Source of the DNA: Urbifossiella limnaea | GTDB taxonomy: Bacteria > Planctomycetota > Planctomycetia > Gemmatales > Gemmataceae | Assembly: GCF_007747215.1 (NCBI RefSeq) | Contig: NZ_CP036273.1 | Coordinates: forward strand, 4,448,322 to 4,512,321 | Direction of reading: 5' to 3' | Length of the DNA: 64,000 bases | Part shown: positions 1 through 64,000 of the stretch, one piece after another | Layout of the letters: each line of letters opens with the position of its first letter | Position numbering within the stretch: position 1 is the stretch's first letter | Position numbers and translations under genes: made by a program | The notes under the pieces: model-generated | Database searches by the model: none | Told to the model about the DNA's origin: nothing | Seen by the model: only the letters and a program-made list of their open reading frames with translations

Positions 1-32
1 CGAGCAGGTTGTCCCCATAACCGGAGGGTTCA

Positions 33-1067
33 ATGGGCCTATCTCCCGCCGACTTGGTGGCAGACATCACCCGCCGTTCCCAGTCCCGCCAGCCCGACTC
101 TCTTGTCCTGGCATACTGGTTCTGCCCGGACGGGCCGCGGAAGGAATACGCCACCGCCGTCACCGCCACCACTCGGGATCTGGTGCCGTTGGTCGTCAGC
201 GGCGGGTTCCAGGTGGCGAATAATCTCATCGCCGATCTCAGTAAGCTCATCGCCGAACACGAACCGGAACTTCGCCACCGCGAGCCACCCACGCCGGATC
301 ACCCGCTGATTCTTCTCCTGCTCAGCCGGGAGGAGTTTCGTCTTCCGCAGACGGCATCCGCCGCGCGGCTCCCGGACTGGTTTCCGGGGCTGGGAGGGAC
401 GGAGGTGGCGGTGTGGATCGAAGACCTTTCGAGGTCGGCAGCGGTCGCCTGGGACCACCCGAGCATCCAGCCGTCGGAACTCCACGCCGAGGTGTACCGG
501 CTGGACCTCGCTGTCGGTAGGCGGCTACGGGAGGTGAATGCCGCGCAGCACGCTGCTGGCGACCCCTGGTTCCAACTCGCGCGAGAGGTCTACAAGACGA
601 AGCCGGCGACATTCGCCGAGGCCATCGACCGCGGCATGACCACCCTGGCAGCGGTAACCAACCAGGCCAAATACCGGATGGCTCTTGATCCTCGCCATCC
701 TCTGACTCCGGTTGCTGCCGGTGTCTTGCTCGTCGGCCGATCTACACCGGATTCGCTCACCGGAATAGGTAAGAAGTTCGCGGACGCGTTGGGGATGGCG
801 ATCGACCCGCCGACGGTCCACCGCCCCCTGACCGCGCTCCTCGAAGAAACGACCAACCCGACAGACAAGAAGAACAAGGCCGGGCTGTTCGGCCAGACCG
901 TACTGCAAGCGGCGTACACTGCCCACCGACTCTACTCGGTTGCGGCGCACACGGACGAGTACCCGTTCTACCCGCTTGTACTGGTTCGGAGTGTCATTTC
1001 GGATGTGGCTCAGGCCGTTAGGACTGCGGCCCAAGCGGTCGAGACTAGACACGGATCTAGTAGCTAA
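33..1067 (+). CDS. hypothetical protein, 344 aa
   Basis: I do not recognise this protein. It is soluble-looking, with no signal peptide or clear membrane segment. The N-terminal third has a beta-rich pattern (LVLAYWFCPDG, TRDLVPLVVSGGF) and the C-terminal half is helical and alanine-rich. A GGAGG-like site precedes the ATG. The stop codon lies about 6 bp from the left inverted repeat of the neighbouring insertion sequence, so the natural C-terminus may have been lost to that insertion. Coding is supported by the long open frame and strong third-position GC. Confidence 0.7.
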   Translation: MGLSPADLVADITRRSQSRQPDSLVLAYWFCPDGPRKEYATAVTATTRDLVPLVVSGGFQVANNLIADLSKLIAEHEPELRHREPPTPDHPLILLLLSREEFRLPQTASAARLPDWFPGLGGTEVAVWIEDLSRSAAVAWDHPSIQPSELHAEVYRLDLAVGRRLREVNAAQHAAGDPWFQLAREVYKTKPATFAEAIDRGMTTLAAVTNQAKYRMALDPRHPLTPVAAGVLLVGRSTPDSLTGIGKKFADALGMAIDPPTVHRPLTALLEETTNPTDKKNKAGLFGQTVLQAAYTAHRLYSVAAHTDEYPFYPLVLVRSVISDVAQAVRTAAQAVETRHGSSS

Positions 1068-1072
1068 CTGAT

Positions 1073-1089
1073 TCCAGTACTTTCAAGTT
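1073..1089 (+). repeat. IS left inverted repeat
   Basis: This is the 17-bp left terminal inverted repeat of the IS, a perfect reverse complement of 2310-2326. Outside it the match extends further with one mismatch (GATTCC against GAATCC). Confidence 0.85.
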
Positions 1090-1164
1090 CGGGGTGCTGA
1101 CGTAGCGGGACGCACGAGACTCCAGTGAGATGGAGGTAGCCACACTTCCACCGGGAGGAGCCCC

Positions 1165-2316
1165 ATGCGTCCCGCCCGCCAGCTCATCCCCCGCACCCCG
1201 GCCGCCGCGACCCGTCACCTCCGGCCGACCCTGACCGCCTGGCTGTCGGCCGCCGTCTGCCTCCCCCGTCGCCGCCGCACGTGCACCCCGGGCACGGTCT
1301 GGGCCGTCCTCCTGTGGGCCGCCGCGTTCGCCCGGTCGGTCGCCGCCGCGTGCGCCGCCGTGCCCGCCGCCCCATCTGGGCAGACAGTCTGGGACGCCCT
1401 CCGGGCGGCCCTCCCGAAGCGACGCCGGACCCTGGAGGAGCGACTCCTGCGCGCCCTCCACGCCCCGCTCCCGGCCCGGCCGACGGCCGCCCGGGTGGCG
1501 ATCGACTACCACCGCATCCCGTACTACGGCGAGCCGGACCGGCACACCACCCGGGCCAAGGCGACCGCCGGGACGCACAACTTCCACACGTAAGCGACCG
1601 CCTGCGTGGTCGGCGGGCCGGGGCGGTATACGGTCGGGCTGACCGCGGTCGGCGAGAAGGAGGCCCTGACCGCGGTCCTGGCCCGGCTGCTGGATCAGGT
1701 GGCCGCGGCGCGGGTCCCGGTCCGGGTGGTCCTGCTCGACCGGGCGTTCTTCACGATCGCGGTGATGCAACTCCTCCAGGCCCGCCGGGTGCCGTTCGTG
1801 GTCCCGGTGGTGATCCGCGGGCGGAAGCCCCGGCCCGGGGTGCCGGCCGCCGGCCTGCGAGGCATCCGCCGGCGGGCGGCCGGGCGGTACGCGTACACCC
1901 ACGCCGACCGGGGTCGGGCCGTCCGGGCCGACGTGGTGGTGGCCCACAGGACGTACCGGCACTGCCGGACCGGGCGGCGGCGGACGCGGAAGCTGCTGTT
2001 CGTGGCGTGGCGGGTGCCCGGCGCCCCGGTCGCGGTTCGGGACCTGTACCGGCAGCGGTTCGGGGTGGAGAGCAGCTACCGGCAGCTCGGGGAGGCCCGG
2101 CCCCGGACGTCGTCCCCGGACGGGGTGGTCCGGCTGCTCTGGGTGGCGATCGGGTTGGTAATCCGCAACGCCTGGGTGTGGGCCGGGGGAATCGCCGGCC
2201 CCCGGTGGACCCTGGCGGCCGCCCGCCTCGTCCTGCTGCTCGATGTGCTGGTGGCGTTCACCCGGGTCCGCCCCGATGGGCCGAGTCACCCGCCATCACC
2301 GACTCGGCAAACTTGA
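1165..2316 (+). pseudogene. DDE transposase with in-frame stop
   Basis: Two open stretches (1165-1593 and 1606-2316) are in the same frame and are separated only by TAA at 1591-1593. The local context THNFHT-stop-ATACVV suggests that a Tyr codon TAC became TAA. Recognisable transposase features are the first Asp in IDYHRIPYYGE, the second in LLDRAFFT, and a C-terminal YRQRFGVESSYRQ block that should carry the catalytic Glu. This pattern fits ISH3/IS4-like DDE transposases. The complete protein would be about 380 aa. Unless the stop is read through, the element is not autonomous. Confidence 0.8.
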
Positions 2317-2326
2317 AAGTACTGGA
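2310..2326 (-). repeat. IS right inverted repeat
   Basis: This is the 17-bp right terminal inverted repeat of the IS, pairing perfectly with 1073-1089. Confidence 0.85.
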
Positions 2327-2440
2327 TTCGCCTCCCGGGTCACCCCCGACCCGTCTGGGGACACCCACCGGAACGCCGAGGTCCGGGACGCCCCCGGCGG
2401 TAGAATGGGCTACCGCCCCTTCCTACCGACCCGGGCCGTC

Positions 2441-2835
2441 ATGCGCTATCTGGTCACCGCCCGGGTCAAGCGGGGCAAGGAATGGTAATCGGCTTGCTCG
2501 CCGCGGTCGAGGCCGGCACCCTCGGGGCCGGGTCGGTCGCCGGCGGCGAGTACCTGCGGAACATGGCCGACGCCCGTGTTTACGACGACGGCCGGATGAA
2601 GTGGGTCGAGGTCTGCTTCTGCGCCGAGCCGCTGGCCGAGGAGCGGCCGTTCTGGGAGGCGTTCTTCGACCTCGTGAGGGTGCGGGTCGCCCACGCCCGG
2701 TCGCGGTGCCGCGACCTGACCGGGGCCGAGCCGTGGGCGTGCTGCGGGTGCGACTGCACCGCCCGCCTGGAAGCCAAACTCGCCGGCGAGGGCCGCGGGT
2801 TCCTGGACGCCCTCCGGGAGGCCGCGGGTCGGTGA
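2441..2835 (+). pseudogene. Small Cys-rich hypothetical protein, apparent frameshift
   Basis: A start at 2441 gives MRYLVTARVKRGKEW and then stops at 2486-2488. A second frame opening at 2482 continues as LLAAVEAGTLG...GGEYLRNMADARV to 2835. Joined, they make a plausible small protein of about 130 aa with a conserved-looking core (MKWVEVCFCAEPL, CRDLTGAEPWACCGCDCTARLEAKL). The two frames overlap by 7 nt at ATGGTAA. This could be a frameshift mutation, an assembly error, or two coupled ORFs. The function is unknown. The cysteine cluster CCGCDC could bind metal. Confidence 0.55.
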
Positions 2836-2842
2836 CGACGGG

Positions 2843-3145
2843 TCACTTCCGGTCGACCGCCCGGTAGTAGGTCAGGTCGACGACGGCCTCCCCCTTGCTG
2901 AGGACGACCGCGGCCGGGTCGTGCCCGGCCGCCGCGTGCCGGTCCCGGAGCACCTGGAGCAGCGTCCGTCGGGTCGGGACGGTACGGGTGTTCCGCCGGT
3001 CCGCCCAGGCGACGACGTCGTCCGTCCCCCACCCGGCGCCCACCGTCCACCCCTCTGCGGCCAGGAACGCCCGCCACGCCTCGGCGTCGTCGCCCGCCCC
3101 GATGTTGGAGATGACCAGCCGGATCGCGTCGTACGGCTGCTTCAC
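2843..3145 (-). CDS. small hypothetical protein, 100 aa
   Basis: The GTG start at 3145 was chosen because GGGGGTGA lies about 5 nt upstream and the frame then shows normal protein composition (IRLVISNIGAGDDAEAW, WADRRNTRTVPTRR, GEAVVDLTYYRAVDRK). The frame stays open further upstream, but that part lies antisense within the better-supported DUF4838 gene. I do not recognise the function. Confidence 0.5.
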   Translation of the reverse strand: MKQPYDAIRLVISNIGAGDDAEAWRAFLAAEGWTVGAGWGTDDVVAWADRRNTRTVPTRRTLLQVLRDRHAAAGHDPAAVVLSKGEAVVDLTYYRAVDRK

Positions 3146-3219
3146 GCGGTCACCCCCGCTTGCGAGGCGCACGCCGTCCGCCGGTCCGCGACACCCACGG
3201 GAAGGGCGAGGCGGGCGGG

Positions 3220-5703
3220 TCACGGCCGACGGTCCGCCGCCACGACCTCGGCCGGCAGCAGCAGCTCGCGCGGCGACCGGGCCAGGCACGGCGGCACCGT
3301 CATCAGCAGCCGGCGGCCGGCGGTGTCTGCGAACGCCCACGCCGTGCCGTCGGCCCCGGGCGGCACCGGGATGCGGAAGTAGCCGGGCTTCGCGCCGAAT
3401 TCGTGGACCTTCTTCCCTGCCGGGTCGAGGATCGCCCCCGGGCCGGTCGCGAAGCCGCCGATCTGCTTCGTCCCCTTCGGCACGTAGAAGTACAGCGTCC
3501 AGCGGCCGTGCAGGTCGGCGGGCGCGTCCGGGCTCGACACCACCGTCACCGGCCGGCCCGCCGGCCAGAGCACGTTCGTCCCCTGCCCCGCGTCCGTCAC
3601 CTCGACGCGGTGGAGCCCGGCGAACGGCGTCTTCAGCGTGACCGGGTGCTCGGCCTTGTCCGGCGCCACGTCCGCGTGGGCGACCGCCTTCCCCTCGGGC
3701 TCGGTGACCGGGAACAGGTCGATCTTCGCCGGCCCGCGCGAGTCGTAGACGATGCCGGCCTTCGCCTTCAGGTCGAACGTCGCCGGCTCCGCGTCGGCCC
3801 AGGCGTAGTAGGTGCGCACGCCGCGGCTGTAGAGGCCGAAGGTGCCGGCCTTCGCGTCCCGGAGGTTCAGCGACGCCGCAGGGACGAGTGTGGTCGAGAA
3901 CGCAACTGGCGTGAAGTCGAGGAGCTTGCGCGACGCGATGCCGGCGGCGGTCATCCGCTCGTAGTCGGCGCGGGTGAGCGGCTGGCCGGCCTTCCACGGG
4001 TTCGCCTTTTCGGGCGCGCCCCACGCGGCCTCCGTGGGCACGGTCACGCTCTTGTCGCGGCTCGGCAGGTCGCGGTAGAGCCCCTTCGTGTGGACCATCT
4101 CGGACGCCCGCATCGCCCAGCTGTGGCGGATCAGCTGCTCGAACGCCGCCTGCCGGGCCGGCCCCGTCGCCGTGGAGTAGTCGAGCCACAGCTCGACGTA
4201 ACGGACGTACCCCGTGAGGTCGTCGAGCCGGGCGTGAACCGCCGGGTCGGTGGTCTTGCCGCGGGCGTCGGCGAGGAGGCGGTACATCCGGCCGACGGTG
4301 TCGTCGCACAACAGCGGCGCCTTATCGCCGGTGAGGAGCTTGTAGAAGTCGCCCATCGGCGCCTTCGCGGACCCGAAGCACTTGTCGAGGAAGTCGGCGA
4401 CGTGGGCGTCCACCTGGCCGGCTTCCGTCACGTCCCACAGCAGGCGGGCGGCGACGAAGTAGCCCAGCCCGTTCGGCCCCCAGTTGTCGCTGGACTCGGC
4501 CGACATGAAGCGGGCGCCGGTGGCGTGGAAGTGCGGGATCGTCTGCTTCAGGTAGCCGAGCCGGCCGCCGCGGGCGGCGCCGGGGAGGTCGCGGTCCCAG
4601 GTGTTCACCGAGTAGTATTCGCGGACGCCGAGCGTCTTCGCCTTCGCCCCCCAGCCGGCAAGGAGCTGGTCCACCGTGTGCCCGCCGCGGATGAACCCGG
4701 TCGCCACGCTGACGACCACGTTCGGGTGCGCCGGGACCGCCGGCGGCGGCGAGTGCTCGCTGTAGGCGTACATGCCGACCAGCTTCCCGGGGTGTTCGGC
4801 CTGCACGGCCGCGGCCACGGCGTTGGCGAGCGTCAGCGCCCGGTCGGAGACGCTGCCGAGCTTCCTGCACTCCGGGCACTCGCACCACCCGCCGCCGTCG
4901 CTCGGGTCCACGGATACGGAGTCGGCCGCGGGGTTCTTGTCGAGCTGCGCCAACGCGTCGGCCGCGACCAACGCCCGCAGCTCGGGGTTCGAGATACAAA
5001 ACTTCGACGACTTCCGCTCCCCGCCGAGGAGGCCGAGGTACTCGGGGTGCGCCAGGAACGCGGCGCGGTTGCGGCCGATGATGCCGTCGTAGGCGTGGCC
5101 GGTGCTCAGCACCACGCCCGAGCCGGCGCGGTTCTTCGCGCACCAGTCGGCGTACGGCCCGGCGGCGTAGTCGGCGGCGCCGAACCCGTACCAGATGCGG
5201 CGGGCGTGGTAGTCCGGCGCCTCGAACGTGTCCGCGGCGAGCGTCAGGCTCGGCCGCGGCGGCACGACCTCCCAGTTGCGGCCGGGGAAGAACTGGCGGT
5301 AGCCGGCGCGGTGAAGAAAATCCCAGACGGCGTGCTCGACGGCGAGGTCGGTGGCGCCGACGAGCCAGGCGCCGTCGGCGTGCGTCCGCAGGACGTACTC
5401 CTCGCGGCGGGTGATGTCGGCGGGGGCGAAGCGGGCGGCGAGCTTGAGCGCCGGGAAGTCGGCGGCGCGGCCGACGGCGAGGCCGGCGGTGCCGTCCCCG
5501 TCGGCGACCGCGAACCGGCCGCCGGTGATCCGGCCGAGCTGGTCGGCGAGCGCCTTCGCGGCGGCCTTCGTGCGGTCGGTCGCCGTCCCCCCGACGACGA
5601 CGCGCTGAAGTGCCGCCCCGTCCTTCGCCACCACGCAGGCGGGCTGCGCGGCGGCGGGGGCCGTGGCGGCGAGCAGCGCAGCAGCGGCGGCGAGGTGGCG
5701 CAT
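3220..5703 (-). CDS. secreted DUF4838 domain protein
   Basis: This protein of about 827 aa begins with a typical signal peptide (MRHLAAAAALLAATAPAAAQP). I chose that ATG (5703) over an upstream one that gives an unlikely Pro/Arg-rich leader. The N-terminal 150 residues resemble the accessory alpha/beta domain of glycoside hydrolases (WLVGATDLAVEHAVWDFLHRAGYRQFFPG). The middle carries the DUF4838 region with the Cys cluster WCECPECRK (around residue 265) and an aromatic-rich barrel-like pattern. The C-terminal part is beta-rich. DUF4838 proteins are common in planctomycete and Verrucomicrobia polysaccharide-degrading gene sets. A carbohydrate-active role outside the cytoplasm is inferred. The substrate is unknown. 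Confidence 0.85.
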   Translation of the reverse strand: MRHLAAAAALLAATAPAAAQPACVVAKDGAALQRVVVGGTATDRTKAAAKALADQLGRITGGRFAVADGDGTAGLAVGRAADFPALKLAARFAPADITRREEYVLRTHADGAWLVGATDLAVEHAVWDFLHRAGYRQFFPGRNWEVVPPRPSLTLAADTFEAPDYHARRIWYGFGAADYAAGPYADWCAKNRAGSGVVLSTGHAYDGIIGRNRAAFLAHPEYLGLLGGERKSSKFCISNPELRALVAADALAQLDKNPAADSVSVDPSDGGGWCECPECRKLGSVSDRALTLANAVAAAVQAEHPGKLVGMYAYSEHSPPPAVPAHPNVVVSVATGFIRGGHTVDQLLAGWGAKAKTLGVREYYSVNTWDRDLPGAARGGRLGYLKQTIPHFHATGARFMSAESSDNWGPNGLGYFVAARLLWDVTEAGQVDAHVADFLDKCFGSAKAPMGDFYKLLTGDKAPLLCDDTVGRMYRLLADARGKTTDPAVHARLDDLTGYVRYVELWLDYSTATGPARQAAFEQLIRHSWAMRASEMVHTKGLYRDLPSRDKSVTVPTEAAWGAPEKANPWKAGQPLTRADYERMTAAGIASRKLLDFTPVAFSTTLVPAASLNLRDAKAGTFGLYSRGVRTYYAWADAEPATFDLKAKAGIVYDSRGPAKIDLFPVTEPEGKAVAHADVAPDKAEHPVTLKTPFAGLHRVEVTDAGQGTNVLWPAGRPVTVVSSPDAPADLHGRWTLYFYVPKGTKQIGGFATGPGAILDPAGKKVHEFGAKPGYFRIPVPPGADGTAWAFADTAGRRLLMTVPPCLARSPRELLLPAEVVAADRRP

Positions 5704-5892
5704 GACGTGGCCCGGCGGGGTGGGTCCGCCGATTGTACCCGACGGGCGTGGGGTGGCAACCGGCCGCGGGCGGCGGTTGGCCTGCGCCGGCCGCCCGACG
5801 CGCATCGAGTCCCGCGAAGCGGATCAGCGGCCGGCGTCAGATGCGGCGCGCGGTTCGGCGGCTGCCCACGCCAGGGGGTGGGGCGTCTCCAG

Positions 5893-6580
5893 CTACGGGC
5901 TTCCGAGTACGAAGTCGCCGTCGTCCAGGTCGTACCCCTGCACCACCCTCGCCCCCGCCAGCAACTCGGACCCGCAGATCATCTCGCCCATCCCCCCGGC
6001 CGCCAGCACCCGGTCCTTGTGCATCAGGAGGCCCAGGCCGTGGTCCCGGTCCCACCCGGCCTGGAACTCGAACGACGTGAACCCCGCACTCGTCCAGCCC
6101 GCTGTCCGCCAGCCCGACGCCCACCAGCTTGAACAGGTGGTCCACCGCCGCCGGCTCCCCCAGGGCCACCTGCTCCTCCACCACCTTCCAGTACGCCTGG
6201 TACTCCGGGTCGTGCGGCAGCTCCTCGTCGCGGAACTGGGCCATCCGCTTGCCGTGCCAGGCGAACAGCTTGCGGCGGAGGGCCGCCTCGACCGCCGCGG
6301 GGTGGGCGAGGATGTACTCCCACGCCCGCTCCTGAAGGCTGCCGGACCCGTTCCCGCTGTCCTCGTACAGCGACACCGCGACGTCGGAGCCCACCTCCCG
6401 GGCCGACGGGGAGCTCGGGTCGTCGGCCGACCCGACGGACTCGTTCACCGTAAGGGTGGGGTACTCGGGATACGGCGGGGCCACGGTCACCACCGCGGCC
6501 CGCAGCAGTGGCTTGGGCGCGCGCCAGAGCCGCCGGCCGAACTCGGGGTCGGGCTGGAACTGGGCGAGAAACGCGCTCAT
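5893..6580 (-). pseudogene. DUF6985-like hypothetical protein, frameshifted
   Basis: The frame starts at 6580 (MSAFLAQFQPDPEFG) behind an AAAGGCGG ribosome-binding site and reads well to DSGLDECG. In a C4 run at 6082-6085 (G4 on the coding strand) the sensible sequence switches frame and continues FTSFEFQAGWDRDHGLGLL...DDGDFVLGSP to the stop at 5893. Removing one base of the run restores a single protein of about 228 aa. The block ending in FEFQAGWDRDHGLG resembles DUF6985 proteins. It sits just downstream of, and translationally close to, the HEAT-repeat gene: an alternative start at 6634 lies next to that gene's stop. Confidence 0.6.
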
Positions 6581-6635
6581 CGGGTAGCCGCCTTTCGTCT
6601 GTTGCCGAACCACTAACTCGGCAGCGGCCCCCATG

Positions 6636-7247
6636 CTACTCGACGTTAAGGCCGCGATCAGGTGCTGCCGAAGTGCAGCAGGCAATGGCCTCGCGCAGCG
6701 CCCCGCGGGTGTACTCGTCCGGCTCGTCGCGGAGGGCCGCCTCCAGGTCCGGGAGCCGCCGCGCCACGACCTCGGGGTAGTGGCCGACCGCCCATGCGAC
6801 CGCTTGGCGGATCTCCGGGTTCGGGTCGCGGAGGTACGGGTAGAGCAGGTCCAGCCGCTCGCCCACCGCCCGCCGCGATGCGTCCATGTGACCGGACGCC
6901 CCTGTCTGGCAGTCGGCGATGGTCGAAAGCAGGTGGACGACCGACTGCTTGTCCGGCGTCCCGTCCGCCGCCAGCACCCGGTACAGGAACGGGACGGTGT
7001 GGGCGGTCGCCTCCCAGACGGTCCCCTGGTGCCAGACCGTCTCGTACAGCAGCTGGAGTGCGAACCCCCGGGCGTCCGGGTCGTCGGACACGAGGGCGCG
7101 GAGCAGGACCGGGAAGTCGGTCGCCGGCCCGTGGGCGTGGTCCACGGCGGCCCAGTCCACCTGATCCAGCCCGACCAGTGACGGCGGGTCGCGGGCCGGA
7201 TCGGTAACGTGTGCGAACTCGGCGAGCATCTTCTGTGGCACCGCCAT
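6636..7247 (-). CDS. HEAT-repeat-like protein
   Basis: This protein of about 203 aa is made of helical pairs typical of HEAT/ARM repeats (DFPVLLRALVSDDPDARGFALQLL, NPEIRQAVAWAVGHYPEVVARRLPDLEAALRDE). The start at 7247 (MAVPQKMLAEF) is preferred because GGAGG lies 11 nt upstream; the frame is open to 7274. Such proteins usually act as protein-binding scaffolds. The next gene downstream (5893-6580) is closely spaced and may be co-translated. The specific partner is unknown. Confidence 0.75.
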   Translation of the reverse strand: MAVPQKMLAEFAHVTDPARDPPSLVGLDQVDWAAVDHAHGPATDFPVLLRALVSDDPDARGFALQLLYETVWHQGTVWEATAHTVPFLYRVLAADGTPDKQSVVHLLSTIADCQTGASGHMDASRRAVGERLDLLYPYLRDPNPEIRQAVAWAVGHYPEVVARRLPDLEAALRDEPDEYTRGALREAIACCTSAAPDRGLNVE

Positions 7248-7418
7248 CGACGCCCCACCTCCATCAGTACCCATGTACGAAACAACCCCGCCGACCGACC
7301 CGGAGGCCGAGCGGCGGGGTGTCCACTCAGGGCGGAGACGTCATGCCTGCGCTACGCCGTGCGCCGTCCTGGCCAGCGTCCGAGTTGGCGGGAGGGTAGG
7401 CGGCACCCGCGGGGGGTG

Positions 7419-7613
7419 TCAACCACAGACGAGCACGTCGGCATCCGCCTCTTCGGCGGCGATGCGGGCGGCGACCTCGGCGCGGTCGACCTTGATGTGG
7501 GGCGGGGCGGAGATGCCGATCTTCACCCGGCCGTCGCCGATCGACGTCACGGTGACGCGGATGTCGCCGTCGATGATGATTTCCTGGCCGGTCTTGCGGG
7601 TGAGTACGAGCAT
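7419..7613 (-). CDS. csrA: CsrA, carbon storage regulator
   Basis: This 64-aa protein begins with the canonical MLVLTRKTGQEIIIDGDIRV and contains the central GRVKIGI segment. CsrA is a dimeric RNA-binding protein that binds GGA motifs in mRNA leaders and alters translation and stability. The length and N-terminus match the family well. The C-terminal helix (DRAEVAARIAAEEA) is followed by a short tail. It stands alone, with no flagellar genes beside it. Confidence 0.95.
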   Translation of the reverse strand: MLVLTRKTGQEIIIDGDIRVTVTSIGDGRVKIGISAPPHIKVDRAEVAARIAAEEADADVLVCG

Positions 7614-8045
7614 GGCGGCCTCGTCCGTGAGGGGGTGGCGGGGTGGTCTGTCCGAGTCCTTGCAACCGCCGAGCCGGAATCACTCAAGTCCGCCGGTCCC
7701 GGAACCGACGGCACCGGCTACTCGCAGTTCACCGAGGAACACGAACCCAACGCCTCCGAAGTGTCCACTTTTTCCCTCAAGTCACGATGTCGGTTGGCCG
7801 AGAAGCGACCTCGGCTTCCCACGGCGGAGTAACTTGCGTACCATCCGCCCGGTTTCGGCGACCACCTCGGCCGGTAACCCTTTCACGCCCACATCCCTGG
7901 ACGCCGATTCGGCGAGCATCCGGTGCTGTACCTAGCGCCCGCCGCGGCGTGGCCTCCTAGAACTCATCCCCGCGAACGTCGAGGCCCGATTGCGGGGAAC
8001 GCGCGCCGGGGTGCGAGAAGGGCCGGTCGCGGCGCGACAGTCTCC

Positions 8046-8232
8046 CAAAAAGTGGTTTTTGGTTTCAGAGTCGAGCGGCGGGGCCGATCCGAGCGTCGCC
8101 GCCATGGGTGACTGGTCGGAAGCGTCGGGCGGTCGGCGGGTGCGCCGAAATCGCGGGCTCGCATTACAAGAAAAACCCCCGCGAAGCGGGGTTGTAGAAT
8201 CTCTGTTTATTAGACTTTCACGAAAGTCTATG
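8046..8232 (+). repeat. Two-hairpin repeat element, copy A
   Basis: The element starts with CAAAAAGTGGTTTTTG (8046-8061), has a variable GC-rich middle, and ends in a block almost identical in all copies. That block contains CGGCGGGTGCGCCGA, hairpin one (CCCCGC-GAA-GCGGGG, 8177-8191) and hairpin two (TAGACTTT-CACG-AAAGTCTA, 8211-8230). It lies between genes and has no coding capacity of its own. It probably belongs to a dispersed non-autonomous or REP-like family. Confidence 0.85.
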
Positions 8233-8438
8233 GCGCGTCCCGGGCCGGGATCGCTGCGAGTCCCGGGCGGCCCGTCGGGTCGGGGCATCGAGTGACCGGC
8301 CCGTCGCCGAGAGGTCGCACCGGTGGGGGTCGCATCGGCGTTCACCTCGACCGTCGGCAGCCATCCAAGGAACTCGACCCGCTCGCCGGTAATCCGGCCG
8401 GCGGCGTCGGAAGTGTCGATCGCAAGGTAACGCGGCTT

Positions 8439-8649
8439 CAAAAAGTGGTTTTGACAACTTGGGCGGGACGCCGCGACCGCGTTGCTTGTCGCGGCGGTCG
8501 AGACGGTGTCGGTCCGGTAGGTCGAAGGGCGTAACAGTTCAGAATCGTCGGCGGGTGCGCCGACAACCCGGGGCTCGCATTACAAGAAAAACCCCCGCGA
8601 AGCGGGGTTGTAGAATCTCTGTTTATTAGACTTTCACGAAAGTCTATGG
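8439..8649 (+). repeat. Two-hairpin repeat element, copy B
   Basis: This copy has the same architecture and orientation as copy A, about 210 bp downstream of it. It has CAAAAAGTGGTTTTG at 8439-8453, a different middle, and a terminal block (8548-8649) identical to copy A through both hairpins. Confidence 0.85.
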
Positions 8650-8737
8650 GCGCACGACCGGCGGCCGGCCCCGCCGACCGGGTTCGGCCGGCTACAACCA
8701 CCTTTTCGACCACTCCGACCCCGCCCGCGAGGCCGAC

Positions 8738-9712
8738 ATGACCCGCCCGGCCCCCGTTGGCCGAACCCTGGTGCCGACGCTCGGCCTGCTCGCCCTCGCC
8801 GCCGCGGGCCTCCACCCGCCTGCGACGACCGTTGCGGCCCACCCCCCGCGGCCGGAGCCCGTCGCGCTTTCGCAGAAGGACGGCGAACTCCACGTCCGCG
8901 TCGGCGGCCGGCCGGTCGCCACCTACGTCTGGAACGACCCGAAGGTCCGCCGGCCGTACTTCGCCCACCTGCACGCCCCGAACGGCGCCCGGGTGACCCG
9001 CACCCACCCGCCCGTCGCGGGGACGGACTCGGCCGACCACGCCGACATGCACCCCGGCCTGTGGCTGGCGTTCGGCGACCTCGGCGGGGCCGACTTCTGG
9101 CGCAACATGGGGGCCGTCGAGCACGCCGGGTTCGTCGGCCGGCCCCAGGTCACCAGGACCGGCGGCACGTTCGCGGTCCGCAACCGCTACCGGGCGGGCG
9201 ACCGGACGGTGTGCGAGGAGGTGTGCCGGATCGGGGTGTCGGCCACCCCGGCCGGCTACCTCCTCGACTGGACCTCGGAGTTCACCGGCCCGGCCGACTT
9301 CCACTTCGGCGACCAGGAGGAGATGGGCCTGGGGGTCCGCGTGGCGACGCCGATGACGGTCAAAAACGGCGGGCGGATCGTCAACAGTGACGGGCTCAAG
9401 GACGAGAAGCAGGTGTGGGGCAAGCAGGCGGACTGGTGCGACTACCGGGGGACGGTCGGCGGGGAGGAGGTGGGGGTGGCGCTGATGGCCGACCCGGGGA
9501 CCGCCCGCCGGGCGTGGTTCCACGCCCGCGACTACGGGGTGCTCGTCGCCAACCCGTTCGGCCGGCGGGCGTTCACCAAGGGGGAAGAGAGCCGGATCGT
9601 CGTGAAGGCGGGCGAGACGTTCCGACTGCGGTTCGGCGTCCTCGTCCACTCCGGGAAGACCGACGTCGGGGCCGCGTACGCGGCGTGGCGGGCGGCCGGC
9701 CGGACCCGGTAA
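8738..9712 (+). CDS. secreted DUF6807 (PmoA-family) protein
   Basis: This 324-aa protein has an N-terminal signal peptide (LVPTLGLLALAAAGLHPPAT). The rest matches the DUF6807 family, called PmoA in Pfam although most members are unrelated to methane oxidation. Typical blocks are TYVWNDPKVRRPYFAHLHAP, HADMHPGLWLAFGDLGGADFW, and the later DWCDYRG and GVLVANPFGRRAFT. Planctomycetes carry many secreted members, often near sugar-metabolism genes. A beta-sandwich carbohydrate-binding or -processing role is inferred. The gene stands alone and converges on the CHAT gene. Confidence 0.85.
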   Translation: MTRPAPVGRTLVPTLGLLALAAAGLHPPATTVAAHPPRPEPVALSQKDGELHVRVGGRPVATYVWNDPKVRRPYFAHLHAPNGARVTRTHPPVAGTDSADHADMHPGLWLAFGDLGGADFWRNMGAVEHAGFVGRPQVTRTGGTFAVRNRYRAGDRTVCEEVCRIGVSATPAGYLLDWTSEFTGPADFHFGDQEEMGLGVRVATPMTVKNGGRIVNSDGLKDEKQVWGKQADWCDYRGTVGGEEVGVALMADPGTARRAWFHARDYGVLVANPFGRRAFTKGEESRIVVKAGETFRLRFGVLVHSGKTDVGAAYAAWRAAGRTR

Positions 9713-9851
9713 CTGGGGCCGGGGTCGGGGGGCGTTGTGAACAAAAGTCAACTTGACGGGTCGCCCCCAGTGCCGGGGTGGATCATACGGCGGTGCAAGG
9801 GCCGCGGCAAACCGCCCAGCACTGCGGCAATCGCCTTCCGTACTCCGCGGA

Positions 9852-12800
9852 TCAGGTTGTTGACGAGGGCCACGTGATGCCCTTGAGGTGGTACGCCTCG
9901 CGCCACGTCTTGCCGTCGAGGGAGACCCTGCCGCTCTGGGTCAGCTTGCCCGTACCGATCAGGTCCTTTAACTCGGCGTCGCTGACGGGGCCGTGGCTCT
10001 CCTTGCCGTCGGGGCTGTAGTAGCACCGCCGCCGGGCCGGGAGGGGGCCGGGGCTACCCTGGCAGATGAACGCACCCCAGAAGAACGGGTGCGGGTACCT
10101 GGCTTTCATGGCCAGCTGGGCGCCCCGCAGCGCCTCGGCCCGCGGCTCGCCGGCGAGGACGCGGCGGTAGAAGTCCTCCATCAGCTCCCGCGTCTCGCCG
10201 TCCGGCACCTTCCACAGGCTCATCACCAGGGTCCTCGCCCCGGCCAGGGCGAACGCGCGGCGGAGGCCGAAGACGCCCTCCCCGGTGCGGACCACCCCGA
10301 GGCCGGTGTCGCACGCCGAGAGCACGACCAGCTCGGTGCCGAGCAGGTCCATGCCGGTCACGTCCTCGGCCGTCAGCAGCCCGTCCTCGGCTTCCGGGGG
10401 CAGCCGCCCCTTCCGCAGCCAGGTGTTGCCCCCGGCCAGGGCCAACCCGGAGCGCAACAGCGGGTTCTCCAGCCTCAACCCCGAGAGGCGGCCCATGTCA
10501 CCGCGCGCTGCCCGGTCGTCCCGGCCAGCCCGGTCAGGGCCGAGGTCTTGGTCGGTTAGGAAGAAACCGTGGGTGGCGAGGTGGAGTACCCAGGGCGAGC
10601 GAATCCTTTTAAGCCGCCGCTTCAGCACCCCCGCCTGGAGGTACGGCCGCGCCTTGAGCAACTCGGCGATGTGCACGCCCTCGTCCCGTGTTCCGGGCAG
10701 TCGGTCGAAGGATGGTTGGCCCTCCCTGAGGTCATGGGACTGACGGCCGGCCTGATCGCCCGGTTCGACGGCGGGACTTCTTCCGTCGTCACTCAGGTCG
10801 AAGTCGGGATCGGCGACGACTACCGCCTCTCCCGACCATTGAGGGAACATGGGATGATGGCGAAGGAGGTCGCGACCGCAACCGATGTAACTGATGGAAT
10901 AGGTGTCGATCACGCGGCGACCGCCGTCCGCCGGAAGCACCTCGAACGGCAGGCGGGACAGGTCGCCATCCGGGGCGAGGACGAGCCGGGTACGGCCGCG
11001 CAGCGCAGGCGCGAGTTTGTCAAACACTGCCGCCCTCAGCGCCCGCCCGACGGCGTCATCCGCGGGAGTGGTGGGCTTCTTCGCCTTCACCATGTCGCGG
11101 TCCGTCTCTCCCTCCGACTCCCCGGTGATTGCGGCTCGGAAGCCGGCGACGAGGCCGTCGATGGCCTCGGCTTCGCCCAGGTCGATCAATCGGACATCAC
11201 CCGGGGGGTCTGTCGCGAGCGTGAACGCGACGTAACGATCCGCTCCCCACCGTGATTCGCCACGGGTCGGGACGGCAGCGAAGTGGTACGGCCGGAAGCG
11301 GACATATTCGACCAGCACCGCTTCGTTGGGTAAGGCCGCAGCCACAGCGCGTAGGTCCAAAGCGGACAGGCGGCCGCGGAGGAGGTCCGGCCGGGCGCGG
11401 GCGATCTCCGCTTCCAGACCCTCGGCCCCCCGCGTCAACTCCGCCAGTTGCAGGTCGTGACGCACGGGACCGTGAGTCGGGCCGGCCAGAGCCATCTCGG
11501 CGATACGCATCCGGAGTTGCCGCAACTCGCTCACCTTCCCGGCGAGTTCGGGGGGGAGCGCCTCCACTACGTCCTGCTGTGCGGCGATTGCCTCCTCGAC
11601 CAACCCCTTGCGACGGAACACGAGTTCCAGTGCGTCCCGTACGACCGCTGGCGACTCGGGGAAGCGGTCGAGTACGAGCGACAGGTAACCATCCAGCTTC
11701 CCGGCGAGCGACGACATGAACTCTAGCTTCTGCCGCTCCGAACTAGCCGAGAAGACGAGCCCGATCGTGCTGTCGTCGGACCGGGCAGCGCGACGGAGGA
11801 GGTCGAGGGCAGCGGACGACTCGCCGCGGGCGGCCAGCACGCACGCCAGGTTTTGCACCGTGATCACAGTGAGCGGGTGGGTTTCGCCGAGTACCGCCAC
11901 CCGAACGTCGAGTGATTCGCGGTAGTACTGCTCTGCCTCCGCGTGGCGGCCGAGGTCGTCGTACAGGCACCCCAGGTTGTTGCAGACGCTGGCCACGGCT
12001 GCGGGGTTCGGGACCGGGGCGGCCTCCCGGATGGCGAGGACCTGCCGGTATAGCGGTTCGGCCTCCGTGTAGCGTCGCGTCGCTCGGTACAACTCGGCCA
12101 AGTTATCCAGCCCGGTGGCGTACATCGACGACGATGTCCCGACCGTCGCGGCGAGAATCAGCAGGCTCTCGCGGTACAAGCGCTCGGCCTGGTCAAAGAG
12201 TTGACAGTCGTACCAGAGGTGCCGGGCCAGATTGTGAAGTGCGGCAGCGTAGTCCGCGTGTCCCGTGCCGACGGTCCGCCGCCTGACGTCGATTGCTTCC
12301 TGGAGTAACTCCCGGGCCCTTGCCAAGTTGCCGTTTTGCCGGCAGACTTCCGACAAGGTTGAGAGCATGCCTGCGTACTGTGACAATGTCGCCCGTCCAG
12401 CAGCCCGTTCGATGCGGAGTGCCCGCTCGCAAAGCTGCTCAGCCGCCGGGTAGTTTGCCCGCGACTGGTGGAGGCTCGCGAATGCGACGAGTGCCTTCGT
12501 GTGGTGCGGGTCCGACTCTCCGACGAGTGACTCGAGTTGCGGAATAACCTCCTGGTAAGTCCGCTCTGCCTCATCAAGATCGCCGCTCCCGATCAGCGCG
12601 GCGGCGAGGTTCACGCGGATCGCCGCTGTCGCGGGGTGGTCACTGCCGAAGCGGCCGTGCGCCAGTGTGGCGGTCTTCCGCAACAACTCGGTCGCGCGGA
12701 TTGGATCGCCCGCCGCCAGCAGCGACGAGGCGTAGTTGGAGAGGCACGCGATCCGGTTCGGGTGGTCCGACCCGAGTTCGCCCTCGAACACTCGCTCGAC

Positions 12801-13292
12801 CTGTTCGAACAGCGGTGCGGCCTCGGCTTGTCGCCCGGTGAGACGGTATACCTCCGCAAGGCCGTGGGCAGCCACGGCGTACGCCGCGTCGTCAGCCCCG
12901 AGTTCGGAGCGGCGCAGCTCGACGGCTTCGCCGAACAGCACCTCGGCGTCGGCGTACCGGGCGGCGTCGGACAGCACGCCGCCTAGATTGACCAACGCGG
13001 TGGCCACCCGGAGTCGGTCGCCGCTTCCTCGGCGGACATCGAGCACTTGCCGGAAGAGGGATTCGGCCTCTTGATCGAGGGCGTGGCGGCACATGCCAAC
13101 GAGTTCGAGGGCGTCCGCGTAAAGCGAGTGGTTCGCCCCAAAGTACGTCCTCACAACGTCCGGGACGAGGCCGGCCAGTTGGAGAGCTTCACGGTTCTGT
13201 CCGCGGGCGTACAGATCGCGGACGTGGTCGCACATCGACATCGCGTGCCGGGTGACCTCTTCGCGCTTCCGCCGCAAGGGATCGTCGCTCAT
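9852..13292 (-). CDS. TPR-CHAT protease-like protein with C-terminal GYF_2 domain
   Basis: This is an 1146-aa cytoplasmic protein without a signal peptide. Residues about 30-500 are tandem tetratricopeptide repeats of the Kinesin-light-chain type (ALVNLGGVLSDAARYADAE, NNLGCLYDDLGRHAEAEQYY). Residues about 650-1085 form a CHAT domain (caspase HetF associated with TPRs). The putative catalytic His is in VLHLATHGFF (about 907) and the Cys in VVLSACDTGLG (about 995), so both dyad residues are present. The last 60 residues (CYYSPDGKESHGPVSDAELKDLI) form a GYF_2-type peptide-binding module. CHAT proteins are cysteine peptidases or effectors; here the TPRs probably sense a partner. It is the last gene of a minus-strand cluster headed by an ECF sigma factor and a kinase. 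Confidence 0.9.
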   Translation of the reverse strand: MSDDPLRRKREEVTRHAMSMCDHVRDLYARGQNREALQLAGLVPDVVRTYFGANHSLYADALELVGMCRHALDQEAESLFRQVLDVRRGSGDRLRVATALVNLGGVLSDAARYADAEVLFGEAVELRRSELGADDAAYAVAAHGLAEVYRLTGRQAEAAPLFEQVERVFEGELGSDHPNRIACLSNYASSLLAAGDPIRATELLRKTATLAHGRFGSDHPATAAIRVNLAAALIGSGDLDEAERTYQEVIPQLESLVGESDPHHTKALVAFASLHQSRANYPAAEQLCERALRIERAAGRATLSQYAGMLSTLSEVCRQNGNLARARELLQEAIDVRRRTVGTGHADYAAALHNLARHLWYDCQLFDQAERLYRESLLILAATVGTSSSMYATGLDNLAELYRATRRYTEAEPLYRQVLAIREAAPVPNPAAVASVCNNLGCLYDDLGRHAEAEQYYRESLDVRVAVLGETHPLTVITVQNLACVLAARGESSAALDLLRRAARSDDSTIGLVFSASSERQKLEFMSSLAGKLDGYLSLVLDRFPESPAVVRDALELVFRRKGLVEEAIAAQQDVVEALPPELAGKVSELRQLRMRIAEMALAGPTHGPVRHDLQLAELTRGAEGLEAEIARARPDLLRGRLSALDLRAVAAALPNEAVLVEYVRFRPYHFAAVPTRGESRWGADRYVAFTLATDPPGDVRLIDLGEAEAIDGLVAGFRAAITGESEGETDRDMVKAKKPTTPADDAVGRALRAAVFDKLAPALRGRTRLVLAPDGDLSRLPFEVLPADGGRRVIDTYSISYIGCGRDLLRHHPMFPQWSGEAVVVADPDFDLSDDGRSPAVEPGDQAGRQSHDLREGQPSFDRLPGTRDEGVHIAELLKARPYLQAGVLKRRLKRIRSPWVLHLATHGFFLTDQDLGPDRAGRDDRAARGDMGRLSGLRLENPLLRSGLALAGGNTWLRKGRLPPEAEDGLLTAEDVTGMDLLGTELVVLSACDTGLGVVRTGEGVFGLRRAFALAGARTLVMSLWKVPDGETRELMEDFYRRVLAGEPRAEALRGAQLAMKARYPHPFFWGAFICQGSPGPLPARRRCYYSPDGKESHGPVSDAELKDLIGTGKLTQSGRVSLDGKTWREAYHLKGITWPSSTT

Positions 13293-13310
13293 GGGTCGCA
13301 GTCCGGAGGG

Positions 13311-14999
13311 TCACTCCCGTTGAAGGCTGCCACGACAAACCGGGCACACGCCGGAGCCGCCGTGAGAGGCACAGTAACCATCCTGGCACCTGGCGCAGAC
13401 ACCCGCGAAGTCAGACGGGCGGCCGCCCGGCGCGCTGAACGAACCGAAAACCTGTACGCCGGGCCGGCTGAGTGAGCCGGAAAGCATTTTTCTAGACCAC
13501 CATGAAAGTCCGGCCTCGCACCTCGAACAGTGCCGCTGTCCCACCTTGAGCTCTGGTGCGGGCGGCGGAGGCGGCGGAGGCGGCGGGGGCGGTGGCGGGA
13601 GTGGCAGCGAGTTGATCGCCTGGGCGTCCACCCGCGTCACACGGAAGACGATGGGTGCGGCCACGCTGCCAACTGGCTGCGTGCCCGGGGAGGCGACCAA
13701 GAAACAGCCGACGTCTTTCTCGCCGGCGGTGCACATGAGATCGAGTTCCGACCTGCATCCAGAGCAGGTTACGCGGCTGGAAGACAGACCCGCCGTAAAG
13801 AACTCGCTTTCATATTTCACCTCCCGACCGCAGGCGTGGCACTGGGCGGCCCCGGTGATGCGAATCTTGCCCGGCACCGGCTTGGCCGAGTAGGTCAGCG
13901 TGACTGCGTCGAAATTCTGCGACTCGCCGATGACCCGGTGCTGGATTGCAAGCCGCTTCGCCTCGTATCCAGCCACCACCGACCATAAGCCGAGGGGAGA
14001 CGACTCATCGGCTACCCCAGGTGGATTTGTGGAGGGCTGGGCCGGGACAACGAAGACAGTCTTGCACCCTGTACATTTCGCCTTTCGACCGGCTTGTTCG
14101 GGGGTGGCCTTCAACAACTTCGAGCACTGTGGGCACCGGAAGCGGAAGAACGTTGGTTGTGCCGCTGACTCCTCTGCTTCGGCAGGCCGAGACGCGCGTG
14201 ATGAGGGTACCGGCGGAGGGGGGGGCACTGGCGGCGGAGGCGCTGCGATCAACGGCGGCTGTGCGGCAGGCCTGGGAGCCGGATGACACGTCTGCCCGTG
14301 TTGAAACAGGTTCCCCTGGCACCGCGGGCAATACGGGTCCAACTCGCCCTTCATGTAGAGTGCCATCGGGTCGTTGTTGATTGCCGCCAGCAGTTCAGGG
14401 CCGTCACACTCGTACTTGGTCTTGAGCGACTGGAGGTTAGCCGGTTCCGAAGTGGAGCAGATACCGCAGAAGCCTGCGTTACACTTCAGGCAGACGTAAT
14501 CGACCTGGTCCGCGTCGAACCACCGTGGGGTAGAGCACGGCTGACTTCCCACCGGCCGGTTGCACTTGCCGCATGCCGCCGCCTGGGTGACCGACGTGGG
14601 CTTCCCCGCCGGCTTGGCTACCTCAGGCGGCTGTGCCGTCGCTGTTACTGACGCCGGGGAGGGGGGCCGCAGCTTGCGCTTGCCGAACAGCCACGCCCAA
14701 AAACCCTTCCCGATGCCGATGAGCTCCCGGAAGTCGTCGAGTTTCCCGTCGTTCAAGAGCGCCGCAGCCGATTTCACCTGGCTGGCGGTTGCGGAGCCGA
14801 ACCACCGGCCGGCCTGCGAAGCGTCAGAAGAACTCGCCGTGTTGAGGAACTTGGCGAACTCCTCCGCACCCGCGGTCGTCATCTCGTTGAACAGGGCGGC
14901 GAACTGCATCACGACAGCACCCCGATGCATTCCGTGTTCGTGGTCGAGCGACCAGGCTGCCCACCAGACAGTTTCGCACACCGACGGCTGAATCGACAC
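13311..14999 (-). CDS. multi-zinc-ribbon protein with polyproline linkers
   Basis: This 562-aa protein lies 18 bp upstream of the CHAT gene. It has a helical N-terminal domain (EEFAKFLNTASSSDASQAGRWF) followed by at least five CxxC-type modules: CGKCNRPVG, CLKCNAGFCGIC, CPRCQGN, CPQCSKLLKATPEQAGRKAKCTGC (a typical zinc-ribbon), CHACG...CSGC, and a C-terminal pair CARCQDGYC/CPVCRG. Proline-rich linkers separate the modules, including a run of 14 prolines around 13,560-13,605. The protein may be an adaptor, and the GYF_2 domain of the neighbouring CHAT protein is of a class that binds proline-rich peptides. Start choice is uncertain; Met codons near 14,930 are alternatives. Confidence 0.75.
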   Translation of the reverse strand: MSIQPSVCETVWWAAWSLDHEHGMHRGAVVMQFAALFNEMTTAGAEEFAKFLNTASSSDASQAGRWFGSATASQVKSAAALLNDGKLDDFRELIGIGKGFWAWLFGKRKLRPPSPASVTATAQPPEVAKPAGKPTSVTQAAACGKCNRPVGSQPCSTPRWFDADQVDYVCLKCNAGFCGICSTSEPANLQSLKTKYECDGPELLAAINNDPMALYMKGELDPYCPRCQGNLFQHGQTCHPAPRPAAQPPLIAAPPPPVPPPPPVPSSRASRPAEAEESAAQPTFFRFRCPQCSKLLKATPEQAGRKAKCTGCKTVFVVPAQPSTNPPGVADESSPLGLWSVVAGYEAKRLAIQHRVIGESQNFDAVTLTYSAKPVPGKIRITGAAQCHACGREVKYESEFFTAGLSSSRVTCSGCRSELDLMCTAGEKDVGCFLVASPGTQPVGSVAAPIVFRVTRVDAQAINSLPLPPPPPPPPPPPPPAPELKVGQRHCSRCEAGLSWWSRKMLSGSLSRPGVQVFGSFSAPGGRPSDFAGVCARCQDGYCASHGGSGVCPVCRGSLQRE

Positions 15000-15050
15000 C
15001 CGCTCGGCTTGCCGGGTACAGGAAGCACCATCATCGATCTGAGTTCCAGG

Positions 15051-15572
15051 TCAGCGCAGCAACTTCGTTGCTTCCTCTGTAATCTTCACCGCGTGGCGAA
15101 CCAAGTCGTCGTTGTCGAGGCCGAAATCGGTCAGGAGTTGCCCCATGATGTTGGTCGAGATTTTGTCAGCGGCTTCCCGCACCTGTACGGCTCGCGGTTC
15201 CGACAGAGTTCCGGACCGGTTCGCCAACTCCAGCACGAGCGCGTTGTATTCTTTGTGGTTGTTGAGTCGGTCGTTGTATTCCCTTGCGAGACTCTGGTAG
15301 TTGGGCATCGCCGGTGACTTGGCGAAGGCCTCGTCAGGAAAATACTTGGTGAGCGACTCCCAGTCTCTTGGGGCTACCAGTCCTGACCTGACGTAGGCCC
15401 GCGCCGCGGCCCGCGCCCTTTTCCACACGCCCCAGTACGCCCAGCGCTGCATGAGGCCTTCGGGCCGATCCGCCGCTTTGTCCCAGTTCCCGCCCCGAAC
15501 TAAAACTTGTATCTTTAAGTCGAGCATTGCCTTAATTGCCTGGATGAAGTTGTCACGGAGTTCGTTGGCCAT
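15051..15572 (-). CDS. hypothetical helical protein, 173 aa
   Basis: This is a mostly alpha-helical, charged protein (ELRDNFIQAIKAMLDLKIQVLVRGGNWDKAADRPEGLMQRW) with no known motif. The ATG at 15572 was chosen because AGGAGCAGGAT lies directly upstream; an upstream in-frame Met at 15587 is possible. It lies in the sigma/kinase/CHAT cluster on the same strand, and co-expression is inferred from that position. Confidence 0.65.
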   Translation of the reverse strand: MANELRDNFIQAIKAMLDLKIQVLVRGGNWDKAADRPEGLMQRWAYWGVWKRARAAARAYVRSGLVAPRDWESLTKYFPDEAFAKSPAMPNYQSLAREYNDRLNNHKEYNALVLELANRSGTLSEPRAVQVREAADKISTNIMGQLLTDFGLDNDDLVRHAVKITEEATKLLR

Positions 15573-15661
15573 ATCCTGCTCCTCCATCAGTTCAGAACTA
15601 TCGCCGGCATCCGCGATGCGACACCCGGTTGGGCGAACCCGGCAGTCGATCGGAATCCGAG

Positions 15662-16054
15662 TCAGCGGGCTCGCAGGTTTGCCGCGGCAGACACGTAAGC
15701 TACCGCGTCGAGCGGTCCGTGCGGAGTCGCACGGGCTTGGGGAGGACTTGAACCTCTCGTGACTACGACCCCGCCCCCGACTTCCCAGACGTACAGGTCC
15801 TCGACGAACTCCTTCCCGGACTCACTGAGCACCGCCCCCCCGTCGGGCCGGCGGAGTACATGAGCAGGGGATCCGCGTAATGCGGCCAGGAGTGTACTCG
15901 CGACCTCTCGCCAGCTGGCGTCCGGCAACTGCTGACGAACGGCCTGCAGGACGGCTCTTGTCTTCTCCCGGTCCACGCTGACGACCGTCCGGCTGGGGTC
16001 AACAGGCTCGGACTCGGACTGGCCGGAAAAGAGACGCTTTAGAAATCCGAACAT
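15662..16054 (-). CDS. hypothetical protein, 130 aa
   Basis: This small protein has a basic, hydrophobic N-terminus (MFGFLKRLFSG) that could touch the membrane. A helical stretch (REKTRAVLQAVRQQLPDASWREVASTLLAAL) and a C-terminal beta-like segment (LYVWEVGGGVVVT) follow. I recognise no family. It sits between the kinase and the other members of the cluster on the same strand. Confidence 0.55.
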   Translation of the reverse strand: MFGFLKRLFSGQSESEPVDPSRTVVSVDREKTRAVLQAVRQQLPDASWREVASTLLAALRGSPAHVLRRPDGGAVLSESGKEFVEDLYVWEVGGGVVVTRGSSPPQARATPHGPLDAVAYVSAAANLRAR

Positions 16055-16148
16055 GAGGCGTCCTCGATCGGTGGGGCCGAGTCGATGCTTATAAAGAACC
16101 GCATTGGTGTTATGGAATCCACCCTTACCATGCGCCAGTTTGACATCC

Positions 16149-17888
16149 CTACTCGATGTGATCTAGCTCCAGTACAGTGAGGAACCGGTCTGATGTTGGC
16201 AACTGCTCGATGGCTTCTTTGATGCGCTTCATGTCACGAGACGCTCGGTACGGCGCCGAGCAGAGCCCGTGATGATGTTCCACGAATCCGGCTAGGCGTT
16301 CCGTACTCAGCGGCGACGGCTCCTTGCTCCACACGGCGAATACCCGCTCGCGTCCGGCGGGCGGCGTCATCTCCACGTCGACGACGTGCAGCGGCCGGTT
16401 CGCCTCGACCGGCGAGGGGGTCGCGGTCGGGTCGTCGGGGTAGAGCAGGTTCAGGTTCCCGGTCGGCCCGACGTTGAAGACCGTCACGTACCCGGACTTG
16501 TCCGCCACGACCTCGATCCGTACCCGCTCGCCCGTCCGCACGCGGACCTGCTCGGGCGGACGGGGCACCTTCTTCATGTCCCGCGATAGGCCGAACGACG
16601 CCGGCCTCGTCGTCGCCAGCGGCTCGTAGGTCTCGCCTTGCACCTGCCGGCCCACCATGAGCCGCAGGTCGACGGGGGTCTTACTCCCCGCGCCGGCGGC
16701 GGGCGTCACCAAATCGTCGGTCAGCAGTTGGTTGAGCGTGGCGCGCAACTGGGCCGCGAACTCCGCCATGCTCGGGCGGTTCTCCGGCCTCCCCGCCATC
16801 CCCGCCCGGATGACCCGCTCCAGGGCCTCCGGGACGGCCCTGAGTCGCGGCTCGGGGTCGGGGTCGGGCAGACCCTGGAGCTTCTGGTACACCAGGCCGG
16901 GCAACAGGGCCTTCGCGAACGGATGCTCCCCGGTGACGAGCCGGTACAAGGTCGCCGCCAGGCTGTACACGTCGAGGGCCGGCGACACCCGACCCTCGAA
17001 CGCCTCGGGGGCCATGTACATCGGCGTGCCGGCCACCGTGCCCGGCTCGGCCAGGCGGGCGGACACCCCGAAGTCGGTCAGGACCGCCTCGTTCCTAGTC
17101 GCGTCCCAGAGGATGTTGTCCGGCTTGATGTCGCGGTGGATGACGTCGCGCTTGTGGACTGCGACCAGGGCCTCGCCCACGTCGGCGACGTACCGGGCCG
17201 CGTCCTGCCAGGGCAGCACTCCCTCCGTCTTCAGCCGATCCGCCAGCGACCCCCCGGCGACGAACTGGAGCACGAGGAAGTATTCACCCCTCGCCTCCCG
17301 CCACGCATGGACGCGGACGATGTTCGGGTGGTCGAGTTGGGCGAGGTGCTGGGCTTCCGTCCGAAGGGCCGTCAGGACTTGCGGCCCGAGGGTGGACGTG
17401 GCCGGGAGCTTCAGCGTCTTCAGGGCCACCTGCCAGCCCAGGTTCAGGTCTTCCGCCAGCAGCACCCGACCGAACGCCCCCTCGCCCAGCACCCGGACGA
17501 CGCGGTACTCGCCGGGGAACGGCTCTTGCGGGCCGCCGGCCTCGACTGGAGACAATTCCTCCTGCTCCAGCCGCAGAAATGGCACTTCACCCGTCACGCT
17601 TGGCTTATCGATGGGGGAATATCGGGTGCCAGTTCGGAGGTCGTCGGCCGCCATGACAGAGTTCTCCCAGACGTTGGCGGCACACTCGTAGACCAGGCTT
17701 ACCGTACTGAGCAGGCCCAAGTCGCGTTCCTTGAGTTCGAGGCGCCCCCCCCGCCGAAGGGCCTCCGGCTGGGCGTCGTTCCCGCTCTCGATCTCGGCCA
17801 ACACCCGGTCGAGCAGCGTCGCCAGAGCCTCTTCGGCGGGCGTGGCGGGGGGTTCGCCCCAGGCAGCAAGGTCTACGGTAGTGGTCAC
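16149..17888 (-). CDS. Ser/Thr protein kinase with DUF4384 domain
   Basis: This protein of about 579 aa starts at GTG 17888, whose GTGA overlaps the sigma-factor stop by 4 nt. An N-terminal region of about 120 residues precedes a complete Hanks-type kinase domain: glycine loop GEGAFG (about 134), VALK lysine, catalytic HRDIKPDN (about 249) and DFG (about 271). The catalytic residues are intact. A C-terminal DUF4384 domain (about 440-530; VRIEVVADKSGYVTVFNVGP, NLLYPDD) follows. There is no transmembrane helix, which is unusual compared with many bacterial kinases. Co-translation with the sigma factor suggests phosphorylation-based control of it or of downstream gene products. Confidence 0.92.
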   Translation of the reverse strand: MTTTVDLAAWGEPPATPAEEALATLLDRVLAEIESGNDAQPEALRRGGRLELKERDLGLLSTVSLVYECAANVWENSVMAADDLRTGTRYSPIDKPSVTGEVPFLRLEQEELSPVEAGGPQEPFPGEYRVVRVLGEGAFGRVLLAEDLNLGWQVALKTLKLPATSTLGPQVLTALRTEAQHLAQLDHPNIVRVHAWREARGEYFLVLQFVAGGSLADRLKTEGVLPWQDAARYVADVGEALVAVHKRDVIHRDIKPDNILWDATRNEAVLTDFGVSARLAEPGTVAGTPMYMAPEAFEGRVSPALDVYSLAATLYRLVTGEHPFAKALLPGLVYQKLQGLPDPDPEPRLRAVPEALERVIRAGMAGRPENRPSMAEFAAQLRATLNQLLTDDLVTPAAGAGSKTPVDLRLMVGRQVQGETYEPLATTRPASFGLSRDMKKVPRPPEQVRVRTGERVRIEVVADKSGYVTVFNVGPTGNLNLLYPDDPTATPSPVEANRPLHVVDVEMTPPAGRERVFAVWSKEPSPLSTERLAGFVEHHHGLCSAPYRASRDMKRIKEAIEQLPTSDRFLTVLELDHIE

Positions 17889-18508
17889 GCGCCGGCCCCC
17901 ATGATCCGCCGCAACTCTCCATCCGCCCGCAGGGCTTCCATCGCCCGGGTGGTCACGACGCGGAGCGCCCCCTCGCTCTTGCCCGTCAGGGCACTGATCT
18001 GGGCGTAAGAGAACTGCTCGAAGACCCGCCACTGGAGCACCTCCCGCTGGTGCCGGGGGAGGCGCTCCATGGCCGCCGCGAGTTGGAGGGCCTTCTCCGC
18101 CCGCTCGGCGGCCTGCTCCGGCGTACTCCCCCCGCTCAGAGTCTCGAACACCTTGGAGCCGGGCACTTCACGGTCCTCGTTTCGTTTCAAGGCCTTGCCA
18201 CGACGCCCGAGGTCAACGATGAGGTGAGCGACGATCTGGCTGACCCAGTTCAGGAACGCAGGTGGACCTTCCCCCTCGAAGTGCCCGCCCGCCACCGGGG
18301 TAGTTGGGCTCAGGCCGGCGTGGATCTTGACCAACGTCTCCTGGACGATGTCCGACTCGCCGAGCTTCTGCCGGAGGCCTGGCTGGAGTTGGCGACGTAC
18401 GAGCAGGTACAGGTACGGGCGGACCCTCGCTAGCAATTCGTCTAGCGCCGCCTGGTCGCCACGGCGGGCGCGGCCCAGGAGGACGCCCAGTTCGTGTCCG
18501 TCGCTCAT
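17885..18508 (-). CDS. ECF-type RNA polymerase sigma factor
   Basis: This 207-aa protein has sigma region 2 (LGESDIVQETLVKIH, FLNWVSQIVAHLIVDLGRR) and sigma region 4 (LPRHQREVLQWRVFEQFSYAQISALTGKSEGALRVV). Planctomycetes have expanded ECF groups encoded beside Ser/Thr kinases, and this pair fits that arrangement. It overlaps the kinase start by 4 nt (GTGA), and its own ATG overlaps the stop of a small upstream ORF by 4 nt (ATGA). No anti-sigma factor is visible, so the kinase is the likely regulator. Confidence 0.92.
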   Translation of the reverse strand: MSDGHELGVLLGRARRGDQAALDELLARVRPYLYLLVRRQLQPGLRQKLGESDIVQETLVKIHAGLSPTTPVAGGHFEGEGPPAFLNWVSQIVAHLIVDLGRRGKALKRNEDREVPGSKVFETLSGGSTPEQAAERAEKALQLAAAMERLPRHQREVLQWRVFEQFSYAQISALTGKSEGALRVVTTRAMEALRADGELRRIMGAGA

Positions 18509-18759
18509 CGTGGCCTCACACGAAGAGACGCAGGGCCCGGCGGGGTGTTACGCGGAAAGTTCGCGGGTCTCCGCGATCCCGGGCGGCGATCATCGTCCCG
18601 AAGCCGATCCGAACCGTTGAGCTTGGTCGCGTCCGGATCACCGGCGGCTTCAATGACTCGGAGTACGGCGGACCGGGCGGCGGCCCCGGTGGGAGCGCCC
18701 CCAAGCCGCTGCCGGATGTACTCGCACACGCTTGGGCTAGCCATCTCGGGTCGCTCCAC
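18505..18759 (-). CDS. small hypothetical ORF ahead of the sigma factor
   Basis: This 84-aa frame (or shorter from MASPSVCEYIRQRLGG) ends in a 4-nt ATGA overlap with the sigma-factor start, which argues for real coupled translation. The N-terminal half is helical; the second half is Arg/Pro-rich and may be non-structured. It could be a small regulator or only a leader. The evidence is limited to position and the overlap. Confidence 0.35.
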   Translation of the reverse strand: MERPEMASPSVCEYIRQRLGGAPTGAAARSAVLRVIEAAGDPDATKLNGSDRLRDDDRRPGSRRPANFPRNTPPGPASLRVRPR

Positions 18760-18838
18760 GGACGTCGGTCCTGGGGACCGCGTGAAGGAGAAAGTTCAGG
18801 CCTTGCCGTCAACCGGTTGTTACGGTTTACGTACTTGG

Positions 18839-19240
18839 TTAGCCCGTGGGCAGTAGCACCGGTCGCGGGACCAGCCCGTTGCCGCCCGCGCGGAGCGTCT
18901 GGCTGACGTAGTCCACCACCGCACGGCCCTGTCGCCGGCACATTCCCAGGACCGACACCAACGCGCCCTGAGCCTTCGCCCCGACCGCCGTCCGGTTCCC
19001 GCCCCACACCTTCCGGTTCACCACCGCCGGCCGGATCGCCTGCTCGGCCCGCCAGTTCGTCGGCTCGAGCCACGCACTGCTGATGGATCTCCCCCTCGAA
19101 CCGGTCGTACGAGGCGTACCCGTCGTGGCTCAGGATGCCCGACCAGTCCGTGCCGATGACCCGCTCCAGGACGGCCGCACTGCGCCGGGAGTCGATGGCG
19201 TACGCGGTGGCCCGGTCCCGGCATGCCTCGGTGCGCTATC
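18839..19240 (-). pseudogene. IS66-family transposase remnant
   Basis: Two pieces in different frames resemble the C-terminal part of IS66 transposases. The first covers about 19,080-19,230 (AVLERVIGTDWSGILSHDG, YDRFEGEIHQQC). The second covers 18,839-19,065 (EPTNWRAEQAIRPAVVNRKV, ending LLPRPVLLPTG-like). Between them the expected sequence is missing and the frame changes, so this is a decayed, internally deleted fragment. It lies just upstream of the ars operon and marks past mobility there. Confidence 0.75.
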
Positions 19241-19339
19241 GATGACCAGACCAAACTGGGGGGTCGTTCAAGACTGAAACCGAGGCTGCGGTTCGCACCG
19301 GTCCGCTCAGGATCGAATTCGGGCGTCGGGGTAGACAAC

Positions 19340-19359
19340 TTATCGTCTATCGACGATAA
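19340..19359. promoter_or_regulatory. ArsR operator candidate 1
   Basis: TTATCGTCTATCGACGATAA is an 8-bp perfect inverted repeat with a 4-bp spacer, 15 bp upstream of arsR. A near-identical 16-mer (TCGTYTATCGACGATA) recurs upstream of arsM. Autorepression by ArsR, released by arsenite, is inferred. Confidence 0.7.
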
Positions 19360-19374
19360 TGGATAACGGAGGCG

Positions 19375-19710
19375 ATGATGAAGACCCGTCGGCAGAAGGG
19401 TGAGCCGGGTTCGGCGGAGCCGGCATCGACGGCCGTCTTGACGGGAGGCGACGAGGCACTCGCGAAGCTTGCGTGGGCCGTCGCTCACCCGGCCCGGGTG
19501 CGGCTGCTGCGGCTGCTCATCGCCAGGTCGGCGTGCGTGTGCGGCGAACTCGTCGAACTCATGCCGCTCGCGCAATCGACCGTCTCCCAGCACCTGAAGA
19601 TCCTCAAGGAGGCGGGCCTCGTCCGGGGCGAGGTCGACGGGCCGAAGGTCTGCTACTGCGTCAACCCGGCCGGGCTCGCGCGGCTCAAGGAACTGGTCGC
19701 CGGGTTGTAA
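19375..19710 (+). CDS. arsR: ArsR-family arsenic-responsive repressor
   Basis: This 111-aa winged-helix protein has [31 protein letters not shown]. The Cys-Val-Cys at the start of the recognition region is the usual arsenite-binding site of ArsR, and the SQHLKIL helix is the DNA reader. GGAGG precedes the double ATG. It is the first gene of the ars operon and sits between two similar palindromes, so it probably represses both its own and the arsM promoter. A less likely alternative is a repressor for another metal. Confidence 0.93.
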
Positions 19711-19729
19711 GGGGTTGTTTTTTGGGAAA

Positions 19730-19750
19730 TATCATCGTTTATCGACGATA
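19730..19750. promoter_or_regulatory. ArsR operator candidate 2
   Basis: TATCATCG-TTTAT-CGACGATA is an inverted repeat with one mismatch, 20 bp upstream of arsM. It shares 15 of 16 bases with the site ahead of arsR (TCGTYTATCGACGATA). An internal, separately controlled promoter for arsM and downstream genes is inferred. Confidence 0.65.
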
Positions 19751-19770
19751 GATAATTAAGGAGGGCGGTC

Positions 19771-20628
19771 ATGTCGGAGTCGCTGGTCGAGCAGGTGCGC
19801 CAGAAGTACGCCGGGGTCGCCCGGAGTGGGCTGTCGAACGACCACGCGGGGGTTCGGGCCGTCGCCGAGGCGTTCGGCTACTCCCCCGCGGACCTCGCCG
19901 CGCTCCCCGCCGAGGCGAACATGGGGCTGTCGTGCGGCAACCCGACCGCCACCGCCAACCTCAAGCCCGGCGAGGTCGTCGTCGACCTCGGGTGCGGCGG
20001 CGGCATCGACGTGCTGCTCGCCGCGAAGAAGGTCGGACCGGGCGGTCGGGCGATCGGCATCGACATGACGCACGAGATGATCGGCCGGGCGACCCAGAAC
20101 GCCCTCAAGGCCGGCGTGACGAACGCGGAGTTCCACCTCGCCCGGATGGAGGCGATGCCGCTCGCGGACGCCTCGGTTGAGGTGGTGATCTCGAACTGCG
20201 TCATCAACCTGGCCCCGGACAAGCCGGCCGTGTTCCGCGAGATGTTCCGGGCGCTCAAGCCCGGCGGCCGGGTCGCGGTGTCCGACGTCGCGCTGAAGAA
20301 GCCATTGCCGGGCGAGCTGGCGCGGAGCGTGGCCGCGTACGTCGGCTGCGTGGCGGGTGCGATCGCCGTCCCGGAGTACGAGCGGATGCTGCGGGACGCC
20401 GGGTTCGACGCCGTCCAGGTGGTGGACGCCGGGACGGACCTGAACGCCTACGCCAAGGTGGAGGCCGGCGAGGGCTGCTGCACGCCGGCCCCGGACCCCA
20501 CCGTCTCGTGCTGCGGGGCAAGCGCGGCGGCGGTCCCCGATTTGCATTCAGACCTGACACACCTGTTGACCCGCTTCGACGTAAACGAGTTCGCCGCGAG
20601 CGTCCGCGTGTTCGCGGTGAAGTCCTGA
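19771..20628 (+). CDS. arsM: Arsenite S-adenosylmethionine methyltransferase
   Basis: This 285-aa class I methyltransferase has the SAM motif [20 protein letters not shown]. The arsenite-binding cysteines typical of ArsM are present in [18 protein letters not shown] and EGCCTPAP. The C-terminal tail has extra Cys pairs (CCTPAP, SCCGAS), which may bind further arsenic. It transfers methyl groups to As(III), giving methylated and volatile species. AAGGAGG precedes the start. It follows arsR and a second operator. Confidence 0.95.
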
Positions 20629-20668
20629 CTTCCGTTTCCGCACACCCCCGTGACAGGAGGAGACACCC

Positions 20669-21022
20669 GTGGCCACCCTGCAAGTGTTCGACAAGCCGAT
20701 GTGCTGCTCGACCGGGATCTGCGGCCCGCAGGTCGATCCGGTGCTGCCGAAGTTCGCCTCCGACTTGGCGTGGCTCAAGGACCAGGGCGTCGCCGTCGAG
20801 CGGTACAACCTGGCCCAGCAGCCGCAGGCGTTCGTCGCCCACGCGGACGTGACGGACGCCATCCGCGAGAACCACGAGCACGCCCTCCCGCTGGTCCGCG
20901 TGGACGGCCAGATCGTCTGCAAGGGCGTCTACCCCGCCCGCGAGATGCTCGCCGCGTGGTGCGGAGTGTCGAAGCCGTTGGCCGCGTCCGGTGCGTGCTG
21001 CGGCCCGGCCGGCTGCTGCTGA
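20669..21022 (+). CDS. arsD: ArsD arsenic metallochaperone
   Basis: This 117-aa thioredoxin-fold protein has cysteines at positions 12, 13 and 18 (MCCSTGICG), the three that bind As(III) in characterised ArsD. Further vicinal Cys pairs sit at the very end (ACCGPAGCC). ArsD hands arsenite to the ArsA ATPase and raises its affinity. It lies 40 bp after arsM and 28 bp before arsA, each gene with a GGAG-like site. Confidence 0.95.
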   Translation: MATLQVFDKPMCCSTGICGPQVDPVLPKFASDLAWLKDQGVAVERYNLAQQPQAFVAHADVTDAIRENHEHALPLVRVDGQIVCKGVYPAREMLAAWCGVSKPLAASGACCGPAGCC

Positions 21023-21049
21023 CCGACACACCACCCACGGAGCCGACCG

Positions 21050-22834
21050 ATGGAATTCCTGGAGAACCCGACCCGCGTCCTCTTCTTCACCGGCAAGGGC
21101 GGGGTCGGGAAAACGTCGGTCGCATGTTCGGCCGCGGTGAAACTGGCCGACGCCGGCAAGCGGGTGCTGCTCGTCAGCACCGACCCGGCGTCGAACCTCG
21201 ACGAGGTGCTCGGGGTGCGGCTCGGCAACGCGCCGACGGCGGTGCCCGGGGTGCCGAACCTGAAGGCGATGAACATCGACCCGGAGGCGTCGGCGAAGGC
21301 GTACCGGGAGGGCATGGTTGCACCTTACCGCGGCGTGTTACCGGACGCCGCGGTGGCGAGCATGGAGGAGCAGTTTTCCGGGTCGTGTACCCTGGAGATC
21401 GCGGCGTTCGACGAGTTCGCCCGACTGCTCGGCGGGACCGGCACGACCGCCGAGTTCGACCACGTCCTGTTCGACACCGCGCCGACCGGCCACACCCTGA
21501 GGCTGCTGTCGCTGCCGTCGGCGTGGGACGGGTTCCTGAGCGCCAACACGACCGGCACCTCGTGCCTCGGCCCGCTCGCCGGGCTCCAGGCCCAGCAGAA
21601 GCTCTATACCGACACGGTCAAGGCCCTCGGCGACGCGAGGACGACGACGCTGGTCCTCGTCGCCCGGCCGGAGGCGTCGGCGCTCGGCGAGGCGGAGCGG
21701 ACGGGCGGGGAACTGGCGGCGCTCGGCGTCGGCAACCAACACCTGGTCGTCAACGGCGTGTTCCGGGCGACCGACCGCGACGACCCCGTCGCGCGGACGA
21801 TGGCGCGGCGGGCCGACCAGGCGCTGGCGCTCGTCCCGGCGGGGCTCGCGCGTCTGCCGCGGACGGTGATCCCGCTGGCCCCGAACGGGCTGGTGGGGAT
21901 CGAAGCGATCCGGGCGATGGGCTCGGCCGCCCGCACGGGCACGGCCGCGGGCACCGGCGACGCCCCGCCGGAACTCCCGCCGCTGGCGGAGCTGATCGAC
22001 GAACTGGCCGGTCCCCGGCACGGCGTGATCCTGACGATGGGCAAGGGCGGCGTCGGCAAGACGACGGTGGCCGCGGCCGTGGCCGTGGCCCTGGCCGACC
22101 GCGGGTTCAAGGTCCACCTGAGCACGACCGACCCGGCGGCCCACGTCGCCGCCACCCTCAATGGTGACGTGCCGAACCTCACGGTCGCGCGGATCGACCC
22201 GAAGGCGGAAACCGAAACCTACTCGGCCGAGGTTCTCGCGACGGCCGGGAAGGACCTGGACGCCAAGGGGCGGGAGATGCTGGAGGAGGACCTCCGGTCG
22301 CCGTGCACCGAGGAGATCGCCGTGTTCCGCGCGTTCGCCGCGGCCGTGGCGAAGGGCGAGGGCGGGTTCGTCGTGCTCGACACCGCCCCGACCGGGCACA
22401 CGGTCCTCCTGCTCGACTCGGCCCTCGCGTACCACCGCGAGGTCACGCGGCAGGCGAGCGGCATGCCCGAGGCCGTGGAGCACCTGCTCCCCCGGCTCCG
22501 CGACCCGGACTTCACGCGGGTGGTGATCGTCACGCTGCCCGAGGCCACCCCGGTCCACGAGGCGGCCCGGTTGCAGGAGGACCTGAAGCGGGCCGGCATC
22601 GTCCCGTTCGCCTGGGTGGTGAACCAGTCGCTCGCGCCGCTCGCCGTCACCGACCCGGTGCTGGCCTCGCGGCGGGGGTACGAAGCCCGGTTCCTGCGCG
22701 AGGTCGCCGACGAACTGGCCACCCGGGTCGCGGTCGTCCCGTGGCAAATCGAGCCCCCGATCGGGCCGGAGCAGTTGCGCGAACTCACGGCCCTGGCGAG
22801 TTCCACCACGGGTGCGAGCGGGAGCACGCGGTAA
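21050..22834 (+). CDS. arsA: ArsA arsenite-stimulated ATPase
   Basis: This 594-aa protein is made of two homologous halves. Each has a deviant Walker A GKGGVGKT (about residue 15 and about 329) and the signature DTAPTGHT. The metalloid-site cysteines are recognisable in GSCTLEIAAF, GTSCLGPL and SPCTEEIAVF. ArsA normally powers the ArsB membrane pump with ArsD as donor. No arsB or acr3 gene follows. Instead the stop codon overlaps the start of an ABC-exporter operon (TAATG), which suggests a different membrane partner. Confidence 0.95.
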   Translation: MEFLENPTRVLFFTGKGGVGKTSVACSAAVKLADAGKRVLLVSTDPASNLDEVLGVRLGNAPTAVPGVPNLKAMNIDPEASAKAYREGMVAPYRGVLPDAAVASMEEQFSGSCTLEIAAFDEFARLLGGTGTTAEFDHVLFDTAPTGHTLRLLSLPSAWDGFLSANTTGTSCLGPLAGLQAQQKLYTDTVKALGDARTTTLVLVARPEASALGEAERTGGELAALGVGNQHLVVNGVFRATDRDDPVARTMARRADQALALVPAGLARLPRTVIPLAPNGLVGIEAIRAMGSAARTGTAAGTGDAPPELPPLAELIDELAGPRHGVILTMGKGGVGKTTVAAAVAVALADRGFKVHLSTTDPAAHVAATLNGDVPNLTVARIDPKAETETYSAEVLATAGKDLDAKGREMLEEDLRSPCTEEIAVFRAFAAAVAKGEGGFVVLDTAPTGHTVLLLDSALAYHREVTRQASGMPEAVEHLLPRLRDPDFTRVVIVTLPEATPVHEAARLQEDLKRAGIVPFAWVVNQSLAPLAVTDPVLASRRGYEARFLREVADELATRVAVVPWQIEPPIGPEQLRELTALASSTTGASGSTR

Positions 22835-24009
22835 TGGCGACCGATACCGGCAAGACGACGACGCGGCGCTACCTGTGGCTCGGCGGCAAGGTCGCGCTCG
22901 CACTCGTCGCGACGGGCGTGGTCGTCTACCGGCTGTGGTTCGTCCCGGTTTCCGTTCAACGGCACACGGTCGAGTCGGGTGAAATCGTCGTGGAGGTGAT
23001 GGGCACGGGTACCCTCGACGCCCACGTGAAGGCCGCCGTCAGCACCAAGATCCCGGGCCGACTAAAGACGGTGCTGGTGGACCAGGGCGACACGGTGAAG
23101 GAGGGGCAAGAAGTCGCCCGGCTGGACGACCTCGACCTCGGACACGAGGTCGAGGTCGAGGAGGCCAACGTGGCCGCCAGGAAGGCGGCCGTCGACCGCC
23201 TCCAGGCCGAAGTCACGCAGACCAAGGTGGTCCTCACGCAGGCGACCAGCAACGAGGACCGGGTCCGGCGTGTGCTCGCCTCCGGCGGGGGGTCACAAGA
23301 CGACCTGGACAAGGCGGTCGAGTCGCTCGGCGTCGCCAGGGCGAACCTGGCGAGAACCGAGGCCGCGCTCGTGGAAGGGAAGCGGCAGATCGTCACCGCG
23401 GAGAAGACGCTGGGGTTCCGGCGGTCGCGGTTCGAGGACGCGGTGATCCGGGCGCCGTTCGACGCGGTCGTCGTCCGCCGGGATCGGAACGTCGGCGACG
23501 TCGTCGTACCGGGGAGTTCGATTCTCGCGGTCGTGGCGACCAACGAGTTGTGGGTGAGCGCCTGGGTGGACGAGTCGGCGATGGCCGCGGTGCGGCCCAT
23601 CCAGCCCGCGCGAGTGGTCTTCCGCTCGCACCCCGATCAACCGCTCCCCGGAACCGTCGTCCGCACCGGCCGGGAGACCGACCGCGAGACCCGCGAGTTC
23701 CTCGTGGACGTCGCCCCGGCGAAACTGCCGGAGGACTGGTCGATCGGGCAGCGGGCGGAGGTGTACATCGAAACCGCCCGGAAGCGAGCGGCAGCCGTCA
23801 TTCCGCCGGACTACCTCGTGTGGCGCGACCGCCGGCCGCTCGTCTTCGTCGAGTCGCGGGGCCGGGCGGAGCGGCGCGCGGTCACGGTCGGTCTGCGGGG
23901 CCGGGACGCGGTGGAAGTCCTGGACGGGGTCGCGGCGGGCGAGACGGTCGTGGCCCCCGCACGGGCCGGGACCGAGCTGACCGACGGGCAGAGGGTCCAC
24001 AACCCATGA
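22834..24009 (+). CDS. HlyD-type periplasmic adaptor of an ABC exporter
   Basis: This protein of about 391 aa starts at ATG 22834, overlapping the arsA stop by one base. It has one N-terminal membrane helix (GGKVALALVATGVVVYRLWF), then the biotinyl-lipoyl/coiled-coil/beta-barrel order of membrane fusion proteins (IPGRLKTVLVDQGDTVKEGQEVARLDD is the first lipoyl half, with a long helical hairpin around 120-200). It would link the inner-membrane permease to the periplasm or outer membrane. Its stop overlaps the permease ATG by 4 nt. Confidence 0.9.
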   Translation: MATDTGKTTTRRYLWLGGKVALALVATGVVVYRLWFVPVSVQRHTVESGEIVVEVMGTGTLDAHVKAAVSTKIPGRLKTVLVDQGDTVKEGQEVARLDDLDLGHEVEVEEANVAARKAAVDRLQAEVTQTKVVLTQATSNEDRVRRVLASGGGSQDDLDKAVESLGVARANLARTEAALVEGKRQIVTAEKTLGFRRSRFEDAVIRAPFDAVVVRRDRNVGDVVVPGSSILAVVATNELWVSAWVDESAMAAVRPIQPARVVFRSHPDQPLPGTVVRTGRETDRETREFLVDVAPAKLPEDWSIGQRAEVYIETARKRAAAVIPPDYLVWRDRRPLVFVESRGRAERRAVTVGLRGRDAVEVLDGVAAGETVVAPARAGTELTDGQRVHNP

Positions 24010-25220
24010 ACCTCGCCGTCCGGGACATTCGACACAGCCCGGGCCGGTTCGTCTTCACCGCGCTCGGCATCGGCATGCTCCTGATGATCGTGATGGGGAT
24101 GGGCGGGATTTACCGCGGCATCGTCGAAGACGCGACGCTGCTGGTGGACAGTGTCGGGGCCGACCTCTGGGTCGTGCAGCACGGCACCCGGGGGCCGTTC
24201 GCGGAGGTCTCGAGGGTGCCGGAGAACCTGGCCGACCGGGTGGCCGGTGTTCCCGGCGTGGCCAGCGCGCGGCGGTTCGTGTTCCACACCGTCCAGCGCG
24301 AGCGGGACGGCAGACCGCTTCGCGTCTCCGTCACCGGGCTGGACTGGCCGACCGACACGGGCGAATGGCTGCCGCTCGTGGAGGGCCGCCCGCTCGGGCA
24401 GAACCACTACGAAATGGTCGCCGACCGCAGCCTCCGGCTGGCCCGGGGCGAGCGGGTCAAGCTCGGCAAGGACACGTACACGGTCGTCGGCATCACGAGC
24501 AGCATGATCTCCTCCGCCGGGGACGGGCTGGCGTTCTTCACGGTGCCCGACGCCCTGGCCATCCAGTTCGACCTCCCGGGGGAGGCCGTCCGGCTGGAGC
24601 AGGCCGCCCGCCGCCGCCGGACCGGAGACGTGGACCTCGGCGCCGTGAACCCGGCCCTGCTGGACGTCGTGTCGGGACCGTCCAACAGAATCCCGTCCCT
24701 GACGCCGCCCGCGACGAGTGCGGTGCTCGTGCGGGTCGCACCGGGCGCGGACCCGGCGGCCGTCGCCGCGGTCATCGCCGGGTGGAGCGACGTCTCCGCT
24801 TACGACAGTGAACAGGCGCGACAACTCCTGTTGTCCGGCCCGGTCGAGAAGAGCCGGTTGCAGATCGGCCTGTTCCGGGTGCTGTTGAGCATCATCTCGG
24901 CCGTCGTGATGGGGCTCATCCTCTACACGATGACGCTGGACAAGATTCCGTCCATCGCGCTCCTCAAGCTGATGGGGGCCTCGAACCGGGTCGTCCTGTG
25001 GATGATCCTCCAGCAGGCCCTCATCCTGGGCGCGGTCGGGTACGGCGTCGCCTACCTGATCGGGCTGCAGCTGTTTCCCCGCTTCCCCCGCCGCGTCGTC
25101 ATCGCCAACGACGACCTGCTCCAGCTGGCGGGCATTGTTCTCGCGATCTCGCTGCTGTCGAGCGGCCTGGGGATCTGGAAGGCGGCGCGGGTGAAGCCGA
25201 ACCAGGCGCTGATGGGCTGA
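24006..25220 (+). CDS. MacB/FtsX-type ABC transporter permease
   Basis: This protein of about 404 aa begins with one membrane helix (FVFTALGIGMLLMIVMGMGG), then a large periplasmic domain (about residues 45-270), then three helices near the C-terminus (LLSIISAVVMGLILYTMTL, QQALILGAVGYGVAYLIGL, LAGIVLAISLLSSGLGIW). This is the MacB/FtsX topology. With the adaptor and ATPase it forms a tripartite-type exporter. It overlaps the upstream gene by ATGA and precedes the ATPase by 9 bp. Confidence 0.9.
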   Translation: MNLAVRDIRHSPGRFVFTALGIGMLLMIVMGMGGIYRGIVEDATLLVDSVGADLWVVQHGTRGPFAEVSRVPENLADRVAGVPGVASARRFVFHTVQRERDGRPLRVSVTGLDWPTDTGEWLPLVEGRPLGQNHYEMVADRSLRLARGERVKLGKDTYTVVGITSSMISSAGDGLAFFTVPDALAIQFDLPGEAVRLEQAARRRRTGDVDLGAVNPALLDVVSGPSNRIPSLTPPATSAVLVRVAPGADPAAVAAVIAGWSDVSAYDSEQARQLLLSGPVEKSRLQIGLFRVLLSIISAVVMGLILYTMTLDKIPSIALLKLMGASNRVVLWMILQQALILGAVGYGVAYLIGLQLFPRFPRRVVIANDDLLQLAGIVLAISLLSSGLGIWKAARVKPNQALMG

Positions 25221-25229
25221 GGGCGTTCG

Positions 25230-25952
25230 ATGAGTACCACGCTGGCGGTCGAAACCCGCCACCTGACCAAGGTCTACGGCAGCGGGCACACGGAGGTCGT
25301 GGCCATGCGCGACGTCTCCGTGGCCGTGGCCCGGGGCGAGGTCGTCGCGCTGCTCGGCCCGAGCGGGTCGGGGAAGTCGACGTTCCTGACCGCGGTGGGG
25401 CTGATCAACCCGCCGTCGTCGGGGGAAATCCGCATCAACGGGACGCTCGTCCAGGACGGGCCGCGGGCGGCGGTGAACGTCACGGCGTTCCGCCGCAACA
25501 ACATCGGGTTCGTCTTCCAGAAGGCGAATCTGATCCCGTTCCTGTCCGCCCGCGAGAACATCCAGGTCGCGCTCGACCTGGCCGGCTGGCCGTCGCGCAC
25601 GGCCCGCGACCGGGCGACGGCGCTGATGAAAACGCTCGGGGTGGCCGACCGCGCGGACAACATGCCGAGTGACCTGTCCGGCGGCGAGCAGCAGCGCGTC
25701 GCCATCGCCCGTGCCCTCGCCAACGGGCCGAGCGTGATCCTGGCGGACGAGCCGACCGCCGCCCTCGACAGGGAGCGGGGCCGGCAGGTGATGGAGCTGT
25801 TCCGGGACGTCGTGCGGGACCACGCGGCCGGTGTGATTGTCGTCACCCACGACGAGCGGGCACTGGACGTGTTCGACACGCTGTACGACATGGAGGACGG
25901 CGTCATCCGGCCCCGGCTCGTGAGCGCGACTTCGACTGGAGGACCGGCATGA
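25230..25952 (+). CDS. ABC transporter ATP-binding protein
   Basis: This 240-aa nucleotide-binding subunit is close to the LolD/MacB class. It has Walker A GPSGSGKST, Q-loop around FVFQKANLIPFL, signature LSGGEQQRVAIARALA and Walker B VILADEPTAALD, then the H-loop HDERA. All catalytic motifs are intact. It works with the permease just upstream. It overlaps the following thioredoxin-fold gene by 4 nt (ATGA), so the exporter is translationally tied to the arsenic genes on both sides. Confidence 0.93.
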   Translation: MSTTLAVETRHLTKVYGSGHTEVVAMRDVSVAVARGEVVALLGPSGSGKSTFLTAVGLINPPSSGEIRINGTLVQDGPRAAVNVTAFRRNNIGFVFQKANLIPFLSARENIQVALDLAGWPSRTARDRATALMKTLGVADRADNMPSDLSGGEQQRVAIARALANGPSVILADEPTAALDRERGRQVMELFRDVVRDHAAGVIVVTHDERALDVFDTLYDMEDGVIRPRLVSATSTGGPA

Positions 25953-26182
25953 AGATTCAGATTCTCGGCACCGGCTGTCCCAAGTGCAACTACCTGTTCC
26001 GGGCGGCCGAGCAGGCCGTGACGGAAAGCGGCGTGTCGGCCACGGTCGAGAAGGTCACGGACATCGCCGAGATCCTCGAGTACTCGCCGTGGGCGCTGCC
26101 CGCGCTGGCGATCGACGGCCGGGTCATGGCGGCCGGGCACGTCATGACCGCCGACGAGGTCCGGGCGCACTTTCCCACGTAA
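25949..26182 (+). CDS. thioredoxin-fold protein with CPKC motif (ArsE-like position)
   Basis: This 77-aa mini-thioredoxin (MKIQILGTGCPKCNYLFRAAEQ, cis-Pro region WALPALAIDG) resembles redox-active disulfide protein 2. The CPKC pair is redox-active or metal-binding. It lies immediately before arsF- and arsG-like genes, the place where ArsE lies in arsEFG operons, so a role with organic arsenicals is possible. That assignment rests on context. Confidence 0.8.
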   Translation: MKIQILGTGCPKCNYLFRAAEQAVTESGVSATVEKVTDIAEILEYSPWALPALAIDGRVMAAGHVMTADEVRAHFPT

Positions 26183-26194
26183 CGAGACGCACAC

Positions 26195-26656
26195 ATGAAA
26201 TGGATTCGGCGGCTCACCACGGCGGGGTTAATCGCCTTCGTGGTGGCGAGTCTCGGGCTCGCGGTCGCGGACGCGACCGGCCTGCGGGCCACCCCGACGC
26301 CGGTGGGTGATCCGCCGCCGCCGGCGACGGCCCCGGTGGTCGCGTACTACTTCCACTCGAACCACCGCTGCCCGACGTGCCGTGCGATCGAGGCCAACGG
26401 GCAGGCCGCTCTGGCCGACGCCGTCCGCGACGGGCGGGTCGAATGGCGCGTCGTCAACTACGACGCGGCCGCGAACAAGCACTTCGCCGAAGACTACGAA
26501 CTGGCGTTCGCCTCGCTGGTGCTCGTGGCGACCGACGGGGGATCGCCGCCGCGGCGGAAGACCCTGGACCGGGTCTGGGGACTGCACGCCGACCCGCCCG
26601 CGTTCGCCCGGTACGTTCAGGCCGAGTTGGCCGCGTTCACCGGGGGCCGGCCGTGA
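26195..26656 (+). CDS. arsF: ArsF-family protein (nitrophenyl nitroreductase subunit-like)
   Basis: This 153-aa protein has an N-terminal membrane/signal segment (LTTAGLIAFVVASLGLAVAD). An extracytoplasmic thioredoxin-like domain follows, with VVAYYFHSNHRCPTCRAIE (CPTC) and EWRVVNYDAAANKHFAEDYEL. These features match the ArsF family, described with ArsE and ArsG as part of an aromatic-arsenical reduction and efflux operon. Its stop overlaps the next gene's GTG start (GTGA). Confidence 0.85.
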   Translation: MKWIRRLTTAGLIAFVVASLGLAVADATGLRATPTPVGDPPPPATAPVVAYYFHSNHRCPTCRAIEANGQAALADAVRDGRVEWRVVNYDAAANKHFAEDYELAFASLVLVATDGGSPPRRKTLDRVWGLHADPPAFARYVQAELAAFTGGRP

Positions 26657-27341
26657 CACCCTTTCTGGCCCTCGGGACGGCCCTCTGGCTGGGGATACTG
26701 ACCTCGGTCAGTCCCTGCCCGGTGGCGACCAATCTGGCCGCGGTGTCCTACGTCAGCCGGGGCGCCGGCCGCCCGTCCCGCGTGGCGGCGGCCGGGCTCC
26801 TGTACGCCCTCGGGCGGGTCGTCGCCTACACCGCGCTGGCCGGCCTCCTCGTGACCTGCGTGCTCGCGTCCCCCGCGGCGTCGCTGTGGTTCCAGGAACA
26901 CCTGAACCGCTTCCTGGGGCCGCTCCTGGTGCTGGTGGGGATGGTCCTCGTGGGCCTGCTCGACTTCGGGTTGGGCGGGGCGGGGATCGGCGAGGGGCTC
27001 CGCCGCCGGGTGGACCGGCTCGGGCTCGCCGGGGCCGGGCTGCTGGGGCTCGTGTTCGCGCTCTCGTTCTGCCCCGTGACGGCCGCGCTCTACTTCGGCG
27101 GCCTGATCCCGCTCGCCGTGCGGGAGGGTCGTCGGTCCTGCTGCCCGTCGCCTACGGCGTCGGCACGGCCCTGCCGGTGCTGGCGTTCGCCGGGTTGCTG
27201 GCCTTCGGGGCCAACCGCCTCGGCGCGGCGTTCCGGAGGGTGACCGCGGTCGAGTGGTACGTCCGCCGGGTGACCGGTGCGGTGATCCTCGCCATCGGCG
27301 TCTACCTCACCCTCCACCACGTCTGGGGAGTCCTGCCGTAG
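26653..27341 (+). pseudogene. arsG: ArsG-like (DsbD/CcdA-type) membrane transporter, frameshifted
   Basis: A GTG start at 26653 gives six-helix DsbD/CcdA-like sequence (GILTSVSPCPVATNLAAVSY, GLVFALSFCPVTAALYFGGL) with the paired SPCP and SFCPV cysteine motifs. After PLAVREG, at a GGG run at 27126-27128, the frame is lost. One extra G would restore it to SSVLLPVAYGVGTALPVLAF through LTLHHVWGVLP at 27341. The full protein would be about 229 aa. ArsG members export trivalent aromatic arsenicals. The lesion may be a real mutation or a sequencing slip. Confidence 0.8.
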
Positions 27342-27355
27342 ACGGGAGGAGTGTG

Positions 27356-28102
27356 ATGAAACGACCACCGCTGAACCTGATCGTCGACCTCGCCGCCGCC
27401 CTCCTGTTCGCCGGGATGACGGCCACGGGCTACATCCTGTACGGGCCGTTGCCGCCGGGGACGAACAAGAGTCACGTCCTCTGGGGCCTCTCCCGCCACC
27501 AGTGGGGGGAGGTCCACACCGGGATCAGCCTCGCCCTCCTGGCCAGCCTGACCGTCCACGTGGCGCTCCACTGGCCGTGGGTGGTGGTCGTGGTCCGCCG
27601 TCAGTTCGGACTCGCGACGGCGGACCACGGTCGCCACCTGCGCGCCGCCGGCGTCACGCTCGCGGTGATCGGCACGGTGTTGGTCGCGTTCGCATGGGCG
27701 GCCCGGTGGTCGGTCCGCGAGCGACCCGACCCCTGCTGCGTCGAACCCGCGGGGCCGGCGGAGACCGACGCGGCCTCGCCATCCGGCGCCGGGGAGTCGC
27801 CGAAGTGGAACGAGGTGGACGAGATCCTGCGGGCGTCGTGCCTGTCGTGCCACGGGCCGGGCCGTGCGCGTAGCGGCTTCCGCGTCGACCGCCGGGACGA
27901 CTTCGTCGCCGGCCGCGGTCCGGGCCGGCCGCTCGTGGTCCCCGGGGACAGTCGCAACAGCCCGTTGATCGCACTCCTCTCGGGCCGTCGGTCGGACATC
28001 GCGTTCCCGGGACGCCACCGGCTCCCGGAGGGCGAAGTCGGGGTCATCGCCAGGTGGATCGACGCGGGGGCCGCGTGGGGGGATGCGGTATCGGACAAGT
28101 GA
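27356..28102 (+). CDS. DUF4405 membrane protein fused to planctomycete-type cytochrome c
   Basis: This protein of about 248 aa has an N-terminal two- to three-helix domain with candidate heme-b histidines (LSRHQWGEVHTG, LTVHVALHWPW), typical of DUF4405, then a membrane helix near residue 105. A C-terminal periplasmic domain follows with the heme-c motif CLSCH and a planctomycete cytochrome pattern (GFRVDRRDDFVAG, PGDSRNSPLIALL, IARWIDAGAAWGD). It could pass electrons across the membrane for the redox proteins of the operon; that link is inferred. GGGAGGAG precedes the ATG. Confidence 0.85.
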   Translation: MKRPPLNLIVDLAAALLFAGMTATGYILYGPLPPGTNKSHVLWGLSRHQWGEVHTGISLALLASLTVHVALHWPWVVVVVRRQFGLATADHGRHLRAAGVTLAVIGTVLVAFAWAARWSVRERPDPCCVEPAGPAETDAASPSGAGESPKWNEVDEILRASCLSCHGPGRARSGFRVDRRDDFVAGRGPGRPLVVPGDSRNSPLIALLSGRRSDIAFPGRHRLPEGEVGVIARWIDAGAAWGDAVSDK

Positions 28103-28299
28103 GTGAACGACAAACACCCTGTTGACGAGGAGCACCCGATGTCCGCTTTCAAACGCGCTACGATCCCGGCGGCGGGCTCGTTCACAGGTGTGTTCGCCGT
28201 GGTCTTCGCCGCGAGCGGCCCCGTCACGGGGCAGCCTCCCGGCACGGGCGACGGGGCCGCGGCGAGGTCAGACGATCGGGTGCCGAGGGGATGGGGCAT

Positions 28300-28780
28300 G
28301 AACATCCTGGGGACGCACCACGTCGCGGTCATCTGCACGGACTACGCCCGGTCGAAGCGGTTCTACGCCGAGGTGCTCGGGCTGGAGGTCGTGTCGGAGG
28401 CGTACCGGGCCGCCCGCGGCTCGTACAAGCTCGACCTGCGCCTGCCGGACGGGACGCAGGTCGAGCTGTTCAGCTTCCCGGACCCGCCCCCGCGGCCGAG
28501 CTACCCGGAGGCGTGCGGGCTCCGGCACCTGGCGTTCGCCGTCGCCGACCTCGACGCGGCCGTCGCCCACCTGACGGGTCACGGCGTCGCGGTCGAGGCG
28601 GTCCGGGTGGACGGGCACACCGGGAAGCGGTTCACCTTCTTCGCCGACCCGGACGGGCTGCCGCTCGAACTGTACGAGCGGTGGCGCGACCGGTCACTTG
28701 GGGTCATTCGCGGACCCGGCCGAGATCCCGCCCCCAGTCTTGTCGATCTTGCCGGTGATCCGCGGGAGTTCCCAGAGTGA
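28300..28780 (+). CDS. VOC-family (GloA2/YaeR-like) metalloenzyme
   Basis: The core starts MNILGTHHVAVICTDYARSK and ends GLPLELYERW, a close match to the GloA2-type VOC subfamily of about 128 aa. The metal ligands are expected at HHVAV (His), QVELF (Glu), LRHLAF (His) and LELYE (Glu). The frame is open back to an ATG at 28139, which would add a signal-like segment (AAGSFTGVFAVVFAASG). I prefer 28300 because the family begins there and AGGGGA precedes it. The last 30 residues run antisense into the next gene and are unlike the family. It lacks the vicinal Cys of ArsI. Confidence 0.8.
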
Positions 28781-29083
28781 GAAATAGCCGAATGCGACCG
28801 CACCCAACAGCACGGCGGCGGCCACGATGGCGATGATCCAGGTCTCGATCTTGGACGTGGCGAAGGCGTTGGTTATGACCATGGCGAGGACGACCAGCAG
28901 CCCGACGATGGCAGCGGCCAACGTGCCCGTGAATCCGAACCGGGCGAAGTCGGCATTCAACCTCTTCATCTCCAACTCGTGTTCGAGCTCCTTCAGCCGG
29001 ATCTGTCGCTCCTTGACCGCGACCTGCCGTTCCCGGAGGCGGAGTTCGTGTTCGCGGCGATCTATCTCGGGATCATCTGGCAT
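28694..29083 (-). CDS. hypothetical coiled-coil membrane protein, 129 aa
   Basis: The N-terminal 45 residues are a charged coiled coil (RREHELRLRERQVAVKERQI). Two membrane helices follow (GTLAAAIVGLLVVLAMVI and IIAIVAAAVLLGAVAFGYFS) and a short C-terminal tail. The start at 29083 (MPDDPEID) was chosen because the upstream extension lacks protein-like composition. The 3' end overlaps the VOC gene by 87 bp on the opposite strand. The function is unknown. Confidence 0.7.
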   Translation of the reverse strand: MPDDPEIDRREHELRLRERQVAVKERQIRLKELEHELEMKRLNADFARFGFTGTLAAAIVGLLVVLAMVITNAFATSKIETWIIAIVAAAVLLGAVAFGYFSLWELPRITGKIDKTGGGISAGSANDPK

Positions 29084-29219
29084 GACTGGCACCTCATCGG
29101 GGAGTTGAACGCCCAACGTCGGCGGCACGTGACACCCGGATATACGAACACGGACCGGCTTGCCGGACATCAATTCCGCCCGCACCACCCGACCCCGATT
29201 CCCGGCCGATTCATGTCGC

Positions 29220-29612
29220 CCGCTTAGCACCGATGGGCTGGGCCGGGTGCTCGGTGACGCCCTGCGGCTCGGCCTGGTCGCCCATGTCGTGGAGGCCGAC
29301 GCCCGCGACCCGCTCGCGTTCCTGGAACAGTGCGGGAGCCGGTTCGACGTGACGGTATCCTGCGTCAAGTGCGCGGGTGCGGAGCAGGCGGCCGTCCTGG
29401 CCACCCGGCCGGAGGGGACGATCTGCTTCTTCGGGATGAGCACCTCGTTCACGTCGGCCGCGCCGACGGCCGAGGGGGTCGGGAGGCAGGTGAACATGCT
29501 CATCGGCAACGGCTACCGGCCGGGCCACGCCGACCTCGCCCTGTCCCTGGTCCGCGGCATCCCGGGGTTGATGGACCTGCTTACAGCCTCGATCAGAGAC
29601 CCGTCTGCCTGA
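29220..29612 (+). pseudogene. kdd: L-erythro-3,5-diaminohexanoate dehydrogenase, C-terminal fragment
   Basis: The stretch GLGRVLGDALRLGLVAHVVEADARDPLAFLE...GTICFFGMSTSFTSAAPTAEGVG...MLIGNGYRPGHADLAL matches the C-terminal NAD(P)-domain half of lysine-fermentation 3,5-diaminohexanoate dehydrogenase. The N-terminal two-thirds is absent: upstream is the minus-strand membrane protein. The fragment is therefore 5'-truncated and probably non-functional. Confidence 0.7.
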
Positions 29613-30226
29613 TCTCGGCCGGTCGAGCGTTTCTGCCGTCCGCACTAAAGCCAGTGGTACACTGGCGGCAACGTGACCGGCCGAACCGGTTTCGGCGGCT
29701 CGCCCATTGCGCCGCTCCAGCCGGTCGGGCATGATAACCGCGCGGGGGTCAGAGGTGCCGGTCGTGGCGTGTCAGCATTCCAAAAAGTGGTTTTGAAATC
29801 GTCGGCCGGGCATCCCGCGGCCGGCCCGGACGGTCGGCGTCGTAACAGGTCGGAACCGTCGGCGGGTGCGCCGACCCGGGGTCGTCGGCGAGGGTCGGCA
29901 CCAGCCGCCGGAGTCGCAACAGGTCGGAACCGTCGGCGGGTGCGCCGACAACCCGGGGCTCGCTTTACAAGAAAAACCCCCGCGAAGCGGGGTTGTAGAA
30001 TCTTTGTTTATTAGACTTTCACGAAAGTCTATGGGCGCATCCCGGGCCGGGCCGCCGACGGGGCTCAGAAGGCCGGCGGCGTGACGCGGGACGTGGATTG
30101 TGGTGAGCGGGACGACCACCGGCCCCGTCGACACCCGGGTCAGCGGGGCGGGCCGGCGAATCGGCTACAATGCGACGGGCGGCGCGCCGGGCGACACGCC
30201 GTCGCCCGCCCGCGGCCGGGGGCACC
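29613..30226. other. 0.6-kb intergenic region with repeat copy C
   Basis: No gene is seen. The stretch is mostly the third copy of the two-hairpin element (29781-30034). Its middle contains an internal duplication of a unit beginning GTCGGAACCGTCGGCGGG and ending GCGCCGAC. Confidence 0.6.
29781..30034 (+). repeat. Two-hairpin repeat element, copy C
   Basis: CAAAAAGTGGTTTTG is at 29781-29795. The conserved terminal block with both hairpins ends at 30034, in the same orientation as copies A and B more than 21 kb away. It differs from A and B by two or three bases in the block (CTTTACAAG for CATTACAAG, TCTTTG for TCTCTG). The middle is longer because of an internal duplication. Confidence 0.85.
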
Positions 30227-30511
30227 ATGCAGATCACCCTGTACCTCCGCTCGTACCCGATCGCGGACGCCCCCGTCGGCGTGTCCTTCGCCCGGGACGC
30301 CGCCGCCCAGCGGCATACGTTCACGGCCGCGGGCCGGGTGTACGAGGCCGAACGCCGGGAAGTCCGGGTGGTGGCCCCGGACGACGCGAAGCTCGACGCG
30401 ATGGACAACGTGCTCCGCTGGGCCGGCGACAAGGGACTGGTCAAGTCGACTGCCCGGGAGGTGTACGACCTGGCCGGGGCCGGCGCGTCGGGGTTCCGAC
30501 TCGTCGAATGA
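30227..30511 (+). CDS. small hypothetical protein, 94 aa
   Basis: The frame starts MQITLYLRSYPIADAPVGVS and has a compact alpha/beta pattern (AGRVYEAERREVRVVAPDDAKLDAMD). No family is recognised. Downstream, about 30,530-30,727, a Met-less open stretch (RPGAVALVWFEAGLETEY) looks like a degraded coding fragment. Confidence 0.5.
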   Translation: MQITLYLRSYPIADAPVGVSFARDAAAQRHTFTAAGRVYEAERREVRVVAPDDAKLDAMDNVLRWAGDKGLVKSTAREVYDLAGAGASGFRLVE

Positions 30512-30770
30512 GTCGATTCGTCGAGCCCCCCGTCTGGGGTCAACCCCTCCGCTCGCCCCGGCGTGCCGGTGCCGAAGACGCCGACGGAGGGGGCCGGGCG
30601 ACACACTTTTCGCCCCGGGGCCGTCGCCCTGGTGTGGTTCGAGGCCGGACTGGAAACGGAGTACACGCTGACGGGCGGGACCGGTAACGCCCCCCGGGCG
30701 GCGGCGGTGCCGAAGCCCGGGTCGTAACCCTTTACGTTCCCACCGTCGCCCACGACACGGAGGCCCCGAG

Positions 30771-31115
30771 ATGTCCGGCCCACACGCCGATCCCGTGGAG
30801 GTCGTGGACGTGCGCCCGCTAGGGGCGGCCCTGGCGTCGGCCGCGACGGCGACGCTGGTGAAGGCCGGGGCCGTGACCGTGGTCCGCCTGGTCGTCCCGG
30901 CCGGGAAGGAGATCCCGACGCACGCGGCGAAGGGGGAACTCGTCGTGCACTGCCTGGAGGGGCGGGTCGCGTTCGCCGCCGGCGGGAAGACGCACGACCT
31001 GGCCGCCGGACACCTGCTCTACGTGCCGGCCGGGGAGCCCCACTCCGTCCGCGGCGTCGAGGCCGGATCGCTGCTGCTGACGGTCGTCGACGGCGGACCT
31101 CGGCCCGGGGCGTGA
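30771..31115 (+). CDS. cupin-domain protein
   Basis: This 114-aa single-cupin protein has beta strands VVRLVVPAGKEIPTHAAKGE and LLYVPAGEPHSVRGVEAGSLLL, the two conserved cupin motifs. Of the usual ligands, His in PTHAAK, Glu in GELVV and His in EPHSV are present. Its role may be in sugar or small-molecule metabolism or as a sensor; the sequence does not tell which. Confidence 0.85.
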   Translation: MSGPHADPVEVVDVRPLGAALASAATATLVKAGAVTVVRLVVPAGKEIPTHAAKGELVVHCLEGRVAFAAGGKTHDLAAGHLLYVPAGEPHSVRGVEAGSLLLTVVDGGPRPGA

Positions 31116-31282
31116 CCGGGGGGCACGTCGCAGGCCCGCACCGCGGCGCAGTCAGCTGCTCAGGCTACGGCGGCACGAAGCGGTTCTACTGGGGTGCGCG
31201 GGCTGGCACTGCGCGGCTCCGACACACCCTTCCGGTCGCCGCCTGGGCCTTCCTTCTGGTCCCAAGTTCAAACGGTGAAGCC

Positions 31283-32770
31283 ATGACGCGCGCGGGAATC
31301 CTCTGCCTCCTCGCCTTCCCTTGTCCGGTCGGCCTCACAGCCGCGGACCCCAGACCCACCGTTACGCCCCTGATGCGCACGGCCGACCTGAACCTGGGCG
31401 AGTCGCAGGAGGTCGAACTGGCCACCGGCCAGAAGGCCGTCGTCAAGCTACTCGATCTGAAGGAGACTCGCGACGAGATTCGCGGCGCCGTCCGCGTCGC
31501 GGAGGTGACGGTCGAGGTCAACGGGAAGACGGTGAGGCTGGTGAGCGGCAACTACCGCCTCCCGGTGACGGTCGCCGGGGTGCAGATCGACTGTTCCGTC
31601 ACGAGGGGATTCCGCGAGCGGACCTCGACCGGCAACGTCTGGGGGTTGGAGAAGGACGCCCGCGTGCGGCTCTGGCCGGAAGGCTCGCCGCTGATGAACG
31701 CGAGCACGTTCCGCTACCCGGCGAAACAGCGGTGGTTCGCGAGCGGCACGCAGATGGCCAACGAGCCCGTGCACGTGGACGGCGGGGAAGTCCCGGGCAA
31801 CAGGCCGATCTACTACCACTACGGGCTCGACATCGGCGGCGCGGAGGGGTTGGTCGAGGTCGTCGCCGCGACCGACGGCGAGGTCGTCTCGTCGGGCATG
31901 GACGCCATCCCCGATTTCAAGGCGACCCCGGTCAGTCCGCGGTACGACGTGGTCTACCTCCGCGATGCACGCGGCTGGTACTACCGCTACAGCCACCTGC
32001 ACACCATCGACCCGGCCATCAAGCGGGGCGCGAAGGTGAAGATGGGCCAGAAGGTCGGGCTGCTCGGCAAGGAGGGCGGCAGCGGCGGGTGGTCGCACCT
32101 GCACTTCGACATCACCGCCCGGCAGCCGTCGGGCAAGTGGGGCATCGTCGAGGGTTACGCCTTCCTGTGGGAAGCGTACATCGCCGAGCACAAGCCGAAA
32201 CTGCTCGCCGCGGCCCGGCCGCACCAACTCGCGAAGGTCGGGGACAAGGTCACGCTCGACGCCGGCCGGTCGTGGGCTGCGGAGCCCGGCAAGAAGACCT
32301 TCGAGTGGACCTTCACCGACGGCAAGACCGCGACCGGTGAGCGGGTCGAGCGGACGTACGGCAAGCCGGGCGTGTACAGCGAGGTGCTGAAGTTCACCGA
32401 CTCGGCCGGGCGGGTCGATTACGACTTCGCGGTGGTGAACGTGCTCGACACGGACACCCCGGACAAGCTGCCGCCGTCGATCCACGCCGCGTACGCCCCC
32501 ACCACCGGCATCAAGCCCGGCGACAACGTCACGTTCCTGGTCCGCACGTTCCGCACCGTGGAGGGGAAGGAAGTCTGGGATTTCGGGGACGGCAGCCCGC
32601 AGGTGGAGGTGCGGAGCGACGGGAACGCGGTAATGCTGGCGAAGGACGGGTACGCCCGTACCGTCCACCGGTACGACAAGGCCGGGCACTACCTCGTGCG
32701 GGTCGAGCGGTCCAACGGCCGGGGCGAGACGGCCGTCGCCCGGCTGCACGTCCGCGTCGGGACGGAATGA
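31283..32770 (+). CDS. M23 (LytM-type) peptidase with PKD-like repeats
   Basis: This secreted protein of about 495 aa starts at ATG 31283 with a signal peptide (AGILCLLAFPCPVGLTAAD). The M23 fold is seen in YYHYGLDIGG (zinc His and Asp) and GWSHLHFDI (HxH). Residues about 310-495 form two PKD/immunoglobulin-like modules (KTFEWTFTDGKTATGERVERTYG, EVWDFGDGSPQVEV). It would act on peptide cross-links or extracellular protein. The frame is open upstream to 31112, but no good start lies there. Confidence 0.88.
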   Translation: MTRAGILCLLAFPCPVGLTAADPRPTVTPLMRTADLNLGESQEVELATGQKAVVKLLDLKETRDEIRGAVRVAEVTVEVNGKTVRLVSGNYRLPVTVAGVQIDCSVTRGFRERTSTGNVWGLEKDARVRLWPEGSPLMNASTFRYPAKQRWFASGTQMANEPVHVDGGEVPGNRPIYYHYGLDIGGAEGLVEVVAATDGEVVSSGMDAIPDFKATPVSPRYDVVYLRDARGWYYRYSHLHTIDPAIKRGAKVKMGQKVGLLGKEGGSGGWSHLHFDITARQPSGKWGIVEGYAFLWEAYIAEHKPKLLAAARPHQLAKVGDKVTLDAGRSWAAEPGKKTFEWTFTDGKTATGERVERTYGKPGVYSEVLKFTDSAGRVDYDFAVVNVLDTDTPDKLPPSIHAAYAPTTGIKPGDNVTFLVRTFRTVEGKEVWDFGDGSPQVEVRSDGNAVMLAKDGYARTVHRYDKAGHYLVRVERSNGRGETAVARLHVRVGTE

Positions 32771-32776
32771 CCGCGG

Positions 32777-34165
32777 TCACAGCAGTTCGCGAAGAGGTTC
32801 GGCCCGATCGAGCAGGTACTGCGGGCGGCCGGTCGGGTCGAGCAATGTGGTCCGACCGGCGGTGATCCCGAGGCAATGGTACAAGGTCGCGAACACTTCC
32901 TGGTACGACACGGGTCGGGAAACCGCCCGCCCCCCGAGGCGGTCGGTCGCCCCGATCACCTGCCCGCCGCGGATGCCGCCGCCGGCCAGCAGCGCCGGTC
33001 CGACTTCGGGCCAGTGGTCGCGTCCGCCGCTCGCGTTAACTCGCGGCGTTCGCCCGAACTCGCCCCAGACGACGATCGCCACGTCGCCCAGGAGCCCGCG
33101 CTCCTCAAGGTCGGCAACCAGGGCGGCGAGCGCGTGATCCACGACGGGAACGAGGTTCCGCATCCGCGGGAAGTTCCTGGAGTGGGTGTCGAAGTCGCTG
33201 AACGACACGCTCACGCACCGCACCCCGGCGTCCACGAGCCGCCGGGCGAGGAGCAACTTCTTCGCCGCGTTCCCGTCCTCGGCCGTGACGAACCTCTCGC
33301 CGGCGCCGGCGGGCGGGGTGTACCGCTGGTGCGACTTCGCCGGCTCCTTGTCGAGGTCGAGAGCCTCGGCCAGCCGGCCGGAGGTCAGGATGTTGATCGC
33401 CTGCCGGTTGAACCTGTCCATCGCCTCCATCGTCCCGCTCGCGTCCAGGTCGCGGCGGGTGTCGTCGAACCCGGCGAGCAGCTTGTTCCGGTCGTCGAGT
33501 CGATCCAGAGTCAACCCTCCGGCCAGGGTCAACTGAATGCTGTGATTGGCACCGCGAGCCGCCAGTTCGGTCTTCATTCCGGCTTCTAGTTCGCGGGCGA
33601 ACATCGTTGAGATGTCGGGGCGAAACGCGCCGCACGCCGGGCCGAGGAACCCGGGGCGGGCGCTGTTCCGCACGAGCGGGCGGCCCTGCATCAGGTCCAC
33701 GAACGGCGGGACCGGGTCTTCGGCCGCACCCTGCAACTTCGTCACCACGCAGCCCATCGCCGGCCGACCGCCGAGCGGCTGAAGGTTCGCCGCCGGGAAC
33801 CCGGACTGGCACTGGAAGGCGTCGTGGGCGCCGGCCGAGCCGACCAGCGAGCGGATGAACGCGAAGCGGTCGGCCAGTCCCGCGACGCGCGGCATGAGTT
33901 CGGACACCCGCAACCCGGTCACCTTCGTGGCGATCGGTTTGAACTCGCCGCGGACTTCTTCCGGGGCGTCCGGCTTCGGGTCGATGGTGTCGTGTTGCGG
34001 CGGGCCGCCGTCGAGGTGGACGTTGATGACCGACTTCACCGACGAACTGCTGCCGCGGGCGGCCTCCGCACACAACACGTCGGCCAGGGCGAACCCGGCA
34101 AAGCCCGTTGCCCCGATCATGATCTGGCGGCGCGAGGGCCGGACGCACCGGGTGCTACGGGACAT
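32777..34165 (-). CDS. DUF1501 domain protein, Tat-exported
   Basis: This 462-aa protein begins with a Tat-like leader (SRRQIMIGATGFAGFALADVL). It carries the DUF1501 sulfatase-like fold: INVHLDGGPPQHDTIDPKPDAP, FAFIRSLVGSAGAHDAFQC, GVRCVSVSFSDFDTHSRNF, VVWGEFGRTPRVN, GRDHWPEVG. This is a hallmark planctomycete family, normally encoded with a DUF1549/DUF1553 cytochrome gene. None is adjacent here, which is unusual. The biochemical role remains undefined. Confidence 0.92.
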   Translation of the reverse strand: MSRSTRCVRPSRRQIMIGATGFAGFALADVLCAEAARGSSSSVKSVINVHLDGGPPQHDTIDPKPDAPEEVRGEFKPIATKVTGLRVSELMPRVAGLADRFAFIRSLVGSAGAHDAFQCQSGFPAANLQPLGGRPAMGCVVTKLQGAAEDPVPPFVDLMQGRPLVRNSARPGFLGPACGAFRPDISTMFARELEAGMKTELAARGANHSIQLTLAGGLTLDRLDDRNKLLAGFDDTRRDLDASGTMEAMDRFNRQAINILTSGRLAEALDLDKEPAKSHQRYTPPAGAGERFVTAEDGNAAKKLLLARRLVDAGVRCVSVSFSDFDTHSRNFPRMRNLVPVVDHALAALVADLEERGLLGDVAIVVWGEFGRTPRVNASGGRDHWPEVGPALLAGGGIRGGQVIGATDRLGGRAVSRPVSYQEVFATLYHCLGITAGRTTLLDPTGRPQYLLDRAEPLRELL

Positions 34166-34298
34166 GCTGGGACCGGGGGGAGGAGATTGCGGGTGGACAA
34201 ACGCAAGCGGTACACAGAGTTTCCGTTACGCCCCGTAACGCGTCAAGTACGGGATCGGGTCGGCGCCGGGGGAGAACGGATCATGCCACGTGCCCGGA

Positions 34299-35195
34299 TT
34301 ACTTCTTGCCCGCGTGCGCCGGGAGGAACTGCCGCTCGCCGAGCCACGCCAGCGACCGGGCCTGCCAGGCGTCCCACATCGGCCCCCTGTACCCGTTCAG
34401 GCCGTGCCCGCCGGACGCCAGCTCCAGGTACTCGGCCGGCACCTTGCTGGCCTTCAGGGCGTCGTAGAACGCCATGCTGTTGTCCGGCACGACCGCCTTG
34501 TCGTCGGTCGCGTGGGCCAGGAACGCGGGCGGGGTCTTCGCCGTCACCTGCGTCTCGTTCGAGAACAGCGTCACCAGCTTCTCGTCGGGCTGCTTGCCGA
34601 GCAGGCTGGTGCGGGAGCCGCCGTGCCCCTTCACGCCCATCGTGACCACCGGGTACACCAGGATCAGGAAGTCGGGACGGCTGCTCTGCTTCTCGACGGC
34701 ATCGTCGGCCTTCGGGTTACCGCCGTCGAAGTGCGTCCCGGCGGTCGAGGCCAGGTGCCCGCCGGCCGAGAACCCGATGATGCCGACCTTCGCCGGGTCG
34801 ACGCCCCACGCCTTCGCGTTCGCCCGGACGGTGCGGATCGCCCGCTGGGCGTCGAGCAGCGGCACGTACGGCCGTCCCTTCGGCAGCCGGTACTCCAGCA
34901 CCACCCCGGTGACGCCGTGCTTGTTCAGCCACGCCGCGATGCCGTGCCCCTCGGCGCCGGTCACCAGCCCGCCGTAGCCGCCGCCCGGGCAGCTCACGAC
35001 TGCGGCGCCGCTGGCCTTCTCGGGCCGGTGGACGGTGATGAAGGCGTCGGCCGTCTCGAACGTGCCGTCGCCCTGCGGGGCGTGCTTGTTCCACAGCCCG
35101 ATGCGCTCGGCCTTCGCCGGCGGGTCGGCAGCCCGGCTCGCCACGCCGACCGTGAGCAGGGCGACGGCCGCGAACAGGAGCAGGGCACCACGCAT
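34299..35195 (-). CDS. secreted alpha/beta hydrolase (acetylxylan esterase-like)
   Basis: This protein of about 298 aa has a signal peptide (MRGALLLFAAVALLTVGVASRA) and a GGAGGAAAC site before ATG 35195. The fold contains an oxyanion-loop CPGGGYGGLV, nucleophile GFSAGGH, Asp in HATDDKAVV and catalytic His in GGHGLNG. It fits the BD-FAE/endo-xylanase-associated esterase group common in planctomycetes. The substrate, probably an acylated glycan, is inferred. Confidence 0.88.
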   Translation of the reverse strand: MRGALLLFAAVALLTVGVASRAADPPAKAERIGLWNKHAPQGDGTFETADAFITVHRPEKASGAAVVSCPGGGYGGLVTGAEGHGIAAWLNKHGVTGVVLEYRLPKGRPYVPLLDAQRAIRTVRANAKAWGVDPAKVGIIGFSAGGHLASTAGTHFDGGNPKADDAVEKQSSRPDFLILVYPVVTMGVKGHGGSRTSLLGKQPDEKLVTLFSNETQVTAKTPPAFLAHATDDKAVVPDNSMAFYDALKASKVPAEYLELASGGHGLNGYRGPMWDAWQARSLAWLGERQFLPAHAGKK

Positions 35196-35379
35196 GAGTT
35201 TCCTCCGACCAGGCGAAGAGGCACGCAACGCCCCGGCGGGCGGGTCGTCGCTACCGGCATTGCTTCGGCCCGCCGTCACCCCCGGTCAAGTGTGACATCG
35301 GTCGCGTAAGCCGACGGGCCGCCCGGGGTATCCCCGCCTTCCCTTCCCCCACCCCGCCCGCGAGACACGAGGACACGCG

Positions 35380-36363
<984 letters not shown>

Positions 36364-36380
36364 CCCGATCCGGCCCGACC

Positions 36381-36725
36381 ATGACCGACACCGACCCGCC
36401 CCCGCCCGCCGTCGCTCAAACCCTGTACGACCGGCGGGACGGCCGCCTCGCCCTGGAGGTGGCTGACCCGGCCGCCGGCGATCTGACGCGCCCGCACCGG
36501 ACCAACTACTTCACCGCCTACTGGGTCCGGGCCGGCCGCGGGGCGTTCCGGCCCGACGACGCCCGCCACCCGTTCGCCGCCCCGTGCGTGCTGTTCTTCA
36601 CCCCGTACCAGGCCGCCCGCCTCGAACCCGACGGCGACCTCCGGGTCACGGCCGTCCGGTTCCACGCCAACTTCCTGTGCGTCGAGACCTCCGACAGCGG
36701 CTTGAGGTGGTGGACGTGGGTGTAA
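36381..36725 (+). pseudogene. AraC-family regulator, N-terminal fragment
   Basis: This frame begins MTDTDPPPPAVAQTLYDRR and carries a cupin-like sensor segment (PFAAPCVLFFTPYQAARLEPDGDL, AVRFHANFLCVET) like those of AraC regulators. Homology-like sequence stops at about 36,692, where another truncated gene on the opposite strand begins. The DNA-binding half is missing. Confidence 0.6.
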
Positions 36726-36806
36726 CCCGCGGCAAGCGGGCCGTACACGGTGGCGAAGTCGAATCCGCACGCCGGCCCGTAGTGGGCCACGCATCGGCGG
36801 CAGTCC
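36690..36806 (-). pseudogene. HNH endonuclease fragment
   Basis: The minus strand reads CRRCVAHYGPACGFDFATVYGPL, then AGYTHVHHLKPLSEVS, the zinc and HNH core of McrA-like HNH endonucleases. Only about 40 residues remain, ending exactly where the AraC fragment ends on the other strand. It is a recombination-junction remnant. Confidence 0.65.
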
Positions 36807-36848
36807 GGCTGCTGCCCCCGGTGGGTTTCGCCCGTCGGTTTCGTCCCG

Positions 36849-37433
36849 TCACTTCGCCGGTTCGCCCCCGCGGATCGTCGCCACGAGTGCGAGGTGCTGG
36901 AGGAACGCTTCCAGCCCGCCGCACGTCTGGACCGCCTCGGCGGTCCGGCGGGCGTTCTCGACGCCGGCGCACAACCCGACGACCTCGTTCACCAAGGCGA
37001 CGTTGTTGAGCACAACGGCCAAACCAGGGGGTTCGGGGGCCGGGGCCGTGGCTGCCGGAGCGGCCTTCGCCGGAGCGGCCTTCGCCGGAGCGGCCTTCGC
37101 CGGAGCGGCCTTCGCCGGAGCGGCCTTCGCCGGAGCGGCCTTCGCCGGAGCGGCCTTCGCCGGAGCGGCCTTCGCCGGAGCGGCCTTCGCCGGAGCGGCC
37201 TTCGCCGGAGCGGCCTTCGCCGGGACGGGTTCGCGGGCCGCCTTCGGGGCCACCTTCGCGGCCGCGACCTTGGCTCGTATCGGGTTCCGCTGGTTGTTGA
37301 TCGACTTTCGGATCTGCTCCTCGGTCACCCGCAGCCCCTGTGCCATCGCCCGGCGAATCACTTCGTCGGTCGGCATCTCGGGGTCGCCGGTCAGGATCTC
37401 GCGGACAACCCCGCTGGTGGATAGGTCGGCCAT
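36849..37433 (-). CDS. hypothetical protein with KAAPA repeats
   Basis: This protein of about 194 aa starts at ATG 37433. The N-terminal 55 residues look like a winged-helix or helical domain (SGVVREILTGDPEMPTDEVI, RVTEEQIRKSINNQR). The middle is a run of KAAPA pentapeptides, basic and alanine/proline-rich like histone-H1 tails. The last 55 residues form a hydrophobic helical domain (VVLNNVALVNEVVGLCAGVE, FLQHLALVATI). DNA association is suggested by the H1-like tail but not shown. Confidence 0.7.
   Translation of the reverse strand: MADLSTSGVVREILTGDPEMPTDEVIRRAMAQGLRVTEEQIRKSINNQRNPIRAKVAAAKVAPKAAREPVPAKAAPAKAAPAKAAPAKAAPAKAAPAKAAPAKAAPAKAAPAKAAPAKAAPAKAAPAATAPAPEPPGLAVVLNNVALVNEVVGLCAGVENARRTAEAVQTCGGLEAFLQHLALVATIRGGEPAK
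37056..37220 (+). repeat. Tandem 15-bp repeat, 11 units
   Basis: Eleven identical head-to-tail copies of CGGAGCGGCCTTCGC lie inside the gene at 36849-37433 and encode the Lys-Ala-Ala-Pro-Ala pentapeptide run. The lack of any base change between units points to recent expansion or slippage, so copy number probably varies between strains. Confidence 0.95.
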
Positions 37434-37819
37434 GATGATCTCCGGTGGAGGCGTCGTGAGGTAGGCGTGTAGGTTTGTTGTCACCCACGCGGCGAAGTGA
37501 AGCAACACCGAGTCTGACGATTTTGTGGGTTCCGCCACCTGTGCTGATTGGGTGGTACGGGTGGTACGGGATGTGAGGAGTCGTCGAGAGCTGATGCGGA
37601 TGGATGCCAGTAATTCGTCTCGATGCTCGGAGGCAGCTCGATCCGTACCCTGCGCTCGCCGCTCGTCCACCTCCTCGCATCACTCTCAAGGCTCTTGGAC
37701 GCCTGGACGGGACCGACGTAGAGCCGGCCCCGGTCGAACCGTCCTCCCCCCGATACAGCACCCACCGCCCACCCCCGACAACAGCCTTCCCGTCGCGGGC
37801 GGACCCGACGGTGTGAGCG
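37434..37819. other. Non-coding stretch, no clear gene
   Basis: No convincing ORF is seen. A short direct repeat of GGGTGGTAC (about 37,551-37,568) lies upstream of the KAAPA-repeat gene and may be part of its promoter. A minus-strand open stretch (about 37,560-37,765, SLESDARRWTSGERRVRIEL) has coding-like composition but no neighbours to support it. Confidence 0.4.
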
Positions 37820-38200
37820 TCACGCCGGTGGCGGCTTCATTTTCCTGATCCCGCCGTCGGGGTCGATCACGTCCTCGGGCTCCTCGTCCGCGAACGGTTC
37901 TCTCGACAACGTGACCCAAACGTCGTCTCCGGCGATCCGGCCTTCCGCCGAGAACTCGTTGCTTATCGTGTCCCACCGCAGTTCGGGCGGTTCGTCGAAG
38001 ATCTCGATCAGGTGCGAGACGTGCAGGGAGTAGAAGGGGAACACCGACTCACCGTCGTCGGCTCCTCCGACCAGCTCGACAGTCGATGGAGCCAGCCGCA
38101 GCCAGTTCTCGGCCTCGTTCGCACGCCACGCCATCGCCCCGGGCGAGTGCCATTCGACGGCCTCGTCCAGCCGGCCGAGGACTTTCTCCAGCCATCGCAT
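37820..38200 (-). CDS. hypothetical protein, 126 aa
   Basis: The protein starts MRWLEKVLGRLDEAVEWHSPG and has an acidic C-terminal half (FADEEPEDVIDPDGGIRK). Middle beta-type segments (VFPFYSLHVSHLIEIFDEPPELRW) suggest a small alpha/beta fold. No family is recognised. It is followed 50 bp upstream, on the same strand, by the truncated hemoglobin gene. Confidence 0.6.
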   Translation of the reverse strand: MRWLEKVLGRLDEAVEWHSPGAMAWRANEAENWLRLAPSTVELVGGADDGESVFPFYSLHVSHLIEIFDEPPELRWDTISNEFSAEGRIAGDDVWVTLSREPFADEEPEDVIDPDGGIRKMKPPPA

Positions 38201-38250
38201 GGGTGTGTCTCCCAGTGCGCCAATTCTCTTGGTGTCGGAACCTCGATCCG

Positions 38251-38640
38251 TCACCGCGTGGACCGGGGCAGTACGATATCCTGCTTCGTGCCCTCCACGA
38301 TGGCGAACAGTTCGCCTTGCTCGGCGTCCGGCACGTGGAACTTCGTGAGCGTTTGCCGCAGGTCGTCGAGGAAGGCGTCCCACTCGCCGGCGGTGATGTC
38401 GAGGTGGGCGTGCGAGTCACGCATCGACCGGCCCGTGTACCGCTGCGGCCCGCCCGTGGCCTCGCACACCTGCTCGGTCACCAGGAACTTGAACCCGGCC
38501 CGTGCCACCTTGTGGTGGGCCTCGTCCACCTTGGGGTTGGCGTTCAGCCGGGGGTCGTCCATGATCCGGTCGATGAAGTCGTCCACCACGGTGGCGATGG
38601 CATACACCCCGCCCAGTCGTTCGTAGAGCGTCATCGTCAT
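38251..38640 (-). CDS. group I truncated hemoglobin
   Basis: This 129-aa globin has MTLYERLGGVYAIATVVDDFIDRI, NANPKVDEAHHKVARAGFKF, and the heme-binding GRSMRDSHAHLDIT with the proximal His. The length fits truncated globins. These proteins bind O2 or NO and often detoxify NO. The neighbouring genes do not show a specific pathway. Confidence 0.93.
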   Translation of the reverse strand: MTMTLYERLGGVYAIATVVDDFIDRIMDDPRLNANPKVDEAHHKVARAGFKFLVTEQVCEATGGPQRYTGRSMRDSHAHLDITAGEWDAFLDDLRQTLTKFHVPDAEQGELFAIVEGTKQDIVLPRSTR

Positions 38641-38682
38641 CGGCTCCTGGCGGATTTGTCGGCCGCTTCTCTCGGGGACTGT

Positions 38683-39096
38683 TCACGGTACGAACCACGG
38701 GTCGTCCCGGATGGCGTCCAGGCACTCGTCCACCGACAGGGCGTCGAGCACCCCGACCCACTCCTTGCCCGTGTACCGCATGGCGTACAGGGCGAACGTG
38801 CCGTTCCCGAGCGGTTCCATCCGGGCGAACATCGACTCGAACGAGGGGGCAAGAGCGGTCGGGCTCGGGCAGGCGTAGGTCGAGAAGAAGTAGAAGTAGT
38901 TCCTGTACCACTTCGCGCCGATGTTGGTGATGTAGTTGAACGGCCCGTCTGTTGGGGGCGGCAGGACGTGTCTGGGCTTCAACACGGCCTCGATCAGTAC
39001 CCTGGCCTTCGCTTCCACCTCGGTCTTCAGGGCGGCGGGTACGGCGGCCCGCTTCCGGGCCGGGCGGATGTTCCACGGGTCTCGCGGCGTCGCCAC
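38683..39096 (-). CDS. hypothetical protein, 137 aa
   Basis: The GTG start at 39096 is favoured by AAGGAG 9 nt upstream. The protein contains ALKTEVEAKARVLIEAVLKP and an aromatic block (YITNIGAKWYRNYFYFFSTY), and ends ALYAMRYTGKEWVGVLDALS. No family is recognised, but the composition is clearly coding. Confidence 0.65.
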   Translation of the reverse strand: MATPRDPWNIRPARKRAAVPAALKTEVEAKARVLIEAVLKPRHVLPPPTDGPFNYITNIGAKWYRNYFYFFSTYACPSPTALAPSFESMFARMEPLGNGTFALYAMRYTGKEWVGVLDALSVDECLDAIRDDPWFVP

Positions 39097-39750
39097 CGGT
39101 TCGCTCCTTCCGCCTGCCCCCAGGCATCCCATCCCCGCCCTTCGCGCGATTTCATCAGCGACGGGGAGCGGGCGCGTGCCGGGCTGGAGGCCCGATCCGC
39201 GCACAACGCCGAGGGACAACGAGGTCTTGATACGCTCGAAGTTGTCCGTGGCCTTCGAGCCGGTGTGGAACAGTTGGGGCGGCCCTCCGCCGAGTGTAAC
39301 CGTGGGGTGACGGCGGGCAACGGGAAGGCGGCGAACGCGGCGTCCCACCTGACGGACCTGGGGGAGAAGCGGGAGGCGGGCGTCGAGTCGTGAGCCGCGG
39401 GGTCGTGCCCGCCGCGGACCGCCTCCACGTTTCGGGCCGCGGGCGGAGCGGCCGTGCGGGCGGACCTCGTGCCGGGTTGAACCCACACGCCGGTCACCCC
39501 CGGAGAGGTGCCCGCCCAATTCAAAAAGTGGTTTTTGAATGGCGTACGCCGGGCCGACACAGGGATAGTAGTCGGATCGCTCGGCATGACATCCGAATGC
39601 GGAGTCGGCGAACGGTGTCCGGCCAGCGGACCCGGACGCCGTTTAAGGCCCCGAGAAGGCCCGTGGCGGGCCGATCGGGGGCTGGGGAGCACTTCTGTCC
39701 CCCTGGAGGGGCCGGCCGAATGCGAGCGCCTGGGGCGATTATTGTCTGGG
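39097..39750. other. Intergenic region with isolated hairpin motif
   Basis: No clear gene is seen. It carries a solitary GTGG-loop hairpin at 39519-39540 without the two-hairpin block found in copies A to C. A minus-strand stretch around 39,150-39,290 (SKATDNFERIKTSLSLGVV) may be a decayed coding fragment. Confidence 0.45.
39519..39540. repeat. CAAAAAGTGGTTTTTG hairpin motif, solitary copy
   Basis: ATTCAAAAA-GTGG-TTTTTGAAT forms a 9-bp AT-rich stem with a GTGG loop. It is the most symmetrical of the six copies in the window. Confidence 0.8.
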
Positions 39751-40023
39751 ATGAAAAAGGACGGCGGAGCCTCAACCCGCGGAGCAGAGCAGCTGGACGC
39801 CGGGATGTCTGTACAGAATCTGGCCGTCTGGAGCTGGGTGCCCGACCGGGGCGGGCCGGAGCACGGGTTCCCACTCCTGTCCGGGGCCGGGCGGCTGGTG
39901 GTCAAGGACGGGATGATAGCGGGAGCCGCCCGGGTCACCATGACCGACTCCGCGATAGCATACCTGCGGCAGGCGGCGCGGACGCCAGCCGTGCGCCGGC
40001 AGGTGAAGGCGATCGCGGCGTGA
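39751..40023 (+). CDS. possible small hypothetical protein
   Basis: From ATG 39751 an open frame of 90 codons ends RQVKAIAA. The second half (GRLVVKDGMIAGAARVTMTD, IAYLRQAARTPAV) has plausible protein character. There is no homolog I recognise and no strong ribosome-binding site. Confidence 0.25.
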   Translation: MKKDGGASTRGAEQLDAGMSVQNLAVWSWVPDRGGPEHGFPLLSGAGRLVVKDGMIAGAARVTMTDSAIAYLRQAARTPAVRRQVKAIAA

Positions 40024-40040
40024 CCGGGGCGGCTTCCCGG

Positions 40041-40583
40041 TCAGCGGTAGAAGTCGATCCACTCGACGGTCAGCAACTTCGGGTTGTCGCGGAGGAACGC
40101 GGCCGGAAGCGTGACCTCGAAGTGCCCGCCGTCGAGCGGGACGCCGGCGGCCAGCTTCCCGTCCTTGCCGAGCACCCGGATCGCCAGCCGGCAGGGGTCG
40201 TCCGCGGCCAGCGGCGTCTCGTCCTTGCCCGGCGTCCACTGTCGGACCTCGACCTTGCCGTCCCGGACACCCGCCGCGGCCCCGACCGCGACCGCGCCGG
40301 CCGACACCTTCAGGTTCTCCAGCCCCTTCAGGTAGAGCCGCACGACGACGGCCTTCGGCCACGTGTCGCCCGTTCGCTCGATCACCGCCCGGCTGATCCC
40401 CGACGGGCTCCTGACGTCGAACGTGGTGCGCTCCCGATCGCCGCCGACCGTCACCGTGTCGTCCGCCTTCCGGGTGGTGACGGTGAACCGGGCCGGCGGC
40501 TCGTCGGACGCCCCAGGCAGAGTGCCGAGCCCGTGCGACGCCACAGACAGCGTGAGAAGTAAGCCCGCAGTCGCCGCACGCAT
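40041..40583 (-). CDS. secreted hypothetical protein, 180 aa
   Basis: A signal peptide (MRAATAGLLLTLSVASHGLG) is followed by an all-beta pattern (FTVTTRKADDTVTVGGDRER, KAVVVRLYLKGLENLKVSAG) ending FLRDNPKLLTVEWIDFYR. This resembles small planctomycete secreted beta-sandwich proteins of unknown role. The start at 40583 is set by the signal peptide. Confidence 0.75.
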   Translation of the reverse strand: MRAATAGLLLTLSVASHGLGTLPGASDEPPARFTVTTRKADDTVTVGGDRERTTFDVRSPSGISRAVIERTGDTWPKAVVVRLYLKGLENLKVSAGAVAVGAAAGVRDGKVEVRQWTPGKDETPLAADDPCRLAIRVLGKDGKLAAGVPLDGGHFEVTLPAAFLRDNPKLLTVEWIDFYR

Positions 40584-40802
40584 GGTCGGTCCTCCACACC
40601 CTGCCGGCCGACACCCCGGCAACGTCCGCGACTCGGGCTCGTTCAGCGGGTGCTGGTCCTTCCGCCCGTCGGCCACCACCGCCACCCACTCGGTCACCCG
40701 CCGGCCCAGCAACCGGCAGGCGTCCATTCCCGCGGCTCCTTCGCGGCCACCGCCCCGTAGTGGCAGGTCGTCGCCTTCCCGGCGTGGTCGATGACCCCGA
40801 TG

Positions 40803-41000
40803 TCACGCCGCCTCGTCCGCCGGCTTCTGCACGGGCGGTGCCGGAACCCGCTCCCACCACTGATGCGGGCAGACCCGGCACCGGTACTTGGTCTCGACGA
40901 ACTTGCCGTCCGCGGCCTCGACCGTCCTTCTGGCCCGGAACAGATAGCCCTTGTGCTGGCACTTCGGACAGCAGCGGTCGGGACGAACGAACGGCGTCAT
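40803..41000 (-). CDS. small zinc-ribbon protein, 65 aa
   Basis: The sequence has two knuckles, CCPKCQHKGYLFRARR and YRCRVCPHQWW, spaced as in a TFIIS/transposon-type zinc ribbon. The start at 41000 (MTPFVRPDR) is preferred to an upstream extension. The function is unknown; DNA, RNA or protein binding is possible. Confidence 0.6.
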   Translation of the reverse strand: MTPFVRPDRCCPKCQHKGYLFRARRTVEAADGKFVETKYRCRVCPHQWWERVPAPPVQKPADEAA

Positions 41001-41061
41001 GCGGCGGACTCCGGGAGCTTCATGTCGGCAGGCGGGGGCATCGTCGAGGCGGGCGACCGGG

Positions 41062-41223
41062 TCAGAGTCGCCGGCGGCCACCGAGCACGCGGAGCACGAT
41101 CACCACCAGGACGAGGAGGAGGATGAGGTGGATGAAGGGTCCGCCGAACGGGACGATGAACGCCCCGAGAATCCAGAAGAGGACGAAGAGCAGGACGATT
41201 GTTTCGAGCGGGTAGCGGAACAT
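41062..41223 (-). CDS. Lmo0937-family small membrane protein (DUF5670)
   Basis: This protein of about 53 aa consists of two hydrophobic helices (LETIVLLFVLFWILGAFIV, FIHLILLLVLVVIVLRVL) joined by PFGGP and ends GGRRRL. Its size, topology and Arg-rich end match the Lmo0937/DUF5670 family. The role is unknown, perhaps stress-related membrane adaptation. Confidence 0.75.
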   Translation of the reverse strand: MFRYPLETIVLLFVLFWILGAFIVPFGGPFIHLILLLVLVVIVLRVLGGRRRL

Positions 41224-41363
41224 GGCGGTCTCGGGGCGGGGTCCGGGCGAATCCGAGCAACCCGCCCCACCCGCCGGACGGGTGCGTCGCCTGTTAGCGA
41301 CCGCTCCTGGTCGGCGGGGGTCTCGTCCAACCGGGCGGCGGCGATTGCGTGAGCGAACCGCGA

Positions 41364-41606
41364 TTACGACTCGTCGGGGCCGAGGTCGGACTCGATCTCG
41401 GTGCAGCTGATCACGTTCGCGGTGTCGTTGAAGTACACCAGCACCTCGGTCCCGTCCGCGTCCTTCCCGGAGTGCATCCCGCCCTTCTCCGGCTTGAAGT
41501 CGATTCGTGCGGCCCGTGTGAAGGCCGTGCCGCGTTTCACCGACGGGCTCAGATCCGCCTTCGGGTGCTTGGCCCACAACTCCGCAACCGTCTCCGCGAA
41601 CGTCAT
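41364..41606 (-). CDS. hypothetical protein, 80 aa
   Basis: This small soluble protein has an N-terminal helix (MTFAETVAELWAKHP) followed by beta-type segments (RAARIDFKPEKGGMHSGKD, TEVLVYFNDTANVISC). No family is recognised. Coding is supported by composition and isolation from other frames. Confidence 0.5.
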   Translation of the reverse strand: MTFAETVAELWAKHPKADLSPSVKRGTAFTRAARIDFKPEKGGMHSGKDADGTEVLVYFNDTANVISCTEIESDLGPDES

Positions 41607-41689
41607 CGCCGCCCACCTCCGCTGGACAGGAAACGGAACGAGATAGGGGGAGGAAGAACTGCCGTCAAGCGCGACGGCGACCTCGCGGA

Positions 41690-42691
41690 CTATCCCGCCA
41701 GCCGCCGGGGTTGATCTCTGGCCGGCCGTCCCGGGTTCACCTCTCTCGCCGCCCTGTCGGTCCCCGTGTGCGGAGCCGGGTCGCCCGACGGGTCCGGCCC
41801 GGCCACGAGGCCGGCGTCGATTTCGTCATCGAGCCGCCCGTGGTCGAGACGTCCCGGGTCGCCGGCCCGCCCGGCCCTGCCGGGCCGCGCCGGCGGTATC
41901 GACCGCGAGTGGCTCGTCGCTCCTCCCCGCCGGGCCGACCGGGTCGTCTCCGGCAGGGCCGCCAGGAACGCCTCCACCGCCGCCGCTTTCGGCGTCTGGG
42001 TGGCGGCCCGACCGTCGTTGTGGGCGTCGAGGTCGCGGAGCCGCCGACGGTCTCTCACCACCCCGGCGAAGTCCTCGTCCGTCACGGCGGCCATCGACGC
42101 CACCCAGATCTCGGCAAGCAACCGGATGCGGGCCTCCTTGTAGGCCCGCTGTTGGCCGGACGCGGTCAGTAACCCGTCCGGCATCGGCCGGCCGGTGGTG
42201 GCGGCGATCACCACGTCCAAGAGGACCGGCCCGCCGGCGAGGGCCGCGAGCTTCCACGCGGCGGCCGGCTGCGGGCCGGTGAACCCGCGGAGCGGGCTGT
42301 ACCCGACCGCGTGGGTCAGCAGCCAGTCGGTCGCCGCGCGCATCGGGCGGACGGCGAAGAACACCGCGGCGTACGCCTCCACCAGGGCGGCCGGCAGCGC
42401 GAGCCGCACGGCGACGCGGTCGAGCGGCTCGTCGGTGAGGAGGCGGGCCTCCAGTTCCCCCTTCACCGCCGGATCGCCAGCCCAGATCTCGTGGGCGGCT
42501 CGAACCGTCGCCGCCCTCGACGCGGCACCGCCGCGGTTCTGGATCGCAGCGCGGGCGTGGGACACCCAGGCGTCGTCGATCCGCCGGTCACGCCGGCGGC
42601 CGGTGGCGAGCAGGTACTCGGCCCGCAGCCACCGCCACTCCGGTCGGCGGTAGAAGCTCCCCGGACTCCATCGGAGGGGGTCGGTGACCAT
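41690..42691 (-). CDS. hypothetical helical protein, 333 aa
   Basis: The start at 42691 (MVTDPLRWSPGSFYRRPEWR) was chosen because the upstream part is non-protein-like. The N-terminal 240 residues are helical (ARLLTDEPLDRVAVRLALPA, VEAYAAVFFAVRPMRAATDW), a pattern of gene products found in integrated elements of Gemmata-like genomes. The last 80 residues are Arg/Pro/Gly-rich and probably disordered. The function is unknown. Confidence 0.65.
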   Translation of the reverse strand: MVTDPLRWSPGSFYRRPEWRWLRAEYLLATGRRRDRRIDDAWVSHARAAIQNRGGAASRAATVRAAHEIWAGDPAVKGELEARLLTDEPLDRVAVRLALPAALVEAYAAVFFAVRPMRAATDWLLTHAVGYSPLRGFTGPQPAAAWKLAALAGGPVLLDVVIAATTGRPMPDGLLTASGQQRAYKEARIRLLAEIWVASMAAVTDEDFAGVVRDRRRLRDLDAHNDGRAATQTPKAAAVEAFLAALPETTRSARRGGATSHSRSIPPARPGRAGRAGDPGRLDHGRLDDEIDAGLVAGPDPSGDPAPHTGTDRAAREVNPGRPARDQPRRLAG

Positions 42692-42933
42692 CACGTGCCT
42701 CCTTGCACGCCGGGCCGGTCCGGCGGTCGGCCTGCGCTTCGGCGACGCCCATCCGACCCTGACCCATTGTCCCAGATGAGGCGGGTGTGCCGCCAGAGAG
42801 GCAGGCCGGGCCACGACTTTTGTTACGCTCGTTGTGCGCCGGGACGACCTGTTGCTCTGGCCCGGCTACCTGCCGGTTTGGGACAATGCGCGGGGACGCG
42901 GTGGGATGTAGCACAATTCGGCGGAGGGCGGTC

Positions 42934-43248
42934 ATGGGGTGGGAGCGGCGGCAGCAGGGGCCGAAGTTGGGGTACTTCTACACTTCGGTTCGTGTCGGTG
43001 ACCGCGTCAAGAAGGTCTATTTCGGCCGCGGGCAGGCCGGGCACGAGGCCGCGGCCGAGCTGGAGCTGAGGCGCAAGGGCCGCCTGGAAGCCAAAACGCT
43101 CCTTCAAGACGCCCGTGACGGCGCGGACGAGGCCGATCAACTGGCGAACGAACTGCGGGAATGGGCGGAAGTGCTGCTCGGCACGTGGCTGATCGTGACC
43201 GGGCACCGCAAGCGCCGCGGCCAGTGGAGGAGGACGAGCTGTGGGTAG
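42934..43248 (+). CDS. hypothetical protein, 104 aa
   Basis: MGWERRQQGPKLGYFYTSVR opens a small basic beta-hairpin domain (VGDRVKKVYFGRGQ), followed by a long helix (EAAAELELRRKGRLEAKTLL). Its stop overlaps the next gene's GTG by 8 nt, so the two are a coupled pair. DNA-binding is possible but not shown. Confidence 0.6.
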   Translation: MGWERRQQGPKLGYFYTSVRVGDRVKKVYFGRGQAGHEAAAELELRRKGRLEAKTLLQDARDGADEADQLANELREWAEVLLGTWLIVTGHRKRRGQWRRTSCG

Positions 43249-43801
43249 GAAGCCGAGGGTGGGGTCGCGGGCGTGGGAGGAATCGCTCGTCAACAGTCCG
43301 ATGTACGCCCGGAACACGATTCTTGACCTGGCCAAGCGGGCCGAGGGCGGGAGCAAGGAGGCCGTCGAGAACCTGTCCCTGTGGCTGGAGAAGTACCCGG
43401 GCATGCGGGCTCTGGTCCGCGAGCTGGACGACCTGGCCACCAAGGTCGAGCGGGCCTGGGTGCAGCGGCTGTGCGGGACCGACGAGCTGTCGCGGAAGGC
43501 GGTCGAGGACGACCTGGCGGCGATGAAGGCCGAGCTGCTCGGCCCCGCCCCGTCGGTCGCCGACAAGATCCTGGTGGGCACCGTCCTGGTCGCCAACCTG
43601 GGCTACCAGCGCGCCGCCCTCGCCGCGTCCCTGCCGACGGACAGGCCGGAGGTGCGGGCCGCCCGGGAGAAGCTCTTGTCGGGCGCCCAGAAGCGGCTCC
43701 AGGACGCGCTGCGGGGTTGGGAACTACACGCCGGGAAGAAGGCCCGGGGGCTACGCCCGCGGGGCAAACTCAAGCTGTTCGAGCCCGAGGCGGTGGCGTA
43801 G
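43241..43801 (+). CDS. hypothetical protein, 186 aa
   Basis: The GTG start follows GGAGGAGGACGAGCT and overlaps the previous gene. The protein is helical and rich in Ala, Leu and charged residues (GMRALVRELDDLATKVERAW, SVADKILVGTVLVANLGYQR). It occurs as a pair with the preceding basic protein. The function is unknown. A coding-like minus-strand fragment (LEKYDLDGIVTTSGGITIWR, about 43,800-43,910) follows. Confidence 0.65.
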   Translation: MGRKPRVGSRAWEESLVNSPMYARNTILDLAKRAEGGSKEAVENLSLWLEKYPGMRALVRELDDLATKVERAWVQRLCGTDELSRKAVEDDLAAMKAELLGPAPSVADKILVGTVLVANLGYQRAALAASLPTDRPEVRAAREKLLSGAQKRLQDALRGWELHAGKKARGLRPRGKLKLFEPEAVA

Positions 43802-44015
43802 CACCCGGCCGCCGGCTCGCCTCGCCAGATCGTGATGCCGCCGGACGTGGTGACGATGCCGTCGAGGTCGTACTTCTCCAGCCGGCGACACGCCTCCCGT
43901 TCCACCGCCGGAACGCCCGCGTGCCATGTCCGAACGAAGCCCCTCTGAAGTTGCCGTACGACCCTCCACTTTCACCAGCCGCGAAAAGGGGTGGAGGCGT
44001 GGGTTGCGAGACGGC

Positions 44016-45011
44016 TTATGAGTCGGCCAGGAGCAACGCCAGGTCCCAAACGGTGAGCTCGCCTTCCAAGTCCCCGGTCGCAACGTGCCGCCCGTCCGGG
44101 GAGAACGCGACCGCCCGGAGCTTGCCGTCCAGGGACGCCTCGGCCGCCGGGACTGCGGCCTTCGACCAGCGCCGGAGCGTGACCCCACCGTCGCCCGGGC
44201 CGTGCGCCGACACCACTTCGTCGTTGTCGAGGGTCGTGATGTCAAGTACCTCGTCCGGCCCGCCCTCCCCTTCCCGCACCAGCTTTCCCGTCGCGGCGTC
44301 CCACACCCAAACGCCGCCGGCCTCGTCCCCCGCCAACACCCGCGTCCCGTCCGGCGAGAATCGGACGCACGTCGCGGGAACCTTCCCACCCTTCAGACGC
44401 CGGGACGGCTTCTTCACACCGACCTCGTACACCAACACCTCGCCGGGCTTGCCCGCGACCGCCAGATGCCGCATGTCGCGGTCGAACGCCACGCCCTCGC
44501 ACGGCCCGGCGTCCGGGAACGCTTCTTCGGCCCATTTCCCGGTCGGGCAGTCGTACCAGTCGATCCCGGGATGGCCCGCGAGCGCGACCCCTCTTGGCGA
44601 CGCGGCGACGGATCTGCGGGAGAACCGCACACCCGCTGCCCCCCCGAGCAAGGACGCCGTGTTCGCAACCGCGTCCCAGCGGAAGACTCTGAATTGGTTG
44701 TCGGTAGCCTTCTTCCCGCCCTGCGTCAGCAGGACCAACTCGCCCCATCCCGGCCCGAACGCGACCCCGACGACCGCCCACTTGTCTTTGCGCTTGTCCT
44801 GGGCGCCCACGCTTTTGCCGGACCCGACGTTCCAGAGTTGGGCCGTGCCGTCGTGGGCGCCGGACGCGAGGCAGGTGCCGTCCGGCGAGAAGACGAGGGC
44901 GTGAATCGTGCCGTTCGTGGCGGGCATTCGGTGAACCAGACCCCTGACCGGAATCGAGGCGGCCGGCGGTTTTGGGCGCTTGGCCGACGAGCCCGAGGAT
45001 GTCGTCCCCAT
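44016..45011 (-). CDS. WD40-repeat protein
   Basis: This protein of about 331 aa starts at 45011. It contains about six WD-like blades, for example IHALVFSPDGTCLASGAHDG, TCVRFSPDGTRVLAGDEAGG and LRAVAFSPDGRHVATGDLEG, with WNVGSG, WVWDAATGK and LTVWDLALLL ends. These make a beta-propeller for protein interactions. There is no signal peptide, catalytic domain or kinase fused to it. The partner is unknown. Confidence 0.88.
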   Translation of the reverse strand: MGTTSSGSSAKRPKPPAASIPVRGLVHRMPATNGTIHALVFSPDGTCLASGAHDGTAQLWNVGSGKSVGAQDKRKDKWAVVGVAFGPGWGELVLLTQGGKKATDNQFRVFRWDAVANTASLLGGAAGVRFSRRSVAASPRGVALAGHPGIDWYDCPTGKWAEEAFPDAGPCEGVAFDRDMRHLAVAGKPGEVLVYEVGVKKPSRRLKGGKVPATCVRFSPDGTRVLAGDEAGGVWVWDAATGKLVREGEGGPDEVLDITTLDNDEVVSAHGPGDGGVTLRRWSKAAVPAAEASLDGKLRAVAFSPDGRHVATGDLEGELTVWDLALLLADS

Positions 45012-45261
45012 GGTTGTACCTGTTGGTGCGCAATGGTGCCGACCCCGAGTATCCACGTTGCCGCGAGCGAAACAAGTAGCGGGAAAGAATTTCCCGGAGA
45101 CGACGTGTGAGACGGATGCGGTTCGTCGGTGGGACACCCACCTGTCGAGTCGGGATAGGATTCAAGAAAGGGGTATTGGGTCGCTTCGGCGGGTGCGGAG
45201 ACCAGCACCCGCCGTTGCAGGCCGTCGGCCCGCAGGTGCCGTGGAACGAGGGGAGTCGCCC

Positions 45262-45969
45262 GTGACAACCGCGAGAACGGCGAAGGTGATGGCGGCGGTG
45301 AAGGCCATCAAGGACTTCCACGCCCTCGGCCGGTCGGTGCCGAAGAAGCAGGCCCAGAAGGAGGCGTACGCCCAGGGCACGGTCGACGCCGAGGCCCAGA
45401 AGCACGGCGTCAACCCGGACACCGTCCGCAAGGCCCGGCAGTTCGCCGACCCGGTCGGCGGGTACACCCCCGCCGAGGTGAACGACCTCTGCCGGCTCAT
45501 CACCGCCGAGCAGCCCCACCAGGACGACGAGCGCTCGGTGTTCGGGCGGACGCACCTGATCCGGCTGCTGAGCGTGAAGAAGCAGTACCGCGCGGGCCTC
45601 CAGGAGGCGGCCGTGCGGGGCGGGTGGTCGACCGGCGAGCTGGAGGCCCAGATCGCTGCGAGGTACGGGAGCCGGCGGGACGGCGGGCGGAGGCGGCGGC
45701 TCCCGGCCGACGCGCTCGGGCTCCTGACCCAGGTCGAGCGGCTGTGCGAGGGGTGGCGGCGGTGGGTCGCACTCGTGTCCGCGAACCCGGAGCAGCAGGT
45801 GGGTAAGACCAAGGGGCCGTCGATGAACGACCTCCCGCCCCGTGTCCGGCGGCTGGTGGGCGAAGCCGGCGCCGCCCTGGCGAAGCTCCACGAGGCCGCC
45901 ACCGAGGAACTCAAGGCCCGCCGGCCGGGGCGGGCCGTCCGGCACCAGTTCCGCAAGGCCCTGGAGTAG
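45262..45969 (+). CDS. hypothetical protein, 235 aa
   Basis: The GTG start at 45262 follows GGGGAG; an internal ATG (45289) is an alternative. The N-terminal part carries a helix-turn-helix-like segment (DAEAQKHGVNPDTVRKARQF). A region with FGRTHLIRLLSVKKQYRAGL and GWSTGELEAQIAARYGSRRD follows, then a helical tail. It is probably a planctomycete-restricted, element-associated DNA-binding protein. The long minus-strand frames across it are antisense shadows. Confidence 0.65.
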   Translation: MTTARTAKVMAAVKAIKDFHALGRSVPKKQAQKEAYAQGTVDAEAQKHGVNPDTVRKARQFADPVGGYTPAEVNDLCRLITAEQPHQDDERSVFGRTHLIRLLSVKKQYRAGLQEAAVRGGWSTGELEAQIAARYGSRRDGGRRRRLPADALGLLTQVERLCEGWRRWVALVSANPEQQVGKTKGPSMNDLPPRVRRLVGEAGAALAKLHEAATEELKARRPGRAVRHQFRKALE

Positions 45970-45999
45970 GTCGGGACGGGCGGGGGACGGACGGGGCAC

Positions 46000-46301
46000 C
46001 CCCACCCCGCCGGCGTAAGTCGGCCCGCCGGTCCCACCCCTCCGGGAAGGGGATGATGTCCTCCGGTGAAATGCGCCGGCCTCTGCTTCGGCTTCTTAGC
46101 GGGGGTCGGTGTCGTCGCCGGGTCGAGCGGCGCGACGGGCGGGCCGGTCGGCCCGACGGCGCTCAGGGCGGCCAGGGCCTTCTCCAGGTGGGCGCGGCAG
46201 ATGAACGCCCGCGGCCCCTGGGCTGGCCACAACACCCGCAACGCCCCGCGAATGCACTTCCGGGCGGCGGCGTGACGGAGTTCGGTGTTCGGGGTCGGCA
46301 C
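46000..46301 (-). other. possible gene start or remnant downstream of the HTH gene
   Basis: From an ATG at 46301 the minus strand reads MPTPNTELRHAAARKCIRGA, then LWPAQGPRAFICRAHLEKAL, which looks coding and follows the previous stop by 31 bp. Further on, the composition degrades and the frame runs antisense through the gene at 45262-45969. The true end or integrity cannot be set. Confidence 0.3.
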
Positions 46302-46332
46302 GGCAAGCCCCGTCCAAGGAGGATGGTGAACG

Positions 46333-47145
46333 TCAACAAGGGGTGACGAGCCGGACGCCCCACGCCGCCCCGTCCCCCCGGCAGGTCAGCCGCTCGGCCA
46401 ACCCGGTTGACACGAGGCTGGTGATCGCCGCCCGCACCTGACGGACGGTGAGCCTGGTGGCATCCGCCAGCTCGACGTTGGTGGCCACAACCCACCGGCG
46501 ACCGCCCGCCTGCCGTAGGAGTCGTTGCTGGGTCGTGGTCGGGGTCGGCCCCAGGGCGGTCGCCAGGAAGTCGTGGAACAGCCTGTCGCGGGTGGACAAC
46601 CCGACCGGCGGGGCGGCCGAGGGATGATCGCGGGGTGGTAGTGCCGCCGCCCAGCGGACCCACTCGGCCCAACTGGCCAACCAGATCGCCTCGTATCGGG
46701 TGTCCGAGGACTTCTTCGGCCAGGAGGTGTGCCAGTGTGGGTAAAGCGGGAGCGACCCGTCGTCGGCGAACAGGACGAGCCCGCCCCGGATGTCCGCCCC
46801 CCGGAAGCACAGGGCCGGGAGCCGGTGGCCGCCGAGTTCCTCGCCGTCCCCGGCGAGCAAGTCGTTGAGTAGTACGCCCGAGGCCCGTAGCCAGACGAGC
46901 GAGGCAAGTATGTCCGAACTCGCGCGCACCACGAACCGGAAACCGGCCGGGAGCGGGGTCGCAGGGTCGTACAGGTCGCCGAACCGCCAGAGCGACCGCC
47001 CCAGGTCTGCGGCCGTAGCCGAGATCTGCCGCCCCAGGTCGGCCGGGCTCCCGAGCGCGACCACCATGTCCTTCACCCGACGGTGCTCGAACCTGGCGTG
47101 CCGGAGGTGCGCCATCTCTTCCTGAACCAGTGTCAGGCTTTGCAT
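46333..47145 (-). CDS. HTH-containing hypothetical protein, 270 aa
   Basis: The C-terminal region (NVELADATRLTVRQVRAAIT, SLVSTGLAERLTCRGDG) is a winged-helix DNA-binding domain. The N-terminal and middle parts (HLRHARFEHRRVKDMVVALG, FRFVVRASSDILASLVWLR) match no family I know. The start at 47145 lies just below a CAAAA-GTGG-TTTTTG hairpin. It may regulate the mobile region to its right. Confidence 0.65.
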   Translation of the reverse strand: MQSLTLVQEEMAHLRHARFEHRRVKDMVVALGSPADLGRQISATAADLGRSLWRFGDLYDPATPLPAGFRFVVRASSDILASLVWLRASGVLLNDLLAGDGEELGGHRLPALCFRGADIRGGLVLFADDGSLPLYPHWHTSWPKKSSDTRYEAIWLASWAEWVRWAAALPPRDHPSAAPPVGLSTRDRLFHDFLATALGPTPTTTQQRLLRQAGGRRWVVATNVELADATRLTVRQVRAAITSLVSTGLAERLTCRGDGAAWGVRLVTPC

Positions 47146-47155
47146 CGAGAAACCT

Positions 47156-47170
47156 CAAAAGTGGTTTTTG
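47156..47170. repeat. CAAAAGTGGTTTTTG hairpin motif
   Basis: This copy of the dispersed motif lies 11 bp upstream of the start codon of the HTH gene (minus strand). In that orientation its end supplies the GAGG that may act as the ribosome-binding site. Confidence 0.75.
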
Positions 47171-47362
47171 GTTCGCGTCGGACAGAGATCTTCGCCGTCC
47201 GACTTCGTCCCCGTCGGTGCACGGTCGTTGGCGTCGTGATCGCCCCACGCGGCCGGCCGGCGGCGCACAACATAGTCGTGGCGCGATGGGCCGCCCGTCG
47301 GATGCTCGGGGTCGCAGGCGTAGTAACAGCATCCACCTTCACGACTGATAGAAATTGCTTCT

Positions 47363-47388
47363 TGCGTTGCGGGCTCGACCGCAACGCA
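47363..47388. repeat. Inverted repeat, 10-bp arms
   Basis: TGCGTTGCGG-GCTCGA-CCGCAACGCA is a perfect inverted repeat with a 6-bp spacer. It could be a protein-binding site or hairpin. Confidence 0.8.
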
Positions 47389-47441
47389 GGCAAACACCTC
47401 ATTGACCGACTCCTCACTACCCCTCATTATTCCTCATGGTG

Positions 47442-47476
47442 GTTGCCACACAGCCGACCCTCGGCTGTGTGGCAAC
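47442..47476. repeat. Inverted repeat, 16-bp arms
   Basis: GTTGCCACACAGCCGA pairs perfectly with its reverse complement across a 3-nt CCC loop. It forms a very stable hairpin on either strand, 6 bp from the next palindrome, with which it shares the sequence CGACCCTCGGCTGT. Confidence 0.9.
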
Positions 47477-47482
47477 CGACCC

Positions 47483-47522
47483 TCGGCTGTCGGGCCACCG
47501 ACGTCGGTGGCCCGACAGCCGA
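47483..47522. repeat. Perfect 40-bp palindrome
   Basis: TCGGCTGTCGGGCCACCGAC is followed immediately by its exact reverse complement, with no spacer. Perfect palindromes of this length are rare and usually unstable, so the site is probably under selection or very recent. It lies 26 bp past the 3' end of the downstream gene on the minus strand. Confidence 0.9.
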
Positions 47523-47547
47523 CCCCATGACGCGAATCCGCGGGGGG

Positions 47548-48528
47548 CTACCCCTCGGTCTCGCCATCCCACTTCGACAGCCACGCCTCGTAGGCCGCCT
47601 CCACGACCGGCCAGTTGATCCGCAGTCGCATGGCGACCGTGTTGCGCCTTCCTCTCCTGGTGTGCCGCGTCGAACACAGGAACTTCTTCTTCACCAGCCG
47701 CTCGACCGCGTACCGGACCGTGGTCGTCTTGTTGACGCGGAGCCACGCCCGGAGCTGGTCCCGGGTCACGACGTACCACTGCGCGCCGTCCGGGTCGACG
47801 TGGAGGAACCCCCGGTGGGCGTTCAGCCGCTTGCGGGACTTGTGCAACCCGAGCATGAAATCCACCGTCCCCAGGACGGCCCGCTCCAGGAAGTCGTCTG
47901 TGATGGCGACCCACTCGGGCAGTTTGCAGAGGAGCGGCGTCTTCGAGTAGCCGTGCTGGAGGTCGCTCCGCTTATGGGACTTGGCGGTGTAGGCCGCGTC
48001 GTCCACCTCGTCGTCGTCGTCGTCATCATCGTCATCATCGTCGTCATCTTCGTCCTCCGGCTCCTCATCGTCTTCCTCCTCCAGCCCGTTGGTACTGGAG
48101 ATGCCCGCGCCGCCGGCCGTCCGCGTTCGATCGTCCCGGAGCACCTCCGGCAGGTCGGACACCGCCGACGGGGCCGCCGCTTGCCCGCTGGCCGACTTCG
48201 CCTTGCGACGGAGCTTCCGTGATGCCTTGTTCGTTCCATCCGACGTGTCGGGAACCTCGTCTTCGTCCGCGTCGGAAGCGACGACTTTGACTTTTGTTCG
48301 CCGCTGTTTCTTCCTGGGAGGCAGTCGCCCCGCGTGCGTTTTGGCCGCGTCCTTGGCGGCGAAGTGGGCTTCCGTGGCTTCCCGGTTGCGTTCGACCCGT
48401 TTGTCGAGCTTGGCCCGCTCGGCAGCGGACATGCCGCTGAGAGCCGACAGCGGCGGCAGTTTCAAAAGTGGTTTTTGAATACTGGCCGCGGACGCATGGA
48501 CACGGGCCTTGCCCTTTGGTAGGCTCAT
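47548..48528 (-). CDS. winged-helix protein with poly-Asp tract
   Basis: This protein of about 326 aa starts at MSLPKGKARVHA (48528; an upstream ATG at 48603 is possible). A basic N-terminal half (PPRKKQRRTKVKVVASDADE, KASRKLRRKAKS) leads to an acidic linker with a run of about 13 Asp. The C-terminal 130 residues look like a winged-helix domain (LPEWVAITDDFLERAVLGTV, WYVVTRDQLRAWLRVNKTTT, RYAVERLVKKKFLC). It may be a replication initiator or regulator of the element. A dispersed GTGG hairpin motif is embedded in its coding sequence (48463-48477). Confidence 0.65.
   Translation of the reverse strand: MSLPKGKARVHASAASIQKPLLKLPPLSALSGMSAAERAKLDKRVERNREATEAHFAAKDAAKTHAGRLPPRKKQRRTKVKVVASDADEDEVPDTSDGTNKASRKLRRKAKSASGQAAAPSAVSDLPEVLRDDRTRTAGGAGISSTNGLEEEDDEEPEDEDDDDDDDDDDDDDEVDDAAYTAKSHKRSDLQHGYSKTPLLCKLPEWVAITDDFLERAVLGTVDFMLGLHKSRKRLNAHRGFLHVDPDGAQWYVVTRDQLRAWLRVNKTTTVRYAVERLVKKKFLCSTRHTRRGRRNTVAMRLRINWPVVEAAYEAWLSKWDGETEG
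48463..48477. repeat. CAAAAGTGGTTTTTG hairpin motif inside a gene
   Basis: This copy of the dispersed motif lies inside the winged-helix gene, where it encodes QKPLLK on the minus strand. Its coding location suggests the motif can insert into or be acquired by genes. Confidence 0.7.
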
Positions 48529-48660
48529 TGCGTTCACCCCCGAACCGCCAGTCGAGTCGCTGTCCGCAAAACAGCTCGGCTGGCGGTTCCCGTTTGTGGT
48601 CAATACCGCCCACGACTGTGGCGGATCTGGCTCATTTGGTCAATGCCGCGAAGCTGCGAC

Positions 48661-48939
48661 CTAGGCGGACTCGAACGGTGCCCCATACCAGCCGGTCGCT
48701 GCCCACCGGCCGACCTGGTTCGGCATCACCATCACCCTCATCGGCCGCAATTCGTTCCGCCGGGTACGCAGCAGCCGCACGAACTCGGTGGTGAGCGGCA
48801 CGCCCTCGGCCTTCAGCAGGCCGACGACGTCCTCCTTGTGGGCGTCGACCAGGGCGATGCGGTGGTTGCACCCGGCGAGCACCAGCCCCGGCCGGGCGGG
48901 GCAGGCCCACCTGTAGCGGGCGGCGTTGAACAACTGCAT
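48661..48939 (-). CDS. hypothetical protein, 92 aa
   Basis: The start at 48939 (MQLFNAARYRWACPARPGLV) begins the protein-like part of the frame. It contains AGCNHRIALVDAHKEDVVGL and FVRLLRTRRNELRPMRVMVM. No family is recognised. It lies between the RepA-like ATPase and the winged-helix gene on the same strand. Confidence 0.5.
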   Translation of the reverse strand: MQLFNAARYRWACPARPGLVLAGCNHRIALVDAHKEDVVGLLKAEGVPLTTEFVRLLRTRRNELRPMRVMVMPNQVGRWAATGWYGAPFESA

Positions 48940-49092
48940 GGGCAGCGATCCTGGGCTCACGTCCCGCCGTCGCGGTGTACCCACGCAGCCCCACATTTGC
49001 GGTGATGGCAAACCCCAGCTCACGCTCGCAGTTCGATCCTGCCGCACGGGCGTAATTCGCCGACACGGCCGTCCCATGCCTCCCCCCGCCGC

Positions 49093-50259
49093 CTACTGCG
49101 GGGGGAGCAGCCCCCCGTCATCGGACGGATCGTCCGCGCCGTCCGTGTCAGCCGGGGGAAGCCCGCGCTTCCACTCGTCGCCCGGCAGCGGCGGGCCGTC
49201 GCCGTCGTACAGGAGCCGGTCCATCAACTCCTCCAGGTCGCGGTCCTTGAACGGCCGGTGGACGCGGTCGTCGTCGCCCAGCTCCCAGTACCACCGCGAC
49301 CCCCGCCCGCTCCCGTCCTTCCGCGACCGCACCCGGAGCAGGGCCTTCGCCCGCTCGACGGTCCGCCGCGCCACCCCGCCCCGCGCCGCGAGCTTGTAGA
49401 CGTCGGCCGCCCACACCGGGCCGTCGGCCAGGAGTGAGTAAAGGACGTACGCCCCCTCCCTTAGGAGAGAGTGCGCGGCCCGCCCGCCGGTTAGATCGCC
49501 GGCGGTGCTGGGGCTCTCGCCCAGCCACTCGACGGTCACCACGCCGTCCCGCTTGACGGTCCGGTACACCAGGCCGGGGGCGGCGGACAGGTTGGTTTTC
49601 ACCTGGGTCAGCACGTGCTGGAACGGGTCGTCGGCGTTCGGGTCGGGCGCTGCCAGCAGCGCCGAGCGGGCGGCGGCGACCACCCCGATGCTGCCGAGCC
49701 CCCGGTACAGGGGGTTTGACCCGCCGCCCTTGCTCAGGTGTCGCAGGAGGAGGACGCCGAGGTCCAGCCGCTCGGCCAACCCGACCAGCGACCCGACGGC
49801 CGCCCGGACCGCCCGCTCCGAGTTCGCCGGGCCTGACAAGAACGCGGTGAACGGGTCGATCACGACCAGCCCGGCCCCGACCTCTCGGGCGGCGTCCTCA
49901 ACCACGCCGATGTCGTCGGGGAAGACCAGGGGCCGGTCCGCGAACTGCCGCCGGTCGTACACGTACACCTTGCGCAGGTCCGCCCCGGCCGCCTGGAGCC
50001 GCGGCCTGACCGTGTTCCCGAGGCCGTCCTCGGCCCCGATGAGTACCGCCCCGGCCGGGGGCGATGACCCGGTACAGTTGGGCATCGGCCGCCCGCCGGT
50101 GACCCGGGCGATCAGGTCGTAGGCGACGGTGCTCTTCGCCTGGCCGGGGTCGCCGTCGAGGGTGGTGACGGCCTTCCGCGGGATGCGGTTCGGCCACACC
50201 CAGTCGAGCCGTTCCTCAGGAATGTCGTTCAGCGGAACCAGACGCCGATCACTGCTCAT
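49093..50259 (-). CDS. RepA-like AAA ATPase (AAA_25)
   Basis: This protein of about 388 aa starts at 50259 (MSSDRRLVPLND). The RecA-type fold has Walker A GDPGQAKST, Walker B GLVVIDPFTAFLSG and the following LLLRHLSKGGGSNPLYRGLG loop. This matches the hexameric helicase/ATPase RepA-like group of plasmids, phages and integrative elements. A C-terminal winged-helix-like segment (LAARGGVARRTVERAKALL) and an acidic tail (DTDGADDPSDDGG) follow. It probably drives replication of the element, with the neighbouring genes as cofactors. Confidence 0.85.
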   Translation of the reverse strand: MSSDRRLVPLNDIPEERLDWVWPNRIPRKAVTTLDGDPGQAKSTVAYDLIARVTGGRPMPNCTGSSPPAGAVLIGAEDGLGNTVRPRLQAAGADLRKVYVYDRRQFADRPLVFPDDIGVVEDAAREVGAGLVVIDPFTAFLSGPANSERAVRAAVGSLVGLAERLDLGVLLLRHLSKGGGSNPLYRGLGSIGVVAAARSALLAAPDPNADDPFQHVLTQVKTNLSAAPGLVYRTVKRDGVVTVEWLGESPSTAGDLTGGRAAHSLLREGAYVLYSLLADGPVWAADVYKLAARGGVARRTVERAKALLRVRSRKDGSGRGSRWYWELGDDDRVHRPFKDRDLEELMDRLLYDGDGPPLPGDEWKRGLPPADTDGADDPSDDGGLLPPQ

Positions 50260-50284
50260 GGGAACACCTCCGTCTCCGACCAGG

Positions 50285-50338
50285 CCGAAGGTCGCCAACG
50301 TCGCCAACGTCCGGGCGGGCGACGTTGGCGACCTTCGG
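50285..50338. repeat. Inverted repeat, 21-bp arms, 12-nt loop
   Basis: A 21-bp arm (50285-50305, beginning CCGAAGGTCGCCAACG) is perfectly complementary to 50318-50338. The repeat sits 26 bp upstream of the RepA-like start codon. The mRNA leader would fold into a strong hairpin, consistent with attenuation or with a replication or protein-binding site. Confidence 0.85.
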
Positions 50339-50472
50339 CACTGCATTCCGGCTCCCACACGTCGCGGCCGTCCATCCGTCCGATGTGGGCTTCACTGTCG
50401 TGGCAGGTACGCGGACACACTCGGGCAGAGGGCCAACCTGGGGCCACCAACCCGAGCCCCGACTTGCCAACG

Positions 50473-51306
50473 TCACGGGCGGATCATCAACAACTGCACG
50501 GCGAGTACGTGCGCCATCCCGAACGCGGGCATTTGATGCCACGGGTCGGTCTCCCGCTCGGCCGCGCGGCGGTCGAGTTCCTGCATGGTTTTCAGCCCCG
50601 TCCGGCGTAGGCGCGGCTTGTTCGGGTCTCTGGGCTTCTTTGGGGACGGGTTGTCACGCGGGGCGAAGTTGGAGTGGAGGGGGTCTCGGAACCGCACCCG
50701 GGTCCGGTCGTCGCTGAAGACCAGCCGCCGCTTCTCGTCGGCGGCGACCAACCCGTACACGGGCTCGGCTCGCCCGAGGCAGCTGCCGTCCAGCACGCAC
50801 CACTTTCGGTGCAGCCCGCCGGGAGCCTCGACCACCGCCAGCGAGGTTTCCAGGAGCAGCAGGTCGCCGGGTAGCAGCCGCCACGCGTCCACAGCCGTCG
50901 CCGGGTGCCCGGCGGGCAGCCGCCACATGTAGCAGGACGGCCGGTCGAAGGCCGCAGCGACGGCGAACCGCTTCCTGGTCATCAGTGCCGCGTGGTCCGC
51001 CGGTGGGCCGGGGAGCGGCACTTCGCTAACCGGCAGGGTGCCGTGAGTGTCGGGCAGGAACGGCTCGCCCTCACCGGTCGCTGCCCAGTGCGGGTTCACC
51101 CGCTCGACCGCCCCGAGCCGGGCGATCAGGTTCCGGGTCGGCGGCTGCACCTCGCGGACGACGATGTTCACGAGTGCCTGCGTGACGCCCAGCGCGCGGG
51201 CCAGCCTGGTTTGGTTCCCATCGAAGAGCCGGTCGAGGACGAGAACGAGTCGCCCGCGGGCGACCTTCTGCCACTCGACCTGTTCCGGCGTCGGTTTTTT
51301 CCCCAT
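50473..51306 (-). CDS. phage-type repressor, HTH plus LexA/S24-like domain
   Basis: This protein of about 277 aa starts at 51306. Residues about 15-65 form an XRE-type HTH (DGNQTRLARALGVTQALVNI). Around 150-210 is a segment like the S24/LexA C-terminal fold (MWRLPAGHPATAVDAWRLLP, GDLLLLETSLAVVE), though the catalytic Ser/Lys cannot be placed. The C-terminal tail is basic. It is divergent from the excisionase gene, with two palindromes between them, as in a lysogeny switch. Alternative starts lie slightly upstream. Confidence 0.7.
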   Translation of the reverse strand: MGKKPTPEQVEWQKVARGRLVLVLDRLFDGNQTRLARALGVTQALVNIVVREVQPPTRNLIARLGAVERVNPHWAATGEGEPFLPDTHGTLPVSEVPLPGPPADHAALMTRKRFAVAAAFDRPSCYMWRLPAGHPATAVDAWRLLPGDLLLLETSLAVVEAPGGLHRKWCVLDGSCLGRAEPVYGLVAADEKRRLVFSDDRTRVRFRDPLHSNFAPRDNPSPKKPRDPNKPRLRRTGLKTMQELDRRAAERETDPWHQMPAFGMAHVLAVQLLMIRP

Positions 51307-51327
51307 CGGATGTTTTCCATTGAGAGG

Positions 51328-51358
51328 ATGGACACCGTCCATTATTGTCGATAATAAT
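51328..51358. promoter_or_regulatory. Operator/promoter palindromes between repressor and excisionase
   Basis: Two symmetrical sites lie back to back: ATGGAC-ACC-GTCCAT (51328-51342, perfect) and ATTATTGTCGATAATAAT (51341-51358, one mismatched pair). They lie in the 108-bp gap between divergent genes. The AT-rich stretch is out of place in this GC-rich DNA and may contain the promoters. Binding by the 50473 repressor is inferred. Confidence 0.6.
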
Positions 51359-51414
51359 AGATGTGCTGCGGCGGGTTGCAAGGGCGCAGCAACCCGGTTC
51401 TTCGGGGGTGACGG

Positions 51415-51645
51415 ATGGCGAAGGTGACGATCAAGCAGGCGGCAGAGCGGACGGGCCTTTCGACCAGTCTGCTCTACCAGATCTGTGCGGAGCGGCGGCT
51501 GCCGCACTTCCGGCTGGGCCGCGAGGGGAAGCGTGGCAAGATCCTGATCGAGGAGGTTGACCTGGAGGCATTCCTGGCGGCGGCCAGGGTCGAGGCGGGG
51601 GCGTGCGACGACCCGTCCGCCCCGAACAACCGCTCAGTCGCATGA
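51415..51645 (+). CDS. excisionase-like HTH protein
   Basis: This 76-aa protein has the DNA-binding helix_turn_helix/excisionase fold: MAKVTIKQAAERTGLSTSLL, RRLPHFRLGREG, ILIEEVDLEAFLAA. Such proteins bend att-site DNA and direct recombinases towards excision. It lies next to a tyrosine recombinase on the same strand, a typical xis-int order. Confidence 0.85.
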   Translation: MAKVTIKQAAERTGLSTSLLYQICAERRLPHFRLGREGKRGKILIEEVDLEAFLAAARVEAGACDDPSAPNNRSVA

Positions 51646-51800
51646 TGATGGACTGATGGTGAACGACACGGCCGCTCTGACTTTCATCCTGGAAGCAAGC
51701 GGCGAGTAGATCCGGGGTCGATTGACCCCGATGAAGACGGGGTTCGGAACCGCCAGATCGCGGACCCGCCCCGAGCGGAAGCTGAGATGCGGACGACCAC

Positions 51801-53276
51801 ATGCACCACGACACACCCCACCCGGAAGTCCGGGTTATAGGCGAACGAGACGATCGCAGAAGAATGGTCCCGGCCGAGTTAATGGGCGGCCACGTCCACG
51901 AGACGGCCGGTGGGAAGCGAATCCACATCTGGCGGCGGGGGACCAAGTTCATCGCCCGCGGCCGGTTCCAGGGGCGGCACTTCGGGGAGACCCTCGGTGA
52001 TGAGTCGTCCGCCACGACGAAGTTGCGGCGACTGCTCACCGCTATCGAGGACGGCGCGTACAGGCCGCCCAGTGAGGCGCACCGGAGGCAGCTCGCCGAC
52101 GGCACCGTGCCGCGACTGACGTTCCGGCAGCTGGCCGAGGTGTTTCTCGCGGCAAAGCGGAAGCAAGTTGGAATCCAGACGGCTACGGACTACCGTGCCC
52201 GGCTCGTCCCCTTGCTAGTGTTCGCAGAACTCCCAGCGAACCGCAAGCGGTGGCCGCTAGCCGCGGACGTGGACGCGGGGTTCGTGACGGATGCGCGGGC
52301 GCACCTCTACGCCTGTCGCACGAGCCGAAACGGCCGGGCCGCCGGGCAGCCCCGGCCGCTGTCCCCGCGACAGATCGTGAACGTGATGGAGACCCTGCGA
52401 GCGATGCTCGCGTGGGCCGCCGACCCCCGGAACAACAAGCTACCACCGGGGTGGTTGAACCCGGTCACCCGCGGCTCGGTAGGCACCCCGCCGGCCAAAG
52501 ACCCATTCCGGCGCGACCCGCTGCCGTTGGAAGTCCGGGCCAGGATCGTGGGGCTGATGGACGCGTGGCAGCTCTGCACGCTCGTTCCCTCACTGATCCT
52601 GCCGATGCGGCCCGACGAGGCGTGCGGGCTGCTCACCGACGACGTGGACTTCGAGTACGCCGAGTTGTTGTTCGGGATCAACCTGCCGGACGTGAACTTC
52701 ACCAAGAAGAAGGTCGCGTTCCGGCTCCCCTTCCCGAGCGAGTTGCGGGCGATTCTAGAATCCGCGGTCGGGGACCGCACGAGCGGGCCGCTGCTGCGGA
52801 CACGCCGGGCGTACACCAGAGCCACGCCGCTGGGGGTCGACACCCTGGCGGATTTGAAGGCCCAGTTCGACCAGCGGGTGCTCTCCGAGAAGCCGGGCCG
52901 GGTTCAGACCGACCACGACCGGAAGATCCTGTTCCGCCGACTCCTACGGGAACTCGGCGGCGTGAGCGCGGATGCCATGAATCGGGAGTTCAAGGCGCTG
53001 CTCGCGGCGGCCGGTGTTGCCCCTGGAGCATCGCTCTACACCCTCCGGTCGTCGGTGACGACGACGATGAGCACGGGGGCGAAGCTCCCCCACCTGGAAC
53101 TCACGTACCTGACCAGCCACAGCACCCGGGACATCCTCACCCGGTACACGAGCCTGGACGTACACGGCGAGATGCGGAGGTATTTCGACCACGTCCGCCC
53201 GCTGCTCGACGCGGTCACCCGGCGGAGCGACGAGTTGGGGATCGGACGTAAGGAAGCGGGGTCTTACGAATCGTGA
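51801..53276 (+). CDS. tyrosine recombinase (integrase) 1
   Basis: This 491-aa protein has an arm-binding/SAM-like N-terminal part (LTFRQLAEVFLAAKRKQVGI). The C-terminal catalytic domain shows Arg in LPMRPDEACGL, TLRSSVTTTM (Arg), LTSHSTRDI (His) and RYTSLD (Tyr nucleophile). All key residues seem present. An internal start near 51864 is possible. It follows the excisionase and lies at the right side of the RepA-like gene set, so it is the likely integrase of that element. Confidence 0.88.
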   Translation: MHHDTPHPEVRVIGERDDRRRMVPAELMGGHVHETAGGKRIHIWRRGTKFIARGRFQGRHFGETLGDESSATTKLRRLLTAIEDGAYRPPSEAHRRQLADGTVPRLTFRQLAEVFLAAKRKQVGIQTATDYRARLVPLLVFAELPANRKRWPLAADVDAGFVTDARAHLYACRTSRNGRAAGQPRPLSPRQIVNVMETLRAMLAWAADPRNNKLPPGWLNPVTRGSVGTPPAKDPFRRDPLPLEVRARIVGLMDAWQLCTLVPSLILPMRPDEACGLLTDDVDFEYAELLFGINLPDVNFTKKKVAFRLPFPSELRAILESAVGDRTSGPLLRTRRAYTRATPLGVDTLADLKAQFDQRVLSEKPGRVQTDHDRKILFRRLLRELGGVSADAMNREFKALLAAAGVAPGASLYTLRSSVTTTMSTGAKLPHLELTYLTSHSTRDILTRYTSLDVHGEMRRYFDHVRPLLDAVTRRSDELGIGRKEAGSYES

Positions 53277-53431
53277 CAGAAACCATGATCCGGGGACGGT
53301 CACGATCTTCGAGGAGTCGGGGTGCCGCAGCGTAGCGACCGCGTACGGCACCAAAGAACGGAGCAGGGACTGGTAGTGTCTGGCGCGAAAGCGTCCAAGC
53401 CTCGCCCACCATCAACGCGAAGGAGAGACCG

Positions 53432-53752
53432 ATGCGCTGCAAGTTAGTCCTCAGCATTTTCGCCGAATCGAATGTCACGGGGGAGTCAGTGGAGCTGTGC
53501 CCCGGTGTGCTGGTCGAAGAGCAGGACTCGGCGGAGCACCTATTCGGGAATCTGAACGCACTCTGCGAACAGGGCTGGGGTGATATGTCACAAAAGAGGA
53601 TGCGAGACTTCTTCACCCGGCTGCATCACGAATACGACGCGATCAAACGCCTCTTTGAACATCGGGAACAGGCGAGAACCCCAAGCGCTGAAGGCAAGGA
53701 GAAAACGGTCCGGCGGAAGGCCGCGTCGGCAGCCCAGCCGAGCGAGCGATAA
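53432..53752 (+). CDS. hypothetical protein, 106 aa
   Basis: MRCKLVLSIFAESNVTGESV starts a small alpha/beta protein with an acidic middle (LVEEQDSAEHLFGNLNALCE) and basic tail (KTVRRKAASAAQPSER). No family is recognised. GGAGAG precedes the ATG. Confidence 0.55.
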   Translation: MRCKLVLSIFAESNVTGESVELCPGVLVEEQDSAEHLFGNLNALCEQGWGDMSQKRMRDFFTRLHHEYDAIKRLFEHREQARTPSAEGKEKTVRRKAASAAQPSER

Positions 53753-54023
53753 GAGTAGGACGCCACCGAACTGAGCAGCCCTTCCGCGGCCCCCTCGGCT
53801 CACCCATTGCCCTCTCCGAACGTAATGGGGAGGGTTTCTCCCTCCGACCCTTCTCCGCGATTCTGCGGTGCATGACTGGTGCACGTTTGGTGCACAAGAC
53901 CCCCTATAATGCCCCTCAAGCCGGGCGCGTGGCCCGGCCGATGAGATGTTGCGAACGCCTAGTTTTTCCAGGGAATTTGTGCGATCAGGCGGCAGTCGTC
54001 GAGGGGGGCTAAAAGTGGGTCTG

Positions 54024-54043
54024 GGAGATTCCCTCCCTCTCCG
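54024..54043. other. tRNA-Ser 3'-end-like sequence, attachment-site candidate
   Basis: GGAGATTCCCTCCCTCTCCG resembles the T-stem/acceptor 3' part of many serine tRNAs (AATCCCTCCCTCTCCGC). No tRNA 5' part, anticodon arm or CCA follows, so it is not a complete tRNA. Integrases often leave such copies as attL or attR. This is a similarity judgement from memory, not a search result. Confidence 0.35.
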
Positions 54044-54053
54044 CTGTCCTGTC

Positions 54054-54087
54054 GGCCCCGGTGACACAAGTGGTTGTCACCGGGGCC
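54054..54087 (+). terminator. Strong hairpin with T-rich tail
   Basis: GGCCCCGGTGACA pairs with TGTCACCGGGGCC across an 8-nt loop, followed by TTTGCCTTT. It fits an intrinsic terminator, here directly upstream of the second integrase. Confidence 0.65.
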
Positions 54088-54120
54088 TTTGCCTTTCCGG
54101 GCCGACCTCGGAACCCCCGA

Positions 54121-54150
54121 TTTGTGGCAGTGTTTGTGGCACTTTGTGGC
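54121..54150 (+). repeat. Three TTTGTGGC direct repeats
   Basis: Identical octamers lie at 54121-54128, 54133-54140 and 54143-54150, 23 bp before the integrase 2 start. Closely spaced direct repeats like these are typical arm-type recombinase sites or autoregulatory sites. Confidence 0.7.
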
Positions 54151-54172
54151 GGGAGGGTTCTCCGAGGATGAC

Positions 54173-55534
54173 ATGGCCAAGGCCCGCTCGTTCCGCGTCG
54201 GCAAGGTGACCGGCTACCTCCGCGGCCGCGTCTGGTACCTCTGCTACTTCGAGCACGGCAAGCGCCGCCGCCCCCGCGCCGGGGCCGACCGGGACGCCGC
54301 CCGGCAGCTCGCCGCCCAGGTCAACGCCCAGCTCGAGACCGGGGCGCCCTCCGCACTCGGGTTCGAGCCGATCGGCATCCCCGCCCTGCGGCGCGACTGG
54401 CTCGACCACCATGAGCAGGTCCGCCGGTCCTCGGTCCAGTCGATCAACCGGTACCGGACGGCCACCGAGCACCTCCTCCGCTTCCTGAGCGACCACCCCT
54501 TGAGGCACGCGGGAATGTTCTCGGCCTCCCACGCCGCGGACTTCGTCCGCCACCTGCGGGCCGCCCGGGTGTCCCCGAACGGCCACCCGAACACCCCCAC
54601 GCGGCCGCTGCTGGACAAGGGCGTGCGGTACGTCCTGGAGTGCTGCCGGGCGCTGTTCAACCACGCCGCCCGGCGGCGGCACCTGCCGCCGTACGCCGGG
54701 AACCCGTTCGCGGCGGTCGAGATCGACCGCATCCCCGTCGAGTCCGCGCGGCCGATCACGCTCCTCACCGCGGACCAGGAACGCGAGTTCCTCGGCGCGT
54801 GCGACGACTGGCAGTTCCCGGTGTTCCTGACCCTAATCCTGACCGGGCTGCGGCCGGGCGAGTTGTGCCACCTCCTGCTGCCCGACGACCTCGACCTGGC
54901 GGCCGGCCTCGTCCGGGTGCGGAACAAGCCGCGACTCGGCTGGCAGGTGAAGACGCGGAACCAGCGCGACATGCCGCTCGTGCCCGCGCTGGCGGACGTG
55001 CTGCGGGTTCATCTGGCGGGCCGCACCTCCGGGCCCGTGTTCCTGCGGCGGACGTGGACGGCCGACGGCCCGCGGTTCGATGCGTCCTCGCCCGCGGCCC
55101 TGGAGGCGGAACTGTCGCGGCGGCTCGCCAGCCGGGACGCGACCCGGGGCGAGTCGGACCGGGACGTCCGGCGGCGCCTGGCCCGGCGGCTCTGGCGGGA
55201 CGCCGGGGCGGTGGACGAGGGCCGGGTCCGGGTCGAGTTCATCCGGGCGGCGGGGGCCGCCGGGCTGGCCGGGCAGACGGCGCCGAAGGTGCTCCGCCAC
55301 CAGTTCGCGACCGCCCTCCAGGAGGGGCGGGTGGACCCGCTGGTCCGGAACATCCTCATGGGGCACGCGGCGGCGGGCGTGCGGTCGGCGGGGCACGGCC
55401 TCGGGATGACCGCGGTGTACACGCACACCCGGCCCGAGACCGTCCGCGAGCAACTGCTCGCCGCGCTCGCCGACCGAGCGGCCGCCGCGGCCGCGCGGGA
55501 GTGGGTCTCCCGACACAACCAGTTACTCGTCTAA
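54173..55534 (+). CDS. tyrosine recombinase (integrase) 2
   Basis: This protein of about 453 aa starts at ATG 54173 (MAKARSFRVGKVTGYLRGRV). Earlier in-frame starts run through the terminator hairpin. The catalytic domain shows Arg in LTGLRPGELCHLL, a Lys-bearing beta-hairpin, LRHQFATALQ (Arg), MGHAAAG (His) and VYTHT (Tyr). It is a full-length phage-type integrase. The gene to its right is a fragment of another recombinase on the opposite strand. Confidence 0.9.
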   Translation: MAKARSFRVGKVTGYLRGRVWYLCYFEHGKRRRPRAGADRDAARQLAAQVNAQLETGAPSALGFEPIGIPALRRDWLDHHEQVRRSSVQSINRYRTATEHLLRFLSDHPLRHAGMFSASHAADFVRHLRAARVSPNGHPNTPTRPLLDKGVRYVLECCRALFNHAARRRHLPPYAGNPFAAVEIDRIPVESARPITLLTADQEREFLGACDDWQFPVFLTLILTGLRPGELCHLLLPDDLDLAAGLVRVRNKPRLGWQVKTRNQRDMPLVPALADVLRVHLAGRTSGPVFLRRTWTADGPRFDASSPAALEAELSRRLASRDATRGESDRDVRRRLARRLWRDAGAVDEGRVRVEFIRAAGAAGLAGQTAPKVLRHQFATALQEGRVDPLVRNILMGHAAAGVRSAGHGLGMTAVYTHTRPETVREQLLAALADRAAAAAAREWVSRHNQLLV

Positions 55535-55868
55535 ATATCTGGCATAATCGTGTCAAGATACTTGTGTGGGATCGGATAGCAATCGCAAACCCTCGTGGTC
55601 GCCCTGCCCCGCCCCACCAGGCGGCCTGCTCACCACTCCTGGGGATCACCGCCGGCGTCGCTCACACCCAATGCCGGTGGTCCTGCCGCGAGGGGCCTGA
55701 CTCCCGGACGGTTATCCCGGGAGTCAGTGCACTTGCCCGGTCGTGGTCCTCGACCACGCCGGGGTGGGGGCCGGGACGCGGCGTGATCTCACCCCCCGAC
55801 CGTCCGGCAGCCCCTGCCGCTCGCGAGCGGGGCGAACGAATTATGCTATTAATATTCTAAATATATTA
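55535..55868. other. AT-edged intergenic region between two recombinase 3' ends
   Basis: No gene is seen in these 330 bp. Both edges are AT-rich, unusual here, and each carries AATCGTGTCA (55546-55555 and 55872-55881, the second inside the recombinase fragment). GC-rich DNA with a short inverted repeat (CCCGG/CCGGG) fills the middle. Confidence 0.5.
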
Positions 55869-56490
55869 TCAAATCGTGTCACAATTACTTGAAGAGCGGC
55901 TTACCTCTTGCCTCTCCCCTGCGAGCCGGCGGGTGCGGGTGCCGAGGGTGTTCGCGGGGAAAGAGTCGCCGGCAGGGGTGACCGGACCGAGTGGCGGCAG
56001 GGGTGAACGCGGATCGGAGTCAGCCGCCGGCGCCGCGGCGGCGCGCCGGTCGACGGCGTCGAGCAGCGGCGCCTGCTCCCGTTCGAGCACCGCGGAGGAA
56101 CGGCGGCGGAGCTGGCCGAGGTGGGTATACGCGACGACCGCCGCCTTCCCGGGCGCGTGGCTCAGGAAGTAGCGGACGTACCCCTCCGGCACGCCCGCGT
56201 TGTTGAGCGTCGTGGCGAACAGGTGGCGCAGGTCCTTCAGGGTCGCGGCCGACGGCCACTTCATCATGGTTGACAACATCGCGACCCCCCGCACGTGGTC
56301 GTGGTCCAGCCCGCCCGCGTCGGCGAACACCCCGACCCGGACGCGGGCCCGCTCCGCGGCCGTCCTCGCTCCCGCCCGGTCGCACCGCGCCCGGTACTCG
56401 CCGACCAGGTCCGCGTGTGCCGCCGGGAGGTTCCCGTCGTGATCCGGGAGGCGGACCTCCGCTCCCGGGGCCGGAGCGCCGACCAGGCCG
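55869..56490 (-). pseudogene. tyrosine recombinase, C-terminal fragment (integrase 4)
   Basis: Without a valid N-terminus, the minus strand reads LPAAHADLVGEYRARCDRAG, ATLKDLRHLFATTLNNAGVP, YVRYFLSHAPGKAAVVAYTH. This matches the last third of the recombinase at 61022-62515, which has the same order of segments. The catalytic Arg, His and Tyr motifs are kept but the core N-terminal domains are gone, so it is a truncated paralog. Confidence 0.7.
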
Positions 56491-56759
56491 GGCCGGTCGG
56501 TTCTGGTTTCGACTCCCCATACGACAGCCAGTCCCGGCGGTCGTGTGCGTTTCCGCCTCGCCCGCCCGGCCGAACCGGCTTCTCCGATTCCGATCCGCGC
56601 CCCCTGGCGTGCGCCGCCGTCGCCGCGCCAGTCCGGTCACCAGCCCGGACGTAGCAGCGTCCGCCGGTCCGGGGCCGGCGCCCGTCTCGACGGTCCCCTC
56701 CCGGTCACCACCTGGCTGCCCGTGCTCTCCCCGCGGCCGGGGTGGTTTTGCGTCCCCGC

Positions 56760-56785
56760 AAGACCGCCCCGTCGGGGGCGGTCTT
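56760..56785 (+). terminator. Terminator-like hairpin
   Basis: AAGACCGCCCC-GTCG-GGGGCGGTCTT is a perfect 11-bp stem followed by a short pyrimidine stretch. It lies 24 bp before the next gene, so it may terminate an upstream transcript or protect the leader. Confidence 0.65.
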
Positions 56786-56809
56786 CTACCCGTTCCGGAG
56801 ACCACTCCG

Positions 56810-57388
56810 ATGACCGAACACGCGCCCACGCACGCACACGCCGCCTTCCTGTCCCTCCTGCCCCGGCTCCGGACGCACGCCCGCGTCCGGTTCCGACACC
56901 TCAACTGGAGCGACCGCGAGGAGGCGGTTGCCGACACCGTGGCCTACGGCTTCGCCTCGTTCCTGCGGCTCACGGCGCGCGGGAAACACCCGGCCGCGTT
57001 CCCCGCGGTGTTCGCGCACTTCGTCGCGCGGGCGGTGGCCAACGGGCGGAGCGTGGTCCGCCGGCTCTCCGCCCGGGACGTCACGGCCGGGTACCGCAAG
57101 GGCCGGGCCGCGGTCCACCGCCTCGAGGGCCCGGCGCCCGGCGGCGGGTGGTGGCGGGACGCGGCCCCGGACCGGCGGGGCCGGGTTGCCGACCAGGCGG
57201 CGTTCAACCTCGACTTCCCCGCCTGGCTCGCCACCCTGCCGGCCGTCAAGCGAACCGTCGCCGAGCTGCTGGCGCGGGGCCACGGCACCGGCGAGGCCGC
57301 CGGCGCGACCGGGCTCAGCGCCGGCCGCGTGTCGCAACTGCGGCGCGAGCTCGCCGACTCGTGGGTCGACTTCCACGCGGGTTTCTGA
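56810..57388 (+). CDS. sigma-factor-like protein of a phage-type island
   Basis: This 192-aa protein has a helical N-terminal half (HAAFLSLLPRLRTHARVRFR, EEAVADTVAYGFASFLRLTA) resembling sigma region 2. Its C-terminal HTH (LPAVKRTVAELLARGHGTGE, ATGLSAGRVSQLRREL) resembles region 4. It is distinct from the ECF factor at 17885. It is probably a regulator carried by the mobile region. The minus-strand frames over it are not coding. Confidence 0.65.
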   Translation: MTEHAPTHAHAAFLSLLPRLRTHARVRFRHLNWSDREEAVADTVAYGFASFLRLTARGKHPAAFPAVFAHFVARAVANGRSVVRRLSARDVTAGYRKGRAAVHRLEGPAPGGGWWRDAAPDRRGRVADQAAFNLDFPAWLATLPAVKRTVAELLARGHGTGEAAGATGLSAGRVSQLRRELADSWVDFHAGF

Positions 57389-57463
57389 CACCGGTCCGTC
57401 CCGACGCCGCCCCACCCGGACCGGCTTCGGCGGACGTCGGGAGGTGACCGACCCGGAGGGCCC

Positions 57464-58225
57464 ATGTCTGTACCGCTGTCCCACCTGGTTCTCGACCGCC
57501 CCCTGGCGGTCCTCGACGTCGAAACGACCGGCGTCGACCCGGCGGCCGACCGGGTCGTCGAGGTGGCCGTCCTGACCCTCCTGCCGGGCGGCGGGCAAGA
57601 GCTTTTCCACCGCCGCGTCGATCCGGGCGGGCCGATCCCGCCCGCGGCGACCGCGGTGCACGGCATCACCGACGCGGCGGTGGCTGGCGCCCCGCCGTTC
57701 GCCGCGGTCGCGCCCGAGCTGTTCGCGGCCCTGCACGGGTCGGACTTGGCCGGGTTCGGGATCGGCACGTTCGACCTGCCGCTGCTGGCCGCCGAGTTCG
57801 CCCGCGCCGGGGTCCCGTTCCGGGTGGCCGGGCGGCGGGTGATCGACGTGCTGGCGCTGTACCGGCGGTGTCACCCGCGGGACCTTTCCGGCGCCGTCCG
57901 CGAGTACCTCGGCCGCGACCACGCCGGCGCGCACTCGGCGGCCGCCGACGTGCGGGCCACCGCCGAGGTGCTCGACCGGCAGGTGGGGCGGCACGCGCTG
58001 CCGCCCACCCCGGCCGGCCTGCACGCTTCGCTGGTCGAGGTGGACGTCGCCGGCCGGTTCCGGCGCGACGCGGCCGGGCACGTCGTGTTCGCGTTCGGGA
58101 AGTACGGCGGGCGGCGGCTCGGGGAGGTCGCCGCCCGCGACCCCGGATACCTGAGGTGGATGCTCGGCCGCCCGTTCCTCGACGACGCCCTCGGCCTCGT
58201 CCGCCGCGCGCTGGCCGGCGGGTGA
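57464..58225 (+). CDS. DnaQ-like 3'-5' exonuclease
   Basis: This 253-aa DEDDh exonuclease has ExoI VLDVETTGVDP (Asp, Glu), ExoII GFGIGTFDLPLL (Asp) and ExoIII AHSAAADV (His, Asp). The C-terminal 60 residues (FAFGKYGGRRLGEVAARDPG, YLRWML) match the DUF3820/exodeoxyribonuclease X tail. Phages and plasmids often carry such nucleases for DNA processing. It follows the sigma-like gene and precedes a phage Gp88-like gene. Confidence 0.9.
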   Translation: MSVPLSHLVLDRPLAVLDVETTGVDPAADRVVEVAVLTLLPGGGQELFHRRVDPGGPIPPAATAVHGITDAAVAGAPPFAAVAPELFAALHGSDLAGFGIGTFDLPLLAAEFARAGVPFRVAGRRVIDVLALYRRCHPRDLSGAVREYLGRDHAGAHSAAADVRATAEVLDRQVGRHALPPTPAGLHASLVEVDVAGRFRRDAAGHVVFAFGKYGGRRLGEVAARDPGYLRWMLGRPFLDDALGLVRRALAGG

Positions 58226-58328
58226 GTCGCGGCGGTGGCGCCCCTGCCCCACGGTTTTCATTCCCCGAATCGCGGCGCCCGCCGGCCGACCGGCCGGCGG
58301 GCGCCACGACCGTTCCCGGAAGGTTGTG

Positions 58329-59039
58329 ATGCTCACACCCGGCAACCTCAAGCTGGGCGGCCGGCGCATCTGGGGGTTCGCGCTCCCCTCGGGCACGCCC
58401 GCAGTCTGCCCCGGCATGTCGCCGACCTGCTCGGGCTGCTGCTACGCCGCGGCCGTCGAGCGGTACCGCCCGGCCGCCGCGGCCAAATACCGGCGCAACC
58501 TGCGGGCGTCACGCCGCCGCGGGTTCGTCCGCCGGCTCGTCGCGTTCCTGGTCGCCCACCGGATCCGCGTCGTCCGGGTCCACACCGGCGGCGACTTCTA
58601 CTCGCCGCGGTACGCGAGGAAGTGGCTGGCGGTCGCGCGGCGCGCGCCCGGCGTCACCTTCTTCGGCTACACCCGCGGCTGGCGCGTCCCGGCGATCAAG
58701 GCGGTCGTCAACCGGCTCGCCGCGCTGCCGAACTTCGTCGTGTGGTACTCGTGTGACCGAGACACCGGCGTGCCGGCGGACGTCCCGGCCGGCGTGCGCC
58801 TGGCCTGGCTCTCGGCCGCAGCCGGCGACGTGGCGCCCGCCGGCGTCGACCTGGTGTTCCGGGCCCGCGCGCTCCGGCGGCGCCCCGTCGCGCCCGGCGG
58901 CCCGCCGGTCTGTCCCGCCGAGGACGGCGTGCCCCGCCCGCGCCGGGCGACGTGCGACGGGTGCGGCCGGTGCTGGCACCCGGCGCCCGGGACGCACCGC
59001 ACACCGCTCCCGGTGATCGACCCCACCGAACCGCGGTAG
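58329..59039 (+). CDS. Gp88-family phage-type protein
   Basis: This protein of about 236 aa starts at ATG 58329 behind GGAAGG. Conserved features are MSPTCSGCCYAAAVERY, RVHTGGDFYSPRYARKW, VTFFGYTRGWRV and a C-terminal Cys cluster (CDGCGRCWHP). These match the Gp88 family known from mycobacteriophages and related elements. The CxxC clusters suggest metal binding. The biochemical role is unknown. It marks the region as phage-derived. Confidence 0.8.
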   Translation: MLTPGNLKLGGRRIWGFALPSGTPAVCPGMSPTCSGCCYAAAVERYRPAAAAKYRRNLRASRRRGFVRRLVAFLVAHRIRVVRVHTGGDFYSPRYARKWLAVARRAPGVTFFGYTRGWRVPAIKAVVNRLAALPNFVVWYSCDRDTGVPADVPAGVRLAWLSAAAGDVAPAGVDLVFRARALRRRPVAPGGPPVCPAEDGVPRPRRATCDGCGRCWHPAPGTHRTPLPVIDPTEPR

Positions 59040-59088
59040 TCAACGACTCGCTCGTGCCGATCCCATTCTTCCCGAACGGAGAACGACC

Positions 59089-59304
59089 ATGACGCCCGAG
59101 ACCGACGGCCGCGCACCGGCGCGCGGCGACCCGACGGACCCCTCGGGGATCGCCGGGGCCCGGCGCGACACCCCCGCCGGAGCGGCCGCGAAGGCGAGCC
59201 GACAGGTGTGGGTGCCGCACCGGTCGAGAAGGCAGAAGAAGGCGCTGTGGGTCGTGCCGGGCAGCCTCAAGCGCCTTCGCCAGGGCACGGAGGAACCACG
59301 ATGA
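59089..59304 (+). CDS. small hypothetical protein, 71 aa
   Basis: MTPETDGRAPARGDPTDPSG opens a small Arg/Ala-rich protein with a basic C-terminal part (SRRQKKALWVVPGSLKRLR). Its stop overlaps the start of the next gene (ATGA), which supports coupled translation. No family is recognised. Confidence 0.45.
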   Translation: MTPETDGRAPARGDPTDPSGIAGARRDTPAGAAAKASRQVWVPHRSRRQKKALWVVPGSLKRLRQGTEEPR

Positions 59305-59852
59305 CCGCCGTCGTCTCGGCCCGGGCCCGCCGACTGTCCGACGCACTCACGGACCTGAAGGTGAAGGTCCGCGCGACTCTGGCGACCGAGCTAGCCGGCG
59401 CCGTGGGCATCGCCGTCCGCGACGTCCTGCTCGTCGCGCTCGTCGACCGCCTCAGCGCACCGCCGCGCGCCTCGACTCCGGCGCCGCTCCGGGGCGGCTG
59501 GTGGGGGGACGGGTCCGACCGCGAGCCGAACCCGTGGGACCCGGCTCCCGCCATGTGGGACGATTCCGGCGACGATCCCTCGCAGGTCCCTGCCCACTAC
59601 GCCGGCGACGAACGTGACGCACCCGGGCCGGCGCCGGTGGCGCCGGCCGCGGCCGTCGCGCTCGGCTTGAGCGTGGGGCGGTGGTGGCTGGGGCGCGGGG
59701 GAACGGGCGTCGCGGCCGTCGGGTTCGGGGTGCTCGCGACGGCCCTGGGGCGGGCGGGCGGGCCCGGCGTCCGCGCGGCGCTGGCCGTCCTCGCCGCCGC
59801 GACCGACGTCCTTACCGCCGAGGCCGCCCTCGCCCGCCACCGCCCGTTCTGA
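59301..59852 (+). CDS. hypothetical protein with C-terminal membrane helices
   Basis: This protein of about 183 aa overlaps the preceding stop by 4 nt. The N-terminal 55 residues are helical (SDALTDLKVKVRATLATELA), the middle is Asp/Pro-rich, and the end is hydrophobic (VAAVGFGVLATALGRAGGPG, LAVLAAATDVLTAEAALA). It is probably membrane-attached. The function is unknown. Confidence 0.5.
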   Translation: MTAVVSARARRLSDALTDLKVKVRATLATELAGAVGIAVRDVLLVALVDRLSAPPRASTPAPLRGGWWGDGSDREPNPWDPAPAMWDDSGDDPSQVPAHYAGDERDAPGPAPVAPAAAVALGLSVGRWWLGRGGTGVAAVGFGVLATALGRAGGPGVRAALAVLAAATDVLTAEAALARHRPF

Positions 59853-60026
59853 CCAGTCTCGCCAGACCCGCTCCCCGAACCCGCGACACCGCCCGTATAC
59901 CCGCCCGGCGCTCGCCGCGGGTCAGCCGAGTGTTGCGTGATCGGGGATCGGGACTGGCGCCCCGCTGCACTGAACACATTACGACGACCCGAGACCCCCT
60001 AAACGCAACAACAGGAGGAACGAACC

Positions 60027-60626
60027 ATGTCCGCGACCACGACCGCCACCAACGGCAGACCCCAGCGCAAGCAACTGTGCGAACAGCTCGACCGGCTCGA
60101 CGCGATCCTCGACGTGATCGCCGAGGGCCTGCCCGGGGCCGTCACCGACGCGTGCCGCGAGGGCGCCCGGGCGGCCGTCAAGGACGCGATCATCCAGATC
60201 TTCACCGACCCCGAACTCCGCGCCCTGCTCGCCCCGGCGGCGCCCTCCCCGGTCGCCGCGGCGCCCGCCCCCGAGCCCGGGCCGAAGACGCCCGGCCCGT
60301 GGGGCCGGCTGAAGGCGAAACTCGCCGCCGCCCGCGACGCCGTGACCGGCGCGGCCGCCCGGGCGACGGGGGCGGTGGCGTCGCGGTACCGGGCGGCCGG
60401 CGACGCCGTGGCGGCGCTCGGCCAGGCCGCCGGGGAGGCGCTCCCCTGGAGGCGCATGCTGTGGGTCAGCGGCGGCGTCGGGCTGGCGGTCGGAGTGGCC
60501 TGCCTGGTCGTGCCCCAGACCGTCGCCGCGGCCGCCGGCGCCGCCAGCGCCGGCGCCACGGCCGTCGCCGTTCAGGCCGGCACCTGGCTGGGGCGCGCCG
60601 CCCGCCGGTTCGGCCTGGCGGGCTGA
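60027..60626 (+). CDS. hypothetical membrane-associated protein, 199 aa
   Basis: The N-terminus is helical (LCEQLDRLDAILDVIAEGLP), the middle is Ala/Pro-rich, and hydrophobic segments end the protein (VSGGVGLAVGVACLVVPQTV, AAAAGAASAGATAVAVQAG). AGGAGG lies upstream of the ATG. It has the same general plan as the preceding gene product and could be a related phage-island gene. Confidence 0.55.
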   Translation: MSATTTATNGRPQRKQLCEQLDRLDAILDVIAEGLPGAVTDACREGARAAVKDAIIQIFTDPELRALLAPAAPSPVAAAPAPEPGPKTPGPWGRLKAKLAAARDAVTGAAARATGAVASRYRAAGDAVAALGQAAGEALPWRRMLWVSGGVGLAVGVACLVVPQTVAAAAGAASAGATAVAVQAGTWLGRAARRFGLAG

Positions 60627-61021
60627 CCGCGTGCGGCGAGCGGGCGGGATTCGTGTCGGACGTGTGACGACGGCGTCGGCCGGTCAACGTGTTCGCCCGC
60701 GGGCGAGCGCCTCAGCCCGTGCGACCACCCGAACCACCTTCTGCCCCTCGACCTCGGCCTGACTACCGCCTTCCGCCCCGCGGCTCCCACGTCACGGGTC
60801 CGAGGGCCGTCGGCACAACCCCGAGGAACCACCATGGCGGAAACGGGCTCCCGAACCGCCCGTGACGTCCCGGGTACCCGGACCCTCCGCCCGTCCGCGT
60901 GCGGCCTGCCCTCGAAGTCCCCCGCCCACGCCCGACCCGCTCCCCGACCCGCGGGAGGGACGCCCCGTCGGGTGTCGCCCGCTTTCGTACCCCTGGACGC
61001 ATCGCCGCAGAACGGGGCGGG
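60627..61021. other. Intergenic region, nothing convincing
   Basis: These 395 bp separate the last phage-type gene from the convergent integrase. Several open frames cross it on both strands, but all are Arg/Pro-rich and without a ribosome-binding site. No repeat, tRNA or promoter stands out. Confidence 0.4.
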
Positions 61022-62515
61022 TCACACTCCGGTGGAGGGTTCACCGGTCTGGCTGGAGAGCGGAGCGACTTGCTTCACCCTGCCGAGTACAGCCTCCACG
61101 AGACCGCCCCACTCCTTCCGAACGGCTTCGGTGTAGTGCCCGGCGAGATTATTTAAATGCAAGTATGAGTTTAATGCGACACCCCGGCCCGGGGCGTGGC
61201 CCATGAGATACCGCGTGTAGGACTCGGGCACGGCCGCGTTATTCATCGTCGTGGCGAAGAGGTGCCGCAGGTCCTTCACGGTGGCCGCCCGGGGCCACCC
61301 GAGGCGTGTCGCGAGACCGGCAAACTCGCCCCGCACGTCGTCGTATCCGATACCGCCGGCGTCACGGAGAAGCCGGTCCCGAGTCCGGGCTCGCTCGGCC
61401 GCCGACTGCTCGTTCAACTTCTCGCACCTCCGGCGGTACTCGGCGATTAGTTCCGGAAGCGGAGCACGGTACAGGGGAGCGTCGACCACCCCGTGCACGA
61501 CGCGACGTCGTTCGAGGAGCAGGCCGTGACCGCGCCCGCCGCGGAGGTCGGCCCAGAACGGCCCGAGGTCGGCGAGCAGCGGGAAGCGCTTGTCGCGCCG
61601 CCCCTTCGTGAGCACGTCGAGTTCGGGAATGCAAGGGACCTTCAGCCAGTCCGCCGTAAGGTGTTCGGCGAAGAGCGTGCAGGGCTCGGCGGCGCGGAGG
61701 CCGAAGAGCAGCAGCGGCACGAAGAGTCGAAGTTGATGGTGATCGCACGCGTTGATGAACTCCACGGCCATGGGGCTGGTAATGTCCGGTTCGGCGAGCG
61801 GGTCGCCGTGGGGGGGTGGTGTCCTCGCACCCCCCTTGAGGAACGGAGAGCGAAACCCCTCGGGCAGAAGGCCGCCGCGGGCCGGGTCGAGCGCCCATTC
61901 GTAGACGCCGCGAACGACGTCGAGCACGTACCGGTGGCTCCGCAGCGGCCTCCCCGCGGCGCCCGCCCGACCGTTCCCGCCGACCTCGCGGTTCGCCAGA
62001 AACGCCGTGAAAGAAAGCTGGAAGTCGCGATTGACCAGCGCCGGACTCGGGTAGACTCTGTCGATCGTGGTTTGCTCGCAGAAGGCACGGTAGTGACCGA
62101 GGGCGGCGCGGTACCGGGCCACCGTGGCCGGATCGACTACGCCGGCGTCGGCGCGGCGGCGAAGGTCGTCGAGGTAGCGCGCGACGAGTTCGTCGTGGCC
62201 GAGGCGACGCGGCTTCGGCACCCCCCCGGACCGCAGACCCGTAACGCGATCGTCGACCTGCCGGGCCCGCACGAGGACCGCCAGCAAGTCGCCCTCGACG
62301 CGTTCGGAGAGGTTCTTCCGGGCCGCCGGGTCCCACCAGTTCAGGATGTGGTGGGTCCCCCGGCGGTAGATCCGGACCTTCCGCGGGGGGCTCAAACCCG
62401 GGGGGAAGGAGTCCAACCGCTCCCAGCGGTGCTTCTCACCGTAGCGGTCCGTCCAGGAGTGCTGACCGGACGGCGTCGTGTCGCCGACCCGCTCGTGGGA
62501 GCCTGCCGAATCCAT
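61022..62515 (-). CDS. tyrosine recombinase (integrase) 3
   Basis: This protein of about 497 aa starts at 62515 (MDSAGSHERVGDTTP). The SAM-like domain (LVARYLDDLRRRADAGVVDP) precedes the catalytic domain with Arg in LLFGLRAAEPCTLF, KDLRHLFATTMNN (Arg), MGHAPG (His) and NSYLHL (Tyr). The gene converges on the phage-type genes and may be the integrase that brought them in. Its C-terminal third is closely similar to the fragment at 55869-56490. Confidence 0.88.
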   Translation of the reverse strand: MDSAGSHERVGDTTPSGQHSWTDRYGEKHRWERLDSFPPGLSPPRKVRIYRRGTHHILNWWDPAARKNLSERVEGDLLAVLVRARQVDDRVTGLRSGGVPKPRRLGHDELVARYLDDLRRRADAGVVDPATVARYRAALGHYRAFCEQTTIDRVYPSPALVNRDFQLSFTAFLANREVGGNGRAGAAGRPLRSHRYVLDVVRGVYEWALDPARGGLLPEGFRSPFLKGGARTPPPHGDPLAEPDITSPMAVEFINACDHHQLRLFVPLLLFGLRAAEPCTLFAEHLTADWLKVPCIPELDVLTKGRRDKRFPLLADLGPFWADLRGGRGHGLLLERRRVVHGVVDAPLYRAPLPELIAEYRRRCEKLNEQSAAERARTRDRLLRDAGGIGYDDVRGEFAGLATRLGWPRAATVKDLRHLFATTMNNAAVPESYTRYLMGHAPGRGVALNSYLHLNNLAGHYTEAVRKEWGGLVEAVLGRVKQVAPLSSQTGEPSTGV

Positions 62516-62642
62516 GGCCGTCCTGCCTGACCTCGCCTTGACTTGCGAGCGAATGACGGCAGGGTAACCGGTGGGCCTCACGCCGCACTCACACCTGCGG
62601 CCTCGGCGTGTGAGACTTCGGGGGTAACGGAACCACGTCCGA

Positions 62643-64000
62643 ATGAGTCGCGCGATGGACCGAATCGAGTGGGCCGAGCGAAGCTACCGACAGATTGTCC
62701 CTGCCCCGGACGCCGGGTGGGCCGAGGTGCCGGTTCGGAGGCTGGAGGTGTGGCTGAGGGATGCCGTGGCCCCGCTCGTGGCCGAGTACGTGCGTCGTAC
62801 GCGGTTCCAGGACCTCGCGGCCTGGCCGCTGCGAGCCCTTCGCCCGGGTTCGGGGTCTCCCGCGCGCGCGGCCCTCGAAGCGGTCGACGAGAGCCTGGTG
62901 GGGTGTGCGAAAACGGTTCAGACAGCACTCCGATCCACCCGCGTCCGGCGCGCCCTGGAGCACGGCGTTCTTCCGGAGCCGGTGGTGACGAGTCAAACGA
63001 GCCTCGTCGGTGGAGACGGGACTCATCCGCTTTTGCGGCAGACAGAGCGGATTCACCCGCTCCCCGTCATGGAGGCCCAGGTGGAAGGCGTCGCCCGGCG
63101 CTTTTGGGCCGACCTGGTCAACCCGGAGGATTACTGGCGGCCCAGCCCCCGGTGGCTGCTGGCGGAGGGCCTCCAGACCGTCTCGAGCGGGGAACTGGTG
63201 GCCTCGCTCAACCCGGAACTCCACCGGGTCGGCGACTTCATCACGCGATGTCTCGAGCGAAGAGTGACGCTTCTCGTAGAGGAATTACGAGGCGCCGGAC
63301 ACGCGATCCTGGCCGCGTCGCGCCCGTTGGGCCCCCGGGCTCCGAAAGCAACCGCCCTCATCCCCTCAACTCTCGCCCAGCTTGAGGCCCGCGTCCGCGC
63401 CTTATACGCGTCCTGCTGGCCGGAACCGGAGGGGGCCTACCGGGATTCGTGCGTCACCCTGGTCCAGGCGTACGTGGCCTACCATCCCGATCCGCACGTC
63501 GAATGGCTGGGTGACGCGTCGGCGGAATCGGCCCTGGGAGGACACGTCTTCCGGCACAATGTGTCCCACGCCCGGAAGTTGGAAGTCACCGACCGCGTGG
63601 CCGCGGCGCTGGCCGACCTGCGACGCATGTATGCCGAGGAGCCGCCGGGCCAGTCGGCCTTGGACGAAGCTGTCGCCAGCGGAGGGCTTGTCGTCGCCGA
63701 AGCTTTGCCGCAGGCGTTCTGGTCGGGAAAGCCGCTGACCGTCGCGTGGCACCGACACCCGATGCCTTGGAAGTTGCTCCTCCTGCTGGCTCGCAAGGCG
63801 CGGTTTCACACGCACGTCGTCGAACTGGACGTCTACGAAGATGACGTCTCCGAGTCGGCCATGGCGACGCTCCTCGGACGGCTGAAAAAGCTCCTCCCAC
63901 CCGAGTTGAGGAAGGCCATCGTACCCGGCCCCGAACCGCGGTCCTACCGCCTGGATTTGCCGCCCCGACTCGTGCACCTCGTAGACGTTTCCGATCCCCA
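62643..64000 (+). CDS. hypothetical protein, partial, runs off the window
   Basis: From ATG 62643 (MSRAMDRIEWAERSYRQIVP) the frame stays open for at least 452 codons to the window end. It reads as a genuine protein: DAVAPLVAEYVRRTRFQDLA, MEAQVEGVARRFWADLVNPE, LEARVRALYASCWPEPEGAY, KLLLLLARKARFHTHVVELD. No family is recognised and the C-terminus is unseen. It is mostly helical and soluble. It diverges from integrase 3, 127 bp away. Confidence 0.75.
   Translation, partial: MSRAMDRIEWAERSYRQIVPAPDAGWAEVPVRRLEVWLRDAVAPLVAEYVRRTRFQDLAAWPLRALRPGSGSPARAALEAVDESLVGCAKTVQTALRSTRVRRALEHGVLPEPVVTSQTSLVGGDGTHPLLRQTERIHPLPVMEAQVEGVARRFWADLVNPEDYWRPSPRWLLAEGLQTVSSGELVASLNPELHRVGDFITRCLERRVTLLVEELRGAGHAILAASRPLGPRAPKATALIPSTLAQLEARVRALYASCWPEPEGAYRDSCVTLVQAYVAYHPDPHVEWLGDASAESALGGHVFRHNVSHARKLEVTDRVAAALADLRRMYAEEPPGQSALDEAVASGGLVVAEALPQAFWSGKPLTVAWHRHPMPWKLLLLLARKARFHTHVVELDVYEDDVSESAMATLLGRLKKLLPPELRKAIVPGPEPRSYRLDLPPRLVHLVDVSDP

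Follow-up and report, generated by a model that had tools for sequence, protein, structure and literature searches.

The window analysed here, meaning the whole stretch of 64,000 nucleotides from Urbifossiella limnaea, contains a dense group of palindromes between two genes on the minus strand, raising the question of what such a structure does. The original prediction had likened it to a replication origin with iterons or to a recombination site. From the comparisons set out below, it appears probable that the region serves an integrative mobile element as its replication origin (oriV) and that the winged-helix (wH) protein encoded beside it is the initiator.

The predicted palindromes were all found in the sequence. 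They comprise a perfect 40-bp palindrome at 47483-47522, a hairpin at 47441-47477 with a 3-nt loop and arms that measure 17 bp rather than the 16 bp originally given, a repeat with 10-bp arms at 47363-47388, and four CCTCAY repeats (47397-47402, 47412-47417, 47422-47427 and 47432-47437). What had been overlooked is that tandem dyad units with a period of 21-22 bp underlie the palindromes, which are four repeats of a 19-bp dyad (TCGGYTG-N5-CARCCGA) and not independent hairpins. Read on the minus strand, the coding strand of the wH gene, the units are TCGGCTGTCGGGCCACCGA, TCGGTGGCCCGACAGCCGA, TCGGTTGCCACACAGCCGA and TCGGCTGTGTGGCAACCAC. Their starts lie 21-22 bp apart, and together they fill 47439..47522 (47504-47522, 47483-47501, 47461-47479 and 47439-47457), beginning 25 nt 3' of the wH stop codon; Tandem Repeats Finder (TRF) gave the array a period of 22. 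The long palindromes, including the perfect 40-bp one, exist because adjacent dyads are inverse copies of each other, exactly so for units 1 and 2 and at 17 of 19 positions for units 3 and 4. The 40-bp palindrome need not function as a cruciform. Iteron replicons are recognised by direct repeats in tandem, some 17-22 bp (or 11 bp) long, that adjoin an initiator gene; repeats of this kind are seen here behind the proposed initiator gene, the four units being the proposed iterons.

The palindrome cluster is real and non-random. In 40 simulated 64-kb sequences (first-order Markov, with the composition of the window), arms reached 13 bp at most and no cluster arose. Long hairpins are nevertheless common in this genome: a control of 20 random 20-kb stretches (400 kb) held 76 hairpins with arms of at least 10 bp, many of them REP-like, and in 31 of these the arms reached at least 16 bp. 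Many of the long hairpins in these stretches (L069-L088) belong to one REP-like family of palindromes, with a core such as CGCCGCTTGCGGCGTAGCG. The abundance of hairpins is what an explanation by ordinary intergenic palindromes, terminators or neutral repeats would draw on, and palindromes behind many unrelated genes had been named in advance as the outcome that would point to ordinary terminators. Yet in no stretch of the 20 did 200 bp contain three hairpins (arms of at least 10 bp) or two (arms of at least 15 bp), so that the palindromes cluster nowhere else in the sampled stretches, and a tandem array was found behind 0 of 259 open reading frames (ORFs) of at least 100 aa in the same 400 kb (TRF score of at least 45, period 10-24, -20 to +60 nt of the stop). 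The 136-bp palindrome region matched only itself in the 7.8-Mb genome, and the motif TCGGYKGN5CMRCCGA occurs at 14 places, three inside the array and 11 scattered singly. A scan of the window and of the related locus L101 for intrinsic terminators (a GC-rich stem followed by a T run) returned no site at the window palindromes, behind which there is no T run. As the placement of the array is also conserved across two versions of its motif, described next, we consider ordinary palindromes a very improbable explanation.

A profile search with the wH domain over 397 genomes of one class retrieved seven genes from five genomes, namely the gene in the window, a second copy in its own genome (L067), two in genome G021 (L101 and L096), one in G045 (L097), one in G018 and a distant one in G313. 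The G018 gene does not enter the array counts, its contig stopping 2 nt past the wH stop codon. At all five family loci with downstream sequence, an array with a period of 21-22 bp starts 30-53 nt past the stop as placed by TRF (scores 77, 111, 117, 112 and 112), the position matching that of the dyads in the window. Two versions of the array motif, unrelated in sequence, occupy this position. Type I (TCGGYTG-N5-CARCCGA) is found in the window and at L101, whose wH proteins are 63% identical, and type II (TGGMGT-N3-ACGCCA, with units separated by G runs) at L067, L097 and L096. At L097 and L096 the final two units are identical copies with one and the same mismatch in their own dyad; direct-repeat identity is thus kept where pairing is lost.

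No homologue of the wH protein was found in phages and none in viral contigs, and a search of genome contigs returned relatives only in two already known metagenome-assembled genomes, JALHNS01 and JAFKJJ01. The one match among sequenced plasmids came from a Rickettsiales plasmid (33%, E 4e-4). It was rejected as a supporting case, since it is overlapped by the annotated gene that comes next and has no array behind it, and it is counted against the origin reading, as is the absence from phages.

The setting of the array fits a mobile element. To its right lie a gene for a phage-type transcriptional repressor (50473..51507, minus strand; PHROG 3.4e-5) and, on the plus strand, the tyrosine integrase of the element (51801..53276; PHROG integrase 1.5e-14, with Pfam Phage_integrase at 1.8e-4, below the cut-off). 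A second tyrosine integrase adjoins the first (54074-55534; Pfam 4.5e-13), and the ORFs at 55869-56330 and 61022-62581 look integrase-like by eye; multiple integrases suggest an integration hot spot. The palindromes and nearby integrases are what might be expected of a site-specific recombination site, whether att, oriT or a resolution site. Integrases accompany four of six family loci, the four that the scan covered, but they are tyrosine recombinases in the window, L097 and L096 and a large serine recombinase at L101, and the array follows the wH gene with either type. Moreover, a row of four units in tandem does not resemble a crossover core, and the att site of an integrated element would have a second copy, whereas the 136-bp region is single-copy. 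A recombination site, the other half of the original suggestion, can hardly be credited on this evidence.

More distant homologues provided a further comparison. With the G313 wH protein as query against 396 genomes of the class, relatives were found in five genomes, G313 included (G313, G321, G241, G343 and G386). Counted from the stop codon, TGTCCAAGCRA repeats start at +7 in G313 and 13-mers of the TTCTATAGAAACC type at +164; in G241, GCACGCATAYCC/CGCTCACACATT repeats start at +2 and 13-mers at +91; and in G321, CAACCACAAGC repeats of 11 bp, also readable as 22 bp, start at +15, with ATTCGGTTCTGC repeats following at +93. G343 is weaker, with short 11-bp repeats that span the stop and score only 39, followed by 15-mers (TAGAAGCCTCTTCCT) from +76, and G386 is weak, with a two-copy 12-mer only (score 48). 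Clear repeats of 11, 12 or 22 bp thus follow the stop in three loci and weaker ones in a fourth, and in all four they give way to AT-rich tandem repeats of 12-15 bp. In a flank control over 76 ORFs from these genomes, under the rule used for the 259 ORFs above, six ORF-array pairs passed, three involving wH genes and three others, two of the latter sharing one array. Neighbouring genes include a tyrosine integrase beside G343 (PF00589, 1.3e-8), a DUF1580 gene beside G321 (2.8e-11) and, beside G241, an HTH_17 gene whose match stays below the cut-off (4e-4). Alignment of the two protein groups with hhalign gave a probability of 86% (E 4.9e-6), and the apparent link between them is one of remote similarity (E 4.1e-5, in 1 of 397 genomes). 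Comparison gave good support to the iteron origin of the original prediction, through arrays at five of five family loci, repeats with AT-rich repeats after them behind four of the five distant homologues (weaker in one) and the replication profiles of the type II proteins discussed below, and none to its recombination site.

The non-coding interval that houses the array, between the two wH genes, spans about 400 bp in the window (47146..47547, minus strand) and 353-472 bp across the five family loci. Beyond the dyads lies a strand-asymmetric spacer of about 50 nt (47389..47438), proposed as the unwinding region, with a GC content of about 50% in a genome of about 70%; it carries the four TGAGG/CCTCAY repeats at a spacing of 10-15 bp. 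The lowest GC in any 60 nt past the stop is 0.30-0.38 in the distant homologues (0.32-0.38 in the four with AT-rich repeats) and only 0.42-0.50 in the five family loci (within 300 nt), against a locus GC of 0.66-0.71. Repeats followed by a lower-GC stretch or AT-rich repeats would correspond to the anatomy of iterons plus an unwinding region. The spacer in the window is, however, not strongly AT-rich, which counts against the origin reading. DnaA boxes of the E. coli type (TTWTNCACA, at most one mismatch), typical of origins but not universal, were absent within 450 nt at four of ten loci, the window included, and the other six had only scattered one-mismatch sites resembling a DnaA box, none of them consistent; this too counts against the reading. 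Within the interval, a 90-aa ORF (47155-47427) was rejected as a gene, as its GC by codon position is poor (0.64/0.56/0.67) and its frame is broken in L011, and Rfam at E values up to 1 returned sub-threshold chance matches only.

The main rival of the origin reading is a function in RNA, in which the array would be transcribed as the 3' tail of the wH mRNA and form stable hairpins between the two wH genes, acting as an mRNA stabiliser, attenuator or terminator. Type I arrays do fold much better than shuffled sequences on both strands (z of -11.1 and -13.6 for the window, -7.7 and -7.5 for L101), and the 5-nt dyad centres, which differ between loci, are exactly complementary between units 1 and 2 and units 3 and 4 in the window and between units 1 and 4 in L101. 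These complementary centres are a real signal, either for pairing or for inverted duplication; template switching can also generate perfect palindromes. The separate hairpin beyond the spacer (47363..47388, minus strand; 10-bp arms, 6-nt loop), which occurs once in its own genome, has a 30-bp counterpart behind the array in L101 that is followed by six T, is terminator-like there and qualified in the terminator scan. Against a role in RNA, fold topology varies by locus, both strands fold about equally, and L096 folds weakly (z -2.57, with 2 of 200 shuffles as good) despite strong direct repeats (TRF 112). The distant homologues, too, show short direct repeats and then AT-rich repeats, with no hairpins. 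We therefore regard an RNA-level element as unlikely, if still worth taking seriously.

The wH protein might instead be a regulator or a centromere-binding protein, with the array serving autoregulation, plasmid-style partition or incompatibility and having no origin activity. Dyads spaced by two helical turns fit a dimeric DNA-binding protein, and winged helices are mostly regulators. However, the array sits past the gene and is separated from the following start codon by about 290 bp that include a hairpin, a place where a promoter-proximal operator would not be expected; no ParA-like partner was recognised; and the AT-rich repeats adjoining the arrays of the distant homologues suit an origin better. 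An operator or partition site seems to us distinctly unlikely.

Two other sequence features accompany the wH gene. A leader hairpin lies directly upstream of its start codon (48542..48589, minus strand), with the core GCTGTTTTGCGGACAGC at 48559-48575. Across 95 genomes of the family, the leader core GCTGTTTT(T)GCGGACAGC occurs at exactly six places, each preceding a wH gene. The stem is conserved and its covariation weak, with two pairs changed on both sides; as 45 of 500 shuffles equalled this, we do not claim the hairpin as a proven RNA structure. The second feature is a 14-15-bp motif with inverted ends (AAAAGTGGTTTTTG; other strand CAAAAACCACTTTTG), of which the genome holds six exact copies (8047-8061, 39523-39537, 47156-47170 and 48463-48477 in the window; G000:C1:3535645 and 4375827) and the reversed control none. 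One copy immediately precedes the ribosome-binding site of the gene that follows the array and another stands near the wH coding start, and both placements are kept, slightly changed, in L011, L067, L092 and L095. It is possibly an operator of the element's repressor.

Returning to the proposed origin, the identity of its initiator was approached through the predicted fold and structural matches of the wH protein (47548..48528, minus strand), together with the replication profiles of the type II proteins. Queries covered 47548-48525, with the wH domain at 47548-47976. An AlphaFold2 model of the domain from six sequences reached a pTM of 0.71 and bore out the winged-helix neighbour of the original prediction. 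The best solved match in Foldseek was 4pql (E 1.1e-3), which we take to be a staphylococcal RepA initiator, and 4pt7 was in the first four. VIA-align gave Z scores of 9.6 for 4pql, 9.1 for 5kbj, 9.1 for 4pt7 and 9.0 for 4pta. The transcription factor TFE-alpha scores as well (9.2-9.4) and the winged-helix fold is common; the fold alone is thus not decisive. One account describes 4PTA, 4PT7 and 5kbj as the RepA initiators of pSK41/pTZ2162 (PMC7145576). The type II wH proteins matched PHROG profiles for a DnaD-like helicase loader (1.6e-7 and 2e-7) and a replication initiation protein (3e-5), whereas the window's own wH protein matched no PHROG replication profile. None of the wH proteins examined matched a Pfam initiator family, RepA_N (PF06970) included, and RepA_C, Rep_3 and the PLE RepA (4RO3) did not appear among the matches listed. 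The missing Pfam initiator match and the missing PHROG replication match of the window's own protein weigh against the origin reading.

The gene on the other side of the array (46333..47145, minus strand), 3' of it and with a homologue at the equivalent place in L011/L101, encodes a second protein with a C-terminal winged helix. It gave a wH profile match (E 5.4e-4) and weak DnaD-like and O-like PHROG matches (E 0.02-0.08), and its model (pLDDT 43.5) is usable at the C-terminus only. No conserved helicase or primase partner was found, a further point against the origin reading. The RepA-like ATPase invoked earlier as an argument for an origin is indeed an AAA_25 protein (49093..50358, minus strand; PF13481, 7.1e-29), but it does not belong to the conserved module: tblastn found no match in L067 or L068, and it is therefore not the conserved partner of the array. 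AAA_25 relatives occur in 31 of 95 genomes of the family, and the ATPase was dropped as an anchor after tblastn found no wH gene in 18 AAA_25 neighbourhoods (L049-L066). The start of this gene in the window holds an inverted repeat (50284-50339) whose 22-bp arms flank a loop of 12 nt. Directly 3' of another AAA_25 gene, in L058 (G010), dense TTGGCGCCCTG dyads stand in both orientations at 5874-6190, perhaps an independent origin of a similar general kind. The two element copies of the window's own genome share further genes (window 40041-49077 and L067 at about 4038-11368). Among these is one protein, presumably amidoligase-like, whose C-terminal end shows 68% identity across 88 aa; by eye, both copies also have in common the products at 40041-41606, 43241-43801 and 44980-45969.

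If the region is an origin, a wH dimer would bind each of the 19-bp dyads, whose presence and spacing are observed. Several bound units on one face of the helix would then impose a bend on the DNA and melt the neighbouring spacer, which is lower in GC and strand-asymmetric. A helicase and primase would be loaded there, perhaps via the second wH protein downstream, as its weak DnaD-like and O-like matches might suggest, while the hairpin beyond the spacer may terminate the initiator transcript or bound the origin. Replication would follow excision by the element's integrase. Taken more broadly, we see about an even chance that these proteins form an unnamed, phylum-wide planctomycete family of wH initiators outside the Pfam Rep families. 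Each would carry its own origin directly past the stop codon, with fast-diverging iterons as a per-element address, a fixed 11/22-bp spacing and a melting region, and would support the transient replication of integrative elements or satellites.

In the open-access full text, no description of a module of wH gene plus array appeared among the matches listed. Planctomycetota model strains are, according to a 2025 paper on genetic tools for this phylum, without a replicative plasmid, and plasmid replication elements are only beginning to emerge (PMC11958385). Should our reading be true, the initiator-plus-origin cassettes, of about 1.3-1.5 kb and in several versions, are direct candidates for such a plasmid, and since the versions differ in their iterons they are possibly mutually compatible. 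It also suggests that small integrated elements of this phylum replicate autonomously, like SGI1 or phage satellites elsewhere.

Three known systems invite comparison. The rep-oriV of Salmonella genomic island 1 (SGI1) has four 17-bp iterons downstream of the initiator gene and replicates after excision (PMC7433901). The locus studied here would likewise belong to an integrative element, with a proposed initiator gene followed downstream by an iteron-type array. Unlike SGI1, whose Rep has a RepA_C domain and whose origin has a putative DnaA box (PMC7433901), it gave no Pfam RepA_C match and no DnaA box was seen in the window. The PLE satellite combines a RepA_N initiator with an origin whose iterons are described as semi-palindromic direct repeats (PMC7145576). 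Similarities with PLE and the staphylococcal RepA_N proteins include the predicted winged-helix fold (nearest structures 4pql, 4pt7, 4pta and 5kbj), partly palindromic direct repeats and, at L101, a location in an integrated element that encodes a large serine recombinase, which is also the case for PLE. In contrast to RepA_N initiators, the proteins described here have no Pfam RepA_N match and carry the winged helix at the C-terminus, behind an acidic stretch. Passages on RepA_N plasmids place the pSK41 iterons inside rep and report that RepA_N iterons usually centre on A-tracts (PMC5703833), whereas the window dyads are GC-rich and lie outside the gene. The lambda origin has four 19-bp imperfect inverted-repeat iterons, each bound by a dimer, adjoining an unwinding region (PMC5043065, PMC7466680, PMC3349717), and both the unit size of 19 bp and the number four are matched here. 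Lambda's iterons, however, lie within the O gene and adjoin an AT-rich stretch of 40 bp, while those of the window lie behind the gene with a spacer of about 50% GC, and the wH proteins have no Pfam O-family match, the one O-like PHROG match (0.0092) coming from a single type II homologue. Fitting neither RepA_N nor RepA_C in sequence match, nor lambda O in location, the wH gene and its array therefore stand as a candidate for a distinct form of iteron replicon.
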